Made by a program: the position numbers and the translations under genes. A stretch of DNA of 64,000 bases from Coxiella sp. RIFCSPHIGHO2_12_FULL_42_15. GTDB taxonomy: Bacteria > Pseudomonadota > Gammaproteobacteria > Coxiellales > Coxiellaceae. How positions within the stretch are numbered: the stretch's first letter is position 1; each line of letters starts with the position of its first letter. The notes under the pieces were generated by a model. The model was given only the letters and a program-made list of their open reading frames with translations, was not told the origin of the DNA and did no database searches. The stretch is taken from NCBI GenBank assembly GCA_001797285.1, contig MGOZ01000050.1, positions 894 to 64,893 of the forward strand, given 5' to 3'. Positions 1 to 64,000 of the stretch are shown one piece after another.

Positions 1-704
1 CCATGGTTAAAGCAGCAAAAGCCGCAGGAGTAAAGCGCTTTATTTACGCTTCTTCCAGTTCTGTGTATGGCGTTTCTGATCAACCGAATGTGACTGAAGA
101 TCATCCGCTGGTTCCGTTAACGCTATATAACAAGTACAAAGGTATGTGCGAGCCTTTGCTGTTTAAATACAATGATCCAACCTTTACTTGCGTGGCTATT
201 CGTCTAGCGACGTTGTGTGGTTACGCACCGCGGCAACGGATGGATTTATCCGTGAACATCCTGACCAATCATGCGATTAATTCGAAGAAAATCACCGTAT
301 TTGGTGGCGCACAATTGCGGCCAAATTTACACGTGAAAGATATCTGTGATCTTTATGCTTTGTTGCTTACGGTGCCGAGTGAAAAAATTGCGGGTGAAAT
401 TTTTAACGTGGGATATCAAAATAAATCCATCACTGACATTGCACTGATCGTTAAAACCATTGTGGAAGAACAATTTCCTGAGCATGGGGATATTCCTGTG
501 GTTTTTACCGACAGTAATGACAATCGTTCCTATCATATTAATTCGGACAAGATTTTTCGTTGCTTAGGTTTCGCACCAAAATATACCATCGAAGATGCCG
601 TTCGTGATATTTGTCAAGCGTTCAAACAAGGGAAGTTGCCCAATAGCATGACCGATGAGCGTTATTTTAATGTTCGTCGCATCAAAGCACTGGAAGCGGT
701 GTAA
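1..704 (+). CDS. NAD-dependent epimerase/dehydratase, 5' truncated by window edge
   Basis: Extended short-chain dehydrogenase acting on a nucleotide sugar. The visible part has the SSSSVYG strand with the catalytic Ser region, the YNKYK (YxxxK) catalytic pair, and a C-terminal substrate-binding half (FNVGYQN, then a helix that ends many epimerases). The N-terminal GxxGxxG NAD-binding motif is missing because the window starts inside the gene; the frame is open to base 1, so the Met at position 3 is probably internal. The stop overlaps the start of the next gene (TAATG), which indicates one operon. The substrate cannot be told from this sequence. Confidence 0.85.
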   Translation, partial: MVKAAKAAGVKRFIYASSSSVYGVSDQPNVTEDHPLVPLTLYNKYKGMCEPLLFKYNDPTFTCVAIRLATLCGYAPRQRMDLSVNILTNHAINSKKITVFGGAQLRPNLHVKDICDLYALLLTVPSEKIAGEIFNVGYQNKSITDIALIVKTIVEEQFPEHGDIPVVFTDSNDNRSYHINSDKIFRCLGFAPKYTIEDAVRDICQAFKQGKLPNSMTDERYFNVRRIKALEAV

Positions 705-1729
705 TGAAGAAACCCATTGCTGTTGTGACCGGGGGCGCTGGATTCATTGGCAGCCATATGGTTGATTTGCTGCTTGATCAGGGGTTTCAGGTTCGTGTGC
801 TGGATAACTTGATGGGGGGCCATGAACGTAATCTTTCGCATCGCAAAAATGACGCTCATTTACAGTGTGAATGGCTCGATATTAATAATCTCGCTGAAAA
901 ACACCCGATTTTTTCAGAGGCAAAATTCGTTTTTCATTTTGCGGGTATTGGTGACATCGTTCCCTCCATTGAAAAACCCATTAATTATATGACAACCAAT
1001 GTATTGGGCACGGCTAATGTATTGGAATGTGCGCGCCATGCCAACGTGGAAAAATTTGTGTATGCAGCTTCGTCTTCTTGTTATGGCTTAGCGGATGTTC
1101 CCACGCGCGAAGATCATCGCATTGCGCCACAATATCCATATGCACTCTCAAAGTATCAGGGGGAATGTGCTGCTTTTCATTGGCATCACGTCTACGGATT
1201 ACCGGTCAATTCCATCCGCATTTTTAATGCCTATGGCACTCGTGTGCGGACAACAGGCGCCTATGGGGCTGTATTTGGAGTTTTCTTCAAACAAAAGTTG
1301 AGTGGTCGTCCTTTTACTGTCGTTGGTGATGGCACACAACAGCGAGATTTCCTGTATGTGACCGACGTTGCAAAAGCGTTTTATGCGGCAGCGGCAACAA
1401 AAAAAACCGGTGAAATCTGGAATTTAGGCGCTGGCAATCCACAACGCATTCATTATTTAGTTGAGCTCATTGGTGGGGAAGTGGAATATATTCCTAAACG
1501 ACCCGGTGAACCTGATTGCACATGGGCAAACATCAGTAAAATCCAGCGTGATTTAAGTTGGCAACCCACGATTCCTTTTTCTGAAGGTGTCGCGCGCATG
1601 ATGGCCGAAATTCAAAATTGGCGAGATGCACCTTTGTGGGATAGAATCTCCATCGCAGCGGCAACGGAAACGTGGTTTAAATATTTAGGACAGGAAAGCA
1701 AAGGAGTACAACAGGATGTTTTTCAATAA
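704..1729 (+). CDS. NAD-dependent nucleotide-sugar epimerase/dehydratase
   Basis: Complete extended SDR of 341 aa. The N-terminus has the NAD(P)-binding motif GGAGFIG, followed by FHFAGIGD, the AASSSCYG catalytic strand and YALSK (YxxxK). The C-terminal half carries RDFLYVTDVAKAF and WNLGAGNP, typical of UDP-glucose 4-epimerase and dTDP-glucose 4,6-dehydratase relatives. It presumably epimerises or dehydrates an NDP-sugar in the cytoplasm for the surface polysaccharide. The start shares bases with the upstream stop, and its end overlaps the next gene by 14 nt, so translation is probably coupled. The exact reaction is not assigned. Confidence 0.88.
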   Translation: MKKPIAVVTGGAGFIGSHMVDLLLDQGFQVRVLDNLMGGHERNLSHRKNDAHLQCEWLDINNLAEKHPIFSEAKFVFHFAGIGDIVPSIEKPINYMTTNVLGTANVLECARHANVEKFVYAASSSCYGLADVPTREDHRIAPQYPYALSKYQGECAAFHWHHVYGLPVNSIRIFNAYGTRVRTTGAYGAVFGVFFKQKLSGRPFTVVGDGTQQRDFLYVTDVAKAFYAAAATKKTGEIWNLGAGNPQRIHYLVELIGGEVEYIPKRPGEPDCTWANISKIQRDLSWQPTIPFSEGVARMMAEIQNWRDAPLWDRISIAAATETWFKYLGQESKGVQQDVFQ

Positions 1730-3320
1730 ATTTCAACACAAAATTAAAACCATCGAAGAATTACAACGAATTCTTAATCAGCGTCCTAAAAAACAAAAAG
1801 TCGTCATGTGTCATGGTTGTTTTGACGTTGTTCATCCTGGCCATGTCCGTCATTTAGCGTACGCTAAAAGTAAAGCGGACATTTTGGTGACGAGCATCAC
1901 GGCCGATCGTTTCATTACCAAAGGAAAAATGCGTCCGCATGTGCCACAAGCCTTGCGCGCGATTAACTTGGCGGCATTTGAAATGGTGGATTACGTCATT
2001 ATTGATGAGAATCCAACACCGTTACAGGCAATTTCAATATTAAAACCTGATTTTTTTGCAAAAGGGTATGAATACATTTCTCAAGGCATGCCCACCAAAA
2101 CAGAAGAAGAAGAGCGAACCCTGGATGTTTATGGTGGGAAAATGCTTTTTACGCCGGGTGATATTGTTTATTCTTCCTCATCACTCATTCATTTAGCGCC
2201 ACCTTCGATTCGTTACGAAAAATTATGGGCATTGATGGAATCCGCGCAAATTACTTTTGCTGATTTTCAGCGTGTATTAGAACGGATGAAAGGCGTGAAA
2301 GTGCACGTCGTGGGCGACACCATCATTGATGGATTTATGCAAACCACAATGATTGGTGGTCAAACCAAAACACCGACGGTCAGTGTTCTTTACGAAAGTC
2401 AAAAAAATTATGTTGGCGGCGCTGGAATTGTTGCTGAACATTTGCGTGCAGCTGGTGCCGATGTCACGTTGACCACACTACTGGGTAACGATGCGTTAAA
2501 AGATTTTACTTTGGAAGAGTTGACGAGTCGTGATATTAAAGTGAATGCGATCCTCGATGAGAATCGTCCTACTACGCATAAAAATGCGGTGGTTGCGAAA
2601 GGATATCGTCTTATTAAAATTGACACGTTAGATAATTCTTCTATTAACGATGCACTGTTAGATCTTTTCGCTGAATATATTGAAAAAACTCCCTGCGATA
2701 TGATTATTTTCAGTGATTTTCGGCATGGAATTTTCAATCGTCGCACAATTCCTGCTTTAGTGAGTGCGATACCCAAACATTGCTATAAGGTCGCTGATAG
2801 TCAAGTGGCCAGTCGCTGGGGAAATATCACGGAATTTAAAGGGTTTGATTTAATTACCCCGAATGAGCGTGAGGCGCGTTTCGCTCTCGCTGATCAAGAT
2901 TCCGGAATTCGTCCTTTGGGTTCTGATCTTTACGATGCCGCACAGTGCAAAACACTCATTTTAAAATTAGGTGAAAAAGGCATATTGACGTGTTTTGGCA
3001 GGGATCATACGGCATTAGATTCTTTTGTGGTGTTGGATAGTTTTGTCGACCATTGCCAAGATGCCGTTGGTGCTGGTGATGCCTTATTGGCATATGCCGC
3101 GTTGGCACTCGCTATGGGTGAGTCTCCCATTATGGCCAGCATTTTAGGGACAATGGCAGCTGCTTGTGAGTGTGAGTACGATGGCAATATTCCTATTGCA
3201 AAATCCGATGTCATGAAAAAATTAGATACGGTTTCGCGTCACATGGCATATTCCGAAGAAACACAAATGAAATCATATCAAAAAGTTGGGAATACTCAGG
3301 TTCCCGTCGAGTTGGCATGA
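1716..3320 (+). CDS. Nucleotidyltransferase-PfkB sugar kinase fusion (HldE-like, domains swapped)
   Basis: Bifunctional sugar-phosphate kinase and nucleotidyltransferase of 534 aa. Residues about 28-160 are a cytidylyltransferase-fold domain: CHGCFDVVHPGHVRHL contains the HxGH motif (H40-H43). Residues about 190-510 are a PfkB/ribokinase domain with VGGAGIVAEHL and the catalytic DAVGAGD (449-455). E. coli HldE has the same two domains in the opposite order (kinase first), phosphorylating heptose-7-phosphate and later adding AMP. A heptose role here is inferred, helped by a GmhA-like isomerase, transketolase and transaldolase in the same locus. A good ribosome site (AAAGGAG) precedes the ATG, which lies inside the end of the upstream gene. 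Confidence 0.85.
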   Translation: MFFNKFQHKIKTIEELQRILNQRPKKQKVVMCHGCFDVVHPGHVRHLAYAKSKADILVTSITADRFITKGKMRPHVPQALRAINLAAFEMVDYVIIDENPTPLQAISILKPDFFAKGYEYISQGMPTKTEEEERTLDVYGGKMLFTPGDIVYSSSSLIHLAPPSIRYEKLWALMESAQITFADFQRVLERMKGVKVHVVGDTIIDGFMQTTMIGGQTKTPTVSVLYESQKNYVGGAGIVAEHLRAAGADVTLTTLLGNDALKDFTLEELTSRDIKVNAILDENRPTTHKNAVVAKGYRLIKIDTLDNSSINDALLDLFAEYIEKTPCDMIIFSDFRHGIFNRRTIPALVSAIPKHCYKVADSQVASRWGNITEFKGFDLITPNEREARFALADQDSGIRPLGSDLYDAAQCKTLILKLGEKGILTCFGRDHTALDSFVVLDSFVDHCQDAVGAGDALLAYAALALAMGESPIMASILGTMAAACECEYDGNIPIAKSDVMKKLDTVSRHMAYSEETQMKSYQKVGNTQVPVELA

Positions 3321-4258
3321 AAGTTATTGTTGTTGGGCTAGGAGTACAAGGACACAAGCGCCGTGCCATTGCGGGATCTGATTATGTCGCGTGCGTTGAT
3401 CCTATCAACGTGCAAGCTGACTATAAACACGTCAGCGAGGTGCCACTCAACAATTACGACGCAGCGTTAGTGTGTACGCCCGACCAAACTAAAATTGAAA
3501 TTTTGACTTATCTTATTCAGCATAAAAAACATATTTTGGTGGAAAAACCATTATACGCTTCAGATCCGATTTTAGTAGAATTGCAAACGTTGGCGCAGCA
3601 GCAAAAGGTAGTGTGTTATACCGCCTATAATCACCGCTTTGAGCCGCATCTAATGCGTATGCGTGACGTGATTCAATCGGGTGGGTTGGGCGCGTGTTAT
3701 CATGCGCGCTTTTTTTATGGTAATGGAACAGCGCGACTAGTGCGAGATTCAGCGTGGCGTGATCAAGGGGCGGGGGTATTGCCTGATCTTGGTTCGCATC
3801 TTCTGGATTTAAGTGATTTTATTTTTGGTGTGCGCGGCAGTCAATTTCAAGTCATTTTTTCCAATTGCTTCGAAAATAACGCACCGGATCACGTGACCTT
3901 TGTGAACCGGACAACGCAGCCGCAACTGGAGTTTGAAATGACATTACTCTCGTGGCGGAATCATTTTTCTTGTGATGTGCTTGGAGAAAAAGGTTCTGTA
4001 CACGTGGAATCACTCTGCAAATGGGGGCCAAGCACGTTTACTTTGCGCAAACGAATTTTGCCGAGTGGAAGACCGCCAGAGCAAGCAATCACATTAGTAC
4101 AAGAAGATCCAACGTGGGCATTGGAATATGCGCATTTTAAAAAATTAATTATTGAAAGTGTTGCAACGGATTTATCGCGTGACCGATGGATGAGTCAGCA
4201 GTTGCAGCTGTTAAATCAAACCGCAATAAGGATGGCCAGCACGTGTCAGACAGTTTGA
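3317..4258 (+). CDS. Gfo/Idh/MocA family oxidoreductase
   Basis: Probable NAD(P)-dependent sugar or sugar-nucleotide dehydrogenase, 313 aa. The N-terminal Rossmann domain begins MKVIVVGLGVQGHKR, and the family EKPLY motif (catalytic Lys in MocA-type enzymes) lies near residue 77. The second domain begins about residue 120 and has the WRDQGAGVLPDLGSHLLDL segment, which in this family supplies an Asp and a His near the substrate (GSHLLD). The ATGA start overlaps the preceding stop, so it is co-translated with the kinase-nucleotidyltransferase fusion. It could oxidise a ring hydroxyl of an NDP-sugar ahead of epimerisation or amination; the substrate is unknown. Confidence 0.85.
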   Translation: MKVIVVGLGVQGHKRRAIAGSDYVACVDPINVQADYKHVSEVPLNNYDAALVCTPDQTKIEILTYLIQHKKHILVEKPLYASDPILVELQTLAQQQKVVCYTAYNHRFEPHLMRMRDVIQSGGLGACYHARFFYGNGTARLVRDSAWRDQGAGVLPDLGSHLLDLSDFIFGVRGSQFQVIFSNCFENNAPDHVTFVNRTTQPQLEFEMTLLSWRNHFSCDVLGEKGSVHVESLCKWGPSTFTLRKRILPSGRPPEQAITLVQEDPTWALEYAHFKKLIIESVATDLSRDRWMSQQLQLLNQTAIRMASTCQTV

Positions 4259-5553
4259 ATTATCCCATCGTTGGTGTTGCAGGAATGAGCCACTTAGGTT
4301 TAGTTTCTGCAGCGACCTTTGCTGCAAAAGGTTTTACGACGGTGTGTTATGACACCAATACGGCATTAATTCACGATTTACAGCAGCGCAAATGGCCGGT
4401 CGAAGAGCCAGAACTCGATAGTCTGCTGAAAAATCACGCGCAACGCATGGCATTTACCGCTGCTATCGGCAATTTAAAAAATTGCGATGTTATTTACATC
4501 GCATTAGATGTGGTGACCAACGACACGAACGAAAGTGATTTAACGTTTATCCAGGCATTAATTGATGAAGTTGCCGATATCATGGATGATGGCACCCTTG
4601 TTGTGGTACTTTCTCAAGTTGCTCCAGGGTTTATGCGACAGTTACCGATTCCACATCAACAGTTATTTTATCAAGTAGAAACATTGATTTTTGGACAGGC
4701 GGTACATCGCGCATTACATCCCGAGCGTTACATTATTGGTTGTGCTGAAGTTCATGTGCCTTTGCCAAAAGCATTGGAAACATTATTAAAAGCGTTTCAT
4801 TGTCCGATTTTACCGATGCGCTATGAAAGCGCGGAACTTGCCAAAATGGCGATTAATTTATTTTTAGCGTCATCAGTGACGACCACCAATATTCTTGCCG
4901 AAGTGGCCGCTAAAGTGGGTGCGAACTGGAATGAGATTGTGCCCACATTGAAATTAGATAAACGCATTGGTCCCCACGCGTATTTGCAACCGGGGCTGGG
5001 TATTGCAGGAGGTAATATTGAGCGAGATTTGGCGAGCATTATTAAGCTGGGCGATCGTTTTGGAACCAATACGGAAGTTGTGCAAGCCTGGTGTGAAAAC
5101 AGTGAGTATCAAAAAAATTGGATTTATCGTTGCTTGCAAGACAATATTTTTGCTCGCCAACAAAATCCGAGAATGACTTTACTGGGGTTGGCGTACAAAG
5201 CCAATACACACAGCGTGAAAAATGCTCCTTCGTTGCAGTTATTACCGAAATTAAAAGGCCATGTAGTCACGGTGCATGACCCTATTGTTAATGGGCGCCA
5301 TTTAGCGGATTTTGTTAACGTTGCGCCGAACTTGTTGGATGCATTGGATCAAGCAGACGTGGTTATTATTTTGACGCCATGGGCAGATTACGCAAGATTG
5401 TCGGCAAAAACATTAAAAGAAAAAATGCACGGTCGATGGATTATCGATCCTTTTCAAGTGTTAAATCAGAGTGAATTTGAAAAAGAAGGATTTCACATTT
5501 TTACGTTGGGTCGTGGGTCTTCTGTTTCTCATAAGGTAGAAGAATATGCTTAA
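4243..5553 (+). CDS. UDP-glucose/GDP-mannose dehydrogenase family protein lacking catalytic Cys
   Basis: Homologue of UDP-glucose 6-dehydrogenases with the three expected domains: N-terminal Rossmann (PIVGVAGMSHLGLV), central helical dimerisation segment (ELAKMAINLFLASS, retaining the conserved Lys and Asn), and C-terminal UDP-binding domain (LLGLAYKANTHSVKNAPS). The active-site loop normally reads like PGPGFGGSCFPKD; here it reads PGLGIAGGNIERD, so the catalytic Cys is Asn (codon 5014-5016) and the following Lys is Arg. I chose the GTG at 4243 (AAGGA upstream, 16-nt overlap with the previous gene) over an ATG at 4186 that lacks a ribosome site and would overlap by 73 nt. It may be a non-oxidising paralogue or may stop at the aldehyde. 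Confidence 0.83.
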   Translation: MSDSLNYPIVGVAGMSHLGLVSAATFAAKGFTTVCYDTNTALIHDLQQRKWPVEEPELDSLLKNHAQRMAFTAAIGNLKNCDVIYIALDVVTNDTNESDLTFIQALIDEVADIMDDGTLVVVLSQVAPGFMRQLPIPHQQLFYQVETLIFGQAVHRALHPERYIIGCAEVHVPLPKALETLLKAFHCPILPMRYESAELAKMAINLFLASSVTTTNILAEVAAKVGANWNEIVPTLKLDKRIGPHAYLQPGLGIAGGNIERDLASIIKLGDRFGTNTEVVQAWCENSEYQKNWIYRCLQDNIFARQQNPRMTLLGLAYKANTHSVKNAPSLQLLPKLKGHVVTVHDPIVNGRHLADFVNVAPNLLDALDQADVVIILTPWADYARLSAKTLKEKMHGRWIIDPFQVLNQSEFEKEGFHIFTLGRGSSVSHKVEEYA

Positions 5554-6433
5554 ACATCATCATATTAATGCGCTTAATCCCCATCGGGTCGTGGTATTAG
5601 GTGCCAATGGATTTGTAGGGAAAGCGACGGTGGCGCGCTTGCAACGAGAAAACATTGCCGTGTTACCGTTGGCACGACAACACATCGATTTATTGCAGCC
5701 GACTGCTACATCCGACCTCAGTCAACGGTTGTTGCCGAATGATGCGTTAGTCGTTATTGCGGCACAAGCGCCGTGTAAAAATATCGATATGCTTGCCAAT
5801 AATATTGTGATGATGCAGGCCATTTGTCAGGCGCTTGAAAAACAACCGGTCAAACACGTGATTTACATCAGTTCGGATGCCGTTTATGCGGATTGTGCAG
5901 AGCGACTTACGGAAAATTCCATCACCATGCCAGGTTCGTTGCACGGTATGATGCATGTAACGCGTGAAATGATGCTACAATCGGTGGTTAAATCCCCTCT
6001 AGCCATTTTGCGACCCAGTTTGTTATATGGTGAGTGTGATCCCCACAACGGTTACGGCCCCAATCAATTTCGTCGTTTAGCGATAAAGGGGGAGCCTATT
6101 GTTTTATTTGGCGAAGGGGAAGAAGAGCGAGATCATGTTTTTATTGATGATGTAGCGGAACTCATTTATTTAACGTTAGTGCATCAAAGCGCAGGAATTT
6201 TAAATATCGTTACCGGAGAAGTTACTTCCTTTCGAAAAATTGCGCAAATGACGAATGCGTTAGTCGATAAACCCGTTGCTATTCAATCGCGTTCACGATC
6301 AGGACCGATGCCACATCGTGGTTTTCGACCGTTTGACAACACAGCAACTGATCGCGCATTTCCACATTTTCGTTATACTTCGTTGAGTCGAGGATTGGCG
6401 CTGTCGATGCATCAACCGGAGGTGACTGTTTAA
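5546..6433 (+). CDS. NAD-dependent epimerase-family SDR with altered active site
   Basis: Extended SDR fold, 295 aa. The NAD-binding motif LGANGFVG sits at about residues 18-25, followed by the ISSDAVYAD strand and FIDDVAELI in the C-terminal half. The catalytic YxxxK is not present. Aligned residue for residue to the usual P-L-S-P-Y-G-x-S-K-x-x-x-E helix, this protein reads P-G-S-L-H-G-M-M-H-V-T-R-E, so both Tyr and Lys are His. It overlaps the preceding dehydrogenase-like gene by 8 nt and the next gene by one base. It may be a binding or regulatory protein, or may use altered chemistry; the neighbour also lacks its catalytic residue. Confidence 0.8.
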   Translation: MLKHHHINALNPHRVVVLGANGFVGKATVARLQRENIAVLPLARQHIDLLQPTATSDLSQRLLPNDALVVIAAQAPCKNIDMLANNIVMMQAICQALEKQPVKHVIYISSDAVYADCAERLTENSITMPGSLHGMMHVTREMMLQSVVKSPLAILRPSLLYGECDPHNGYGPNQFRRLAIKGEPIVLFGEGEEERDHVFIDDVAELIYLTLVHQSAGILNIVTGEVTSFRKIAQMTNALVDKPVAIQSRSRSGPMPHRGFRPFDNTATDRAFPHFRYTSLSRGLALSMHQPEVTV

Positions 6434-7089
6434 TGCAACAAATTGATTTACTGCGCGCATTGCCGCAAACCAAACGTAACATTGAAAAGCGCCAACAAGC
6501 GAAAGATCCTGAAGTCATTCGCATTTCCAAGCAATACGGAGAGATGTATTTTGACGGTCCGCGTGATTATGGTTATGGGGGCTATCGTTACGATGGGCGA
6601 TGGATTCCAGTGGCAAAAGAGATTATTCAGCATTTTCATTTAAAACCAGGTGATCGTGTATTGGATGTGGGTTGTGCTAAAGGGTTTTTGGTGAAAGATT
6701 TAATGTTAGCGTGCCCTGGGTTAGAAGTGTTTGGTGTGGATATTTCGCGTTACGCGTTGCAACATTGTGAACCGGAAGTAGTAGGTCGCCTGCATTTAGG
6801 CAGTGCCGATGATTTGCCTTTTCCCGATCATAGTTTTTCGGCGGTCCTTTCGCTGAATACCATCCACAATTTCAAACGTGATCGTGCTATTGTGGCGATG
6901 CGAGAAATACAGCGTATTTCTGGGGGTCGGGCCTTCGTTCAAGTTGATAGTTATTACACGCCCGAGCAAAAAGCAATTTTTGAAAGTTGGGTGCTGACTG
7001 CTGAATTTTACGATTATCCGCAGGGATGGATCACTTTATTTAAAGAAGCGAGTTACACCGGTGATTATAACTGGACGGTGGTAACATAA
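6433..7089 (+). CDS. Class I SAM-dependent methyltransferase
   Basis: 218-aa methyltransferase. Residues about 70-85 contain motif I (RVLDVGCAKGFLVKDL) and FGVDISRYAL follows as motif II; AVLSLNTIHNF is the post-II strand. Before it lies an unusual aromatic and Gly-rich stretch (YFDGPRDYGYGGYRYDGRW) that probably forms the substrate lid. It is expected to methylate a sugar or sugar nucleotide of the surface polysaccharide. The start codon shares a base with the upstream stop (TAATG). A 25-bp gap with an AAGGAA ribosome site separates it from the next gene. The substrate atom (O, N or C) cannot be determined. Confidence 0.85.
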   Translation: MQQIDLLRALPQTKRNIEKRQQAKDPEVIRISKQYGEMYFDGPRDYGYGGYRYDGRWIPVAKEIIQHFHLKPGDRVLDVGCAKGFLVKDLMLACPGLEVFGVDISRYALQHCEPEVVGRLHLGSADDLPFPDHSFSAVLSLNTIHNFKRDRAIVAMREIQRISGGRAFVQVDSYYTPEQKAIFESWVLTAEFYDYPQGWITLFKEASYTGDYNWTVVT

Positions 7090-7114
7090 ATCCAAATTAT
7101 TTTAAGGAATTTTC

Positions 7115-8107
7115 ATGGGAAAAACATATGCGATTTTAGGTGGCGGTGGATCTTTTGGAATTCACACTGCGATGTATTTGCTCGATCATGCAAAGCCAAA
7201 AAAAGTATTGGGAATTGGTCGTAATTTACTGCGTTCAGAACCGTTTTCATTAAACATTGAAAAACGCGATGGCTATGAATACCACGCGCGGCATATTACG
7301 TACGAATTAGATTTGCTGTTGGAATTATTAGATAAAGAAAAGCCGGAAGTTATTATTAATTATGCAGCTCAAGGTGAAGGTGCGGTGTCGTGGAAAAACA
7401 GCTGGCGCTATTTTGAAACGAACTCCATGGCGTTAGCGCGACTGACCGAAGAATTGATGAAACGGGATTGGCTAGAACGTTTTATTCAGATTGGCACTTC
7501 TGAAATGTATGGTTCAGCAACCTATCCTTGCACAGAAGAGGAATCGATTAAACCTTCCAGTCCTTATGCTGCATCGAAGGTGGCGTTTGATATGCATTTA
7601 ATGTCGATTCATCGCTTTTTAAAATTTCCGATGAACGTAATTCGTCCGTCGAATGCGTATTGTTCGGGACAATTATTGCATCGCGTCATTCCAAAATCGT
7701 TATTGCTGGGTCGTTTGGGGAAAAAACTTCCGTTACACGGAGGCGGTCGTGCAGAAAAATCGTATATTCATGCGCGTGATTTAGCACGTGCGATTCATCT
7801 CGTCGCAGAAAAAGCACCGTATGGAACGATTTATAACGCAGGTCCGAAAGAACCTACTTCGATTCGTCGTGTTGTTGAGTTGTGTGCGGATGCATTAAAA
7901 ATGCCGTTTGAACAATTGTGCGAAGTGACGGGCGATCGTTTAGGTCAAGATGCGCGTTATTGGTTGGATTCTTCGGCGATTAAACGCGATGTGGGTTGGG
8001 AACCGCAAATGACTTGGGAGCAGGGATTGAAAGAAATGGTGGAGTGGACGGATAAATACTTAGATCAATTAAAACTGCTTTCCACCGACTACGTGATGCG
8101 CGCTTGA
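7115..8107 (+). CDS. NAD-dependent epimerase/dehydratase (GDP-mannose 4,6-dehydratase-like)
   Basis: 330-aa extended SDR with an intact active site. LGGGGSFGIHTA is the nucleotide-binding loop, YAAQGEGAVSW corresponds to the NAA-type strand, IGTSEMYGSA supplies the Ser/Thr, and SPYAASK is the YxxxK motif. VIRPSNAYCSGQ and KSYIHARDLARA resemble GDP-mannose dehydratases and their 6-deoxyheptose relatives, so a GDP- or other NDP-linked hexose or heptose is a fair guess. It is preceded by a clear AAGGAA site and lies between the methyltransferase and the split transketolase in the same operon. Confidence 0.87.
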   Translation: MGKTYAILGGGGSFGIHTAMYLLDHAKPKKVLGIGRNLLRSEPFSLNIEKRDGYEYHARHITYELDLLLELLDKEKPEVIINYAAQGEGAVSWKNSWRYFETNSMALARLTEELMKRDWLERFIQIGTSEMYGSATYPCTEEESIKPSSPYAASKVAFDMHLMSIHRFLKFPMNVIRPSNAYCSGQLLHRVIPKSLLLGRLGKKLPLHGGGRAEKSYIHARDLARAIHLVAEKAPYGTIYNAGPKEPTSIRRVVELCADALKMPFEQLCEVTGDRLGQDARYWLDSSAIKRDVGWEPQMTWEQGLKEMVEWTDKYLDQLKLLSTDYVMRA

Positions 8108-8127
8108 CTACTAAGGACATAATGTAA

Positions 8128-8943
8128 ATGATCGACATAGAACACACCAAGCAACGCTGTAATCGCTACCGCCACGAAATTCTGGATATTTCGCAACAAG
8201 TGGGCGCCCTTCACATCGCGCCGGCATTTTCCTGTTTGGAAATGACCGACGTTATTTACCATCATTTAATGCGTCGTGATCAAAACAATTGTTTTATCGA
8301 TACGTTTTTGATGTCGAAAGGCCACGGTTGTATGAGCCAATACGTTATGTTACGCGAATTTGGTCTTTTATCCGATGAAGATCTCCTTAATTATTGTCGT
8401 CCAAATGGTCGTTTAGGTGCGCATCCAGATTATGGATTACCCGGAATTGCTGCTTCAACCGGTTCGTTGGGTCACGGTTTAGGAATCGCAACGGGTATTG
8501 CGCTTGCAAATCGTTTGCAAAAACAAGATAGCCATACTTATGTGATCTTGTCCGATGGAGAGCTGCAGGAAGGTTCGACGTGGGAAGCGATCCTCATGGC
8601 GGCCAATTTAAAACTGGAAAATCTCACGGTTTTTCTCGATTTAAATGATTTTTCGGGTCTTGCACGCATGAGCACGGATCACCCGGCTTTTTATCCGGTG
8701 GTTGATAAATTGAGTGCTTTTGGTTGGAGTGTGCAATGCGTTGATGGTCATGAAAGTGAAGCCATTTATATGGCCGCTAAAACAATGCAAAGCGGTAAAC
8801 CGCATTTTGTGGTTTGCCATACCGTGAAAGGTAAAGGCATTTCGTACATGGAGCATGTGCCGATTTGGCATTATCGTTCGCCCAACCCAGAAGAATATCA
8901 ACAAGCAAAACGAGAATTAGCTGAAGCATTAATATCATGTTGA
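8128..8943 (+). CDS. Transketolase, N-terminal (TPP-binding) subunit
   Basis: 271-aa protein equal to the N-terminal half of a transketolase. It contains the TPP/Mg motif (LSDGELQEGSTWEA ... LNDF), the GHG and STGSLGHGLGIATG segments, and HTVKGKGISYME near the end. Split transketolases work as a complex with a separate pyrimidine-binding subunit, here the next gene. They transfer two-carbon ketol units between ketose and aldose phosphates. Because housekeeping transketolase is normally a single chain encoded elsewhere, this pair is probably dedicated to the locus, for example to sedoheptulose-7-phosphate supply or to carbon-chain extension of a sugar. An AAGGAC ribosome site precedes the ATG. 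Confidence 0.9.
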   Translation: MIDIEHTKQRCNRYRHEILDISQQVGALHIAPAFSCLEMTDVIYHHLMRRDQNNCFIDTFLMSKGHGCMSQYVMLREFGLLSDEDLLNYCRPNGRLGAHPDYGLPGIAASTGSLGHGLGIATGIALANRLQKQDSHTYVILSDGELQEGSTWEAILMAANLKLENLTVFLDLNDFSGLARMSTDHPAFYPVVDKLSAFGWSVQCVDGHESEAIYMAAKTMQSGKPHFVVCHTVKGKGISYMEHVPIWHYRSPNPEEYQQAKRELAEALISC

Positions 8944-8998
8944 AACGTCGCTTCCGAGCCGCGGCCATGAAGGAGCGGTATACAAAGAGATCTATAAA

Positions 8999-9919
8999 AT
9001 GAGAAATAAATTCGCAAAAGTATTTTATGAATTGGGAAAAAAAGATCCACGTCTGGCCATTGTGGTCGCTGACATTTCACCCGCGGGTTCGATTGCGCAA
9101 TTTCGTGAAGAATTTCCTGAGCGATTTATCAATACAGGTGTTTCAGAGCAATCCATGATTGGTATTGCTGCGGGTATGGCATTGCGTGGCATGCGACCTT
9201 TTGCTTACACCATTGCCACATTTGCTTTGTACCGACCGTTTGAATTTGTGCGCGATGATATTGCGTATCAAAATTTACCGGTTACGGTTGTCGGTGTGGG
9301 TGGTGGCGTTACGTATTCCACCCTGGGGGGGACTCATCATGCGATGGAAGACATTGCCGTTGCGAGTGCGATTCCGGGGATGCAGGTATTGGTGCCCTGC
9401 GATCCGATGGAAACGCAGCAGATAACTGAGTGGTGTGCGCTTAAAAATGAAAAACCAACCTACTTGCGTTTAGGAAAAGCAGGAGAGCCAGATTTAACGA
9501 CGCAGGCGATTGACCCTTTTATTCCTGGAAAAATACGTCGTATTTGCCAGGGTAAAGACGTCTGCATTATTTCGTATGGCCCTACCGTTAAAATGGCGCT
9601 GGATTTGGCGCAACACATTAAAAAAACCCATCAATGGTCATCCACCGTTGTTTCTTGTCATTCCATCAAACCGCTGGATGTCGATGGAACTCGTGAATTG
9701 TTACATCAGCATCGCAGAGTCATTGTCATTGAAGAGCATGTTCCTCACGGTGGTTTGGGTTCAAGAATCAAAGAAATTGCATGGGACATGCGTGCTAACT
9801 GTGAATTGACGTGTTACGCTTTGCAAGATAAATTTATCCACCATTATGGGAGCCATGAGCAATTACTGGATGCACATGGGCTCAATATGGCTAAAATTCA
9901 TGAAGGAGTATTTGCATGA
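8999..9919 (+). CDS. Transketolase, C-terminal (pyrimidine-binding) subunit
   Basis: 306-aa partner of the preceding subunit. It has the pyrimidine-binding domain (FINTGVSEQSMIGIAAGMAL, with the Glu that activates TPP, then FATF-type TIATFALYRPFE) and a C-terminal transketolase domain (DVCIISYGPTVKMALDLA ... VIVIEEHVPHGGLGSRI). Sequence resembles the 1-deoxyxylulose-5-phosphate synthase/transketolase superfamily, and together with the upstream gene it covers one full enzyme. A 55-bp gap separates the two. A G7 run at about 9325-9331 lies in the coding sequence. The stop overlaps the next start (ATGA). Confidence 0.9.
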   Translation: MRNKFAKVFYELGKKDPRLAIVVADISPAGSIAQFREEFPERFINTGVSEQSMIGIAAGMALRGMRPFAYTIATFALYRPFEFVRDDIAYQNLPVTVVGVGGGVTYSTLGGTHHAMEDIAVASAIPGMQVLVPCDPMETQQITEWCALKNEKPTYLRLGKAGEPDLTTQAIDPFIPGKIRRICQGKDVCIISYGPTVKMALDLAQHIKKTHQWSSTVVSCHSIKPLDVDGTRELLHQHRRVIVIEEHVPHGGLGSRIKEIAWDMRANCELTCYALQDKFIHHYGSHEQLLDAHGLNMAKIHEGVFA

Positions 9920-11016
9920 CGGGACACACCAAGCCAGATGCAAAAGCAGTTGCGGAGCAACCGCTACATTTTAAACCGAGATTGAGTAAACCCTTTGAGC
10001 CTCCTGCCGACTATAAACCGTTGCCGGTTGATCCTATTCCCGAACGCTATTTATTGGATTTAGCGACCAAGTGTAATTTACGTTGCCCAATGTGCCCCGT
10101 ATGGGGGTCGCCGGATAATGCCGCGCAAGAAAAAGTAAAAGGGGTGATGCCACTAGAAGAATCCAAAAAAATACTCGATGAAATTATGGCGCTCAAACCT
10201 TTAATTCAGCCTAATATGTATGGCGAGCCTTTATTGGCGCCCAATTTGCGAGAACGTATTATTGATATGAAGAATCGCGGTATTGCGGTGGCCATGAATA
10301 CAAATGGTCTTACGTTAAACGAAGATTTGGCAAAATTTTTTGTGGAAGTGAAACTCGATTCTATTTTTTTTAGCATTGATTCCATAACGCCTGAAACGTT
10401 GAAAAAAATTCGCGGCATTTGGAAACTCGATCGCATCGAAAAAGCCGTACATATTATGTTGAATGCGCGGGGTGAAAATACTTATCCGCGCATTGGTGTT
10501 TCTTTTACGGAGCAAGAGGACAATCGGCACGAACGTGATGGCTTTGTGCAACGCTGGATACATTTAGTGGATTGTGTGCGTGTGGGTTTGATCTTTGAAA
10601 ATGGTCGTTTTAAAGATATGCCGGATCCGGGTCCACGGAAGCCGTGTCCTTCCATTTATAACACGATGCCGATTCACAATGATGGTACGGTGACCATTTG
10701 CTGTTTAGATGGTTTTAAAACTACGAAAATGGGCAATGTCTTTAAAGAGGGTAGTGTAGAAGCCGTATGGAATGGCGATAAATTTAAACGAGCGCGTTAT
10801 TATCACGAAACGGGACAGTATGACAAAATACCGTTTTGTAAGAATTGCAATGGCTGGGCGCAGTATGAATTTAAAGAAGAAGTCAAAGACGGTTATTTGA
10901 TTCGAACCTCGCCGCAGTTTGTGTATTACAACAAGATTGCGCGTCTGACCAATTGGCAGGGCGCTTTGATGGGTGGTCATCCTGAAATTGAGATCGCCGA
11001 ATTACTCGAAAATTAG
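9916..11016 (+). CDS. Radical SAM protein with SPASM-like C-terminus
   Basis: 366-aa radical SAM enzyme. The 4Fe-4S motif CNLRCPMCPVWG (CxxxCxxC) is at about residues 53-60, followed by an MYGEPLLAPNL segment and the AMNTNGLTL strand common to SPASM/Elp3-like radical SAM proteins. The C-terminus has further cysteines (KPCPSIYNT, TICCLDGF, CKNCNGW) placed as in SPASM auxiliary-cluster domains. In a carbohydrate locus it could catalyse a radical C-methylation, epimerisation, dehydration or carbon-chain rearrangement. It is translationally coupled to the split transketolase and shares its operon with the methyltransferase, so a joint modification of one sugar is plausible but unproven. Confidence 0.83.
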   Translation: MTGHTKPDAKAVAEQPLHFKPRLSKPFEPPADYKPLPVDPIPERYLLDLATKCNLRCPMCPVWGSPDNAAQEKVKGVMPLEESKKILDEIMALKPLIQPNMYGEPLLAPNLRERIIDMKNRGIAVAMNTNGLTLNEDLAKFFVEVKLDSIFFSIDSITPETLKKIRGIWKLDRIEKAVHIMLNARGENTYPRIGVSFTEQEDNRHERDGFVQRWIHLVDCVRVGLIFENGRFKDMPDPGPRKPCPSIYNTMPIHNDGTVTICCLDGFKTTKMGNVFKEGSVEAVWNGDKFKRARYYHETGQYDKIPFCKNCNGWAQYEFKEEVKDGYLIRTSPQFVYYNKIARLTNWQGALMGGHPEIEIAELLEN

Positions 11017-11021
11017 TAACT

Positions 11022-12185
11022 ATGACGCAATCATCACTCTTAACAAAAATGCGATCCAGAGGGATGGGGTGGTTTTTAGCGCGTTTGTTGCAAGAAAGCC
11101 AAAATCGCGCCTCCATCATCGGGAAAACTATAAAACCATTTATGATGATTTTATTTTGGGGATTGATTTTACCGATGAATAAACTTAAAGCAATTTCATC
11201 GTTGTCACCCAAAGTCTCTTTACTAGATACACTCTATCTTTTTTATGATTTAGATGTTTCACCCGTCACCTATGATTTTTCTTGGGCGCTTGTGCTGGCC
11301 GAACAGGAACGAAAACGCAGAAATTTAGCGAGTGTAACCGTTGTTTTTGTTCCCGGAAAAAAACAAGGATTGCGTGAAGAAGATCCCGGCTACGAAGCAG
11401 AAATTAATTATTTTTCGCGGTTGTGGCGGCGCCATGAGATGTTGTATGCCATGTGCCATCTGCTTCCGTCTTGTGCGGGGGTCACGTTATGCCAAAGTCG
11501 TGAACAAGCGAATGTGTTATGCGAGTCGGCACGCCCCAACCTTTTTCCAAAACAGTACAACGAAATTTTTCCCATTACGCATGAAACATCGCAAGTTTTG
11601 CAGCATAAAACCAGTGACATAATGGCGTTGCGTTCTACGCTGCAGGCACTAAAATACATGGATCAATGGTTAGCGCCACGGCTGAAACAGCGAAAATTAA
11701 TTACCATCACGCTGCGGCAATCCAGTTATATGCCAGCGCGTAATAGTAATATCTCTGCTTGGGCTGAATTTGCGCGATCATTAAATCCAAGAGAATTTTT
11801 TGTGGTATTTATCGCCGATACGGACAGTGCGTTGGAAGGTATTCCCGCTGAGTTAGCTGAATTTGTCTTTTTTAACGAAGCGTGCTGGAATTTGAATTTG
11901 CGTTCCGCTTTATATGAGCGGAGTTATTTAAATTTGGGCGTGAATAATGGTCCTATGGCGTTATGCTGGTTAAACGCAAATTGTCGGTATATTACCTTCA
12001 AATTGTTCACACCGGATGTTCCTCAAGCGTCATTAGCTGCTTATAAAAGGCATGGCATTGATATCGGGAAATCGCTGCCATTTTCTACTGATTTTCAAAC
12101 GTGGGCGTGGGAAGAAGATCAGTTGAATGTGATCACACGAAAGTTTGGTGAAATACAAAGGATTATGGAGGTCGCATGGAAATGA
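11022..12185 (+). CDS. Conserved hypothetical protein, possibly GT-B-like
   Basis: 387-aa protein I do not recognise with certainty. The N-terminal 60 residues contain a hydrophobic stretch (about 38-52, MMILFWGLILP) that might be a membrane anchor, or the true start may be the ATG at 11175, in which case the protein is soluble. The C-terminal region includes ITITLRQSSYMPARNSN and a NNGPMALCWLNANCRYITF segment that is loosely like the nucleotide-binding face of heptosyltransferase-type GT-B enzymes. No catalytic motif is convincing. It lies five bases after the radical SAM gene, and its last 10 nt overlap the next gene, so it belongs to the operon. Confidence 0.6.
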   Translation: MTQSSLLTKMRSRGMGWFLARLLQESQNRASIIGKTIKPFMMILFWGLILPMNKLKAISSLSPKVSLLDTLYLFYDLDVSPVTYDFSWALVLAEQERKRRNLASVTVVFVPGKKQGLREEDPGYEAEINYFSRLWRRHEMLYAMCHLLPSCAGVTLCQSREQANVLCESARPNLFPKQYNEIFPITHETSQVLQHKTSDIMALRSTLQALKYMDQWLAPRLKQRKLITITLRQSSYMPARNSNISAWAEFARSLNPREFFVVFIADTDSALEGIPAELAEFVFFNEACWNLNLRSALYERSYLNLGVNNGPMALCWLNANCRYITFKLFTPDVPQASLAAYKRHGIDIGKSLPFSTDFQTWAWEEDQLNVITRKFGEIQRIMEVAWK

Positions 12186-13639
12186 ATGCGCGCGCATTTT
12201 ATTTTACGGTAGTTTTTTGGGGGAAGGAGTTTCGAGATTATTTTATTACCTTGCTGCTGGCCTCGCTTTTATCACCTAACAATATTCCCGTATTAGAAAA
12301 TAAAAAAGATTCTCGATTTGTCATTGCAACGACGGAAGAAGATTGGAATGCTATTCAGAATGAAACGTTATTTCTTTTATTAAAGTCCTTTATCGATGTT
12401 ATTTACATTAATCTTGATATTTCTACCGATATGTCAAAAATGCGCTTAATGTCGCAAGGACATAAACAGATTTCTGAAGTTTTATTTGCAAATAAGGCCA
12501 TAGGAGTATTTGTGACCCCTGATTTAGTGCTTTCAGATGGGGCTGTTGTTGCGTTACAACAACGCGTGAGTGAAGGAAAAAAAGTGGTGTTGTGCCCTGC
12601 TATTCGTTTTGAATATCAAGGCTGTATGAGAGATTTTAATCAATTAGGGGTAATGCAACCGGGAAAACCCATGATCTTGCCACCGCGACAGTTGATGACC
12701 GTCGCGTTGCGAAACTTGCATTCTGAGACTAAAACGTGGTTGTGGGATGAGCCTTATTATGCCCATAATCCAGTGTGCAGTATGTGGCGCCTTCCAGGGG
12801 GCGATAATTTTGTTTTGCATGGCTATAGTTGGGCACCACTGGCCGTAGATTATGCATCTTTACAAACGCATGATACTACTACGTTTGATTTTTCGACGTT
12901 GGATCAAGATTATGTGTATAAAAATTTTGGAGTTAGTGAAGATATTTATGTAGTCACGGATTCGGATGAGATGGCGTTAGTTAGTTTTACAGACGAAAAT
13001 GATTTGCATATTCCTTTGGTGCCGCACGTGAGTTATCAAGTGCCTGGGCTGAGAAATTGCATTAATAAGGATAAATTACGTCGTTTTCATTATTCTTCCC
13101 TTCATGGTATGGATCCGTTAAAGCGTGAGCTGGTGCAAGAAACGGTATTACTACATACGACAAATATTGAATCTTCTTGGGATGCAATCATTCGTACCGC
13201 TAATGTTAATGTCGCTTCAGCCATCAAAAAGAAACCAAAAGCAGAGGGTAGTGCGGCAAGCATTATTTATGACTTAGAGTATTTCTTCAATTTCAGAGTC
13301 CCTGCCCTTTTTAGGGCAATTTTAATTAATCGATTGTTACAATACCGAGCTTATTTTATACAATTCGGCCATTACTTTTTGGGTCGTAGCACTATTTTGA
13401 ATCACATTATTTGTTTGGTAGTGAGAAAGCGTGCTCCTGATGCAAAATCCCAAGTGGAAGCATCGTCACCTTCCTCGGAAAAAGTGAGCCGCCTTAGGCA
13501 TTTTTATTTATTTGCGCATCGATTGGATGGAGGGAGAATTTTTCTTGTTATATATTGTGCGACGTATTTTTTTATGAAACTGATATTGTTGAGGATCTGT
13601 TCCTTTTTTAAGGTGCGGCCTCATCAGGATGTCACCTAA
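12176..13639 (+). CDS. Unknown protein, paralogue of the product at 30268-31497
   Basis: 487-aa protein of unrecognised family. Its N-terminus (FYFTVVFWGKEFRDY, then SLLSPNNIPVLEN) closely matches that of the protein encoded at 30268-31497 on the other strand. The two also share a LHSET region, a DQDYVYKN/DGDYIYKN segment and SDE followed by a hydrophobic strand. The pattern of short strands and helices with conserved acidic residues could fit a nucleotide-sugar-using transferase, but no known motif is present. The C-terminus has hydrophobic stretches (about 450-480) that might associate with the membrane. GGAGG precedes the chosen ATG. It is the last gene of the first operon. Confidence 0.65.
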   Translation: MEMNARAFYFTVVFWGKEFRDYFITLLLASLLSPNNIPVLENKKDSRFVIATTEEDWNAIQNETLFLLLKSFIDVIYINLDISTDMSKMRLMSQGHKQISEVLFANKAIGVFVTPDLVLSDGAVVALQQRVSEGKKVVLCPAIRFEYQGCMRDFNQLGVMQPGKPMILPPRQLMTVALRNLHSETKTWLWDEPYYAHNPVCSMWRLPGGDNFVLHGYSWAPLAVDYASLQTHDTTTFDFSTLDQDYVYKNFGVSEDIYVVTDSDEMALVSFTDENDLHIPLVPHVSYQVPGLRNCINKDKLRRFHYSSLHGMDPLKRELVQETVLLHTTNIESSWDAIIRTANVNVASAIKKKPKAEGSAASIIYDLEYFFNFRVPALFRAILINRLLQYRAYFIQFGHYFLGRSTILNHIICLVVRKRAPDAKSQVEASSPSSEKVSRLRHFYLFAHRLDGGRIFLVIYCATYFFMKLILLRICSFFKVRPHQDVT

Positions 13640-13705
13640 GGCATGGTAAGAATCCCACATATTGATCGATTAGCGATTCCCGCCGGCTAATAACGATGGA
13701 AATTT

Positions 13706-13791
13706 CCCAAGGGAGAAATTGTAATCTCTCCCTGGGCGATTGAAAACAAATTCATTGTGAAGCTCATTCCGTTCCAAGGGGTGAGCTTCAC
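13706..13791. terminator. Two adjacent hairpins between convergent genes
   Basis: Two inverted repeats lie between convergent coding regions. The first pairs 13706-13716 (CCCAAGGGAGA) with 13727-13736 (TCTCCCTGGG, one bulged base). The second pairs GTGAAGCTCA (13757-13766) perfectly with TGAGCTTCAC (13782-13791). Neither has a strong U-tract, so the assignment as transcription terminators is inferred from position. The first stem resembles the central stem of repeat R2. Confidence 0.45.
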
Positions 13792-13797
13792 AGTCCT

Positions 13798-14316
13798 TTA
13801 GTTTGGCGTTGCAGGGGTAGGAATGTTGCAGATTACCCTATCTGGTGTTCCTCCAATAACACCATCAATGTTGTCCGCATTGAAGGAGATGGTTTCCGAA
13901 CCGACGACCCCATCAGAACCACAGGGGTACGTGGTGGTCTTACCATTGGCTTCAATTTGAACATGGGCCTTTGAACCAAGAAGCGTGGGGTTTTTCGGGT
14001 AGAATTTCACAGTATTAAGCACGCAGACTCCTGTACTATGGTCCTCAGGTACACACGAAGTCTGAACCGTAGCAGTTCCGTCAGGATTTTGCTTCAAATT
14101 TGTCCAGGCGCCTGGATCGCCGCAATAAAAGGTCACGTTATCGAAAACAAATTTATCAGAACAAGACTTCATCATGCTCCCACCAACGGATATTTTTACT
14201 GCATAGCCGCTGAAACCAACAACCGCCAAAAGAATACCTCCTAAAAACAGGGAGATATTACGAACACGAAAACGGTTACTGATATTAACTCTTTGATTAG
14301 AATATTTCTTTTTCAT
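13798..14316 (-). CDS. Small exported or membrane-anchored hypothetical protein
   Basis: 172 aa from the ATG at 14316, chosen because AGAGGGA lies a few bases upstream; an in-frame ATG at 14400 has no such site. The N-terminus is basic (MKKKYSNQR), followed by a hydrophobic segment at about 25-43 (SLFLGGILLAVVGFSGYAV), which acts as an uncleaved anchor or signal peptide. The rest is polar with six cysteines (CSDKF, FYCGD, TSCVPE, GVCVL, YPCGS, VICNI), suggesting a disulphide-bonded periplasmic domain. No family recognised. It is transcribed against the surrounding locus and sits between two plus-strand units. Confidence 0.6.
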   Translation of the reverse strand: MKKKYSNQRVNISNRFRVRNISLFLGGILLAVVGFSGYAVKISVGGSMMKSCSDKFVFDNVTFYCGDPGAWTNLKQNPDGTATVQTSCVPEDHSTGVCVLNTVKFYPKNPTLLGSKAHVQIEANGKTTTYPCGSDGVVGSETISFNADNIDGVIGGTPDRVICNIPTPATPN

Positions 14317-14574
14317 TTTACTATCCCTCTTAATGTTTTTTTTTCGCTCAACAAGAATATAGCATAAATTATACAAAAGACCTTCCCGTTTTGGTGTCAT
14401 TTTTTGTGATGCAATTCGACAGTAAGTTGAAGGGTTAATTTAGTTCCCTCGCGTGATATGATCCTCACTGGCATCACTGACCCAACCAGTAGGAGTAGCT
14501 ACCTCATTTGATTCATTTTTTAGCCGCCTCCTGGTGAGGCTACACCCCTTTTTTAAAAAAGAAGCCATTATCTT
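14317..14574. other. Divergent intergenic region with MITE-end fragment
   Basis: 258 bp between the divergent exported protein and acetyltransferase genes. It holds a fragment of the R3 repeat end (GAGGCTACACCCC at about 14536-14548) whose GGCTA pairs with TAGCC at 14521-14525. A C4T6 run follows, giving a weak terminator-like shape upstream of the acetyltransferase start. A T9 run lies near 14336-14344. I see no promoter that I would defend. Confidence 0.4.
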
Positions 14575-15342
14575 ATGATTGGACGCATCGTTAAAAATAT
14601 GTTGCAAACAATGCGAGTACCTCAAGATGGAGTGCTCCTCATGCATAGCGCTTTTAAGGGTTTTGCACGAGACGGATATCAAGCTGATGAGATGTTACGT
14701 GCCTTGTTTGATTATTTGGCTCATGGTACTTTGCTACTGCCAACCATGTCATGGCGTTATGTAAAATCAGATAAACCGCATTTTGATGAACTGGCGACAC
14801 CGTCGAATACGGGTATTTTAACGGAGCTGTTTCGTCAGCAGTATGCGACGCATCGCAGTCTTCATCCGACACACTCTGTTGCTGGGATCGGCAAGCAAGC
14901 GGGTGTTTTATTATCGGAACATCAACACTGCATTACTCCTTGTGGCTTGCAAAGCCCTTTTGGCAAACTCGTTGAAGCGGATGCTTATATCATTATGCTG
15001 GGAGTAGGAATGGATTGCTGCACGTTGGTTCACCATGTTGAAGAATTGTTTGCTCCACAACTTTATGTAAAACCAGAATCAGAGACAGAGCAATACTATT
15101 GTCGCGATCGCTCTGGTAAACTAACGACGGTCGGATTACGGCGGCATTTATTTTTGCCACGCAATTATTGGCAATTTCAAGATATATTGGCTGAAAAAAA
15201 TCAATTATCCGTTTTTCGATGTGACAATTCTATTTGTTTAGGATTTCGAGCAAAAAACTTATTTCAAATTGTCGCAAATGCATTAAAATGTAATCCTGCT
15301 GCGGTCATTGCTAAACCAGGCCAGCGTTATCGAATGATGTAG
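14575..15342 (+). CDS. AAC(3)-fold N-acetyltransferase, sugar-modifying type
   Basis: 255-aa member of the antibiotic N-acetyltransferase (AAC(3)) superfamily. It has the conserved VLLMHSAFKGF start, LLPTMSW strand, and the RSLHPTHSVAGIG segment, whose His residues belong to the acetyl-CoA/active-site region; CGLQSPFGKL and MLGVGMDCCTLVHHVEE follow as in the family. Members inside polysaccharide clusters acetylate amino sugars rather than aminoglycosides, and the neighbours (carbamoyltransferase, ABC exporter) support that reading. It begins a new plus-strand unit, 17 bp before the carbamoyltransferase gene. Confidence 0.82.
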   Translation: MIGRIVKNMLQTMRVPQDGVLLMHSAFKGFARDGYQADEMLRALFDYLAHGTLLLPTMSWRYVKSDKPHFDELATPSNTGILTELFRQQYATHRSLHPTHSVAGIGKQAGVLLSEHQHCITPCGLQSPFGKLVEADAYIIMLGVGMDCCTLVHHVEELFAPQLYVKPESETEQYYCRDRSGKLTTVGLRRHLFLPRNYWQFQDILAEKNQLSVFRCDNSICLGFRAKNLFQIVANALKCNPAAVIAKPGQRYRMM

Positions 15343-15359
15343 GATAAAAAGGGAAAATT

Positions 15360-16988
15360 ATGATTCTGTTAGGACTTCATGGCGGTATCACATTACGTCA
15401 GCACGAGCCTGCCGCGGCATTGGTGATTAATGGCAAAGTGGCGGCGCTTTGTGAAGAAGAGCGCTATCTCCGCATTAAATCGGCTTATGGTTACATGCCT
15501 TATTATTCCATCAAAGCGTGTTTGCAAATGGCGAATATTCGATGGGAAGATGTTGATCTTGTGGTGATGCCGGGGGAAACCTATGTGGGATTTGATGATC
15601 ATATTCGTCAGTATTTGCAGCACAACTTTGGTAGCTGTCCCAAAATTCAATTAATTCATCATCAATTAGCGCATTTGGCGGTTGCATTTTATAGCTCTGG
15701 ATTAGATGAATCTTTAGTATTGTCGTTAGACGCCTCTGGTGATGGGGATTGCTCGATGCTGGGATATGCCACGCGCAAAGACGGTATTAAAGTTTTGGAA
15801 AAAATACCGGCGGATAAATCCCTCGGGTATTTTTACACCATGATGACGTATTACTTAGGTTTTGCCGATGGTGATGAATATAAAGTCATGGGATTGGCTC
15901 CTTATGGAAAACCGTCGATTGATTTCAGTGCAGTCATTCGTCCCTCTATAGAGGGGTGGGAATTCGATACTTCGTTTTTACGGCAAAAACCCGCGCCACA
16001 TTCGCCATTTGAACATACCTATTCGGAAAAATTAACAAAACTTTTGGGACAACCCAGTCGGTTGCCAAGTGGTGAAATGACCGATTATTATCGGAATGTT
16101 GCGCGTTCAACGCAATATATGTTTGAACAATGCCTATTATCACTGATTAAAAAACTTCAGAGAATGGCGCCTGCAAGTCGTCATTTATGTTATGCCGGAG
16201 GTACTGCATTAAATTGTTCAGCCAATAAAGCCTTATTGTATTCTAACGATTTTGATGTTATTCATGTTCCAGCCATGTCTTCGGATCGTGGTTTAGCGTT
16301 AGGTTGCGCTTATTATGGTGCGGTGCAAATGGGAGATTCTCCATGGCAATTGTCTTCTGCTTATTTAGGGTCGAGTTATTCGAATGATGGGATCCGCAAG
16401 GAATTAGAATCCAATGGTATTCATTTTCAAGAAGTGGATAATCCAACGGAAATAGGAGCACAATTACTTGCAGAAGGAAAGTTATTAGGTTGGTATCAAG
16501 GCCGATCTGAAGCGGGAGCGCGTGCATTAGGTAATCGCTCTATTTTAGCGTCGTGTCGGAATAAAAATACTCGCGACAAGGTGAATAAAAAAATTAAATA
16601 TCGTGAAGAGTTTCGGCCGTTTGCTCCGGCGGTAATGTTTGATAAAAGCGAGCAATATTTTCAAACGCGAGGTCGAGATTTACCGAACATGTGTTTTACG
16701 GTGGATGTCAAATCCGACAAAGCAGATTTAATTCCTGCTGTTGTGCATCAAGATCAAACGGCACGTGCGCAAACCGTAAAAAGTTCTGACAATGAATTAT
16801 TTTATGACTTATTGAAAAACTATTATCAACGCACTGATTGTGGCGTGATATTGAATACCAGTTTTAATCTAAAAGGCCAGCCTATTGTGGAATCCCCTCG
16901 TGATGCGCTAATGACTTTTTATGGATGTGGCTTGGATGCGCTCATTATGGGGAATTTCGTGGTGAAAAAGCCAGTTGTAACAGTTTAA
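15360..16988 (+). CDS. NodU/CmcH-type carbamoyltransferase
   Basis: 542-aa O-carbamoyltransferase. The N-terminal Kae1/ASKHA-like domain (LLGLHGGITLRQHEPAAALV, HHQLAHLAVAFYSSG with metal-binding His residues, and LSLDASGDGD) is followed by a C-terminal YrdC-like domain (GWYQGRSEAGARALGNRSILA, FRPFAPAV, NTSFNLKGQPIVESP). The family transfers a carbamoyl group from carbamoyl phosphate through a carbamoyl-adenylate to a sugar hydroxyl, as in Nod factors and some O-antigens. Length and motifs are complete. It lies between the acetyltransferase and the ABC exporter, so it probably decorates the exported glycan. Confidence 0.92.
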   Translation: MILLGLHGGITLRQHEPAAALVINGKVAALCEEERYLRIKSAYGYMPYYSIKACLQMANIRWEDVDLVVMPGETYVGFDDHIRQYLQHNFGSCPKIQLIHHQLAHLAVAFYSSGLDESLVLSLDASGDGDCSMLGYATRKDGIKVLEKIPADKSLGYFYTMMTYYLGFADGDEYKVMGLAPYGKPSIDFSAVIRPSIEGWEFDTSFLRQKPAPHSPFEHTYSEKLTKLLGQPSRLPSGEMTDYYRNVARSTQYMFEQCLLSLIKKLQRMAPASRHLCYAGGTALNCSANKALLYSNDFDVIHVPAMSSDRGLALGCAYYGAVQMGDSPWQLSSAYLGSSYSNDGIRKELESNGIHFQEVDNPTEIGAQLLAEGKLLGWYQGRSEAGARALGNRSILASCRNKNTRDKVNKKIKYREEFRPFAPAVMFDKSEQYFQTRGRDLPNMCFTVDVKSDKADLIPAVVHQDQTARAQTVKSSDNELFYDLLKNYYQRTDCGVILNTSFNLKGQPIVESPRDALMTFYGCGLDALIMGNFVVKKPVVTV

Positions 16989-16996
16989 GGAAAAAG

Positions 16997-17866
16997 ATGG
17001 ACCCAGCAGTGTTAGAAGCGGTAGAAGAAGAGGCGATAGCCCCAGCGCGTACACGTTTTTTTGCAAAACCGTCTGATTTTGCAGACACTGTTGCTGATTA
17101 CTTTAGTAGTTTTAAAAGTTGGCGAATGTGGAATTATATGGCGCTTGCCGATATACGACGCCGTTATCGTCGAACGCTCATAGGTCCATTTTGGACAACG
17201 TTAAGTTTAGCAATTTTTATTTCCAGTATGGGGGTGCTTTTTTCTATTTTGTGGAAGACAGATATAAAATCTTTTTTGCCGTATTTTGCTTCAGGTTTCA
17301 TATCGTGGACTTTTGTTTCTTGCATTATTACTGAAGGATGCCAGACTTTTATTAATATGGAGGGCTTGCTAAAGCAAATATCGTTTCCATTTGCGGCTTG
17401 TGCGTGGTTGGTAGTAACAAGAAATTTTTGGATTTTTTTGCATCAAATCACGATTTATATTGTGATTGCTTTTATTTATCATGTACCGCTAACAAGATAT
17501 ACCTTTTTAGCTTTTCCAGGATTGATCTTGCTTTTCCTAACAGGAAGTTGGGTGACGATGCTATTAGGGAGTTTATGCGCTCGTTTTCGCGATATGCACC
17601 AGGTTGTTATTAGCCTTTTGCAAATTTCCATGTTTGTTACGCCTATTTTCTGGCCAGAAGCGCAATTGGGCACTGGATTTAAAGCGTATTTAATTGTGAA
17701 TAGTAATCCGCTGTACCATTATGTCGTGGTGGTGCGGCAACCATTGATGGGGCAATCACCCCATTTAATTAGTTGGATTATTGTCAGTGTGATGACGGTG
17801 CTAGGTTGGTTAATAACCATGTTGGTTATGTCAAAGAATCATAGAAAATTGATTTTCTGGTTGTAA
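16997..17866 (+). CDS. ABC-2 type polysaccharide exporter permease (Wzm-like)
   Basis: 289 aa from the ATG at 16997, which has AAGGAAAAA just upstream; an ATG at 16925 lies inside the carbamoyltransferase gene without a ribosome site. The cytoplasmic N-terminus contains the family pattern LADIRRRYRRTLIGPFWTTLSLAIFI, then about six membrane spans and the GSLCARFRDMHQVVISLLQISMFVTPIFW segment typical of Wzm/KpsM/TagG permeases. With the ATPase at 18048 it should move a lipid-linked glycan across the inner membrane. A 168-bp R1 MITE separates the two subunit genes. Confidence 0.9.
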   Translation: MDPAVLEAVEEEAIAPARTRFFAKPSDFADTVADYFSSFKSWRMWNYMALADIRRRYRRTLIGPFWTTLSLAIFISSMGVLFSILWKTDIKSFLPYFASGFISWTFVSCIITEGCQTFINMEGLLKQISFPFAACAWLVVTRNFWIFLHQITIYIVIAFIYHVPLTRYTFLAFPGLILLFLTGSWVTMLLGSLCARFRDMHQVVISLLQISMFVTPIFWPEAQLGTGFKAYLIVNSNPLYHYVVVVRQPLMGQSPHLISWIIVSVMTVLGWLITMLVMSKNHRKLIFWL

Positions 17867-17872
17867 AGTAAT

Positions 17873-18040
17873 TATAGCTTTTCAGATAAATATTTTGATG
17901 AAAATGATCGTGCCATTAGAAGCCAACCCTCTCCTAGCCTCTCCCGCAGGTGGGAGAGGGAAGCTCGACAGTAAGCACCATTGCCGGTAAGACAATTAAA
18001 ATAGTTTATTTTTACCAAAATATTTATCTGAAACATTATA
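17873..18040. mobile_element. R1 MITE, copy 1
   Basis: 168-bp element bounded by imperfect terminal inverted repeats of about 32 bp, with a shared core TTCAGATAAATATTTT at both ends; termini read TATAG... and ...ATTATA, fitting TA target duplication. The centre has a CTCTCCC/GGGAGAG hairpin. Near-identical copies lie at 37248-37415 and 43805-43970. It contains no coding capacity and sits between the permease and ATPase genes of the exporter, ending seven bases before the ATPase start. Confidence 0.85.
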
Positions 18041-18047
18041 GTTAGGG

Positions 18048-18818
18048 ATGAAAGTGGTCATGACAACCTTTGTAGAAGTTAATCAGTTAACATTGGATAT
18101 TCCGGTATTTAATGTGAGTCGCAGTTTCCGGTCCTCATTGCTTAATCGATTTGTTGGCGGAAGGATAGAGAGAGATGTCAAGTCGAATGAAGTTATGGTT
18201 AGAGCGTTGAATTCTATTAATTTCCGTTTGGAAGAAGGAGATCGTTTGGCATTGGTTGGGCATAATGGTGCAGGAAAAACAACTCTATTACGCGTTTTGG
18301 CACAAATTTACAAGCCGGTATTTGGTGTTTATCGATTTTCGGGTCGCATTACTTCCCTTTTTAATATGAGTATTGGTTTGGACTTGGATGATTCTGGGAT
18401 AGAAAATATTTATACGATTGGCATGTATTTAGGAATGTCAAAAAAAGAAATTGATCTTAAAAAAAATGAAGTTATTGAATTTAGTGAGTTAGGCGATTTT
18501 ATTCACTTGCCTGTACGGATTTATTCGGCAGGCATGCAAACGCGATTAAGTTTTGCCATTGCAACAGCAATGGAACCAGACATTTTACTTTTAGATGAAG
18601 GCATTGGTGCTGGCGATGCAAATTTTGCAGATAAAGCTAAAAAAAGACTCGCAGCATTTTATGCTAAAACAAGCGTTCTCGTTATTGCTTCTCATTCAAA
18701 TGATTTAATCACAAAGTTATGTAATAAGGCGCTGTTGTTAGATCATGGTAGTCAAGTGGCACTAGGTCACATTGATGAGATACTAGAACTGTACGAAACC
18801 AGTCAGTGTAAATTGTAA
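18048..18818 (+). CDS. ABC transporter ATPase for polysaccharide export (Wzt-like, short form)
   Basis: 256-aa nucleotide-binding subunit. Walker A is GHNGAGKTT (about residues 70-78), the signature is YSAGMQTRLSFA, and Walker B is PDILLLDEGIGAGD, followed by the ASHSNDLI switch His. It lacks the C-terminal carbohydrate-binding domain found in some Wzt proteins, so it is closer to KpsT/TagH. The start may be 18048 or the in-frame ATG at 18060. GTTAGGG lies just after the R1 element, so the MITE may form part of its leader. Confidence 0.9.
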   Translation: MKVVMTTFVEVNQLTLDIPVFNVSRSFRSSLLNRFVGGRIERDVKSNEVMVRALNSINFRLEEGDRLALVGHNGAGKTTLLRVLAQIYKPVFGVYRFSGRITSLFNMSIGLDLDDSGIENIYTIGMYLGMSKKEIDLKKNEVIEFSELGDFIHLPVRIYSAGMQTRLSFAIATAMEPDILLLDEGIGAGDANFADKAKKRLAAFYAKTSVLVIASHSNDLITKLCNKALLLDHGSQVALGHIDEILELYETSQCKL

Positions 18819-18877
18819 CAGCGTCAAGTTGAAGGAGAAACTTTATTTTCACAATTACGCTCAATATTACTCAACGA

Positions 18878-20962
18878 ATGAGCAAGCCATGGCGGTTATT
18901 GAAGTCTTTCAATTTGAATATGGGATGGCAGGGTTGGACCGTTTTTTTATTTGCGACGTTGGTCATGTTCTATGTGCAGAGAGTTTATCCTTTTTTTCAT
19001 CCCGGCGGTGACTCAGATGGTAATATTTTTATTGCGCGTCACATCTTGCATCTGCCAGGAGGCGCTTTTATCTCTTCTCATGGGCCTGGAATGGCTTTAT
19101 TTTTAATTCTCACTGGTGTTGTCCCTTTTAATACGTGGAAACTCATGATGGCGGCGTATGCGGCAATGAGTGTGGCGATGCCCTGTTTGCTTTATAGTAC
19201 GCTGCGTTTATACAGTAAGTACGGAGCTTTTTTGGCTGCCTTGATCATTATAATGAGTGGAATTCCCTATGCATATTCACGCGTAGATTCCTATGACCAT
19301 CTTTTTCTTTTTTTGGAATTTTTCACTTTTTTTCTGATCGCACGGTATTTTTATGATGCTCGTCAATATGCAAAATATCTTTATTTTATCGTTATTTTAT
19401 TTGCAACAATGAACCTCGTTAAACCGTTAGCGGCATTTCTATTGATTGTTTTTTTTTCGATTGTTTTTTTTCTTTCCGAAGTAACTAAAAAAAATTTAGT
19501 TAAAGCAATGTGCTGTTATTTTGCCATTATGGGGCTGTGGGTGGTCTTTGACCGTGGTTTTAGTGTAAGCAGTTACCCGGAATGGAATCAACCTGACAAT
19601 TTGCTTCAAAGACGTTTTGCGGAAACTTATTATCAGCCCTCACATTATTTATTTACCCCCCAGTTACTAGGAAAACCTGTCGTATCTCAGCAAGATGGCC
19701 CGGCTTCTAACGCGTTGTATCAGGCCATCATAGAGTATGTCCATTTACACAAAAACGATTTGGTTTCCTCTTTGCGGGTTGCTGATATTCCTAAACAGTT
19801 ACCCTATTCTTTATTTGGGAAATATGCTCATGATCCAGAGAGTTTAGTCAAGACAATTTTTCAATTTCCTAATGCTTTTTATTTTAATTTTATTCGTAAG
19901 GTAGTGAAAGAAAAGTGGGGAAGATCGGGCGATGGTTTACTTTATTTAGTTGCAGTTGAACATGGCAATACTGGATTTTTAGGAATGGTGAATTATTTAT
20001 GGCATTATCCTAGCAAATTGTTAACGGGGCCAGTCGTGTCGATGGGATGGCGAAATTTATTGGCTGTATTTTCATTTGCGCCTTTACGGGAACAAGCAGA
20101 TTTTAATATTTTAGTGCGTCCACAGTCCGTATTACAATCCTTAGTGCGACCCGATTTTGGGCCTTATTCTGGCGAATTTTATGCGGCATTGCGTTTTTTT
20201 GCGAGAGAAATTCCTGTCAGTTGGCAAAACACCAATTATGTGTTTAATCGATTTTCAGATCCCGAAATTTTGTATAATGCCATTCTAAATTTCAAAGCCG
20301 AACCTGTGTTGGCTGCATCAGATCTTAAAAATAAGATCCAAAATGGAGATATGACTATTGTTGAAGGTTGGTATTATACTAATTTTTTAGGAATATACGG
20401 GCCTGTTTTAAGCAGTGAGTTGTTTAGGCGGGTCGTTGGAGAGATTATTTCAGTTTATCCGTCTGCTTTATTTTTATTTGCAGATAATTTTTTAAAGGAA
20501 GCTTTTTCATTTAGAAAAGTTGATATTTCTTCATCGCTGTTAAATTACGACTATCGCTATTTTTCAGAAACATCACCGATTAATTATAGTTTGAGAGTCA
20601 ATGATTTTACGAATTTAGGGCCTCAATTATCGGCACAGTTGCAGCATGAAATTTATCCAGATAAGCACTCGCGATTTATTGCAGCTGCATATTCCTTTAT
20701 TCATTATGTATCACCTTGGTTTTCTTGGGCAGCGTTATTTTTCTTTAGTTTTGCCATACTCGGTCGAGCGCGTTATTTTGCATTATTTTTAATTGGTGCT
20801 TATGGGTATTTTGTTGCTGTGATGACAGTATTCGGAAATTTTGGTAGTGATCGATATAGCGATATGTTTTTGTGGATTCCATTAATGATTGTAATGCTTG
20901 GATTTAGTAGTATATTCCCAGTCTGGAAAATACTTGCTCAGCATTTTAATTTTAAAAAATAA
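18878..20962 (+). CDS. Large multi-spanning membrane protein, probable GT-C glycosyltransferase (paralogue 1)
   Basis: 694-aa integral membrane protein with about ten predicted spans and a large extracytoplasmic region (about 220-600). Immediately after the first span lies HPGGDSDGN (Asp45, Asp47); an acidic motif in this first external loop is a hallmark of GT-C enzymes that use polyprenyl-phosphate sugars. Other shared blocks are YSRVDSYDHLFLFLEF and FGNFGSDRYSDMF near the C-terminus. Two paralogues are encoded at 20973 and 26643. T9 and T8 runs occur near 19449 and 19463. The start lacks a clear ribosome site; an AAGGAG at 18832 suggests initiation could be slightly upstream. Glycosyltransferase activity is inferred. 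Confidence 0.78.
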   Translation: MSKPWRLLKSFNLNMGWQGWTVFLFATLVMFYVQRVYPFFHPGGDSDGNIFIARHILHLPGGAFISSHGPGMALFLILTGVVPFNTWKLMMAAYAAMSVAMPCLLYSTLRLYSKYGAFLAALIIIMSGIPYAYSRVDSYDHLFLFLEFFTFFLIARYFYDARQYAKYLYFIVILFATMNLVKPLAAFLLIVFFSIVFFLSEVTKKNLVKAMCCYFAIMGLWVVFDRGFSVSSYPEWNQPDNLLQRRFAETYYQPSHYLFTPQLLGKPVVSQQDGPASNALYQAIIEYVHLHKNDLVSSLRVADIPKQLPYSLFGKYAHDPESLVKTIFQFPNAFYFNFIRKVVKEKWGRSGDGLLYLVAVEHGNTGFLGMVNYLWHYPSKLLTGPVVSMGWRNLLAVFSFAPLREQADFNILVRPQSVLQSLVRPDFGPYSGEFYAALRFFAREIPVSWQNTNYVFNRFSDPEILYNAILNFKAEPVLAASDLKNKIQNGDMTIVEGWYYTNFLGIYGPVLSSELFRRVVGEIISVYPSALFLFADNFLKEAFSFRKVDISSSLLNYDYRYFSETSPINYSLRVNDFTNLGPQLSAQLQHEIYPDKHSRFIAAAYSFIHYVSPWFSWAALFFFSFAILGRARYFALFLIGAYGYFVAVMTVFGNFGSDRYSDMFLWIPLMIVMLGFSSIFPVWKILAQHFNFKK

Positions 20963-20972
20963 GAGAGTAATA

Positions 20973-23030
20973 ATGATTGCAAGAGCATGGATGTGGTTTG
21001 AAAATTTTAATAAGTCAACGACATTGCTGATGCGACGTAGTGTTGTGATGGAATGGCAATTCAAGCTTGTATTTCTTCTCGCCATTTTATTCATGATTTA
21101 TGTTCAACTGTACTATCCCTTTTTTGATCCGGGTGGTGACTCCGATACAGATTTTTTTATGGCGCGCTACCTATTAGATAGACCTGGGGGGTTATATATT
21201 TCTTCTCATACTCCCGGAATGGCATTATTTTTGATTTTTTCCGGCGTTATTTTTTTTGAAACATGGAAAATCATGATGGTACTTTATGCAGCAATGAGCG
21301 TTGCGATCCCGTGCATGATTTATCTTACTGTGCGTAAATATAGTCGTATGGGTGCATTGTTGATAAGCATTATTGTAATCGGAGGCAGTGTTCCTTTTGC
21401 TTATTCTCGAGTTGAGTCTTATGACCATCTTTTTTTATTTTTAGAATTTTTATCTATTTTACTCGTCGGCTTGTATTTTTCTAATCCTAGTAAATATAAG
21501 CGTATACCTTATGTAATCGCATTGGTTATGTTTGGATTAACTTTAGTAAAACCCGTTGCTGCTTTTTTGTATTGGATATTTCTCATAAGCTCTTTTTTTC
21601 TTAAAGCTATAAACCGCAAAAACATATTATTGGCTACCTTAAGTTACCTTGCTCTTATGGGTGTTTGGGTTGTTTTAGATAGAAATGTAGGCAATGGTAA
21701 TTATCCCGAATGGTATAGACCTCAGAATTTGGATCAGAGACGTTTTGCTGAAATTTATTTTAAGGCACATCATTTTAATTTTATTTCACAACTCGAAGGT
21801 AAGCCTGTCGTTAAACTATCTGACGGTTTAGCATCAAAAGCTTTATATCAAGCGACGCAAGAATATGTAGAAAAGCACGAAAAAGAATGGGCAAAGCCCG
21901 ATAAACCATTTAACAATATGCCGTATACTTTTTTTGGGAAATTTGCGGGCCATCCAGATCAACTGGTCCAGGAAATTTTTAAAAAACCGAATGCATTATA
22001 TTTTAATTTTATCGTTTCTGCAGCGCATGAAAAATGGGCGGATCGGGGTGACGCTTTATTATATTCTGTTGCCAGTGAACAGTATGCAACAGGATTATTA
22101 GGTTTGGCTCATTATTTTTCACATAACGTGATGAAGCTGATTACAGGCCCTGTCGTTTCTTTGGGATGGCGTAATCTTATGGCGGTGTATTCATTTGCGC
22201 CGACGAGAAAAAATGCTGACTGGAGTGTTATCGTAGATCTTAACAGTGTCCCTTCCATGATGCTAAATCCAAATGCGGGGCTGTATTCAAAAGAGTTTTT
22301 TGCTACCGTTAAATTTTTTATGAATGATCTTCCAGAATATTGGGAGCACACGAATTCATTTTTTGATAAGTTTCATGGTCAACCCGATAAGTTATTTAAT
22401 ACTACATTCAGTCCAATGGGGGATGTGACTCTTGTAGAGGGTTGGTACTATACACTATTCATGTGCATTTATGGGCCTGTTTTTTCTAATGAATTATTTA
22501 CGCATGTTACATTGGAAACGATGCAGCAATATCCGATGACATTGTTATTTTTTGTGGATAATTTTCTCAAGGAAGCATTGTCTTTCACTAAAATAGCGGT
22601 GAGTGTCGTTCCAAACTGGTATCAATATTTTTTGAATCATTCTGCGATTAACTATTCTTTACGAACAAACTTGGAAGAGCATATTGGTCCCAATTTATAT
22701 CATGAATTACAGCCTGAAATTTACCCTAGTATACATTCACACTTAATTGCCACTTTATACGGATGGATGCATTCTATTGCACCTATTTTTTCGGCTATGG
22801 CAATATTTTTGCTTGGTATTGCTGCCATTGGTCGTGCAAGGCCATTGGCCATTTTTCTTTTGCTTGTTTATTTAAATTTTGTTGTTGTTTATGCTACATT
22901 TGGCAATTTTGGCTGCGACCGTTATAGTGATATTTTTATTTTAATACCACCCATGATTATTGTGATTGCGTTAGGGACAGTAAAAGAAGTGTGGAAAATG
23001 GTTTCCAAAAATACAAGTTTATTGCGGTGA
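20973..23030 (+). CDS. Large multi-spanning membrane protein, probable GT-C glycosyltransferase (paralogue 2)
   Basis: 685 aa from the ATG at 20973 (preceded by AAGAGAG; an earlier in-frame Met lies inside the upstream gene). Same architecture as the preceding gene: first span, then DPGGDSDTDFF (Asp56, Asp58), a set of N-terminal spans containing YSRVESYDHLFLFLEF, a long extracytoplasmic segment containing GPVVSLGWRNL and VEGWYYTLFM, and C-terminal spans ending with FGNFGCDRYSDIF. It is more similar to the 26643 product than to the 18878 product in the first 60 residues. It follows its paralogue by 10 bp. Confidence 0.78.
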   Translation: MIARAWMWFENFNKSTTLLMRRSVVMEWQFKLVFLLAILFMIYVQLYYPFFDPGGDSDTDFFMARYLLDRPGGLYISSHTPGMALFLIFSGVIFFETWKIMMVLYAAMSVAIPCMIYLTVRKYSRMGALLISIIVIGGSVPFAYSRVESYDHLFLFLEFLSILLVGLYFSNPSKYKRIPYVIALVMFGLTLVKPVAAFLYWIFLISSFFLKAINRKNILLATLSYLALMGVWVVLDRNVGNGNYPEWYRPQNLDQRRFAEIYFKAHHFNFISQLEGKPVVKLSDGLASKALYQATQEYVEKHEKEWAKPDKPFNNMPYTFFGKFAGHPDQLVQEIFKKPNALYFNFIVSAAHEKWADRGDALLYSVASEQYATGLLGLAHYFSHNVMKLITGPVVSLGWRNLMAVYSFAPTRKNADWSVIVDLNSVPSMMLNPNAGLYSKEFFATVKFFMNDLPEYWEHTNSFFDKFHGQPDKLFNTTFSPMGDVTLVEGWYYTLFMCIYGPVFSNELFTHVTLETMQQYPMTLLFFVDNFLKEALSFTKIAVSVVPNWYQYFLNHSAINYSLRTNLEEHIGPNLYHELQPEIYPSIHSHLIATLYGWMHSIAPIFSAMAIFLLGIAAIGRARPLAIFLLLVYLNFVVVYATFGNFGCDRYSDIFILIPPMIIVIALGTVKEVWKMVSKNTSLLR

Positions 23031-23038
23031 TTCATTTT

Positions 23039-23995
23039 ATGAGGCGAAATTTTTATTTTATTGTTAAAGCGGGGTTTACAGCAGTGCTGCTGCTTTTTGT
23101 CTTTTCAAAGATTGATTTTTCAACATTTCATTCCTACTTAAAAACAGTGAGCACTTTTATGCTTTTGCTGGCATTGATACTGATGTTTTTACAATGTTTG
23201 TTAGGGGCATTCAAATGGCACTTGATTTTACGTTTTGTAGGAATTCAGCAATCATTTGGAATTCCTCTGCGAGTTTTTTGGGTGGGAATGTTTTTTAATT
23301 CGTTTTTTCCTGCAGGAATTGCGGGCGATAGTGTTCGTGTTTGGATGGTGCAGCGCTTAGGTCATTCGTTATCTAAAGTGGTCGATTCCGTATTACTGGA
23401 TCGACTAATAGGATTATTTGTCATGGTATTGGCCAGTTTAATTTCTATTTTTGTACTAAAAAAAGTGGTAACTAATGCATTTTTAATTCATTTGTTTGAA
23501 TTGTTTACTTTGTTGGGATTAATAGGTTTTAGTGTTTTAAGTTTTTTGCATCGATTACCCGTAAAATGGACGCATTTTCGTATTTTACGTGCAATGTATC
23601 AATTATCGCTCGATACTTACATGCTATGCACATCACCGGCTAAAACAGGGCTTATTAGTGTAGTGGCATTTATTTCAATCAGCTGGCAGGTTTTATTAGT
23701 TTATGTATTAGCCCAAGCGTTTCATTTTCAAATTAGCTTTTTGCACTGTTGGGTGTTTGTGCCCCCCGTAGTTTTATTAACAACTCTACCCATCTCTGTA
23801 GGAGGTTGGGGAATACGAGAGGGAGCGATGGTGACTTTATCTGGAATGGTTGGTGTTTCTTCATCGGCTGCTTTATCATTATCTATTTTGCTGGGGTTGA
23901 TTACCGTATTGATTAGTCTTCCAGGAGGAATTGTTTGGATGCTATGGCGGAATCATACAGCTGCTGAAATGGTTCAGACAATAGCGTCAACTTAG
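23039..23995 (+). CDS. Flippase-like integral membrane protein (UPF0104/LPG-synthase TM family)
   Basis: 318-aa membrane protein with about seven or eight spans. The pattern LLGAFKWHLILRFVGIQ, then WVGMFFNSFFPAGIAGDSVRVWMV and LLDRLIGLFVMV, matches the membrane domain of lysylphosphatidylglycerol synthases and AglD-type proteins (family UPF0104). The end has LPISVGGWGIREGAMV, also conserved. In glycosylation loci such proteins are candidates for moving lipid-linked sugars across the membrane. I use the ATG at 23039 (GGTGA upstream) because earlier starts lie inside the previous gene. Confidence 0.82.
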   Translation: MRRNFYFIVKAGFTAVLLLFVFSKIDFSTFHSYLKTVSTFMLLLALILMFLQCLLGAFKWHLILRFVGIQQSFGIPLRVFWVGMFFNSFFPAGIAGDSVRVWMVQRLGHSLSKVVDSVLLDRLIGLFVMVLASLISIFVLKKVVTNAFLIHLFELFTLLGLIGFSVLSFLHRLPVKWTHFRILRAMYQLSLDTYMLCTSPAKTGLISVVAFISISWQVLLVYVLAQAFHFQISFLHCWVFVPPVVLLTTLPISVGGWGIREGAMVTLSGMVGVSSSAALSLSILLGLITVLISLPGGIVWMLWRNHTAAEMVQTIAST

Positions 23996-24022
23996 AAATA
24001 TCTAGGCTAAAAGGGATTTATT

Positions 24023-24943
24023 ATGGCACTAATGGGAAGTCAAAAATATCCACTTAAACCTGAATATTGTGATCACATTATAAATTCCGTGAAATTAACG
24101 GGACATTGTGTTTTAGAGCAGGTATGGGATGTTACTTTTCTTGATAAGGTATTTTCTGTTGCAGATCGTTTTTTTGAAGCTAAGGATCAGGTTTGGTATT
24201 TAGGAAAAATGCCTTCTGGTGAGCTGAATCAATATTTCGGTTCGTTTTACGATGTGTTTGATAATCATTTAAATGATGATTTTTTTGATTGTATTGCAAC
24301 CTCGGCATTGCCGATGTTGTTCACTGTTATGCTTCAGGGTCGATTTGCGATTATGAAGAATGAACGTGCGGTGCGTAGGGTAGATCCCAAATTTCCCGTT
24401 CGGCTTTCTGGTTTTCATGTGGATGGGCAATTAAGTAAACTTTCTTCTCAGGGTTTTCATACACAAGATGAATATACAGTGTGGAGTCCTTTGGTCGATG
24501 TGATGGATGATTGTACGCCACGGCTAATGTTGATTGATCGCAATGATCATGCTAGTTTTTTAGCACTTTATGATAGTATCGTGATTGATCTTGGTGCTAA
24601 AAAGAATATTCCTATTCTTGGGCTCTCGAAATTAAATCTCGACTTGGAAAAAAAATTTTTAAAAGAAATTTTGGTGGCGAGGGAAAATGCTTATGCAGCA
24701 GTTGTTGAAAAGCAGAAATGCTATGCTCCGAAGTTGAAAAAAGGAGACGCGATTATTTTTGATAAAAATATATGGCACTCTTCTTTTATCCCTCCTTTCT
24801 TTGAAAATAAAAGATTGAGTTTAGATTTTAGAATTGTAGGTGATCATACACCTACAACAGACGAGGGGTGGGATGGGAGATTTTTTTCTTACAAAAATCG
24901 ATTTTTATCGAAAAAGAAATTAATTATGGAAAAATATCGTTAA
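24023..24943 (+). CDS. Fe(II)/2-oxoglutarate dioxygenase, PhyH-like (paralogue 1)
   Basis: 306-aa cytoplasmic protein with a jelly-roll dioxygenase pattern. The metal triad is visible: FHVDGQ (His132, Asp134) and IWHSS (His252), with Arg264 or Arg270 positioned to bind 2-oxoglutarate. A strongly conserved block before the triad, KNERAVRRVDPKFPVRLSG, is shared with the products at 24956 and 28690. PhyH-type enzymes hydroxylate small molecules or lipids, and an unrelated Fe/2OG enzyme (KdoO) is known to hydroxylate a lipopolysaccharide sugar, so a glycan or lipid-carrier substrate is possible. It is preceded by AAAAGGGA. Confidence 0.8.
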   Translation: MALMGSQKYPLKPEYCDHIINSVKLTGHCVLEQVWDVTFLDKVFSVADRFFEAKDQVWYLGKMPSGELNQYFGSFYDVFDNHLNDDFFDCIATSALPMLFTVMLQGRFAIMKNERAVRRVDPKFPVRLSGFHVDGQLSKLSSQGFHTQDEYTVWSPLVDVMDDCTPRLMLIDRNDHASFLALYDSIVIDLGAKKNIPILGLSKLNLDLEKKFLKEILVARENAYAAVVEKQKCYAPKLKKGDAIIFDKNIWHSSFIPPFFENKRLSLDFRIVGDHTPTTDEGWDGRFFSYKNRFLSKKKLIMEKYR

Positions 24944-24955
24944 CAGGAGGAAGAT

Positions 24956-25873
24956 ATGCCTTTTTTTGAAAGTGAACGATACGTTCTGAGGAAAGAAAAT
25001 ATCGATAATATTATTCAAGCAATAAAAAATGTGGGGCACTGCGTCATTGAAAAGACATGGGATATCAATTTGGTTGATTACTTATATCGCATTTCTGATC
25101 AGTATTTCAATTGCAAAGATGAAGCCTGGTTTTCTGGAAAAATGCCCGATGGTGAACTGAATCAGTATTTTGGCGCTTTCTATGATGTTTTTGATGCAGT
25201 GAGTAATGACAAATTTTTTAACACTATTAAAGATTCTTGCTTACCACTTTTATTTAACAAAATGCTAAATGGTAAATTTGTCATTATGCAGAATGAAAGA
25301 TCGGCGCGCAGAGTTGACCCTAAATTTCCAGTAAGAATTTCTGGTTTTCATGTAGATGGTCAATTAAGCCGATTATCTTCGCAAGGCTACCATACGCAAG
25401 ATGAATTTACGATGTGGAGTCCCCTACGTGATGCGGTTGACGAAAGAACACCGCGACTTTTACTTTTGCATCAATCTGAAAATGATAATTATCTTAAAAT
25501 CAATTATGATCAAGTTACGGATATTGGAGATAAGCAGAATATACCGATACTTGCTCTTTCTAAATTGAATTTAGCACTTGAAAAAAATCACTCCGCTGAA
25601 ATTATTACGAAGCGGGATAAAGCTTACCGTGTTTTATTTGAAAAACTTAAGTGCTATGCGCCAAAATTGCAGAAAGGGGATGTCATCCTTTATGATAAGT
25701 CAGTATGGCATTCGACTTATGCACCGGAAAATTTTAGCAACAAAATGATAAGCTTGGATTTTCGTATTGTAGGCGATCATCCTCCTATTTCTGATGCTGG
25801 ATGGGGAGGAAAAGTATTCAATATTAAAAAAACATTTTTAGGTCGAAATCGCGTGGTTGTAGAAAATTATTGA
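24956..25873 (+). CDS. Fe(II)/2-oxoglutarate dioxygenase, PhyH-like (paralogue 2)
   Basis: 305-aa tandem paralogue of the preceding gene, 12 bp downstream with a strong AGGAGGAA ribosome site. His132, Asp134 and His252 occupy identical positions, and the QNERSARRVDPKFPVRISG block is kept. The sequence differs mainly in the first 60 residues and in the loop after the second His, consistent with different substrates. Both copies end in a short basic tail with the residues EKY or ENY. All metal ligands are intact, so I expect an active enzyme. Confidence 0.8.
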   Translation: MPFFESERYVLRKENIDNIIQAIKNVGHCVIEKTWDINLVDYLYRISDQYFNCKDEAWFSGKMPDGELNQYFGAFYDVFDAVSNDKFFNTIKDSCLPLLFNKMLNGKFVIMQNERSARRVDPKFPVRISGFHVDGQLSRLSSQGYHTQDEFTMWSPLRDAVDERTPRLLLLHQSENDNYLKINYDQVTDIGDKQNIPILALSKLNLALEKNHSAEIITKRDKAYRVLFEKLKCYAPKLQKGDVILYDKSVWHSTYAPENFSNKMISLDFRIVGDHPPISDAGWGGKVFNIKKTFLGRNRVVVENY

Positions 25874-25895
25874 TATATTTTAGAAAGAGAGATCT

Positions 25896-26627
25896 ATGAA
25901 TCCTGAAATCAGTATTTTTGTTTCTTGCTACAATGAACAAGAAACGATTGTTGTTACGGTGGAGACATTAATTTTTGCACTATTGAAACTTGAGATTTCA
26001 TGGGAGATTTTGATTATTGATGATTGCTCAATGGACAATTCAGTTGCAGTTATTCAACAATTTATGCATGAAAATTCTGCCGCAGCTGTTTATTTGCACA
26101 AAAATGAGGTTAATCAAGGTCTTGGCGCGAATGTCTTTACGGCTGCACGATTGGCTAAAGGACGCTATTTTTGGTGTGTGGGTGGTGACAATCCAGTGCC
26201 GAAAGAAGCGTGTTATGCATTGATTTCCCAGATTGGAAAAGCCGACATTATTGTTCCCAACGTTATGTATTACGAAAATCGCACATTGTTTCGGCGTATA
26301 TTATCTTGGACCTATGCTTTTTTAGTACGTATCGTTTCAGGTAGTTCAATCCGTTATTTTAATGGCTCTTCTATTTATTTGAGGGAACAATTTGTTGCAC
26401 AAATGGAAAAAATCAGTGGCTTTACTTATTCTGCGGAACTTATTATTTATTTACTTGATCAAGGCTGCTCATATCTAGAGGTCCCTGTTATTTATACTGA
26501 TCGTACCTGTGGAAAATCGACGGCTGTTTCGATACTAAATTTTATAGATGTCATAGGCTTTTTAAGCCGGTTGCTTCGAAGACGTTGGAATTTAATGCGA
26601 GCACGAGCCGCGAAAATTCGTAGCTAA
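25896..26627 (+). CDS. Family 2 glycosyltransferase, DPM1-like
   Basis: 243-aa GT-A fold transferase: ISIFVSCYNEQETI, then ILIIDDCSMDNS (UDP/GDP-binding Asp pair), AKGRYFWCVGGDNPVPKE with the metal-binding acidic residue, and a C-terminal RFGKST-like TCGKSTAV. It has no C-terminal transmembrane pair, so it matches the short DPM1-type polyprenyl-phosphate sugar synthases as well as ordinary GT2 enzymes. Placed among three GT-C-like proteins and a flippase-like protein, it is a good candidate for making the lipid-linked sugar donor. This role is inferred. Confidence 0.85.
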   Translation: MNPEISIFVSCYNEQETIVVTVETLIFALLKLEISWEILIIDDCSMDNSVAVIQQFMHENSAAAVYLHKNEVNQGLGANVFTAARLAKGRYFWCVGGDNPVPKEACYALISQIGKADIIVPNVMYYENRTLFRRILSWTYAFLVRIVSGSSIRYFNGSSIYLREQFVAQMEKISGFTYSAELIIYLLDQGCSYLEVPVIYTDRTCGKSTAVSILNFIDVIGFLSRLLRRRWNLMRARAAKIRS

Positions 26628-26642
26628 AATGGAGTATTTTGA

Positions 26643-28724
26643 ATGTATGCGGCAGAACCGATAAGTGACTTTGGTAAATCGACTATACGTTTGGCACAAA
26701 AGATTTTTATATTAGAGTGGCAGTTTAAATTGGTATTTTTAAGTGCTGTACTTATTATGGCTTATATGCAATTATTTTATCCCTTCTATGATCCTGGGGG
26801 AGATTCCGATACCGATTTTTTTATGGCACGTTATCTTTTACATTTACCTGGCGGACTTTATATTTCTTCACATGCACCTGGGATGGCCATATTCCTCATA
26901 CTATCTGGCGTCATTTTTCTCAATAGTTGGAAGCCGCTCATTTTTTTATATGCCGTTATGAGTGTTGCAATGCCTTGTTTTATTTATGCGGTGATCCGTC
27001 CTTATCATCGAACATGGGCCATGATCATTACACTTATCGTTATTATAGGGCTAGTGCCTTTTGCTTATTCACGATTTGAAAGTTATGATCATCTGTTTCT
27101 TTTTTTAGAATTTTTTTCCATTTATCTTTCGGGTTTGTTTTTTCGAAATTATCTAAAATATAAATATTTGGTATACATCATTGCAATAGTTATGTTTTCA
27201 ATGACGCTTGTTAAACCCATCGCTGCTCTTTTATATTGGATATTTTTGATCTGTGCGATTTTTCTTCGTGGTGTCGATCGATTATTTTTGTTTAAAGCAA
27301 CATTTCTTTATTTAGCGCTAATGGGAATATGGGTGGCTTTTGATTGGAGTGCCGGTAATGGTGGGTTTCCTGAATGGTTTCCTCCCCAAAATTACGATCA
27401 AAGGCGTTTTGCCACAACCTATTATCAACCCAATTATTTTCTTTTCAATAAAACGTTACAGCGCAGTATCCCAGTTATTTCTGAACAAGATGGTCCTGCA
27501 TCAAAGGCCTTGTATCAAGCGATATCTGAATATGCGAGAAATCAGGTAGACCAATGGAGGGCACCGATGGATCCTTATAGTCGTTTACCTTATACTCTTT
27601 TTGGAAAATACGCTTCCGATCCTGATCAATTAGTGGAAGAGATATTTAGAAAACCCAATTCTTTATATTTTAATTTCATTGTGGAGTCTGCAAAATTAAA
27701 GTGGGGAGAAGATGGTGGAAATGCCGTGTTATGGAATGTGGCTGCAGAACACAACAATACGGGTTTTTTGGGGTTAGTGAAATATTTAATGTATCATTCG
27801 ATGAAAATAATAACGGGTCCAGTGGTTTCTACAGGTTGGAGAAATTTCCTTGCAACTTATACCTACGCGCCACTAAGAAAACATCCCATTAGAATAGGCT
27901 CTCCACCGCCTTGGAATTTATTAGTTGATTTGGATAATCTCCCAATAATTCTGAATCCAGATCTAGGGCCTTATAGCAAAGAATTTTATGCAGCTATTCA
28001 TTTTTTTATTAATGATCTTCCAGGATATTGGCAACATTCAAATTCAATTTTTGAAAAATTTAGTAACCGGCCAGCTGAGCTTTATCAATATATTCTTAAC
28101 CCTGAAAGTGCAGGTGACATTTCATTGATTGAAGGGTGGTATTACGTTTTATTTGTTAATATTTATGGCCCAGATTTGGCAAGCCAGCTTTTTACAAGAA
28201 TCGCGTTTGAAGCATTTTCAAAATATCCAAAATCAATTTTTCTTTTTATTGATAATTTTTTTCTTGAAGTATTTCAATTTCAAAAATACGATATATCAAA
28301 AGTGGTAAGCTACTATAATTATCTTATTTTCAATACTGAAATAAACTATCAGGAAAGACCGAATGGTGCCAATATCAATACTATTGGGTCGGAGCTTTTT
28401 AATCAACTGACACCCATAATTTATAGTGATACCTATTCAAGAATTATTACATTATTTTGGGGGGCTATGCATGCTTATGCCCCTTTATTTGTTGTTGTTA
28501 TGATGTTTCTTTGGATTGTTGCTTTCACGGGATCTGGGCGATTTTTTGTTTTGTTTCTTACAGGAGCATATTTATATTTTATTTTAGTATTCTCAGTTTT
28601 TGGAAATTTTGGTTCGGATCGTTACAGCGACATCTTCATTCTTATTCCTTTGATAATCATTGGGTTGGGATTTAGTTCATTCTTCAAGATTAAGAATGCG
28701 ATTTCACCCTGTAATTTTCAGTAA
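26643..28724 (+). CDS. Large multi-spanning membrane protein, probable GT-C glycosyltransferase (paralogue 3)
   Basis: 693-aa third member of the membrane family, with the same order of blocks: first span, DPGGDSDTDFF (Asp54, Asp56), YSRFESYDHLFLFLEF, a long extracytoplasmic region with GPVVSTGWRNF and IEGWYYVLFV, and C-terminal FGNFGSDRYSDIF. It lies 15 bp after the GT2 gene. Its last 35 bp overlap the 3' end of the convergent dioxygenase gene. Three diverged copies within 10 kb suggest that each handles a different acceptor or donor sugar. Confidence 0.78.
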   Translation: MYAAEPISDFGKSTIRLAQKIFILEWQFKLVFLSAVLIMAYMQLFYPFYDPGGDSDTDFFMARYLLHLPGGLYISSHAPGMAIFLILSGVIFLNSWKPLIFLYAVMSVAMPCFIYAVIRPYHRTWAMIITLIVIIGLVPFAYSRFESYDHLFLFLEFFSIYLSGLFFRNYLKYKYLVYIIAIVMFSMTLVKPIAALLYWIFLICAIFLRGVDRLFLFKATFLYLALMGIWVAFDWSAGNGGFPEWFPPQNYDQRRFATTYYQPNYFLFNKTLQRSIPVISEQDGPASKALYQAISEYARNQVDQWRAPMDPYSRLPYTLFGKYASDPDQLVEEIFRKPNSLYFNFIVESAKLKWGEDGGNAVLWNVAAEHNNTGFLGLVKYLMYHSMKIITGPVVSTGWRNFLATYTYAPLRKHPIRIGSPPPWNLLVDLDNLPIILNPDLGPYSKEFYAAIHFFINDLPGYWQHSNSIFEKFSNRPAELYQYILNPESAGDISLIEGWYYVLFVNIYGPDLASQLFTRIAFEAFSKYPKSIFLFIDNFFLEVFQFQKYDISKVVSYYNYLIFNTEINYQERPNGANINTIGSELFNQLTPIIYSDTYSRIITLFWGAMHAYAPLFVVVMMFLWIVAFTGSGRFFVLFLTGAYLYFILVFSVFGNFGSDRYSDIFILIPLIIIGLGFSSFFKIKNAISPCNFQ

Positions 28725-29628
28725 AAAAAATGTCTTTTCTAAACAAAAAATGTTTTTTTGAGCGAAAAAATTTCCCATCAAAACGCATATCTTCTGTAGG
28801 GATATGATCTCCTACTATTCTGTAATCAAGGCTTATTCTTTTTTTGGAAAAATTTTCGGGTATAAAAGAAGAATGCCAGATATCTCTATCAAATATGATG
28901 CAATCGCCCAACTTGATTTTTGGAGCATAGCATAAGAATCGATCGGTAATTTGACTATAAATTTCTTTTCTTTTTATCAATAGTTCAGGCTGATATTTTT
29001 TTTCAAGATCGATATTTAATGTAGAAAGTACGTGTATTCGAACTTTTACTTGATTTGGTAGAGTTATTGCATTATTCATATAGAAATCTTTAAAATTTTC
29101 AGTATCTTTTTTATCAATAAGCATTAATCGTGGAGTTTTATCATCTACTACATTGACTAGAGGAGTCCAAATCGTGAATTCCCTTTTTGAATGGAGGCCT
29201 CTACAAGCAAGATCTTTAAGCTGCCCATCCGTGTGAAATGCTGAAAAGCGAAGTGGAAAGATGGGATCTACTCTGCGGAGCACCCTTTCATTACGCATTA
29301 AAGCAAAATCACCATTAAACAATTTTTTAAAAAGATAGGGAAATTTGCTTTGAAGGATACATGTATAAAACTCCTCATCCATAACATGATCTTCAATTGA
29401 ATAAAAAGCACCGAAATATTGTGGTATTTCAGTTGTTGATAAATTGTTTTTTTGAATCGCCTTATCCTTTAATTTAAATAGAGAATTACCATGTTGGCAT
29501 AATTCTTTTAGAAAAAGTTGATCCCATACTTTTTCAATTACACAAAGGCCTGTAGATTCAATTGACTCAACGATCTGGTTGATCGTTTTTGGCTTAATTC
29601 GAAAACGACAGCTTTCTAGTAATGGCAT
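28690..29628 (-). CDS. Fe(II)/2-oxoglutarate dioxygenase, PhyH-like (paralogue 3)
   Basis: 312 aa from the ATG at 29628 (AAGGAATG upstream). Same subfamily as the 24023 and 24956 products: MRNERVLRRVDPIFPLRFSA precedes FHTDGQ (His132, Asp134), and IWHSSFIPENF supplies the distal His. KRISLDYRIVGDHIPTED matches the C-terminal block with the 2-oxoglutarate-binding Arg. It is encoded on the opposite strand, as the last gene of a minus-strand operon with the isomerase and transaldolase. Its stop overlaps the convergent membrane-protein gene by 35 bp. It has diverged most from the other two. Confidence 0.8.
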   Translation of the reverse strand: MPLLESCRFRIKPKTINQIVESIESTGLCVIEKVWDQLFLKELCQHGNSLFKLKDKAIQKNNLSTTEIPQYFGAFYSIEDHVMDEEFYTCILQSKFPYLFKKLFNGDFALMRNERVLRRVDPIFPLRFSAFHTDGQLKDLACRGLHSKREFTIWTPLVNVVDDKTPRLMLIDKKDTENFKDFYMNNAITLPNQVKVRIHVLSTLNIDLEKKYQPELLIKRKEIYSQITDRFLCYAPKIKLGDCIIFDRDIWHSSFIPENFSKKRISLDYRIVGDHIPTEDMRFDGKFFRSKKHFLFRKDIFFTENYRVKSHS

Positions 29629-29667
29629 AGACAATCATTCCTTGATCCACTAAAATTAAACTTGATT

Positions 29668-29687
29668 CCCCGCGGCTTGCCACGGGG
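29668..29687. terminator. GC hairpin followed by T-rich tract
   Basis: CCCCGCGG (29668-29675) pairs with CCACGGGG (29680-29687) over a four-base loop, followed on the plus strand by ATTTTTATTTTA. On the plus strand it has the form of a rho-independent terminator, although only antisense RNA would reach it. On the minus strand it lies between the isomerase and dioxygenase genes, and could attenuate the latter. The stem plus ATTTTTAT tail resembles the third hairpin of repeat R2. Confidence 0.45.
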
Positions 29688-29696
29688 ATTTTTATT

Positions 29697-30281
29697 TTAC
29701 CATTTCGTACTTTTCATTTGCAATTTTGGATGAGAGACTAAACAATGCCAAACCAGGGCTTGAAATGCTTCGGTATGCGGCGTTACATTTTTTTCGTCAA
29801 CGGTTGGTACGATAACCACTTCGTTGGCTACTTTAGCAGTGTAGCCGCCATTGCGGCCGACAATACCAAAGATTTTGGCTTTGCGTTGTTGTGCTTCTTT
29901 TAATGCGTGAATGATATTCACACTTACCTTTTTTTCATCGCAACCACCACCCACTGAAAATACCATAATGGCGTCTTTTTCGTTAAGTTTGCTGACTTTC
30001 AGCCATTCGCTGAAAACGGTTTCCCAGCCTTCGTCATTTGTTCGTGCGGTAAGTTCTGACACATTGTCAGTGGGTGCGTAAGTTTCAATACCGCATAGCT
30101 TTCGAAAATCATTGACCGCATGTGATGCATTTGCAGCACTTCCCCCGGCACCAAGAATAAATAATCGTCCGTCATTTTCGCGAAGTTTTGCAAGTTCAGT
30201 AGCGAGATTTTCAACAGCATTACTATTAATTTTATTGCAAATATCAATAGATTGGGAGAAGTACGTTTTACTGTGTGACAT
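29697..30281 (-). CDS. SIS-domain sugar-phosphate isomerase, GmhA-like
   Basis: 194 aa from the ATG at 30281 (AAGGAAAA upstream). The SIS domain has LFILGAGGSAANASHAVNDF, matching the GmhA phosphate-binding loop (GNGGSAADAQH in the classical enzyme), then TARTNDEGWETVF and FSVGGGCDEKKVS. GmhA converts sedoheptulose-7-phosphate to D-glycero-D-manno-heptose-7-phosphate. Here His of the classical H-to-E catalytic pair appears conserved near the C-terminus (TPHTEAFQALVWH). It overlaps the upstream gene by 14 nt and is co-transcribed with a transaldolase, which supports a sedoheptulose or related substrate. Confidence 0.82.
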   Translation of the reverse strand: MSHSKTYFSQSIDICNKINSNAVENLATELAKLRENDGRLFILGAGGSAANASHAVNDFRKLCGIETYAPTDNVSELTARTNDEGWETVFSEWLKVSKLNEKDAIMVFSVGGGCDEKKVSVNIIHALKEAQQRKAKIFGIVGRNGGYTAKVANEVVIVPTVDEKNVTPHTEAFQALVWHCLVSHPKLQMKSTKW

Positions 30282-31497
30282 GAGTTTTCCTTGTGTGTAA
30301 AAAAAGATGAATACGTCCGAGTAATCGCTGACGTGCCTTTTTGCTTCCACAAAAAACAAGAAAGGTAATAAAGCTATATTTAAAGATTTTCTTTACGTAA
30401 TGTATGGTAAAAACACCAAAATGAAAAAGTTTTCTGTAAATGGGGTGGGGTAAGCGAGTTAGCACATGAGCAACAAAGGTTTCTTTCTCTTTCCATTGAG
30501 TATCAATGTCATTCACATGCCAAAATATAGGGAGCCAAAATAATTTTAATTTCAATGGATCAAATATAGACAACTTCAACGTTGCGGCTAAATAAAATCG
30601 ATTTTTCAAATTGATAAATTTCTTAGCGGTTGAGTTATGCGCTGGCATGCTTTTAAGGGGTAGTTGATGATACTGCAGAGGAGACCAAGAAACGATCATG
30701 ATTTCATCGGAATCTTGACAGGCGTAAATTTTATTGTGATCGTGGATATTTTTATAAATATAATCCCCATCCATAGTCCAGTTTTCTAGTGCGGAGGTAT
30801 CATGTTGCAACATAGCGCCATAATCAATGAGTAACGGACACCAACTGAGAGAGTGCAGTAATAGCCCTGCTTTGTTAGGCATTTTCCATAATGCCACTGC
30901 TCTGATATACTTATAATTCGCTGATTCAAAGTCATAACTTTCCGTTTCACTGTGAAAGCTATCAAGACAAAGTTGAACTAACTGTCGTGAAGAGGCGCTA
31001 AATTCGTTGTTTTCTGATCGAAGCCCCATTTTCTGAATTCCAGCAAAAAAAGGCTCTTCTGCAAAGCGAACTGCGGCGCAAAGTACAACATGCTTCCCCG
31101 CCAGGGCATGCTTTTGTACTGATTCCATTGTTCCATTGGAAACGAGCACATCCGGTGTTAAGGCAATACCATAAGCCTTATCAGCAAAACATTTTTCAGT
31201 AGCTATTTTATGTCCGATCCCCATGTGCTGACAACTGGAGACACCTTGCGGTGGCGCTGGGATTTCAACAAGAACAGGTTCAATATGCTGCTGAAGCTTA
31301 ATAATCGTTGGGTGTATTTGTAATTCTTGCCAATCTTGTAGCGTCGTACAAATGAGAAATTTATTTTTCTCATTATTAATAAGTTTAGGAATATTATTTG
31401 GCGCGAGCAATGAAGGAATACAATAATCCGTGAGATAATCACGAAATTGTTTCCCCCACACGACAACAATAAAATAAAATGGTCGCAATGTTTGCAT
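30268..31497 (-). CDS. Unknown protein, paralogue of the product at 12176-13639
   Basis: 409 aa from the ATG at 31497. I do not recognise the family. The N-terminus (PFYFIVVVWGKQFRDY, then SLLAPNNIPKLIN) and several internal blocks (FHSET, LLHSLSWCPLLIDYGAMLQHDTSA, DGDYIYKN, SDEIMIVSW) align with the 487-aa product at 12176; the latter is about 80 residues longer at the C-terminus. Both copies sit next to sugar-phosphate enzymes in oppositely oriented operons of the same locus. A transferase acting on the product sugar is conceivable, but no motif proves it. It overlaps the isomerase gene by 14 nt. Confidence 0.65.
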   Translation of the reverse strand: MQTLRPFYFIVVVWGKQFRDYLTDYCIPSLLAPNNIPKLINNEKNKFLICTTLQDWQELQIHPTIIKLQQHIEPVLVEIPAPPQGVSSCQHMGIGHKIATEKCFADKAYGIALTPDVLVSNGTMESVQKHALAGKHVVLCAAVRFAEEPFFAGIQKMGLRSENNEFSASSRQLVQLCLDSFHSETESYDFESANYKYIRAVALWKMPNKAGLLLHSLSWCPLLIDYGAMLQHDTSALENWTMDGDYIYKNIHDHNKIYACQDSDEIMIVSWSPLQYHQLPLKSMPAHNSTAKKFINLKNRFYLAATLKLSIFDPLKLKLFWLPIFWHVNDIDTQWKEKETFVAHVLTRLPHPIYRKLFHFGVFTIHYVKKIFKYSFITFLVFCGSKKARQRLLGRIHLFLHTRKTHVTQ

Positions 31498-31524
31498 CAG
31501 CAATCTTTAACAACAAAATAAAAT

Positions 31525-32289
31525 TTATGCGGTTACTAATTCATAGCCGGTAATTCGAGCATCTTCATAAAATTGCTTGACGGTTTCTAATGAATAGGTT
31601 TCAAGATCCTTGCCGACCAGAGAAAGCTTTTTCAGTAAGCTATGTGGTACGGTAATAATCTGACAGCCCGCTTCTTCTGCTTGAAAAATGTTTAACAATT
31701 CGCGTGAACTTGCCCAAAGAATTTCAATGTTAGGTCGGCCTGCCGCCATTTTAACGGCTTCGCGCATAATGGGCATGGGATCAACACCCGTATCTGCAAT
31801 GCGTCCCGCAAAGACGGAAATGATCACAGGGCAGCTGCCTTTAACCGCTTTTATAACGCGATCGATTTGTTCGCATGTATGGAGCGCCGTTATGTTTAAA
31901 GGAATATTTTCAGAAGATAACCGTTCCACTAATTTCCCACAAAATTCGCCTTTGGTGTTCGTCACAGGAATTTTGATATTAACATTACTGCCCCAGGTGG
32001 CAATGTGGCGTGCTTGTTTTTCCATCGTGAAAAAATCATCCGAAAATACTTCAAAAGAGATAGGACAATTTTTAATGGCCGCCAAAACATTCCGGCCAAA
32101 TTCTTCGTAATTAGCAATACTCGCTGCGCGCATGAGAGAGGGGTTTGTGGTTAACCCTCGAACATAAGGATGTTGGTACCAATACATCATTTCCTTAAAG
32201 TCTGCACCGTCGGCGAATATTTTCACTTTTAATTGATCGAGAATGGCGATAGTTTTGGGGAAAAATAAATCCGATTTCTGATTGGCCAT
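31525..32289 (-). CDS. Transaldolase-family protein
   Basis: 254 aa from the ATG at 32289, chosen for the AAGGAG ribosome site; a longer frame would run into the divergent promoter. Class I aldolase of the transaldolase/fructose-6-phosphate aldolase family: KIFADGADFKEM supplies the Asp, RGLTTNPSLM follows, the Schiff-base Lys lies in NIKIPVT, and VFAGRIADTGVDP is the phosphate-binding segment. Short transaldolases exchange dihydroxyacetone units and can make sedoheptulose-7-phosphate. It is the first gene of the minus-strand operon with the SIS isomerase, so a role in precursor supply for a heptose is the simplest reading. Confidence 0.88.
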   Translation of the reverse strand: MANQKSDLFFPKTIAILDQLKVKIFADGADFKEMMYWYQHPYVRGLTTNPSLMRAASIANYEEFGRNVLAAIKNCPISFEVFSDDFFTMEKQARHIATWGSNVNIKIPVTNTKGEFCGKLVERLSSENIPLNITALHTCEQIDRVIKAVKGSCPVIISVFAGRIADTGVDPMPIMREAVKMAAGRPNIEILWASSRELLNIFQAEEAGCQIITVPHSLLKKLSLVGKDLETYSLETVKQFYEDARITGYELVTA

Positions 32290-32303
32290 GACAAAGCGAC
32301 TCC

Positions 32304-32331
32304 TTGAACGCTTAAAAAAATGTAGTATACT
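32304..32331 (+). promoter_or_regulatory. Sigma70-type promoter for the DegT/FkbM unit
   Basis: TTGAAC (32304-32309) and TATACT (32326-32331) are separated by 16 bp, close to the consensus. Transcription would start near 32338 and give a leader of about 27 nt before the ATG at 32366. The divergent transaldolase gene starts at 32289, so the -35 box lies within its ribosome-site region and the two directions may interfere. Confidence 0.7.
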
Positions 32332-32365
32332 CTCAACTCCTACGTTAGCAAAGGAATTCGTGTCC

Positions 32366-33592
32366 ATGATGGCTACTTCCACTGAAAACTCTCTTCCTTT
32401 AGCCATTCATGGTGGCCAACCCGTCCGAAAAAAACCAATGCCAGCGCGTCGTGCGCTCGGTGCGCATGAAAAAGCAATGATGGATGAAGTATATTACTGG
32501 TACCATCGTCAAGGATTAGATCCTGGTTATCAGGGACATTTTGAAGAACTGTATTGCCAATGCATTGTAGAGTATATGGGGGGGGGATTTGCGGATGCGG
32601 TTGCAACAGGAACCGTTTCATTATTTGTGGTATTATCGGCGTTGAATTTGCCAAAAGGCAGTGATGTATTGGTTTCTCCCATTACCGATCCCGGCACGTT
32701 GAGTGCGATTATATTGCTTGGATTACGCCCTAAATTAGTAGATGCGAAACCTTTTCACTATAACACAGGTTTTGAGCAAGTGATTGCACGCATCGATGCA
32801 AAAACCAGTTGTGTGTTGGCCGTGCATGCAGCAGGGCAGGCGGTTAGTGATATCGAACAAATTGTTGAATATTGTCGAGCGCGAAATATTCGTGTCTTGG
32901 AAGATTGCAGTCAAGCCCATGGCGCGCGAATCCATGGAAGGTTAGTGGGAACTTTCGGAGATATGGCGGCTTTCTCGACAATGTATCGTAAAGCCAGTAT
33001 TACAGGGCCGACTGGCGGATTTATTTATACGAAAAATGAAAATTATTATCATCAGGCATTGGCGCATGCTGATCGTGGAAAGCCACGTTGGCGTAATGAT
33101 TTTAATGACCGTGATCCTGCACAATTTTTATTTCCCGCATTAAATTTACATGCGAGCGAAATTGCATGCGCGATAGGACTTGCTTCTTGGGAGCGCTTAC
33201 CAACGACCATTAAAAACCGGCAAAATTTTATTACGAAATTATCACAACGATTGAAAAATGAATCAGAAATTTGTCATGCATTGCCAACGTTGGGATCGGA
33301 TTCACCGTTTTATTTGCCCATTTTTGTTAATCTGAAACGAATTCGTTGTAGTAAAAATGATTTTTCTCGCGCGGTAATGGCTGAAGGAATTGGACTTAAT
33401 CCGGATTATCGCTATCTTGTTGAAGAATGGCCGTGGGTTCAGTCTTATCTAGCCGATACTTTTCATTGTGAGCAAGCAAAATTAGCTCGTGATCATTCAT
33501 TCTGCTTGTATTTGAATGAGCATTATGGCGAGGAAGAACTCGATGATGTGCTTGCCGCATTATTAAAAGTTGAAAAACATTTCATAAAATAA
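32366..33592 (+). CDS. DegT/DnrJ/EryC1-family PLP-dependent aminotransferase
   Basis: 408-aa sugar aminotransferase-like protein. The start at 32366 follows AAAGGAATT; a GTG two codons earlier is possible. It contains VLEDCSQAHGARIHGRLVGTFGDMAAFSTMYRKASITGPTGG, where Asp is the PLP-pyridine ligand, AHG is the typical signature and Lys of YRKAS is the expected Schiff-base residue. The family transaminates 3- or 4-keto sugar nucleotides. The G9 tract at 32578-32586 falls in the coding sequence before the GTVSLF segment, so slippage would truncate the enzyme. It is followed closely by the FkbM methyltransferase gene. Confidence 0.87.
   Translation: MMATSTENSLPLAIHGGQPVRKKPMPARRALGAHEKAMMDEVYYWYHRQGLDPGYQGHFEELYCQCIVEYMGGGFADAVATGTVSLFVVLSALNLPKGSDVLVSPITDPGTLSAIILLGLRPKLVDAKPFHYNTGFEQVIARIDAKTSCVLAVHAAGQAVSDIEQIVEYCRARNIRVLEDCSQAHGARIHGRLVGTFGDMAAFSTMYRKASITGPTGGFIYTKNENYYHQALAHADRGKPRWRNDFNDRDPAQFLFPALNLHASEIACAIGLASWERLPTTIKNRQNFITKLSQRLKNESEICHALPTLGSDSPFYLPIFVNLKRIRCSKNDFSRAVMAEGIGLNPDYRYLVEEWPWVQSYLADTFHCEQAKLARDHSFCLYLNEHYGEEELDDVLAALLKVEKHFIK
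32578..32586 (+). repeat. G9 homopolymer tract inside aminotransferase gene
   Basis: Nine consecutive G bases encode Gly-Gly-Gly at about residue 72 of the DegT-family aminotransferase. A poly-G tract of this length in a surface-carbohydrate gene is a classical substrate for slipped-strand mispairing, and a gain or loss of one base would shift the frame. In this sequence the frame is open. Confidence 0.8.
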
Positions 33593-33600
33593 GGATGATA

Positions 33601-34743
33601 ATGAAAAAACAGCAAAAATTACCTTGGATTGATCGCTTAAACCAAGTGACGTCTGTCGCGCAGTTGCGAGAAGCGCTGACGGAAAATTACCCTTTGATTC
33701 AGCCCAAAAAATTGCAAAAAATAATTGTGATGGGTGCCGCTGAAGAAGGCGAACGTTTATTACACTTGTGCCATGCATTGAATATAGAAGTTGCTGTAAT
33801 TTGTGATGATAATCCTGCTAAACAAGGAAAAATGTTGCTCGGTCATAAAATTCAGTCGTCGACTTTTTTAGAAGAATTGGATAAATCGATACCAGTCATT
33901 ATCGCATCGCATCGTGTTTTAGCACCGATTAAAGCGTTGCGCGCCAAAGGTCACAAAACAGTCGCGCCTTTTGCCTTGTTGCAAGTGTTAGCTCCAGAAA
34001 AATTTCCACCACATCTGTTTTATGAAAATTGGTTGGAATCATTATTCAATCATCGTGATCGATTAAAAACGTTAATGACCATGTTAGCCGATGAGAAATC
34101 ATTACAGGTGCTCGATGCCATTGTTGGTTTTCGTTTAAGTTTGGAACCAGAAATCCTTTCTCCTGTTATCGATTGGGACTTGTATGGATCGGAAGATATT
34201 TTAAATTTATCGAATGAGGAAATTTATATCGATGGCGGTACTTATGATGGTGACACCATTAAAAGCTTTATTAATCGAGTGGATGGCAAATTTAAACGAA
34301 TTATTGGATTTGAGCCGGACACAGGGACATTTCAAAAATTACAACAAAATTTCAGTCACGAGCCACGCGTTGAGCCTATCAATAAAGGGTTATTTTCACA
34401 TAAAGATACTTTATATTTTGATAATGTGGGTACTCGTGGATCGATGTTGGTGGAAGGGAAAATGCAAGGCATTTCAGTTCCTGTGACGAGTGTAGATGAA
34501 GTATTACAAGGTGCACCGGTGACGTTGATTAAAATGAACATCGAAGGCGCTGAAATCCCTGCATTACGTGGTGCCGCGATGTCCATTGCACGCTACAAAC
34601 CAAAGCTGGGTATTTCGATTTATCATCGCAGCACCGATTTGTGGGAAATTCCGTTTTTAGTGAAAGAATTACATAGTCAATATCAATTTTATCTGCGCCA
34701 GCATGATGGAGGTGTTATAGAGTCGGTGCTTTATGCAGTGTAA
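33601..34743 (+). CDS. FkbM-family methyltransferase with N-terminal Rossmann-like domain
   Basis: 380 aa from the ATG at 33601, seven bases after AAGGATG. Residues about 40-125 form a PglD-like/CheY-like nucleotide-binding fold (KIIVMGAAEEGERLLHL, then ICDDNPAKQG). Residues about 205-375 are the FkbM SAM-dependent O-methyltransferase domain: EIYIDGGTYDGDTIKSF is motif I, IIGFEPDTGTFQKL is motif II, and LIKMNIEGAEIPALRGA is the characteristic metal/active-site strand. FkbM enzymes methylate hydroxyls of sugars and polyketides. It is co-oriented with the aminotransferase and ends 22 bp before a dioxygenase gene, so all three may modify one residue of the glycan. Confidence 0.87.
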   Translation: MKKQQKLPWIDRLNQVTSVAQLREALTENYPLIQPKKLQKIIVMGAAEEGERLLHLCHALNIEVAVICDDNPAKQGKMLLGHKIQSSTFLEELDKSIPVIIASHRVLAPIKALRAKGHKTVAPFALLQVLAPEKFPPHLFYENWLESLFNHRDRLKTLMTMLADEKSLQVLDAIVGFRLSLEPEILSPVIDWDLYGSEDILNLSNEEIYIDGGTYDGDTIKSFINRVDGKFKRIIGFEPDTGTFQKLQQNFSHEPRVEPINKGLFSHKDTLYFDNVGTRGSMLVEGKMQGISVPVTSVDEVLQGAPVTLIKMNIEGAEIPALRGAAMSIARYKPKLGISIYHRSTDLWEIPFLVKELHSQYQFYLRQHDGGVIESVLYAV

Positions 34744-34765
34744 AAGATTATAAAGGCTTAGTATT

Positions 34766-35770
34766 ATGATTGAAATAAATTCAATTTCTTTTAGTCTAAC
34801 TGAAGAAAAAAGTATTTTAGATTGCTTGAAGAAAGTTGGAATTGTTATTATTCGTAGTGCTTTAAAAAAGGATGACATAAATTTATATTTTTCTATAAGT
34901 CGAAATTTCCGTGCTTATTTGTTACAACAGACCGAACAAACGAGTTGTCATGATCAAGACAAGGATTACAGAAGTATCGTTTTAAAAATTTTGAGAATGC
35001 AAAGCGGTTATTCGCTAAGTTATCAGATGCAATATTATTTTGATATCCCAAATAAATTTTATTTACCCTTTTTCCTAGTTCAAAAGGCGGGATTGCTAAA
35101 GATGATCAGTCAGTATTTGCATGGACCTGCTGGGATTCTCACGAATTATTGTTCTTTGCGTGTCCAGAATCCTGGGGAAGTTCAAAAAGCACTCCCTTTC
35201 CACCAAGATGCAGGCCCAGTAAATTCTTCAAATGGCAGGGGTATTGTAATATGGATTCCGTTAAATGAAATTGATGCGGTGACTCCTACCCTTGAAATTG
35301 TGCCTCAAAAAATTAACCACATTTTTCCGCACGTTGGTCAAAAGGAGACGGGTTATTCTATACTAGATGATGAAAGTAATTCTATTATAAAAAATTATGA
35401 AGGTAGGTTAATTTTCGATAATTTGCAGCAAGGAGATGTTTTGTTATTCGACTTTACAACGCTGCACCGTACTTACGTAACAAAAAAAATGACAAAAGCA
35501 CGTTATAGCATTGATATGCGCTGTGTTTTACCACAGGATTTGCCTAAATATTATCAAGGGGATTATTTAATATCAAAAAATGTAGCAGATTCGTTAAATT
35601 TCAGTTTTGAAGCGGAATTACAATATGTTGTCGATAAAATTACGGCATTTGAAATGGCGATGAAGGAGGGGTTTATGAAAGTGAATGACCAACTTGTGGA
35701 GTGCCATAGTTTGATAAAAAAAACAAGCATGCTGCATTGGCTTCGAAACCAAATACGAAATATTTTCTAA
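34766..35770 (+). CDS. Fe(II)/2-oxoglutarate dioxygenase, classical PhyH type
   Basis: 334-aa phytanoyl-CoA dioxygenase-family protein. FHQDAG gives His146 and Asp148, LHRTYV gives the distal His234, and ARYSIDMR offers Arg246 for 2-oxoglutarate. It differs from the three-member subfamily at 24023, 24956 and 28690 in length and in the sequence around the triad, so this is a second, independent recruitment of the fold to the locus. Substrate unknown; a sugar, lipid or sugar nucleotide hydroxylation is possible. The C-terminal 50 residues beyond the fold are helical. Confidence 0.8.
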   Translation: MIEINSISFSLTEEKSILDCLKKVGIVIIRSALKKDDINLYFSISRNFRAYLLQQTEQTSCHDQDKDYRSIVLKILRMQSGYSLSYQMQYYFDIPNKFYLPFFLVQKAGLLKMISQYLHGPAGILTNYCSLRVQNPGEVQKALPFHQDAGPVNSSNGRGIVIWIPLNEIDAVTPTLEIVPQKINHIFPHVGQKETGYSILDDESNSIIKNYEGRLIFDNLQQGDVLLFDFTTLHRTYVTKKMTKARYSIDMRCVLPQDLPKYYQGDYLISKNVADSLNFSFEAELQYVVDKITAFEMAMKEGFMKVNDQLVECHSLIKKTSMLHWLRNQIRNIF

Positions 35771-35885
35771 ACAGGGAGATACTGCATGAGCAGTTGAGTA
35801 GTCAGGGTGAAGTCATGCCCGGTAGTAAAAAGTATAAAGCGGAGTGAATATGAGAAAAATTACTTGGAGACGACAGGTAGCAGTA

Positions 35886-36057
35886 TATATCCTAAAACTC
35901 TGGGCGTTAGCCCAGGAACTTTACGCAATGGGGGTTTCTTTCCAAGGAGGGGGAGAAAGCGAATTCTCCCCCCTTGGGTCGCCGTCCGCGAGGGTTTCCC
36001 GAGCAGGCGAAATTTATATGGGAAAAATATCCCGGGCGTAAGCCCGGGGATTTTTAT
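35886..36057. repeat. R2 three-hairpin element, copy A
   Basis: About 172 bp, matching 44003-44168 with small indels. It consists of three perfect or near-perfect stems: CTGGGC/GCCCAG, a central C/G-rich stem around GAATTCTCCCC, and CCCGGGC/GCCCGGG followed by GATTTTTAT. The region 35771-36092 holds this element and no credible gene; an open frame crossing it is the repeat translated. Relative to copy B, a TAA replaces TCA in the frame used by copy B. Confidence 0.85.
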
Positions 36058-36092
36058 AATGAATTGCGAAGGGCCTTACAATCACAAACGCC

Positions 36093-37196
36093 ATGGGATT
36101 TGAAAATATGATTTACATTTTTTTATTATGTGTTTTTGTCGCACTAATACTCATTTGCTTAAGAGTACTTTGGATGACTCGACGAACGCCTCCTCGTTCT
36201 TCTGTTTATCTTCCATCGACGATGCAAGTAGATGATGAATGTGGGTATGTATTAAAACCAAATCTGAATGTAGTTATTCCTTTTGGCGCATTAGGACAGC
36301 AATTTCAACATTGCACAAATTCGCTTGGCTGTCGGGTATCCTCAAAGTGTAGTTCAGAAAATATTTCTCCCGAACTATTTGTTGCTGGTGATTCACAGAC
36401 TTTTGGTTTTGGAATAAATTATCATGAAACATATGCGGGCCAGTTAGAAAATCAGTTAGGGAAAAAAGTTCTAAACCTTGGAGTGGCGGGTTACAACTTA
36501 ATTTCGACATTTCGTTTAGTGAAGCGATTTTTGTGGTTAAGGCCAAAAGTTGTCGTTGTTGGTTATTATTATGATTGGTCGAATCGCAACGTCAGCCGCT
36601 GTAATCCTGGATCCAGTTTTAATTGTGTTTCTGTGCCGTATGTATCTGTTTTTGGAAAAAAAACATTACCTACTATCCGTAATTCTAAGAATAACGTACG
36701 TTCGTTTGATGTGACGTCAAATTATTTTTCGTATATCTGTGGCCAAGGGAAAAAGCAAGCATTTTTAAGAGATGTCTATTGGACTGTGCGCCGTTTGTAT
36801 GGCAATTTTTGTTTAAAAAACAATTGGCTTTCTCGTTGGAAATATTTTCCAACTCCAGACGAAAGTCAGTTAGTGACTGATTTTTTGTTTAATATTTTTT
36901 ATGGCATGCTTAAATCGAAGGGTATTCACTTAATGGTGGTTTATATTCCGAATTATTTTTGTGAAAAAATTGAGTCAGCCCCTGATGATTTAGTTGACGC
37001 TTTGAAAAAAAATAAAATAAGTCTCATTGACATGACAGAAGATTTTCAAAGAGCTTTGGAACGAGGCATTGACATAAAGGTAAAAAATGATGGGCATTTG
37101 AATGAAATAGGTCATAAGATGATTGCAGCAAGGATTTCAGAAGTGTATCGAGAACTTTTTGAGGATAGCTTTTCTCCTTCGAAGGTGATGGAGTAA
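36093..37196 (+). CDS. SGNH/GDSL-type hydrolase or acyl-esterase with N-terminal anchor
   Basis: 367 aa (an ATG at 36108 is an alternative start). A hydrophobic segment at about residues 6-24 (IYIFLLCVFVALILICL) should anchor it in the inner membrane with the rest in the periplasm. The SGNH blocks are visible: FVAGDSQTFGFG (nucleophile Ser), VLNLGVAGYNL (Gly and Asn of blocks II and III) and NDGHLNEIGH (Asp and His of block V). Members act as deacetylases or acyltransferases on extracellular glycans. It stands directly after an R2 element and before an R1 element, at the right end of the carbohydrate locus. Confidence 0.8.
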   Translation: MGFENMIYIFLLCVFVALILICLRVLWMTRRTPPRSSVYLPSTMQVDDECGYVLKPNLNVVIPFGALGQQFQHCTNSLGCRVSSKCSSENISPELFVAGDSQTFGFGINYHETYAGQLENQLGKKVLNLGVAGYNLISTFRLVKRFLWLRPKVVVVGYYYDWSNRNVSRCNPGSSFNCVSVPYVSVFGKKTLPTIRNSKNNVRSFDVTSNYFSYICGQGKKQAFLRDVYWTVRRLYGNFCLKNNWLSRWKYFPTPDESQLVTDFLFNIFYGMLKSKGIHLMVVYIPNYFCEKIESAPDDLVDALKKNKISLIDMTEDFQRALERGIDIKVKNDGHLNEIGHKMIAARISEVYRELFEDSFSPSKVME

Positions 37197-37247
37197 AAAT
37201 TTTCGTAATAAAAAACCAAGAACCCGAATCCGAAGTTATTAGACTTC

Positions 37248-37415
37248 TATAGCTTTTCAGATAAATATTTTGGTGAAAATGATCGTGCCATTAGAAGCCA
37301 ACCCTCTCCTAGCCTCTCCCGCAGGCGGGAGAGGGAAGCTCGACAGTGGGCACCATTGCCGGTAAGACAATTAAAATAGTTCATTTTTACCAAAATATTT
37401 ATCTGAAACACTATA
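37248..37415. mobile_element. R1 MITE, copy 2
   Basis: 168-bp copy, nearly identical to 17873-18040. TATAGCTTTTCAGATAAAT starts it and its inverted form ends it at CACTATA; the middle carries CTCTCCCGCAGGCGGGAGAG, a perfect 9-bp stem. It lies in the 318-bp gap between the SGNH hydrolase and the convergent saccharopine-dehydrogenase-like gene. The rest of this gap is AT-rich and shows nothing else. Confidence 0.85.
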
Positions 37416-37514
37416 GCAATTTACAACTCCAAGTCTGTTTTGTACGACTTTGTATTTTTCTTCATTTAAATTTTTGGGCAATTTTAAATGATTGCTAAAA
37501 AAATGCCAGGCATG

Positions 37515-38615
37515 TCATTTAGCTAAAGTTTGAATATGAAATTCCTTGAGTTCATGAAGATACTCCTCCAACGAAACCAATCCAACGCAAGGCATTGCGC
37601 CGGTGGTGTTTATTTCTCCAGCGATGAGTTTTTTTGCCAGAATCACGGCAGGGACAGTGGGGACCTGCAGTCCGTCGCCATCTTTTGCGATGAGGTACCA
37701 TTCGATTTGTTTTGTTTTGCCGTGCGTATCGACGCCCTTTAAGATCATATGCATACCGCCGTTTGTGGTACCTAGCCAGTCAAACCGATGGCTTAATTTA
37801 CAAAGAAAACGTGCGTGATTAATCAGATTCAGTGGTAGGCCGAGTCGTACTAGCCATGAAATACCCCAAATGCATAGGTGTACGAAAGCGCTTTCCATAC
37901 CACCCGAAAATCGCACCTGTTTTATATTGTAAAATTTAGAAAATAAATCAACATCCGGAATATCGCAATTTGCCATCCAACGTTTACCTAATATTGGGTA
38001 TTTTTGTCGATAAAGGTTTTGCCAACCGTAGCGGATTTTTGTTTCTTCCGGTGCGGGGTTTAAGGGTTTTCCTAAATAACTTAAAATGGCGGCCGTCGTT
38101 GCTAAACCGCGTGGGGTTTTTTGACCGGGAGAGATTCCATAAATCAGTGAATCGATGTGTTGAAATTCATTTTTAAAATGCTCAATCACGGCCGATGATA
38201 ATCCTGGAACCGTACTTACGCCGCTGACAACAAGCACCCCCGCATTTTTAGCGTCTTCATTTAATACCGTAATTTGATTTACAAAATCTCGGCCATCCGC
38301 CAAATCGAGATAATGAATGTGATGATGAATGCAAAGCTCAGCAACGCGGTGATCTTTGCTTTGAAAAGGCCCAGACGTATCAATAACGACAGTAGGCGCT
38401 AATTGTTCTAATCGCGCATTTAACTCTTCTTCGATCTCAAAAATAGCAATGTCAAGTTTTGCGTGAGGATGCACTTGTTTGATATCGCGAACGAGTTTTT
38501 CTGCGGCATGCCTATTTCGTCCAGCAATAACGGTGGTGATGCCTTCTTTTGCAAGTGCTAGCACGATGCGTTGTCCGAAATTACCGTAGCCACCGAGCAC
38601 TAATACCTTTTTCAT
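37515..38615 (-). CDS. Saccharopine dehydrogenase-family oxidoreductase
   Basis: 366-aa protein with an N-terminal Rossmann fold: KVLVLGGYGNFGQRIV is the dinucleotide loop, VIAGRNRHAAEKL follows, and VVIDTSGPFQSKD is the family signature seen in saccharopine dehydrogenase-like and trans-acting enoyl reductase proteins. The substrate is unknown. Its start overlaps the end of the aldolase-SDR gene by 4 nt (ATGA-type), and it is the last gene of the four-gene operon starting at 42470. It might process the aldehyde or another product of that pathway, but nothing in the sequence proves it. Confidence 0.8.
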   Translation of the reverse strand: MKKVLVLGGYGNFGQRIVLALAKEGITTVIAGRNRHAAEKLVRDIKQVHPHAKLDIAIFEIEEELNARLEQLAPTVVIDTSGPFQSKDHRVAELCIHHHIHYLDLADGRDFVNQITVLNEDAKNAGVLVVSGVSTVPGLSSAVIEHFKNEFQHIDSLIYGISPGQKTPRGLATTAAILSYLGKPLNPAPEETKIRYGWQNLYRQKYPILGKRWMANCDIPDVDLFSKFYNIKQVRFSGGMESAFVHLCIWGISWLVRLGLPLNLINHARFLCKLSHRFDWLGTTNGGMHMILKGVDTHGKTKQIEWYLIAKDGDGLQVPTVPAVILAKKLIAGEINTTGAMPCVGLVSLEEYLHELKEFHIQTLAK

Positions 38616-40639
38616 CGGACTGCCGCCGCTATATTTCCACCATCCACGGTCATGATGTTGGCGGTGGTTTTTTCTGCTAATGCTTGTGATACGAACGCTT
38701 GCGCAACATCATCCGCAGTCACTTCTAAATTTAATAAATTACCGGTCATATAATCTGCTTCCGATAGGCCACGACTTTGCGCGCGTGAAGCAATCATCGC
38801 ATCTGTTAAAATACCACTGCGAATGCGATCGGCATTCACAATATTGGCACGAATACCAAATTTTCCGTATTCTAACGCGTATTGTCGCGCGAGGGCCAGT
38901 GTGGCTGATTTTGCAACACCATAAGCTCCAAAGTTTTCACCGGGATTGATGGCTTGTTTGGAGACATTAAATAGTAAAGCACCTCCGGTATTTTGTTTCA
39001 ACATAATTTTTAAGGCGGCTTGTGCGACGTAATGATGCGCATAAAAATTAACCTGGAAACTTTCTTGAATTTGTGCCGCCGTTAACTCCAGTAATGAACC
39101 GGTAATCGCTTTCCCGGCATTTAAAACGACGATGTCAACACCGCCAACCTGCTCGCAAATACGTGTGAAGGCAGCGTTGACCATTTCAGCGCAAGTCACA
39201 TCACATAGCAACGATTTTACGTCACATTCTTTTTCGATAGCATTCAATGGCGTTTGATTAATGTCGAGAATAAACACTTCTGCTCCTTCACGGCGAAACG
39301 CTTGTGCTGTCGCGCGACCAATGATGCCTGCACCACCGGTGATTACCACGACTTTTCGTGCGAAAGGCTTCTCCCTATTTTTAACAAGTTTTGCTTGCTC
39401 CAGTGACCAATACTCCATTTCAAATAATTCTGCTTCGGATAATGGGGAAAAATAACCGATATTTTCAGCCTCTAAGATTGTTTCAATCGTTGCTTCAGCA
39501 AGATCAGCTACAATTTTTGCTTCAAAAGAAGATTTCCCCAGTCCAATTAAACCTAGTCCGGGAATTAATATGACGCGTGGCAGAGGATCCAACATGATTT
39601 TTGATGATGAATTGTGCGTATTAAAATAGTGTTGGTATCGCTCAATGTAATGAGTTAGTGTGATTTGTGCCGAGTTTTTAAATTCTGTCAATTTATTGGG
39701 GATCGTTAAAATCAACGGGTAATTTTTCGTGCGGATAATGTGATCTGGTGTTACGACGCCGCGTTGACTGTAAGCATTTAGATTTTCACCATTGACGTAG
39801 GCCATGATTTTTTCGTTACTGCGAAAATGTAACATTGGTGCTTTAAATTGGTGAACAGATTTTTTTTCGCTGCACAACCCGCGAATAATCGGTGCAATTT
39901 CAGCAAAAGATACTGCCGTTTTGATAACGCGAGGCGTTGATTTTTTGGAATGTGTGGCAATGTATTTTTCCGCGCAATCAACGAGATCAATCATGCGGTC
40001 ATACGATTCTTTAGCGGTATCGCCAAAAGAAAATATCCCATGTTTTAATAAAATTAATCCTTCGACAGCTGGGTGTTGTTCGTAAATTTCAGCGGCTTTT
40101 TTCGCAAGATCAAATCCGGGTTTGAGGTAAGGAACAATGCCAACCCGTGCACCAAAGATTTTTTCTACTAATTCAGCCCCATTGGGCTGATTGGTTATGC
40201 TGAGAATAGCATTTGCATGCGTGTGATCGATAAAGGTTTTTGGAATAAAAGCATGCAGTAATGTTTCGATCGAAGGGTTTGGTGCAGCTGCATCTAAAAG
40301 ATGAATGCGCTGATAATTTACCATGTCTTCATCAGACAATACGGTTAAATCACGTAATTTTAATAACGGCAATAATTTGACGGCGGGTAATCCTTCAGGT
40401 TCAATGAATTCTAAATCCCAACCACTGCCTTTGATACACAATACTTCGGTGGGTTGCTTTAGCAAATCAAGCATGGTTATTTTAACGGAGGTGTTGCCGC
40501 CGCCATGCAATACTAAGCGCGGATCTTGTCCGAGTAAACGCGAAGTATAAACGCGTAGCGCTAAATTTGAATCGATTTTTTTTGTCGCATAAAATTGGAG
40601 GTATTGTTCCGCTTCTGTTGATGACCATCGATTTTGCAT
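38612..40639 (-). CDS. Class II aldolase-short-chain dehydrogenase fusion
   Basis: 675-aa bifunctional protein. Residues about 30-260 are a class II aldolase/adducin domain: VLHGGGNTSVK, FIDHTHANAIL (zinc-binding His pair) and LLKHGIFSFGD (third His). Residues about 425-675 are a classical SDR: VVITGGAGIIG, LNAGKAITG, the YGVAK catalytic pair and C-terminal TVDGGNIAAA. The architecture matches bifunctional rhamnulose-1-phosphate aldolase/dehydrogenases. Here the neighbours are MtnA and an MtnK-like protein, so the likely substrate is 5-methylthioribulose-1-phosphate or 5-deoxyribulose-1-phosphate, cleaved to DHAP plus an aldehyde that the SDR domain would reduce or oxidise. Substrate assignment is inferred. 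Confidence 0.87.
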   Translation of the reverse strand: MQNRWSSTEAEQYLQFYATKKIDSNLALRVYTSRLLGQDPRLVLHGGGNTSVKITMLDLLKQPTEVLCIKGSGWDLEFIEPEGLPAVKLLPLLKLRDLTVLSDEDMVNYQRIHLLDAAAPNPSIETLLHAFIPKTFIDHTHANAILSITNQPNGAELVEKIFGARVGIVPYLKPGFDLAKKAAEIYEQHPAVEGLILLKHGIFSFGDTAKESYDRMIDLVDCAEKYIATHSKKSTPRVIKTAVSFAEIAPIIRGLCSEKKSVHQFKAPMLHFRSNEKIMAYVNGENLNAYSQRGVVTPDHIIRTKNYPLILTIPNKLTEFKNSAQITLTHYIERYQHYFNTHNSSSKIMLDPLPRVILIPGLGLIGLGKSSFEAKIVADLAEATIETILEAENIGYFSPLSEAELFEMEYWSLEQAKLVKNREKPFARKVVVITGGAGIIGRATAQAFRREGAEVFILDINQTPLNAIEKECDVKSLLCDVTCAEMVNAAFTRICEQVGGVDIVVLNAGKAITGSLLELTAAQIQESFQVNFYAHHYVAQAALKIMLKQNTGGALLFNVSKQAINPGENFGAYGVAKSATLALARQYALEYGKFGIRANIVNADRIRSGILTDAMIASRAQSRGLSEADYMTGNLLNLEVTADDVAQAFVSQALAEKTTANIMTVDGGNIAAAVR

Positions 40640-40642
40640 GAT

Positions 40643-41746
40643 TTAATTCTCCACGAATAGAGGATAATACTCAGGAAATAATTCTTTTAAACTATTTTCG
40701 TGAGCATGGCTGCAACCCCGTTCCGTAATAATGCCCGTCAAATATTTTCGGGGTGTGATGTCAAATGCATAATTTAACGCATTCGTATTTTCGGGTGCGA
40801 TGGATATTGTACGAAATTGCCCTGTTTTGTCCCGACCGTGAATCATTAAAACTTCTTCACTGTCACGTGCTTCAATTGGAATTTCCGTCATCTCGTAAAT
40901 TTTCCAATCAAAACTGGGTGATGGGGCCGCGGCATAAAACGGAATGTGATTATCAAATGCGGCTAATGCTTTTAAATACGTTCCCACTTTATTGCAAATA
41001 TGTCCGCTGGCAGTAGCGCGATCGGTGCCGACAATGCATAAATCCACTTTTTGTTGTTGCATTAATAGACCCGCTAAATTATCGACAATTAACGTGTGAG
41101 GGATATCCTGCGCTTGTAACTCCCACGCGGTTAAACTTGCCCCTTGATTACGCGGTCGTGTTTCATCGACCCAAACGTGCACGGGGATGCCGGCTTCATG
41201 CGCTGCATAAACGCCGGATAATGCCGTTCCCCAATCAACGGTAGCAAGCCATCCTGCGTTACAATGGGTGAGAATATGAATCGGCCTTTGCTTTTTTTGC
41301 CAATGAGCATGGATGATTTTTAATGCATGTTGTGCGATGCCTTGATTAATCACAACATCTTCATCGGCAATAGCTTTTGCGGTTTTTAATGCAATTTCAG
41401 CCCGTTTTTCAGGAGGAAATTGTAAGATCGTATTTAATGTGCGATCTAATCCCCAACGCAAATTAATCGCAGTGGGTCGGGTAGCTAATAATATTTCATA
41501 TGCATCGCGTAAATTTGATTCTTGTGAATTTTCTTGTGCAGCAAGGTACATACCATAAGCTGCTGCCACACCAATCAATGGCGCGCCGCGCACTTGCATG
41601 CTTTGAATCGCATGCGCCATTTCAGCTGCCGTGTTGAGTTCCACGGAAACAAATTCATGCGGTAATCGGGTTTGATCGATAATGCAAACAGCGGAATTAT
41701 TCGTTGCAGCCCAAATAGTACGGTAATGTTTGCCTTGAACTTTCAT
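40643..41746 (-). CDS. mtnA: S-methyl-5-thioribose-1-phosphate isomerase
   Basis: 367-aa aldose-ketose isomerase of the eIF2B-like family. MQVRGAPLIGVAAAYG is the signature, THCNAGWLAT contains catalytic Cys162, and IVGTDRATASGHICNKVGTY contains catalytic Asp242. It converts 5-methylthioribose-1-phosphate to 5-methylthioribulose-1-phosphate; some homologues accept 5-deoxyribose-1-phosphate. The neighbouring aldolase replaces the MtnB-MtnC-MtnD series of the full methionine salvage pathway. The gene begins 50 nt inside the end of the kinase-like gene and ends 3 bp before the aldolase start, so the operon is tightly coupled. Confidence 0.92.
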   Translation of the reverse strand: MKVQGKHYRTIWAATNNSAVCIIDQTRLPHEFVSVELNTAAEMAHAIQSMQVRGAPLIGVAAAYGMYLAAQENSQESNLRDAYEILLATRPTAINLRWGLDRTLNTILQFPPEKRAEIALKTAKAIADEDVVINQGIAQHALKIIHAHWQKKQRPIHILTHCNAGWLATVDWGTALSGVYAAHEAGIPVHVWVDETRPRNQGASLTAWELQAQDIPHTLIVDNLAGLLMQQQKVDLCIVGTDRATASGHICNKVGTYLKALAAFDNHIPFYAAAPSPSFDWKIYEMTEIPIEARDSEEVLMIHGRDKTGQFRTISIAPENTNALNYAFDITPRKYLTGIITERGCSHAHENSLKELFPEYYPLFVEN

Positions 41747-42470
41747 CTAAAATCCTTGTGTGCTGTTGTATAAGTTCGGTGAACTGAAAAATCGAATTTA
41801 AATCAAAACTCGCTAATAATAAGCGACGTGCGATCTTTTCTTCCGATAGAGGCGCAATAAGAATCGCTGCAAAACCTACCATATCACGTAGCACCGATAA
41901 TAAATATTGTTTTTGATACGATTGCGTTTCGCTGGCTGTGAAAAGTGTGGTATTAAAAAGCGTGCCGCAGGCCTCGTGATTCCATAGTATCATGAACGTA
42001 TCGCGATACGTTCGCCACAGTGTGGTTATTTGCTGTAACAGCCATTGTTGAAATTCAAAGGTGTGATTGCAAGCATAAAGCAGCAATAAATCCCCCACCA
42101 ATTGACCCAGATCAAACCCCATCGGACCGTAAAAGGGCGCCTCTGCTGTGCTGATTTTTAAATGATTTTCTGAAATTAATATGTGTTCTGTGGTTAGATT
42201 GCCGTGTAATAAGGTTTGTTGTTGAGTGAGTAATTTCTCAAGGTAACGTTGTGCAGCGACTTTGGCTGTTGCCTCTTCACGATAGGGTTCCACAAAAATA
42301 CGCCATACATTCAGGCGGCAGAGCGTCGTCGGTGGTTTTTCGGTGAGGTAAAAATCAGAATGTTTGAAATGTCGATTTGCTAACGTTCGCCCAAGATCGT
42401 GTGCAAAAGATGTGAGACGTTGGCCTGCGGTGAGTGTTTCATGCAATGTCGGTGCAGTAACCTGATCCAT
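41697..42470 (-). CDS. MtnK-like kinase remnant or pseudokinase
   Basis: 257-aa protein that aligns with the C-terminal lobe of 5-methylthioribose kinase (normally about 400 aa). FYGPMGFDLGQLVGDLLLLYA is almost the MtnK signature. The catalytic loop HGDL reads HGNL (Asn at residue 91), and the metal-binding DPE-type motif that should precede FYGPMGFD reads STAEAP. Thus the ATP-binding N-lobe, the catalytic base and the metal ligand are all absent. The reading frame is intact with a fair GGGAG site, so it may still be made, as a regulator or as a changed activity; otherwise it is decaying. It starts the operon. Confidence 0.75.
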   Translation of the reverse strand: MDQVTAPTLHETLTAGQRLTSFAHDLGRTLANRHFKHSDFYLTEKPPTTLCRLNVWRIFVEPYREEATAKVAAQRYLEKLLTQQQTLLHGNLTTEHILISENHLKISTAEAPFYGPMGFDLGQLVGDLLLLYACNHTFEFQQWLLQQITTLWRTYRDTFMILWNHEACGTLFNTTLFTASETQSYQKQYLLSVLRDMVGFAAILIAPLSEEKIARRLLLASFDLNSIFQFTELIQQHTRILDESSRQTLPYYLGCNE

Positions 42471-42524
42471 GGGGTAGAGCTCCCTCTAAGCATTCCTAAC
42501 ATGTTAAGCTGGATATTTCAGGTT

Positions 42525-42669
42525 GCTTTTTGAAGATGACGGCCACACGAAGTGCCCTGCCGCCAACAGGAAGGTCTTTTGTTTTCAGGGACGCACATCC
42601 TGTGCTCGACGCTCCTTACCCTCCCTGGTCGCGACGCCCTTCAAACAAAAGACCTTCCTGTTGGCGGCA
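42525..42669. repeat. R4 palindromic element with 27-bp perfect arms
   Basis: Arms at 42558-42584 and 42643-42669 are perfect inverted repeats of 27 bp around a 58-base loop. The left flank (42525-42557) occurs again, inverted, at 49219-49251. The element lies in the 334-bp gap between the divergent kinase-like and phospholipase genes; nothing else is visible there. Open frames that cross it are translations of the repeat and are not credible. Confidence 0.8.
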
Positions 42670-42804
42670 CACCGACCCTTGCCGTTCGATGTGAAATATC
42701 CGAGTTAATACACCATAACCGAGAGCCACAAAGGAATCAAGCGCCTTGACGCCACTACAGGATTCAGCTAACGTATTTTCTGCTTGTTTATTGGGTATCT
42801 TAGG

Positions 42805-43800
42805 ATGGTTTTCGTTAAAAAATACATGGTCGTATTGTTATTCTTGATGGTGCCGATCAGCTTTGGTGCGTCGTCCCGTTCCTCCGATCAGACCAAGCAT
42901 TGTTATTATGTGAAAAAAAAGCTTAATGGGCAAACAAACGTGAAGCTCATCAAAGTGTGCCCAGCATCAAAAAATTTTCAAGCAGAAATGGATACTTTTC
43001 TTTCTTCTTTGCCCCCAACGAAAGGAACGGTCATTCAGAAAAAAGTGCAAGCGGCGCAAGAGGTCGCTCAAACGCCGTCGGCAATAACCCTTTTTGAACC
43101 GACTTATATTTTACCCTTTTATTACACCAGCAATCCGTATCAGCAAGTATATGCGGGGAACACGCCAGAAAATCAAACCGTGCAGCAAGAAGAATTTAAA
43201 GCGCAGATGAGTTTCTTATTTACGTTGTGGCATCATATGTTTCATAGTCCGTTGGATTTGAATGTGTCCTATACGCAGTTATCGTATTGGCAATTTTACG
43301 CGACGTCACAATATTTTCGTGAAACGGATTATGAGCCTGCCGTTTTTGTCAGTGACCAATTTTCTAAAAATTGGCTGGGATTTTTAGGCGTGGTACACCA
43401 ATCTAACGGTCGCGGTGGAGAGTTAGAGCGGAGCTGGAATCGTTTATTTGCGATGATTTTTGTTTCGGGGGAGCATTGGTTGATTATGGTCCAGCCCTGG
43501 ATCTTGATTTTTCAAAAAGATTCCAGTGACTTGCATAATCCCGATATTGCGCATTATCTTGGGTATGAACGCACCGTCATTGCTTTTACTTTTTGGCACC
43601 AAGAACTGTCTTTTATGTTTCGTAATACCGTAGAAAGTGGTTTTTCGCGAGGTGCGATTGAGGTTGATTATTCAGTCCCGATCTATGCTAAGCTTCGTTT
43701 TTTCATGCAATTTTTTTCTGGATATGGTCAAAGCCTCATTGAATATAATCATTATACGAATGGTGCGGGTATGGGTGTTTCTTTAAATGATTGGATTTAA
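42805..43800 (+). CDS. pldA: Outer-membrane phospholipase A
   Basis: 331 aa from the ATG at 42805. A signal peptide (KKYMVVLLFLMVPISFGASS) is followed by a short linker and an OMPLA beta-barrel. The active-site block is FLGVVHQSNGRGGELERSWNR, with the catalytic His and Ser two residues apart (HxS) and the following Asn-Gly, as in E. coli PldA. The enzyme hydrolyses phospholipids in the outer membrane as a calcium-dependent dimer. Alternative starts exist upstream (a TTG at 42784) and downstream (42826). An R1 MITE begins four bases after the stop. Intracellular gammaproteobacteria often carry PldA as a membrane-homeostasis or host-interaction factor. Confidence 0.9.
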   Translation: MVFVKKYMVVLLFLMVPISFGASSRSSDQTKHCYYVKKKLNGQTNVKLIKVCPASKNFQAEMDTFLSSLPPTKGTVIQKKVQAAQEVAQTPSAITLFEPTYILPFYYTSNPYQQVYAGNTPENQTVQQEEFKAQMSFLFTLWHHMFHSPLDLNVSYTQLSYWQFYATSQYFRETDYEPAVFVSDQFSKNWLGFLGVVHQSNGRGGELERSWNRLFAMIFVSGEHWLIMVQPWILIFQKDSSDLHNPDIAHYLGYERTVIAFTFWHQELSFMFRNTVESGFSRGAIEVDYSVPIYAKLRFFMQFFSGYGQSLIEYNHYTNGAGMGVSLNDWI

Positions 43801-43804
43801 AAGC

Positions 43805-43970
43805 TATAGCTTTTCAGATAAATATTTTGGTGAAAATGATCGTGCCATTAGAAGCTAACCCTCTCCTAGCCTCTCCCTCAAGCGGGAGAGGGACGCTCGA
43901 CAGTGAGCACCATTGCCGGTAAGACAATTAAAATAGTTTATTTTTACCAAAATATTTATCTGAAACACTA
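43805..43970. mobile_element. R1 MITE, copy 3
   Basis: About 166 bp, same termini and hairpin centre as copies 1 and 2 (the central stem reads CTCTCCCTCAAGCGGGAGAG, slightly degraded). It starts four bases after the pldA stop and ends three bases before the AAGGA ribosome site of the YARHG-protein gene, so it fills the whole intergenic space. Confidence 0.85.
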
Positions 43971-43986
43971 CATAAGGACATGGCGT

Positions 43987-45156
43987 ATGAAAATAAAAAT
44001 TTTATATCCTCAAACCCTGGGCGTTAGCCCAGGAACTTTACGCCATGGGGGTTTCCCAAGGGGGAGAAAGCGAATTCTCCCCCTTGGGTCGCCGTTCGCG
44101 AGGGTTTCCCGAGCAGGCGAAATTCATATAGGAAAAATACCCCGGGCGTCAGCCCGGGGATTTTTATTATTACTGTTGTTATTTCCTTCTGTTATTTTTG
44201 CCAATGAGGTGGCTTTTGGTGGTCAGGGGGCCATACCGATTCCCATGACGCCATCACCGATTTTGCTGCAAGATGCGCATATTGTGATTACTGGAAACAA
44301 TATTAATTCCAATGAGTTGGATGGCAGTTGGCAATACGCTTGTGATTACACCTTTAAAAATAACACAGATCAAACGGTTCAGGTAAAAATGGGGTTTCCC
44401 TTTCCTGTCAAAGATAGCATTACCGAAATTTCCATTCCCAAGGGGCAGCGACTCAATAAAGGTGATCCTATGGTGTATGATTTTCATGTTACGGTAGAAG
44501 GAAAGCCCATCACGCCGACGAATTATCGCGTGCCTGTTAAAAAAGCATTAGATTATAAAGGGGCTTATTTGTGGGAGGTGACGTTTCAACCGCAGCAAAT
44601 TTTGCATATTCATCACGATTATGTGACCGGTGTTACCGTGAATGACATGGGCCAATCGTTTGTCAATTATGTTTTACAAAATGGGGGTTTGTGGCAAAAA
44701 GGGAAAATGGCTTCTGCTACAGTAGAAGTCATTCCAAATACACCCACGCGATTTTGCCATGAAATTGAAGAAAACCATCCATCAACGAATTTACCTGGCG
44801 TCAAAATCAGTGGTGATAAAAGCGATCGTCGTTATCAATGGCATTTGACGCGGTTTTCTCCCGCGAAAGATTTGCACGCATGCCTACTGACCGGTAGAGA
44901 TTATATTCGTTATCGCGTGGTTTATCCGATCGCGCAGGGCAGTGATAGCATTCCATTAAATACGATTACGGCGGAACAATTGCGATTTTTACAAAATGCT
45001 ATTTACGCGCAATACGGCCAACATTTTCAAGATGCACAGATGCAGGCTTTTTTTAATTCGCAGTGGTGGTATGAATCCAACCTCAATTATTCCGATCGTA
45101 TGCTAGCGCCAGACGACAAAACGGCTTTGGCGTTAATTAAAAAGTATGCGCCTTAG
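43987..45156 (+). CDS. Exported protein with C-terminal YARHG domain; signal peptide split by R2
   Basis: 389-aa frame starting at the ATG nine bases after AAGGA. The natural signal peptide appears to be MKIKI plus LLLLLLFPSVIFA, cut before NEVAFGG, but about 54 codons of repeat R2 (44003-44168) are inserted in frame between them. The mature part has a DUF4424-like beta domain (ANEVAFGGQGAIPIPM, DYTFKNNTDQTVQVKMGFPFPV) and a C-terminal YARHG domain (IYAQYGQHFQDAQMQAFFNSQWWY). YARHG domains are extracellular modules of unknown function. Export may be blocked unless the long N-region is tolerated or a later Met is used. Confidence 0.82.
   Translation: MKIKILYPQTLGVSPGTLRHGGFPRGRKRILPLGSPFARVSRAGEIHIGKIPRASARGFLLLLLLFPSVIFANEVAFGGQGAIPIPMTPSPILLQDAHIVITGNNINSNELDGSWQYACDYTFKNNTDQTVQVKMGFPFPVKDSITEISIPKGQRLNKGDPMVYDFHVTVEGKPITPTNYRVPVKKALDYKGAYLWEVTFQPQQILHIHHDYVTGVTVNDMGQSFVNYVLQNGGLWQKGKMASATVEVIPNTPTRFCHEIEENHPSTNLPGVKISGDKSDRRYQWHLTRFSPAKDLHACLLTGRDYIRYRVVYPIAQGSDSIPLNTITAEQLRFLQNAIYAQYGQHFQDAQMQAFFNSQWWYESNLNYSDRMLAPDDKTALALIKKYAP
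44003..44168. repeat. R2 three-hairpin element, copy B, in frame inside a signal peptide
   Basis: Three perfect stems follow one another: CCTGGGC/GCCCAGG (44016-44033, loop GTTA), CCCAAGGGGGAGAA/TTCTCCCCCTTGGG (44055-44088, loop AGCGAA) and CCCCGGGC/GCCCGGGG (44140-44159, loop GTCA). It is read through without a stop as part of the exported protein. Copy A is at 35886-36057. Confidence 0.9.
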
Positions 45157-45185
45157 TCCTAATAGCGAGTTGAAATGATCTAAAA

Positions 45186-45211
45186 ATGATAGTATCATAT
45201 GATAGTATCAT
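45186..45211. promoter_or_regulatory. Tandem 13-bp operator-like repeats upstream of fic
   Basis: ATGATAGTATCAT occurs twice with no gap (45186-45198 and 45199-45211), and each unit is itself nearly palindromic. It lies 31 bp before the fic start, where a repressor could block transcription. The C-terminal helix-turn-helix of the Fic protein is one candidate binder. Confidence 0.7.
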
Positions 45212-45242
45212 CTTACGTGATTTTTCGTAGGGACTTGATTTA

Positions 45243-46208
45243 ATGAAAAATCCTCCCTTCTCTATTACCAATAATATTCTTAATGCTGCTATGCGGGTGA
45301 CCCATTTATTGGGTGAACTCGATGGGTTGAGTATCACGAAACCTAAAGTCATGCTGAGGAAGTCGAACACCATAAAAACCATACAGGCTTCTTTAGCGAT
45401 TGAAGGCAATACGCTTTCATTAGAGCAGGTCAGTGATATTCTGGAGGGTGTCCCTGTGCTTGGGCCCGAAAAAGATATTTTAGAAGTTAAAAACGCCATT
45501 GTCGTTTATGAAAAATTTTCAACGTTTCATTTTAATTCTCTCATTGATTTGAAAAAGGCGCATCATCTCTTGATGCAAGGGTTGATAACGGAGGCAGGAT
45601 GTTTTCGTTCTAGTAATGTCGGTGTTTTTGCAGGGTCGAATGTAGCGCATGTAGCGCCGCAGCATAAAATGGTTCCTAACTTGATGAAGGATTTATTTTC
45701 CTTTTTAAAAAGAAAAGACGGAATATCATTATTAATAAAATCTTGCATTTTTCACTATGAACTTGAATTTATACACCCATTTAGTGATGGTAATGGTCGT
45801 ATGGGGAGATTGTGGCAGCACCTGATTCTTTTTGCTTATCATCGTGTTTTTGAGTATGTGGTTGTTGAAACGTTAATTAAAAACAAACAAAAAGAGTATT
45901 ATGCGGTGCTTGGCGAGTGTGACCGCAATGCTGAGTCTACTGCTTTTATCGAATTTTCATTGAATCTCATAGAGCAAGCCTTGTGGAGTTACCGGGATCA
46001 TCTTCAATATCAACCAAAAACACCCGCTGATCGATTGAGCATGGCAAGGCAACAACTCAATAAAAATTTTTCCAGAAAAGATTACCTCATGCTTTTTAAA
46101 AACATCTCAACGGCAACAGCGAGTCGTGATTTGAAGTTTGGGATTGAACAAGGGTTTCTAGAAAAAAACGGTGACAGACGAGTGACCACTTATTATTTTA
46201 AGTATTGA
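45243..46208 (+). CDS. Fic-domain protein with inhibitory motif and C-terminal winged helix
   Basis: 321-aa class II-type Fic protein. The N-terminal inhibitory helix motif SLAIEGN (Ser50, Glu54) should insert into the active site; the catalytic loop is HPFSDGNGRMGR with His178. Fic proteins transfer AMP from ATP to Ser/Thr/Tyr hydroxyls of proteins. The last 80 residues (SRKDYLMLFKNISTATASRDLKFGIEQGFLEKNGDRRVTTYYF) form a winged helix, as in Fic proteins that bind DNA or regulate themselves. A tandem operator-like repeat precedes it, and a DUF4143 ATPase follows 31 bp later. Both have the look of a horizontally acquired pair. Confidence 0.92.
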   Translation: MKNPPFSITNNILNAAMRVTHLLGELDGLSITKPKVMLRKSNTIKTIQASLAIEGNTLSLEQVSDILEGVPVLGPEKDILEVKNAIVVYEKFSTFHFNSLIDLKKAHHLLMQGLITEAGCFRSSNVGVFAGSNVAHVAPQHKMVPNLMKDLFSFLKRKDGISLLIKSCIFHYELEFIHPFSDGNGRMGRLWQHLILFAYHRVFEYVVVETLIKNKQKEYYAVLGECDRNAESTAFIEFSLNLIEQALWSYRDHLQYQPKTPADRLSMARQQLNKNFSRKDYLMLFKNISTATASRDLKFGIEQGFLEKNGDRRVTTYYFKY

Positions 46209-46237
46209 CTATTTTAAGCTGCTAACTTAAAATAGTC
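46207..46237. promoter_or_regulatory. Perfect 12-bp inverted repeat between fic and ATPase genes
   Basis: GACTATTTTAAG (46207-46218) pairs with CTTAAAATAGTC (46226-46237) across a 7-base loop. It starts within the fic stop codon and ends two bases before the ATPase ATG. As RNA it would hide the space where a ribosome site should lie; as DNA it could be an operator. No T-run follows, so it is not a typical terminator. Confidence 0.55.
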
Positions 46238-46239
46238 GG

Positions 46240-47454
46240 ATGTTTATTCCTCGAGATATGGCGCATGAGCTGGAAAAATCCCCCGCTTGGATCCAAGTGT
46301 TATTAGGTCCTCGGCAGTGTGGGAAAAGCACCTTATTGGCTTCATTTTTACATGAAAAAGGGTTTCAAGAAGCCAATTTTGATGATTTGCAATTGCGACG
46401 ATGGGCGAATCAAGACCCCGCGCTTTTTCTACAACAATTTGAATTACCTTTGATTTTGGATGAAGTTCAATATGTTCCTCATCTTTTTCCGGAGCTTAAA
46501 AAACAGGTCGATGCGCTTAAACGAACCGCCGTTTTCCAATCGGTCCCATCCGTGGAGAATAAACGAGTTTTATTTTGTTTGACGGGATCCAATCAGATTT
46601 TAATGGACAAAAATATCAAAGAAAGCCTAGCTGGGCGAGCCTCTTACTATTATTTAAATACGCTGACCGTTCATGAAATTGTAAGCGCATTACCAGAAAC
46701 CCATATTAAAACCATTCTTTTCAAAGGAGGGTGGCCGGAACTTTATACCAACCACCGGTTATCGACTGTTACGTATTTAAATGATTATATTCGCAGCTAT
46801 GTTGAAAAAGATATTGTCATCAGTGCAGGAATACAAAAACTGACTGAATTTCACACCATACTAGGGTTATTAGCGGCAAGGACGGGGCAGTTGGTGAATT
46901 ATTCCGATATTGCCAAAGACAGTGGCGTTCGATCAGTCACGTTGAAAGAATGGGTGGGGTTTCTCGAGCGGGCAGATTTAGTCTATTTGTTAAGATCTTA
47001 TTCAAGCAATCTGAATCAACGATTGATTAAAACGCCGAAGCTCTATTTTTTGGATACGGGGTTGGCAACACGATTACAGGGATGGTCTGATGGGATTCCC
47101 TTGTGGAACAGTCCGCAAATTGGCGCATTATTCGAAACGTTAGTCCTAGCGGAAATGGTAAAATTCATTCGTAATTATCGGAAAGATTGGCGCTTATTTT
47201 TGTGGCGTACGAAAGAAGGGGAAGAAATTGATTTTATTTTACAAACGTCTCAGGGGGTGACCCATGCATTTGAAGTTAAGCTTTCGATTCAAGCCGTACC
47301 AAGTCAGATCAGTTATCCAACCGCGTACCGAAAAGAATTTTCGCCTAGCGTGCCATTAGTGATCGTTACTTTTGGAGGGCGTCGATGGCGATTATCGAAT
47401 GAATGTTTGGTTTTGCCGATTGTTGAGTTGCATGACTATCTGATGGGGGTGTAG
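46240..47454 (+). CDS. P-loop ATPase with DUF4143 domain
   Basis: 404-aa AAA-type ATPase. Walker A is LLGPRQCGKST (about residues 21-31) and the Walker B-like strand is LPLILDEVQYV; SYVEKDIV, ARTGQLVNYSDIAKD and RTKEGEEIDFILQ are typical of the C-terminal DUF4143 domain, which has PD-(D/E)XK-like features and a helix-turn-helix. The family is common, often mobile, and of poorly known function. Its stop codon TAG lies inside a 16-bp fragment identical to the end of the R3 MITE, so the original C-terminus may have been altered. No ribosome site is visible before the ATG because of the inverted repeat. Confidence 0.87.
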   Translation: MFIPRDMAHELEKSPAWIQVLLGPRQCGKSTLLASFLHEKGFQEANFDDLQLRRWANQDPALFLQQFELPLILDEVQYVPHLFPELKKQVDALKRTAVFQSVPSVENKRVLFCLTGSNQILMDKNIKESLAGRASYYYLNTLTVHEIVSALPETHIKTILFKGGWPELYTNHRLSTVTYLNDYIRSYVEKDIVISAGIQKLTEFHTILGLLAARTGQLVNYSDIAKDSGVRSVTLKEWVGFLERADLVYLLRSYSSNLNQRLIKTPKLYFLDTGLATRLQGWSDGIPLWNSPQIGALFETLVLAEMVKFIRNYRKDWRLFLWRTKEGEEIDFILQTSQGVTHAFEVKLSIQAVPSQISYPTAYRKEFSPSVPLVIVTFGGRRWRLSNECLVLPIVELHDYLMGV

Positions 47455-47460
47455 CCTCGG
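47445..47460. repeat. R3 terminal fragment overlapping a stop codon
   Basis: GGGGGTGTAGCCTCGG matches the terminal inverted repeat of the R3 MITE (for example 59061 onward). The TAG within it is the stop codon of the DUF4143 ATPase. The gap 47461-47562 to the gltA stop holds nothing else that I recognise. Confidence 0.65.
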
Positions 47461-47562
47461 ACAGGAATTCCCCACCTTCCGATGGGAAATTTCCTGTCGT
47501 CCAATCTGCAATAGGATTGCGTTATAGCCGATGTCAGTTCATTTTCCAACGGGAGAAGCGTA

Positions 47563-48852
47563 TTATTTTCTTTTGTCCAACGAAACCACATCGCGTTGTT
47601 GGTTACCGGTATAGCACTGTCGGGGTCGTGTGAGTCGGTGATTGGGGTCACTGATCATTTCCATCCAATGCGAAATCCATCCCACCGTACGCGCCAGCGC
47701 AAAAATGACGGTAAACATATTCGCTGGAATGCCGAGCGCACTTAAGGTAATACCCGAATAAAAATCCACGTTGGGGTATAATTTCTTTTCTACAAAGTAG
47801 GGATCTTCCAGTGCGATTTTTTCTAATTTCATGGCGAGTTTGAACAGAGGTTCATTTTTGCGACCCACCGCTTCCAATACTTCATGCGCTGTTTCGCGCA
47901 TCACGGTGGCGCGTGGATCGTAATTTTTATAAACGCGATGACCAAAGCCCATGAGTCGGAAAGGATCGTCTTTGTCTTTGGCTTTCTTAATGTATTCTTC
48001 AATACGGGATTCATCACCAATGACATTGAGCATGCGTAAGCACGCTTCATTTGCGCCACCATGGGCAGGCCCCCACAAGGCTGCAATACCAGAAGAAATA
48101 CACGCAAACGGGTTAGCGCCCGTTGAGCCTGCTGCACGAACGACGGTTGTGGACGCGTTTTGTTCGTGATCCGCATGCAAGGTGAAAATGCGATCAATTG
48201 CGCGTGCTAATACGGGATTGGGGTCTTTGGTGCTGTGCGGTTTGCTAAACATCATGTAAAGAAAATTGTCGGCATAATTTAAATCTTCACGTGGGTGCAT
48301 GAATGGTTCACCGATGGAATAGCGATAGCACATTGCCGCGATGTTGGGCATTTTACCCACTAAACGAACGGCGGCAGACAGTCGATCGGCTGGATTAGTA
48401 ATATCCATCGCTTCATGATAAAACGCCGATAGTGCACCCACCACACCCACCATAATGGCCATGGGATGAGCATCGCGACGAAAACCGGTAAAAAAGGTTG
48501 TGATTTGATCATGGAGGCTTTGATGGTTTTTGATCGAGTCAATGAAGGCATTTTTTTGTGATTTTGTGGGCAGTTCGCCGTGCATTAGCAGGTAACACAC
48601 TTCCATATAGTCAGAATGGTAAGCCAGCTGATCGATGGGGTAGCCGCGATACAACAATATCCCTTTGTTGCCATCAATGTAGGTGATTTTGGATTCACAC
48701 GCGGCGGTGGAATAAAATCCAATATCCAATGTATAAACACCATGGCCGCCTAATTCTTTGACATCGATCACATCGTATCCCAGTGTTCCCGAATAAATGG
48801 GGAGATCAACGATTTTATTTTCAAAGGATAATGTTGCAATTCGATTGGACAT
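47563..48852 (-). CDS. gltA: Citrate synthase
   Basis: 429 aa from the ATG at 48852, which follows GAGG at the right distance. Type II hexameric citrate synthase: condenses acetyl-CoA and oxaloacetate to start the TCA cycle. Motifs seen are [28 protein letters not shown] (His), [14 protein letters not shown] (His and Arg) and NVDFYSGI (catalytic Asp). It diverges from the sdh-suc operon, as in Coxiella and relatives. An R3 MITE lies 28 bp upstream of the start, so the promoter must be within or beyond that element. The C-terminal tail ([18 protein letters not shown]) replaces the usual RPRQLYTG ending only slightly. Confidence 0.96.
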
Positions 48853-48880
48853 AAAATACCTCAAATTTTGTAATCCTAGG

Positions 48881-49029
48881 GGGTGTAGCCTTGCATTGAT
48901 GTAATTAGTGCATACTCAAGGTTCGCGGGTCCTGCCGCTCGCCATCTCGCTGCTCGGCTTCGCCTGCGCGGCAAGATCTCTGGCTCGCGTCACCCGCTTT
49001 GCAGCATACATTAATCCGAGGCTACACCC
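48881..49029. mobile_element. R3 MITE, copy a, with 8-bp target duplication
   Basis: 149-bp GC-rich element with ends GGGTGTAGCCT and AGGCTACACCC. It is flanked on both sides by ATCCTAGG (48873-48880 and 49030-49037), an 8-bp target-site duplication that shows transposition. It is inverted with respect to copies b and c, sits in the leader of gltA, and encodes nothing. The intergenic region 48853-49381 also contains fragments of R3 and R4 and the sdh promoter. Confidence 0.88.
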
Positions 49030-49092
49030 ATCCTAGGTTCTGGAAACGGTGCTCCCAACTATAGACAAATCACTGACTATTTTCCATCTTCC

Positions 49093-49140
49093 GGCGTCAC
49101 CCGCTTTGCAGCAGATACATGAATCCGAGGCTACGCCCCT
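49093..49140. repeat. R3 fragment (one end only)
   Basis: About 48 bp (GGCGTCACCCGCTTTGCAGC through GGCTACGCCCC) match one end of R3 in the same orientation as copy a, 60 bp further along. It may be the remains of an older insertion or of a deletion between two copies. Confidence 0.7.
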
Positions 49141-49218
49141 GCGAACAGAATAACATTTTACCCTTTAAACTAAGGCTGAATAATGTTGCTATAATGGGGG
49201 CTGAACCATAGCCCGCTA

Positions 49219-49251
49219 GGGCACTTCGTGTGGCCGTCATCTTCAAAAAGC
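49219..49251. repeat. R4 flank fragment, inverted
   Basis: 33 bp are the exact reverse complement of 42525-42557, the left flank of the R4 palindrome. The 27-bp arms themselves are not present here. It lies between two TATAAT hexamers upstream of sdhC. Confidence 0.7.
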
Positions 49252-49277
49252 AAAAGGATATCCGCGTGCAGAGGTGT

Positions 49278-49306
49278 TTGTGTTCCGATTCCAATGTGGC
49301 TATAAT
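49278..49306 (+). promoter_or_regulatory. sdhC: Probable sigma70 promoter of the sdh-suc operon
   Basis: TTGTGT (49278-49283) and TATAAT (49301-49306) with 17 bp between them, 75 bp upstream of the sdhC GTG. A second TATAAT at 49190-49195 lacks a good -35 partner. The downstream genes through sucD are co-oriented and closely spaced, so one long transcript from here is likely. Confidence 0.65.
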
Positions 49307-49381
49307 TAGCCCGCCTGCCACCCGGGCGTTTCGCTTTGATATCCTGAATACCCATATTTATTTCAACGAGGACGATAAACT

Positions 49382-49756
49382 GTGAACAAAACCAGACCAG
49401 TCAACCTTGATTTGACTCAATTTCGGTTTCCGCCAATGGCGATTGTTTCTATTTGCCATCGTATTTCGGGCGTTCTACTTTTTTTATTTATCCCCATCTT
49501 GATTTACTTTTTACACCAAACTTTACTTTCTCCTGAGCATTTTGCAACCGCGTTAAATACGTTACAAAAGGGTGGGATGCGTTTTCTGTTTTGGGTGATG
49601 ATGTGCGTCACTTTATTTCATTTGGTTGCGGGTGTTCGACATTTAATCATGGATATGGGATTCGGTGAATCCGTGACGGCAGGACGCAATAGCGCCATCG
49701 CTGTATTTATTATCGCGATTATTCTTTTTATCTTAGTGGGAGTTTGGCTATGGTAA
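49382..49756 (+). CDS. sdhC: Succinate dehydrogenase cytochrome b556 subunit
   Basis: 124 aa with three membrane spans; it anchors the complex and, with SdhD, holds haem b and the quinone site. The pattern PMAIVSICHRISGVLLF contains the conserved Ser and His-Arg near the quinone site, and FHLVAGVRHLIMDMG contains the haem-ligand His. The start is GTG, preceded by GAGG. It is the first gene of the operon; the end overlaps sdhD by 7 bp. Confidence 0.95.
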   Translation: MNKTRPVNLDLTQFRFPPMAIVSICHRISGVLLFLFIPILIYFLHQTLLSPEHFATALNTLQKGGMRFLFWVMMCVTLFHLVAGVRHLIMDMGFGESVTAGRNSAIAVFIIAIILFILVGVWLW

Positions 49757-50085
49757 GGCAAATCAATCGCAGTGGATTATTAGATTGGGTTGTGCAGCGT
49801 TGCACAGCGGTGATTGTGGGTGTTTATGCGATTTTTTTGATGTTGTATTTATTCGCCCATCCTGCTTTATCTTATGATGCATGGACCTCGTTATTTTCCG
49901 ATGTATGGATGCGAATGGCGACGGTGACTGTTTTGGTGAGTGTGCTGTGGCACGCGTGGATAGGATTGTGGACGGTATTTACCGATTACATAAAAGTAAA
50001 GCCCGTTCGATTATTAATAGAAATGATCGTTATTTTATTGTTGCTTGCCTATTTTATTTGGGTGTTAGAAATATTATGGCGCTAA
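49750..50085 (+). CDS. sdhD: Succinate dehydrogenase membrane anchor subunit
   Basis: 111 aa, three membrane spans. VVQRCTAVIVGVYAIF starts the first span, and LWHAWIGLWTVFTDYIK has the His haem ligand and the Asp-Tyr quinone-site pair. I take the ATG at 49750 inside the end of sdhC rather than an earlier TTG. It completes the membrane part of complex II, with sdhA following after 14 bp. Confidence 0.94.
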   Translation: MVRQINRSGLLDWVVQRCTAVIVGVYAIFLMLYLFAHPALSYDAWTSLFSDVWMRMATVTVLVSVLWHAWIGLWTVFTDYIKVKPVRLLIEMIVILLLLAYFIWVLEILWR

Positions 50086-50099
50086 AAGGATAAGAAGTT

Positions 50100-51863
50100 A
50101 TGAATCATATTCCAGTAAAAGAATACGATGCGGTGATTGTGGGTGCGGGTGGTGCCGGTATGCGTGCTTCTTTACAAATGGCACAATCAAAATATAAAGT
50201 CGCGGTTATTTCAAAAGTATTTCCCACGCGTTCTCATACCGTTTCCGCACAAGGGGGCATCGCGGCGGCACTTGGAAATGTGGTGCCCGATAAATGGCAA
50301 TGGCACATGTTCGATACGATACGGGGCTCTGATTATTTAGCCGATCAAAATGCAGCAGAATACATGTGTAAGCATGCATCGGCCGCAGTGATTGAATTGG
50401 AACACATGGGTTTGCCTTTTTCACGATTAGAAGACGGACGCATTTATCAACGTGCGTTTGGTGGGCATACGCGTGATTTTGGTGGCGAATTGGCGCGACG
50501 AACGTGTTCTGCAGCGGATAGAACAGGCCATGCATTGTTGCATACCTTGTATCAACAAAATGTCGCGCATAAAACACATTTTTATGATGAATGGTTCAGC
50601 ATTGATTTGGTCCGTTCGAAAGAGGGCAAAGGCATTGCGGGTGTGATTGCCATGCATATTGAAACGGGCGAAATTGTTTTTTTCAAATCGCGAGCCACGG
50701 TTTTTGCAACGGGCGGTGCGGGACGTATTTTTTCTTACACGACCAACGCATATACCAATACAGGTGATGGCATTGGTATGGCGTTACGCGCGGGTTTACC
50801 CGTGCAAGATATGGAATTTTGGCAATTTCACCCTACCGGTATTGCGGGTGCGGGTTGTTTAATTACGGAAGGCGCCCGCGGTGAAGGCGGTTATTTATTA
50901 AATGCAGACGGGGAACGCTTTATGGAACGTTACTCTCCCCATTTAAAAGATTTAGATTGTCGTGATGTGGTGTCACGCTCCAGTATTATGGAAATTCTCG
51001 CCGGCCGTGGTTGCGGACCGAATAAAGATTATGTGTTATTGAAATTAGATCATCTGGGCGAACAAATATTAAAAGAACGCTTGCCGGGTATTACGGAATT
51101 AGCGAAAAAATTTGTAAACGTGGATCCCGCCAAAGAACCGATTCCAGTTGTTCCGACGTGTCATTATCAAATGGGTGGTATTGCGACCACGGTGCATGGT
51201 GAAGTGGTGACGCACGATGCTCAAGGTAAAGATCAAATCGTCGAAGGTTTTTTTGCTGCAGGTGAATGTGCCTGTGTTTCTGTGCATGGCGCTAATCGGT
51301 TAGGGACTAATTCTTTATTGGATCTAGTCGTTTTTGGTCGTGCGGTCGGTTTATATCTTGAAGAAGCGTTAAAATCCGATTTAACGTTTCGCGATGCAGA
51401 TCAAGCGGATATCGATCGTGCTTTAGTGCGTATTCAACGTTGGGAAAATAAAAATAACACGGAAGATCCTGCTGATATTCGCCGTGAAATGAAAAAAGTC
51501 ATGCAGAACAGTTTCGGCGTATTTCGTGATGAAAAACCAATGAAAGAAGGTTTAGAGCAATTAAAAGTACTGCAACAAAGGCTGCCGCACGCCAAGTTGG
51601 CCGACACCAGTCACGTATTTAATTATGCCCGCATTGAATCATTGGAATTAGATAACCTCATGTCGGTTGCGTTGGTAACGGCGATTTCTGCCATACAACG
51701 GACAGAAAGCCGTGGCGCTCATTCACGTTATGACTATAAAGAACGAGATGACGAACGTTGGTTGAAACATACGTTGTGTTTTGCCGACGGTCGCTTGGAC
51801 TATCGTCCTGTTAATTTTGCTCCGGAAGACATGGAGCCTTTCCCACTAGCTGAAAGAGATTAG
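50100..51863 (+). CDS. sdhA: Succinate dehydrogenase flavoprotein subunit
   Basis: 587 aa, the normal length. It oxidises succinate to fumarate with a covalent FAD. The dinucleotide-binding loop is [10 protein letters not shown], the FAD-linking His lies in [15 protein letters not shown], and active-site motifs FHPTGI and [12 protein letters not shown] are intact. It sits at the cytoplasmic face with SdhB and is encoded between the anchor subunits and sdhB. Confidence 0.97.
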
Positions 51864-51866
51864 TCT

Positions 51867-52592
51867 ATGAATACGACAAAAAGTAGGGTAATGACATTTT
51901 CGATTTATCGGTACCATCCTGAGAAAGATGAAAAACCTTATCTACAGGATTACACATTGGATATCGGCCTTATCACGGGAAAAATGTTGCTGAATGCATT
52001 AGAAGCATTGAAAGAGCAACATCCAGACCTTGGATTTCGGCGTTCGTGCGGTGAAGGGGTCTGTGGTTCCGACGGAATGAACATCAATGGGAAAAATGGG
52101 TTGGCCTGCATCACACAGTTGCATCAGCTGCCGGATAAAGTCACCCTGCGGCCTTTGCCGGGATTTCCGGTAATTCGCGATCTTATCGTTGATATGGAAC
52201 AGTTTTACGAACAATGGCGTAAAGTAAAACCTTACCTGCAAAACCATCAAGAATTACCCGAGAAAGAACGCCTCCAATCTCCCCAGGACCGTGAAAAATT
52301 GGATGGTTTATACGAATGTATTTTATGCGCCTGTTGCTCCAGTGCATGTCCGTCGTATTGGTGGAACCCAGACAAATTTATTGGGCCGGCAGGTTTATTA
52401 GCAGCTTATCGATTTATTGTGGACAGTCGAGATACGGAAACACAAGATCGTTTAGATGATTTAAAAGATCGGTTTAGTGTTTTTCGGTGCAGAACCATTA
52501 TGAACTGCGCGTCGGTTTGTCCCAAAGGATTAAACCCAACGAAAGCGATTCGGGAAATTCGCACGGAAATGTTACGAGATGGTGATGCGTAG
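51867..52592 (+). CDS. sdhB: Succinate dehydrogenase iron-sulfur subunit
   Basis: 241 aa. The 2Fe-2S domain has RRSCGEGVCGSDGMNINGKNGLAC; the C-terminal domain has CILCACCSSACP for 4Fe-4S and CRTIMNCASVCPKG for the 3Fe-4S cluster. It passes electrons from SdhA to the quinone site. The start may be 51867 or the in-frame ATG at 51891; both have a purine-rich site. All cluster ligands are present. Confidence 0.96.
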   Translation: MNTTKSRVMTFSIYRYHPEKDEKPYLQDYTLDIGLITGKMLLNALEALKEQHPDLGFRRSCGEGVCGSDGMNINGKNGLACITQLHQLPDKVTLRPLPGFPVIRDLIVDMEQFYEQWRKVKPYLQNHQELPEKERLQSPQDREKLDGLYECILCACCSSACPSYWWNPDKFIGPAGLLAAYRFIVDSRDTETQDRLDDLKDRFSVFRCRTIMNCASVCPKGLNPTKAIREIRTEMLRDGDA

Positions 52593-52599
52593 GTTTGAA

Positions 52600-52632
52600 G
52601 GCAGCCTGAAAACCGAGTTGTGACCGGCTGCC
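52600..52632. other. Hairpin between sdhB and sucA
   Basis: GGCAGCC (52600-52606) pairs with GGCTGCC (52626-52632) over 19 bases. No T-run follows, so it is more likely an mRNA stability or processing site than a terminator. The interval between the two genes is 98 bp. Confidence 0.4.
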
Positions 52633-52690
52633 CAGTGAGAGATCAGGGAGCGGTGACTGAAAAAGAATTTAAAAAAAACAAAGGTTATCT

Positions 52691-55507
52691 ATGCCAAAAT
52701 TATCGATGCAAGAATTCCAGCAAAATTCCTATCTCGCTGGCGTGAATGCAGATTACGTTGAACAACTTTACGAAACGTATTTACAAAATCCCGAGAATGT
52801 GGCGACAGAATGGCGAAATTATTTTGCTTCCTTAGCGGATGGACAAATGACGGCGGATTTTTCGCATGAGAGCATTCGTCGTCAATTTCAGCAAATGGCA
52901 AAACAAACCATTATTGTTGCACGCGCATCCGATGCGGCCTCAATCGAAAAACAAGTTTCTGTGGATCGCCTCATTAGCGCTTATCGTCGTTTTGGACATC
53001 TGAATGCCAATATCGATCCATTGGGGGCGCCACGACCGAAAGACCCGCGATTAGAACTCTCTTACTACCATTTATCCTCTGCAGATCTTAACACGACATT
53101 TCATTCTCGTGATTTACTGTCAAAATCGAAAGCGACATTAAAAGAAATTCATTACACGTTACAGACGATTTATTGTGGCACGGTAGGTGTGCAATACAGC
53201 ACAATTTCGGATGAAATCGAACGAACATGGTTGCGAGACTACGTCGAACGCCGTTTACCGAAAATGCAATACACGCACGATGTGAAACAAAATATTTTGC
53301 GGCAATTAACCGCTTCTGAAGGGTTAGAAAAATATTTGGATGTGAAGTACGTCGGACAAAAACGTTTTTCGATTGAAGGGGCTGATACCTTAATTCCCAT
53401 GTTGGATGAATTAGCAAAGCGGGCGTGCGCGCAAGGCATGCAAGAAATCGTCATTGGCATGGCGCATCGGGGCCGTTTAAATGTGTTATTAAACGTGATG
53501 GGTCATTCACCAAAAGAATTATTTTTGGAATTTGAAGGTAAAAAAGAATATGGCATGACCTCGGGTGATGTGAAATATCATCGCGGTTATTCACGTGATG
53601 TTTTGACAGACGCGGGTCCCATCCATTTAGCATTAGCGTTTAATCCCTCTCATTTGGAATTTATTAATCCGGTGATCGTGGGTTCCGTGCGTGCGCGCCA
53701 AGATCGCCAAAATTTAAATCCACAAGAACGTTATCGTTACGCAATGCCGGTGCAAATTCACGGTGATGCAGCGTTTGCTGCGCAAGGTATTGCAATGGAA
53801 ACCTTGAGTATGTCACAAACGCGCGCGCATACGGTGGGAGGGTCTTTACATATTATTGTGAATAATCAAGTGGGTTTTACCACCAGTGATCCACAAGACG
53901 CACGCTCATCCGTTTATTGCAGTGATTTAGCAAAAATGTTAGATGCGCCTATTTTCCACGTGAATGGGGATGATCCTGAAGCGGCGGTAGCGGTGATTCA
54001 GTTAGCATTAGATTATCGCAACACCTTTTATAAAGATATTGTGATTGATTTGGTGTGTTATCGTCGTCATGGTCACCAAGAAGCGGATGAACCCAGCGCG
54101 ACTCAGCCACTCATGTATCAAATTATTAAAAAACATCCGACGCCACGCGCTATTTATGCTGAAAAACTGACAGCAGAAAGCATTTGCACGAAAGAAGAAG
54201 CAGAAGCATGGCAAATAGAATATCGTGATAAGCTCGATCAAGGTGAACAAATTGTTCCGACCTTACCGGATGGGTTATCAAAAATTTATGCGGAAAAATG
54301 GTCTCAGTATTTAGGACAAGTATGGACGGTGATTGCGGATACCACGGTACCGAATGAAAAACTGCATCAATTGGCCGACCACATTTCGACTTTTCCAGCG
54401 CATTTTCAATTGCAGCGCCAAGTGAATGCCATGATGCAAGCCCGTAAAAAAATGGCGACAGGGGAATTACCGATGGACTGGGGTTTTGCAGAAACCTTAG
54501 CTTATGCGTCGTTACTCACGGAAGGTCATCCCATTCGTTTAGTGGGCGAAGACAGTCGGCGTGGGACATTCTATCATCGTCATGCGACGCTGTTCGATCA
54601 AGTGACGGGTGAAGAATACATGCCGTTACATCATCTGGCGAGTGATCAAGCAAAAGTACAAATTTATGATTCACTCTTATCAGAAGCGGGTGCATTAGGT
54701 TTTGAATATGGCTATTCAACGGCAGAACCCAATGGGTTAGCGATTTGGGAAGCGCAATTTGGCGATTTTGCCAATGGCGCGCAAGTGATTATCGATCAAT
54801 TTATTAGTTCTGGCTGGCAAAAGTGGAATCGACTTTCGGGGTTAACCCTGTTATTACCACACGGTTATGAAGGCATGGGTCCTGAACATTCCTCCGCACG
54901 TTTGGAGCGTTTTTTGCAATTGTGCGCGCAATTTAATATTCAGGTGTGTATACCCACAACACCGGCACAGATTTTTCATTTATTGCGTCGTCAAGTATTG
55001 CGACCTTTTCGTAAACCGCTTATTGTCATGAGCCCAAAAAGTTTATTACGTCACAAATTAGCGACATCAACGCTGGAAGAATTAACGAGAGGTCAATTTC
55101 AATTAATTATTCCAGAGATTGATCATTTAGATGATGCCAATGTTTCTCGTATTGTGCTTTGCAGTGGAAAAGTGTATTACGATCTTTTGGAATTGCGACG
55201 CGAAAAAGAAATGAATGACGTGGCCATTATTCGCATTGAAGAATTATATCCGTTCCCTTACGAGGAATTGCGACATGAATTGCATCGTTACCACAATGCC
55301 AAACACGTCGTTTGGTGCCAGGAGGAGCCAAGAAATCAAGGTGCCTGGTTTACGGGTCGTCATCGTTTGGTGGAGTGTATGCGAGACGATCAAGAATTAA
55401 CTTATGCGGGACGTGACCCATCAGCAGCACCCGCCGTTGGTTATCCCGCGTTACATAAAAAGCAGCAACAAGCGTTGATCCATGAAGCGTTAGGACTTCA
55501 GGAATAA
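52691..55507 (+). CDS. sucA: 2-oxoglutarate dehydrogenase E1 component
   Basis: 938 aa, the size expected of OdhA/SucA. It decarboxylates 2-oxoglutarate using thiamine diphosphate and passes succinyl to the lipoyl group of SucB. Seen are the N-terminal SYLAGVNADYVEQLYETYLQNP (SucB-binding segment), IGMAHRGRLNVLLNV, GDDPEAAVAV (TPP-Mg), CYRRHGHQEADEP and the transketolase-like domain with VRLVGEDSRRGTFYHRHA. Followed by sucB after 37 bp. Confidence 0.97.
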   Translation: MPKLSMQEFQQNSYLAGVNADYVEQLYETYLQNPENVATEWRNYFASLADGQMTADFSHESIRRQFQQMAKQTIIVARASDAASIEKQVSVDRLISAYRRFGHLNANIDPLGAPRPKDPRLELSYYHLSSADLNTTFHSRDLLSKSKATLKEIHYTLQTIYCGTVGVQYSTISDEIERTWLRDYVERRLPKMQYTHDVKQNILRQLTASEGLEKYLDVKYVGQKRFSIEGADTLIPMLDELAKRACAQGMQEIVIGMAHRGRLNVLLNVMGHSPKELFLEFEGKKEYGMTSGDVKYHRGYSRDVLTDAGPIHLALAFNPSHLEFINPVIVGSVRARQDRQNLNPQERYRYAMPVQIHGDAAFAAQGIAMETLSMSQTRAHTVGGSLHIIVNNQVGFTTSDPQDARSSVYCSDLAKMLDAPIFHVNGDDPEAAVAVIQLALDYRNTFYKDIVIDLVCYRRHGHQEADEPSATQPLMYQIIKKHPTPRAIYAEKLTAESICTKEEAEAWQIEYRDKLDQGEQIVPTLPDGLSKIYAEKWSQYLGQVWTVIADTTVPNEKLHQLADHISTFPAHFQLQRQVNAMMQARKKMATGELPMDWGFAETLAYASLLTEGHPIRLVGEDSRRGTFYHRHATLFDQVTGEEYMPLHHLASDQAKVQIYDSLLSEAGALGFEYGYSTAEPNGLAIWEAQFGDFANGAQVIIDQFISSGWQKWNRLSGLTLLLPHGYEGMGPEHSSARLERFLQLCAQFNIQVCIPTTPAQIFHLLRRQVLRPFRKPLIVMSPKSLLRHKLATSTLEELTRGQFQLIIPEIDHLDDANVSRIVLCSGKVYYDLLELRREKEMNDVAIIRIEELYPFPYEELRHELHRYHNAKHVVWCQEEPRNQGAWFTGRHRLVECMRDDQELTYAGRDPSAAPAVGYPALHKKQQQALIHEALGLQE

Positions 55508-55544
55508 ACCGAAAAGATTTTGCATTTTTAACTGAGGAGCTAAG

Positions 55545-56732
55545 ATGAGCGTAGAAATTAAAGTGCCAACATTACCCGAATCAGTCACGGATGCGACGGT
55601 AGCAAAATGGTATAAAAAAATCGGCGATCACATCGAGCGCGATGAAAATTTGCTGGATTTAGAAACCGATAAAGTCATGCTCGAAGTTCCTGCCCCTGAA
55701 TCAGGCGTTATCGAAAAAATTTTGGTGAAAGAAGGTGAGACGGTGAGTGCCGATACCTTGTTAGCCGTGATTACCTCCGACGGTGCCGCCAAATCTGAAA
55801 AAACATCCGGCAAAGAAACGAAAAAAGAAGAACCCACTAGCAAAAAAACCAGTGCCACTGAAAGTTTAAGCCCCTCAGTACGTCGCATGGCTGCTGAAAA
55901 AGCGGTGGATGTAGCGCAACTGAGTGGTTCTGGTAAAGGTGGGCGAATTACCAAAGAAGATATTGAAAAGCACACAGAAGCGTCCGCGAAAAAAGAAACA
56001 TCGGCACTGGCAGCATCAGAGATGCTAGGGGATCGCACGGAGAAACGGGTGGCCATGTCGCGCTTACGCGCGCGTATTGCCGAACGTCTTGTGCAAGTAC
56101 AACATGAGTCTGCCATTTTGACGACCTTCAATGAAATTGATATGAAGCCCGTCATGGATTTACGCAATAAATATAAAGATATGTTTGAAAAAACACATGG
56201 CGCACGGTTAGGTTTCATGTCATTTTTCACCAAAGCCGCAGTAGAAGCCTTGAAAAAATTCCCCGCGGTCAATGCTTCTATTGATGGTAGTGATTTGGTT
56301 TATCACAATTTTTGTGATATCGGTATTGCGATTGGGAGCGATCGCGGTTTAGTTGTTCCGATTTTACGAAATGCAGAACGCATGTCCATGGCGGAAATGG
56401 AAAAACAAATTCGTGGTTATGCAGATAAAGCTAATGCCGGAAAATTGGCGATGGAAGATATGACGGGAGGGACATTTACCATCACTAACGGGGGTACCTA
56501 TGGTTCGATGCTATCAACGCCCATCATTAATCCGCCGCAAACCGCTATTTTAGGTATGCACAACATTGTCGAGCGACCGGTGGTTGAAAAAGGACAAGTG
56601 GTTGTGCGACCGGTGATGTACGTGGCACTGTCCTATGATCATCGCGTGATTGATGGTCGCGAAGCGGTGCTGTTTTTACGAGTGATTAAGGATGCGTTGG
56701 AGGACCCAGCACGCTTACTACTGGAAGTGTAA
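55545..56732 (+). CDS. sucB: Dihydrolipoamide succinyltransferase (E2)
   Basis: 395 aa with three domains: N-terminal lipoyl domain ([15 protein letters not shown], lipoyl-Lys), a Lys/Glu/Ser-rich linker followed by the E3-binding domain ([32 protein letters not shown]), and the catalytic domain with [12 protein letters not shown] (His and Asp). It carries succinyl to CoA. The E3 gene (lpd) is not in this window. It ends 235 bp before sucC, a gap filled by an R3 MITE. Confidence 0.97.
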
Positions 56733-56760
56733 ATAAAAACAATAATAACTATTCAGCGGA

Positions 56761-56909
56761 GTGTCGCCTCGGATTCATGTATCTGCTGCAAAGCGGGTGA
56801 CGCGAGCCAGAGATCTTGCCGCGCAGGCGAAGCCGAGCAGCGAGATGGCGAGCGGCAGGACCCGCGAACATGGAGTATGCACCCGTTACATCAATGCAAG
56901 ACGACGCCT
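56761..56909. mobile_element. R3 MITE, copy b, between sucB and sucC
   Basis: About 149 bp, matching copy c at 59061-59212 over nearly the full length and copy a in inverted orientation. Its ends are degraded (GTGTCGCCT and AGACGACGCC), and no target duplication remains. It lies within the likely sdh-suc transcript. Confidence 0.85.
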
Positions 56910-56967
56910 GTTCGGTGCATGTTGAATAATTACAAACAATAAAAATAATAAAAGGTAACTCATTTCT

Positions 56968-58140
56968 ATGAACTTACATGAATATCAAGCAAAAAATTTA
57001 TTACGTCACTATCAAATTCCGGTACCGACGGGCGTTGTTATTTTTAGTCCGGAGGAAGCGGTGGAAGCCGCAAATACGCTCGGTGGTTCACGTTGGGTGG
57101 TGAAAGCGCAAGTGCATGCGGGCGGTCGAGGAAAAGCGGGGGGTGTTAAATTAGTTGATAGCAAAGATGCCCTCCGAGAAGTGGTAAAATCGCTGCTGGG
57201 TAAGCGGTTAGTTACGTATCAAACGGATGCAAACGGTCAGCCCGTCAATCAAATTTTAATAGAACAACCTTCGGATATCGCGCGCGAACTGTATTTAGGG
57301 GCTGTGGTTGATCGAGCATCACAACGCGTTGTTTTCATGGCATCAACCGAAGGGGGTGTTGAAATTGAAAAAGTCGCGGAAAAAACGCCAGAAAAAATTT
57401 TGAAAGTGGTGGTTGATCCCACCGTGGGTATGCAACCATTTCAATGCCGACAATTATTTTTTGGTTTGGAATTACCGCACGATGCCTTACGCAGTTTTAC
57501 CCACATCGTTTTATCATTGTATCAACTTTTTGTGGAATGTGATTTAAGCTTACTAGAAATTAATCCCCTCGTTGTGACGGGTAAGGGCGAATTAGTTTGT
57601 TTGGATGCAAAAATGAATCTCGATGGTAATGCCCTCTATCGCCAAAAAGAATTGCGCGAAATGCGTGACACCACGCAAGAAGATGATCGTGAAAATCGCG
57701 CGCAACAGTGGGAACTGAATTACATTGCATTAGACGGCAATATCGGTTGTATGGTGAATGGTGCTGGCCTTGCGATGGCGACCATGGATTTAATTAAATT
57801 AAATGGGGGTGAGCCGGCTAATTTTCTTGATGTCGGTGGAGGCGCCACCAAAGAGCGTGTCACGGAAGCATTTAAAATTATTGTTTCAGATTCAAAAGTA
57901 AAAGCTATTTTAGTGAATATCTTTGGGGGTATTGTCCGTTGCGATTTGATTGCCGATGGTATTATCAGTGCGGTCGAAGCCGTTGGGGTAGGGGTACCTG
58001 TTGTTGTCCGTCTCGAAGGAAATAACGCTGAATTAGGCGCAGAGAAATTAGCAAACAGTGGATTCAATATTATTGCCGCAAAAGGTTTTGCAGATGCTGC
58101 AAGACAAGCGGTCAGGGTAACTAAAAACGGGGCCGCATAA
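56968..58140 (+). CDS. sucC: Succinyl-CoA synthetase beta subunit (ADP-forming)
   Basis: 390 aa. The ATP-grasp domain starts [21 protein letters not shown] and has [14 protein letters not shown]; the C-terminal CoA-ligase domain has [13 protein letters not shown] and [16 protein letters not shown]. With SucD it converts succinyl-CoA to succinate with substrate-level phosphorylation. The stop directly abuts the sucD start. Confidence 0.97.
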
Positions 58141-59040
58141 ATGAGTATATTAATTAATAAAAATACCAAAGTGATTTGCCAAGGGTTTACGGGAAAACAA
58201 GGGACTATGCATTCTGAACAATGCGTAGCGTACGGAACAAATCTGGCGGGAGGCGTGACTCCGGGTAAAGGCGGGCAAAAGCATTTAAATTTGCCGGTAT
58301 TTGATAGCGTACACGATGCGGTACGAGAGACTAAAGCGGATGCAAGCGTGATTTTTGTGCCGGCGCCATTTTGTAAAGATTCGATAGTGGAAGCGATTGA
58401 CGGTGGTATTAAACTCGTGATTTGTATCACCGAAGGAATTCCGGTGTTGGATATGCTGAGTGTCAAAGCCTATATGAAACAATTTCCCGATGTCCGTTTG
58501 ATTGGGCCCAATTGTCCTGGCGTCATTACTCCCGGAGAATGTAAAATTGGCATTATGCCGGGCCATATTCATCAACCCGGTCGGGTAGGTATTGTCTCTC
58601 GTTCAGGAACATTGACGTATGAAGCCGTTAATCAAACAACGAAATTAGGCTTTGGGCAAAGTACGTGTGTGGGTATTGGGGGCGATCCGATTCCAGGCAC
58701 CCATTTTATTGACGTGCTCGCTCTATTTGAAAAAGATCCGCAAACGGAAGCCATTATTATGGTGGGTGAAATTGGGGGTACTGCGGAAGAAGAAGCCGCA
58801 GAATTTATTCAATCGCATGTGCGCAAACCTGTCGTTTCTTACATTGCGGGGGTGACAGCCCCTTCGGGTAAACGGATGGGACACGCGGGTGCGATTATTG
58901 CGGGTGGTAAAGGAACGGCAGCCGATAAATATAACGCCTTGCAACGTGCGGGTGTGCATATTGTGAAATCACCGGCGGAAATGGGTAAAGCCGTTGCGGA
59001 AATTACCGGCTGGAGTGCAAACACGAGCGCTGAAGCGTAG
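58141..59040 (+). CDS. sucD: Succinyl-CoA synthetase alpha subunit
   Basis: 299 aa. N-terminal CoA-binding Rossmann domain ([17 protein letters not shown]), ligase domain with [11 protein letters not shown], and the phosphorylated active-site His in [14 protein letters not shown]. No gap separates it from sucC. The region downstream holds R3 copy c before kbl. Confidence 0.97.
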
Positions 59041-59060
59041 CGCGGCTCCAGCAATCCCCT

Positions 59061-59212
59061 GGGGCGTAGCCTCGGATTCATGTATCTGCTGCAAAGCGGG
59101 TGACGCGAGCCAGAGATCTTGCCGCGCAGGCGAAGCCGAGCAGCGAGATGGCGAGCGGCAGGACCCGCGAACATGGAGTAGGCACCCGTTATATCAATGC
59201 AAGGCTACACCC
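59061..59212. mobile_element. R3 MITE, copy c, between sucD and kbl
   Basis: 152 bp from GGGGCGTAGCCT to AGGCTACACCC, with almost the same interior as copy b. The ends are better preserved than in copy b, but there is no matching 8-bp duplication at its flanks. It separates the TCA operon from kbl-tdh. Confidence 0.87.
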
Positions 59213-59258
59213 ATTATCTAGCAACTTATTGTTTTAAAAAACAAAGGACAGTCAAAAA

Positions 59259-60452
59259 ATGGATATACGTAATTACCTTAAAGATGAAATCCAAAAACTG
59301 AAAGACACCGGGTTATATAAGCAAGAACGTGTGATTAAAACGCCACAGCAAACGAATATCGAGGTACTACCCGGTGGTCATCACGCCATTAATTTCTGTG
59401 CCAATAATTATTTGGGTTTTGCGGATCACCCTGCGTTGATCGAAGCTGCAAAAGAAACGGCAGATCGTTATGGTTTTGGTATGGCTTCGGTACGTTTCAT
59501 TTGCGGAACACAAACCATTCATAAACAATTGGAAGAGAAGCTCAGTCAATTTTTAGGAACAGAAGATACGATCTTATATTCTTCTTGCTTCGATGCGAAT
59601 GGCGGTTTATTTGAAACGTTACTCACCTCAGAAGATGCCATTATTAGTGATGCCCTCAATCATGCGAGTATTATTGATGGCATTCGACTTTGCAAAGCCA
59701 TGCGCTTTCGGTATCGCAATAATGACATGCAGGATTTAGAAGAGCATCTTAAAGCAGCGGACCAGCAAGGAGCGCGCTTTAAAATTATCGCAACCGATGG
59801 TGTTTTTTCAATGGATGGTATTATTGCGAATTTGAAAGCGATCTGTGATTTAGCGGAAAAATACGATGCGCTGGTGATGGTGGATGATTCACATGCCGTT
59901 GGTTTCATGGGGGAACACGGTCGGGGGACCCCTGAACATTGTGGTGTTGCAGATCGAGTGAATATTTACGTGGGAACGTTTGGTAAAGCGTTGGGGGGTG
60001 CGTCCGGTGGTTATATTTCCAGTCATCGGGAAATCGTGGAATGGTTGCGCAATCGTTCACGACCATATTTATTTTCAAATTCTGTGTGTCCCATGGTGGT
60101 GGGTGCCACGTTAAAAGTGTTGGATTTAATTCATCGGGAAGGTAGCGCGCTGCGTGCTCACTTAGTTGAAAATAGCGAATATTTTCGTGCGAAAATGCAA
60201 CAGCTTGGTTTTAAATTAGTTCCTGGTGAACACGCGATTATTCCTGTCATGCTGGGGGATGCTCAATTGGCGACGGACATGGCTAATCAATTATTGGATC
60301 ACGGTATTTATGTGATTGGATTTTCATATCCCGTTGTTCCCATGGGGCAAGCGAGAATTCGCGTACAACTGTCGGCAGCGCATACGCGTGGGCAATTAGA
60401 TCGGGCGATTGATGCTTTTAAAGAAGTGGGTAAACAATTAGGGGCCATTTAA
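59259..60452 (+). CDS. kbl: 2-amino-3-ketobutyrate CoA ligase (glycine C-acetyltransferase)
   Basis: 397 aa, the usual length. PLP enzyme of the alpha-oxoamine synthase family: [18 protein letters not shown] start, [34 protein letters not shown], and the Schiff-base Lys in [13 protein letters not shown]. It cleaves 2-amino-3-ketobutyrate with CoA to glycine and acetyl-CoA, following Tdh. The next gene is 10 bp downstream, giving the classical kbl-tdh pair. Confidence 0.96.
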
Positions 60453-60462
60453 GGGTATTGCT

Positions 60463-61488
60463 ATGAAAGCACTTGTAAAATTAAAACCTGAACCGGGACT
60501 TTATTGTACGGATGTTCCAAAACCCGAGTTAGGCCCTAATGATGTTTTAGTTAACATTAAAAAAACTGCAATTTGTGGCACGGATTTGCATATTTATCAA
60601 TGGGATAAATGGGCGCAAAAAACCATTCCGGTGCCAATACACATCGGCCATGAATTTATGGGTATTGTGGAAGCAACGGGTCTCAATGCCTCTGTCTATA
60701 AAAAAGGGGATCGTGTTTCCGGTGAAGGGCATATTACTTGTGGCCATTGCCGTAATTGCCGGGCGGGCAATCGACATTTATGCCGTAATACCATTGGTGT
60801 TGGTGTTAACCGCCCCGGTGCTTTTGCAGAATATCTTGTCATACCAGAATCCAATGTTTTTAAATTACCGGATCATATTTCAGATGAAGTCGCATCGATT
60901 TTGGATCCTTTTGGGAATGCGGCTCATTGTGCATTAGCCTTTGATGTGGTGGGCGAAGATGTTTTAATTACGGGAGCAGGTCCCGTGGGGATTATGGCCG
61001 CTGCAATTGTAAAACACATTGGCGCGCGTCATGTTGTCATTACCGATGTGAATCCGTATCGGTTGAAATTAGCCGAAAAAGTAGGAGTTACTGCCGCTGT
61101 TGATGTGAGTCACGTGAATCTTCATACGGTCATGAAAGAGTTAAACATGCGAGAAGGATTTGACATTGGTATTGAAATGTCAGGAAATCCTAACGCATTT
61201 AAAGACATGCTGGAATTGATGAATAATGGAGGACGAATTGCATTTTTAGGTATTCCCGTCGAAGATTTTGCCATTAATTGGCACCATGTGGTTTTTAAAA
61301 GTTTGACGATACAAGGTATTTATGGTCGTCGTATGTATGAAACCTGGTACAAAATGGCGAACATGCTCTCCAGTGGTTTGGATATTACTCCTGTCATTAC
61401 ACACCGTTTTTTTGCGCGAGATTTTCAACAAGCATTTGATATTATGTTGAGTGGCGAAGCGGGCAAGGTGATTCTCGATTGGACTTAA
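60463..61488 (+). CDS. tdh: L-threonine 3-dehydrogenase
   Basis: 341 aa medium-chain zinc dehydrogenase. CGTDLHIY has the catalytic Cys, HIGHEFMG the His-Glu pair, [15 protein letters not shown] the structural zinc cysteines, and [15 protein letters not shown] the NAD loop. It oxidises threonine to 2-amino-3-ketobutyrate, the substrate of Kbl. It converges with the condensation-domain gene, 27 bp away, without a visible terminator. Confidence 0.96.
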
Positions 61489-61515
61489 TCGATGGTGGGA
61501 AATGTACATGAACCA

Positions 61516-62790
61516 CTACGTAAAGTGACGAAGGCTGTGTTCGCACTCATCTTTAAAGGCGGCATAAAAATGATCCCGAATTTTTATCGCGTCCAGATCA
61601 TCAGAAGAATCCAGTATTAGCTGCATGGTAGTTAAATTTTCATTAATAACGAATCCAATAAATATTTTAGTACGACTGCTAAAATGGCTAAAAAATTCAT
61701 TATTGATAGCAGCCTTACTATTAATATAACAATTGAACATGTAAGGCATTCCAGCTTGTGTTGGACTAAAATTAGGCGACATTAATGGAAATGGAATATG
61801 ACTATGTAATAAATTCTCCTCATGCTGCTTTTTCATTTCATGAAAAATGTCTTTATAATTTTTGCCAGGGGTATGGTGGAAAATATAAGGCAATATATTA
61901 TAGCAAGGGCCTATGCATGCAGAAATTTCACGAGAGTCGCGTATCATGGGCGCATAAGAAAGAATCGTTGTTTCACAAGAAGTTATTCTTGCCAGAGCAA
62001 GATGCGTTAAGCTCATAATAACTGAAAAATAAGAAACATGAGAAAATTCGCATAGTTTAAGAATTAATTTTAATTCGTCATTCATATCAAATATATGGTG
62101 ATCTAAAAAATTTGGGGATAAAATACCAACATTTTCGTTCAATTGAAAATACTTACTATCTAAGCCTATTAGCAATCTATTCCAATAATTCTCACTTTTT
62201 TTTCGGTCATCACTTTTCAAAAAATCACGTTCACGCTTTGAAAAAATTGAAAATTTATTCCTCTCTAATTCAATCTGTTGATTTTCATTTTTTAATAGAT
62301 AATTTAAAAAAGACTTGTTGAATTTTAAAAGTGAAAACATGTCTACGATGATGTGATGCACAATAAATACAAATTCCGCATGGTCATTATTTTCTATATA
62401 AATAAATCTAAAAAGTCCGGGATCACTCATACATAATGGTGAATCAAAATAACTTTCTGAAGTTTTTGTAGGGCTCATTTTCTCACAATGAAAATGAATT
62501 GATGTTAAGTTTTTATGAATTTTAGAAAATAAAATTCCATTTTCTTCATAAAACGAAGTTCTTAATATGCTATAATTCGTCACCAGTTTATTAATCGCTT
62601 CTTCAGCAGCCACTTTAGTAATATTTTTAGGGAAATGATCAGATATGACAAATGTATTTGTGTATGGAAAATGCTTGTGACATTGATAAAGAGCGTTCTG
62701 GATCATCGTCGCTGGATAGATCATTTCTTCTTGATTCAGTGGTTTTTCTTTATTATTAGGTTGCAGAATAAATTTTTCAAATTCGTTCAT
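61516..62790 (-). CDS. Free-standing condensation-domain protein
   Basis: 424-aa protein equal to one condensation (C) domain of nonribosomal peptide synthetases: N-terminal YPATMIQNALYQ, then LRTSF and the catalytic FIVHHIIVDMFSLLKF, which keeps HHxxxD but has Met instead of the usual Gly after Asp. Free C domains make amides or esters between carrier-bound acyl groups and free acceptors. It is 22 bp downstream of the PfaD-like gene, so it probably belongs to a biosynthetic operon extending beyond the right edge. Visibly AT-rich compared with the TCA genes. Confidence 0.85.
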   Translation of the reverse strand: MNEFEKFILQPNNKEKPLNQEEMIYPATMIQNALYQCHKHFPYTNTFVISDHFPKNITKVAAEEAINKLVTNYSILRTSFYEENGILFSKIHKNLTSIHFHCEKMSPTKTSESYFDSPLCMSDPGLFRFIYIENNDHAEFVFIVHHIIVDMFSLLKFNKSFLNYLLKNENQQIELERNKFSIFSKRERDFLKSDDRKKSENYWNRLLIGLDSKYFQLNENVGILSPNFLDHHIFDMNDELKLILKLCEFSHVSYFSVIMSLTHLALARITSCETTILSYAPMIRDSREISACIGPCYNILPYIFHHTPGKNYKDIFHEMKKQHEENLLHSHIPFPLMSPNFSPTQAGMPYMFNCYINSKAAINNEFFSHFSSRTKIFIGFVINENLTTMQLILDSSDDLDAIKIRDHFYAAFKDECEHSLRHFT

Positions 62791-62812
62791 CGACGGATAC
62801 TCTCTGCGTCAT

Positions 62813-64000
62813 TTATTTAAATGGTTTTGGTTTATACTGAGTATGATGCATCGCAATACCAAAACTTCTTAGCTGTTGCATACGGGTCAATACAGCAGCT
62901 CCTTCTAAAAGGTTATAAGCCACTTGCTTGACGGTTCTATTTTCTAATTTTTCTAGAAAAGTTCCTTTAACAAATTCGTTGAAAGATCCCATCGCTGGGC
63001 CACACCAAATTTGATAATCCGTCACCCGAGATAAATCGCCCATGATGGCCCATCGACTACTTTGACCCAGATAAGATCTAAAAATCAAAGCCATTTTATA
63101 TTTTTTATTTTGATGAGCCATTTCAATTTGTTTAGGATCGCGTGACTGAAAAAAGGCTCGAGTTTTTTCCCATACGACATCAATGTGTTCACGAAATATT
63201 TCTTTTTCAACAAAAGATTTTTCACTTTCGGAAAGTTCTTCTATAGTAGAATATTTTTGATAAAACTCATAAAGTTTTTTAGCCCTGGGGCTGAACATGG
63301 TTCCTTTTTTAAGCACTTGTAATTGAATACCCAACTCAAACATGTCCGCCGCTGGTGCCATAGCAACATCCGTTAAATCCGCTTTTGCTAACATTTCTTT
63401 TGCTAAAGGAGAAATATCTGCCTCAACCGTAGATTCATTTACCGATCCTGTTAATACGTAATCCGCACCCATTGCAAATGCGGCACTTAACGCGCTTGGC
63501 GTACCTAAACCTCCTGCTGCGCCAACACGAATGGGTTTTTTATAATTATAACGTTGTTCCGCTTCCCTGGCCATTTGTTTGATCACAGGAAATAATGCTG
63601 TTAATGGACGACGGTCCGTGTGCCCTCCTGAATCTGCTTCAACAGTAATATCTTCTGCAATGGGCACTTGGCTTGCGAGCTCGGCTTCTTCTGAAGTTAA
63701 CCAACGTTGCTCAACGAGATCTCGAAGCATTTCCTCGGGGGGAGGTGAAATAAAAATTTTAGCGACACTTGGATGAGAAAGTTTTGCTAAGATCCGATTT
63801 TTTCTAAGAACATTCCCATCAGAATCTAATGAAATTCCCGAAAAGGCATAACGCAAAATATAGGGTGTTAAGTTCATATACGCGGAAGCAGAAACGTAGA
63901 CGATACCCATTCTAAGATATAATTCTGCCGTCTCTTTTTCTATTTCAGGTTCATTAATATTATAAATCAAATTTGAGGACCAGTTTTTTTTCTCTTGTCC
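62813..64000 (-). CDS. PfaD-type enoyl reductase, 5' truncated by window edge
   Basis: FMN-dependent 2-nitropropane dioxygenase-fold protein of the PfaD family, which serves as a free enoyl reductase in PUFA synthases and trans-AT polyketide synthases. The frame is open to the edge; residues encoded at 63971-64000 continue the family's NLIYNINEPEIE segment, so the true start lies outside. Seen are RVGAAGGLGTPSALSAAFAMGADYVLTGSVNEST (FMN-binding) and DVAMAPAADMFELGIQLQVLKKGTMFSPRAKKLYE, both diagnostic. With the neighbouring condensation protein it suggests a hybrid polyketide/peptide or lipid pathway. Confidence 0.88.
   Translation of the reverse strand, partial: GQEKKNWSSNLIYNINEPEIEKETAELYLRMGIVYVSASAYMNLTPYILRYAFSGISLDSDGNVLRKNRILAKLSHPSVAKIFISPPPEEMLRDLVEQRWLTSEEAELASQVPIAEDITVEADSGGHTDRRPLTALFPVIKQMAREAEQRYNYKKPIRVGAAGGLGTPSALSAAFAMGADYVLTGSVNESTVEADISPLAKEMLAKADLTDVAMAPAADMFELGIQLQVLKKGTMFSPRAKKLYEFYQKYSTIEELSESEKSFVEKEIFREHIDVVWEKTRAFFQSRDPKQIEMAHQNKKYKMALIFRSYLGQSSRWAIMGDLSRVTDYQIWCGPAMGSFNEFVKGTFLEKLENRTVKQVAYNLLEGAAVLTRMQQLRSFGIAMHHTQYKPKPFK

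Follow-up and report, generated by a model that had tools for sequence, protein, structure and literature searches.

Three-component systems are the source of much of the side-chain diversity in bacterial surface sugars, and Gtr is a known periplasmic glycosylation module of this kind. Known accessory enzymes, such as epimerases, alter which sugar gets added. Periplasmic glycosylation by three components after ABC export has been described for Klebsiella gmlABC (PMC5403891) and for Citrobacter O1/O2 (PMC11127046). In Klebsiella pneumoniae, gmlABC serves galactan-III side-chain galactosylation; the module adjoins the rfb operon and the polysaccharide is ABC-exported (PMC5403891). In Citrobacter youngae O1/O2 the genes for a PRPP-type donor synthase, a MATE flippase and the GT-C protein GT136, which has an extra extracytoplasmic domain, lie downstream of the backbone genes, and epimerases alter the donor sugar; the authors of that work also point to systems with multiple GT-Cs (PMC11127046).

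The stretch of DNA analysed here, 64,000 nucleotides of a Coxiella genome and referred to below as the window, has a block of genes that can be set beside both (Table 1). Like gmlABC it follows the ABC transporter genes wzm and wzt, here of galactan-export type, and like the Citrobacter locus it has candidates for lipid-donor synthase, flippase and GT-C downstream of backbone genes, a GT-C with an additional soluble part and accessory enzymes that may act on the donor sugar. Unlike gmlABC, with its one GT-C, the block has three GT-C-like paralogues (GTC1, GTC2 and GTC3), a PF03706 protein as the flippase candidate and 2-oxoglutarate (2OG) oxygenases within it. In contrast to Citrobacter the donor synthase candidate is a GT2 protein, the flippase candidate is PF03706, the GT-C-like proteins belong to an unassigned subfamily and the accessory enzymes are oxygenases instead of epimerases.

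Table 1. Features of the locus, with positions in the window and the basis of each assignment
Feature	Position	Strand	Basis
wzm-like ABC permease	16925..17866	+	PF01061 37.5 bits; NF050109 galactan export permease E 5e-71, below equivalog cut-off
wzt-like ABC ATPase	18048..18818	+	NF050108 galactan export ATPase E 2e-79, below equivalog cut-off
GTC1, GT-C-like membrane glycosyltransferase, 694 aa	18878..20962	+	Alignment of the trio; hhalign to PMT_2 with controls
GTC2, GT-C-like membrane glycosyltransferase, 685 aa from its ATG	20973..23030	+	As GTC1
Flippase-like protein (UPF0104 / LPG_synthase_TM)	23039..23995	+	PF03706 150.9 bits; TIGR00374 77 bits, above cut-off
DO1, PhyH-like Fe(II)/2OG oxygenase, 306 aa	24023..24943	+	H132, D134, H252; profile match to TIGR04324-like oxygenases
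DO2, PhyH-like Fe(II)/2OG oxygenase, 305 aa	24956..25873	+	H132, D134, H252; profile comparison
GT2, candidate polyprenyl-phosphate sugar synthase	25896..26627	+	PF00535 73.8 bits; ArnC best PDB match
GTC3, GT-C-like membrane glycosyltransferase, 693 aa	26643..28724	+	As GTC1
DO3, PhyH-like Fe(II)/2OG oxygenase, 312 aa	28690..29628	-	H132, D134, H252 from its ATG; TIGR04324 5.9e-5, below cut-off
DO4, fourth PhyH-like Fe(II)/2OG oxygenase, 334 aa	34766..35770	+	TIGR04324 3.3e-9, below cut-off; FHQD at 145, LH at 233
Split transketolase pair (N part 8128-8943, C part 8999-9919)	8128..9919	+	PF00456, PF02779, PF02780

By the ORF calls all nine genes from wzm to GTC3 (wzm, wzt, GTC1, GTC2, flippase-like gene, DO1, DO2, GT2 and GTC3) share one direction, with intergenic gaps of 8-59 nt between wzt and GTC3; the likeliest start of the flippase-like ORF is the ATG 8 nt past GTC2. 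DO3 converges on GTC3 from the opposite strand, and the ends of the two genes overlap by 35 nt. The surrounding polysaccharide cluster encodes sugar epimerases, a PfkB/cytidylyltransferase fusion, a UDP-sugar dehydrogenase-type protein and the split transketolase, together with a SPASM radical SAM protein, a carbamoyltransferase, an SIS isomerase, a transaldolase, a DegT aminotransferase and an FkbM methyltransferase. GC content is 35.7% across 18878-29634 and 39-43% in the other measured parts of the window, in keeping with horizontal acquisition of the block; the small genomes of the organism's family may point to an intracellular lineage. Flanking the module are two paralogues (12176-13639, plus strand, and 30268-31503, minus strand) that are 33% identical over 331 aa and match no Pfam or NCBIfam family at the thresholds used; they may be unrecognised glycosyltransferases.

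The three membrane paralogues of 685-694 aa with a [DH]PGGDSD motif, described in the original prediction, are real. Alignment gives pairwise identities of 49-53% over the full length, and HPGGDSD (GTC1) or DPGGDSD (GTC2 and GTC3) comes directly after the first hydrophobic segment, with P42, G43, G44, D45, S46 and D47 (GTC1 numbering) invariant. Hydropathy points to about seven membrane segments in the first ~230 residues, some 370 aa of soluble protein and about three C-terminal segments. None of the trio has a Pfam, NCBIfam or PDB sequence match, and PF13231 (PMT_2) gives nothing at E <= 1, its gathering threshold not being reached. The alignment of the trio was nevertheless recognizably similar to an alignment of 21 PMT_2 proteins taken from this genome and its relatives (hhalign probability 95.4, score 71.2, profile columns 35-231), compared with a score of 30.0 for the reversed alignment, a mean of 19.9 (sd 4.2, maximum 29.6) for 60 class-preserving shuffles that keep the hydrophobic pattern, and 13-15 for the flippase-like protein and the Wzm permease. 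Singly, GTC1, GTC2 and GTC3 score 53-56 against PMT_2, and the first Asp of GGDSD (D45) aligns under the Asp of the PMT_2 DE motif. These comparisons support a GT-C relationship for the N-terminal module of about 200 residues, and it is for that part that the proposed GT-C-like nature holds. The trio is like PMT_2/ArnT-type GT-Cs in its N-terminal membrane module and in having an acidic motif after helix 1, and unlike them in lying below Pfam detection and in having the long soluble segment with three helices C-terminal to it; no relative could be detected for this middle part or for the C-terminal helices. AlphaFold models from three-row alignments (pLDDT 43 for GTC1 and 40 for DO1) were too poor for a judgement of fold, and Foldseek with the GTC1 model of that quality returned no match at E <= 0.001.

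On the donor side, the flippase-like (UPF0104) protein and the GT2 are both present as predicted. The former is a clear member of PF03706/TIGR00374, a family that includes other membrane proteins too; the flippases of characterised systems are GtrA (SMR) or MATE proteins, and the PF03706 protein here is a candidate for transport of a lipid-linked sugar. The GT2 had been put forward as the maker of the lipid-linked donor. In favour of this its best PDB match is ArnC (residues 4-208), and PRK10714 ArnC matches over 4-219, most of its length; against it, GGD stands in place of the ArnC DAD and the ArnC-like C-terminal helices are absent, so that a lipid-linked product is a candidate only.

The oxygenases DO1, DO2 and DO3 (305-312 aa) share a single HxD...H register, with His132, Asp134 and His252 in each, and are 43-55% identical in pairs, far above chance. 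Their shared ligand positions had been pointed out for DO1 and DO2, with two ligands only in DO3; the third ligand of DO3 was missed earlier and is seen once its ATG start is used, and DO4, a more distant protein within the same cluster, had been overlooked. DO1-DO3 have no convincing Pfam match. Against TIGR04324 (SpoChoClust_2), DO4 scores 36.7 bits, DO3 22.7 and DO1 14.0, and DO2 does not match; all are below the cut-off of 150 bits. The assignment as Fe/2OG oxygenases is borne out by the metal triad, which is in register with that of PhyH-like proteins, and by comparison of the DO1-DO3 profile with five TIGR04324-like proteins of other genomes, which scores 49.8, where shuffled controls reach at most 22.0, and places HxD on HxD and distal His on distal His. 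By these profiles the three are distantly related to the PhyH-like ‘sporadic carbohydrate cluster’ 2OG oxygenases. They resemble TIGR04324/PhyH proteins in the HxD...H triad, the C-terminal SxDxR region, the surface-sugar context and the presence of a split transketolase in the cluster, and differ in their far lower scores, in the greater length between HxD and the distal His in DO1-DO3 and in being three paralogues plus one. The usual 2OG-binding residue of the PhyH family is an Arg after the distal His. Arg is present at His+12 in DO1, DO3 and DO4, and Met in DO2, which keeps Lys263 (His+11) and Arg270 (His+18); cofactor binding by DO2 may be altered.

Neither the GTC-trio subfamily nor that of DO1-DO3 was found outside this genome in 93 relatives, 369 genomes of the class and 329 of the phylum, nor were relatives found in two scans of genome contigs and two of viral contigs or, with DO2 as query, in plasmids and phages. 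Weak matches to the GTC alignment in three genomes (G096, G616 and G497) are attributable to chance: they are short, and those in G616 and G497 are in stop-containing frames. At the level of superfamilies a link between oxygenases of this type and GT-C paralogues within surface-polysaccharide loci is supported, and it recurs in two other Gammaproteobacteria over distances of 35-43 kb. One contig of G319 has, within ~43 kb, wzm/wzt, two PhyH proteins, a split transketolase, a GT2, four GT-C-like paralogues and PF03706, with the GT2, GT-C-like and PF03706 genes ~24-35 kb beyond the part with wzm/wzt, PhyH and transketolase. Its GT-C-like paralogues (629-635 aa) are 19-36% identical; these four diverged proteins (L049:6407-14334) have a PxSD motif after helix 1 and lie beside the GT2 and PF03706 genes. 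In G186 two GT-C-like proteins, PF03706, a PhyH-like protein and wzm/wzt fall within ~35 kb, and the GT-C-like pair (L051:3141-7028) is related to the G319 array. Placement of the G319 and G186 arrays in the same subfamily as the GTC trio is not supported (scores 31 and 39). The oxygenases have a further association. In G266 and G268, TIGR04324 proteins above the cut-off directly adjoin split transketolases that are 34-38% identical to the pair in the window, and in G073 part of a transketolase occurs alongside wzm/wzt and PhyH-like proteins; these observations come from a small set of seven genomes that have strong TIGR04324-like matches. In the window the split transketolase shares a cluster with DO1 but lies ~14 kb away and does not adjoin it.

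The gene order, the GT-C and oxygenase relationships, the ArnC-like GT2, the PF03706 membership and the recurrence in two genomes are computational results; the enzymatic activities, the substrates, the acceptor and an action of the oxygenases on the donor are inferred. The reading that we favour, with somewhat better than even confidence, is of a three-component periplasmic glycosylation module within an ABC-transporter-dependent surface polysaccharide cluster (O-antigen or capsule), with oxygenases acting upstream on the sugar. In the cytoplasm the GT2 would load a sugar onto polyprenyl phosphate. The PF03706 protein would carry the lipid-linked sugar across the membrane, and the three GT-C-type transferases would join the sugar to the exported glycan, with different positions or different acceptors as their probable targets. 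Upstream, also in the cytoplasm, the PhyH-like oxygenases would hydroxylate or oxidise the unusual sugar of the cluster or its nucleotide- or lipid-linked form. The acceptor could instead be protein or lipid A/core, in the manner of PMT or ArnT, with the oxygenases belonging to a neighbouring sugar pathway. The nearest families, PMT_2 and, for the GT2, the lipid A modification protein ArnC, lean that way, and the ~370 aa soluble insert offers a possible binding site for a protein or lipid acceptor; the position of the genes directly after wzm/wzt inside a large polysaccharide cluster, the better fit of three paralogues to several positions of one glycan and the similar arrays in polysaccharide loci of other genomes make it unlikely. 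That the trio are not glycosyltransferases at all, being instead polymerase-, ligase- or acyltransferase-like, is consistent with their having neither a Pfam, NCBIfam or PDB sequence match nor a usable predicted fold. The specificity of the N-terminal PMT_2 match, which outlasts reversed and shuffled controls, and the acidic motif right after the first membrane helix render that very improbable.

Hydroxylation and glycosylation had been proposed to be coupled on the basis of matching numbers, three oxygenases and three membrane proteins, and this argument fails because there are four oxygenases to three GT-C proteins here and two to four in G319; DO3 is, in addition, on the other strand. One-to-one pairing of oxygenase and GT-C protein is rejected as numbers and strands disagree, and direct coupling of the two activities is not supported here. 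Its elaborated form, that each oxygenase makes its own hydroxylated form of one lipid-linked sugar, that each GT-C paralogue transfers one form and that donor hydroxylation so programs the side sugar, is held to be a long shot; were it true, the locus would be an oxygenase-diversified three-component system in which the side sugar outside the membrane is set by hydroxylation of its donor. As canonical relatives abut split transketolases, on the sugar-making side, the oxygenases probably tailor donor sugars in the cytoplasm. Keto-sugar branching has been proposed for split-gene transketolases (PMC12247030), which makes a branched sugar a possible oxygenase substrate; for the cluster here this is a lead only. 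A different view, one that concerns just the oxygenase part of the favoured reading and to which we give an appreciable though minor chance, is that the oxygenases are functionally unconnected with the GT-C module and came to lie beside it through assembly of the cluster, acting on some other product such as a methyl or acyl group of a backbone sugar or, KdoO-like, an inner-core sugar. Hydroxylation of an LPS core sugar by KdoO is a precedent for it (PMC5462993), the canonical relatives are beside split transketolases and not GT-C genes, oxygenase and GT-C counts are unequal across genomes, and neither DO3 nor DO4 is part of the GT-C operon. Weighing the other way, DO1 and DO2 lie between the flippase and GT2 genes in a tight co-directional block, and oxygenases and GT-C paralogues share one locus in both G319 and G186.

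The combination had also been thought not to be a described system. Three-component glycosylation is described (PMC5403891, PMC11127046), and to that extent the claim does not stand; a version with 2OG oxygenases was not found in limited literature searches. What looks new is the GT-C-like trio together with four oxygenases in what otherwise resembles a known kind of side-sugar machinery. The locus provides two protein subfamilies found in no other searched genome, and it suggests where more may be sought in ABC-type polysaccharide loci: where a PhyH-like oxygenase accompanies a split transketolase, and where PF03706 accompanies GT-C arrays. Two further features of the window merit mention. 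A 387 aa protein (11022-12185, plus strand) that matches no family at the thresholds used adjoins the split transketolase and SPASM genes. At 38612-41746, on the minus strand, methylthioribose-1-phosphate isomerase (MtnA) is encoded beside a bifunctional class II aldolase/short-chain dehydrogenase, a pair that perhaps constitutes a salvage route for 5-deoxy sugars.
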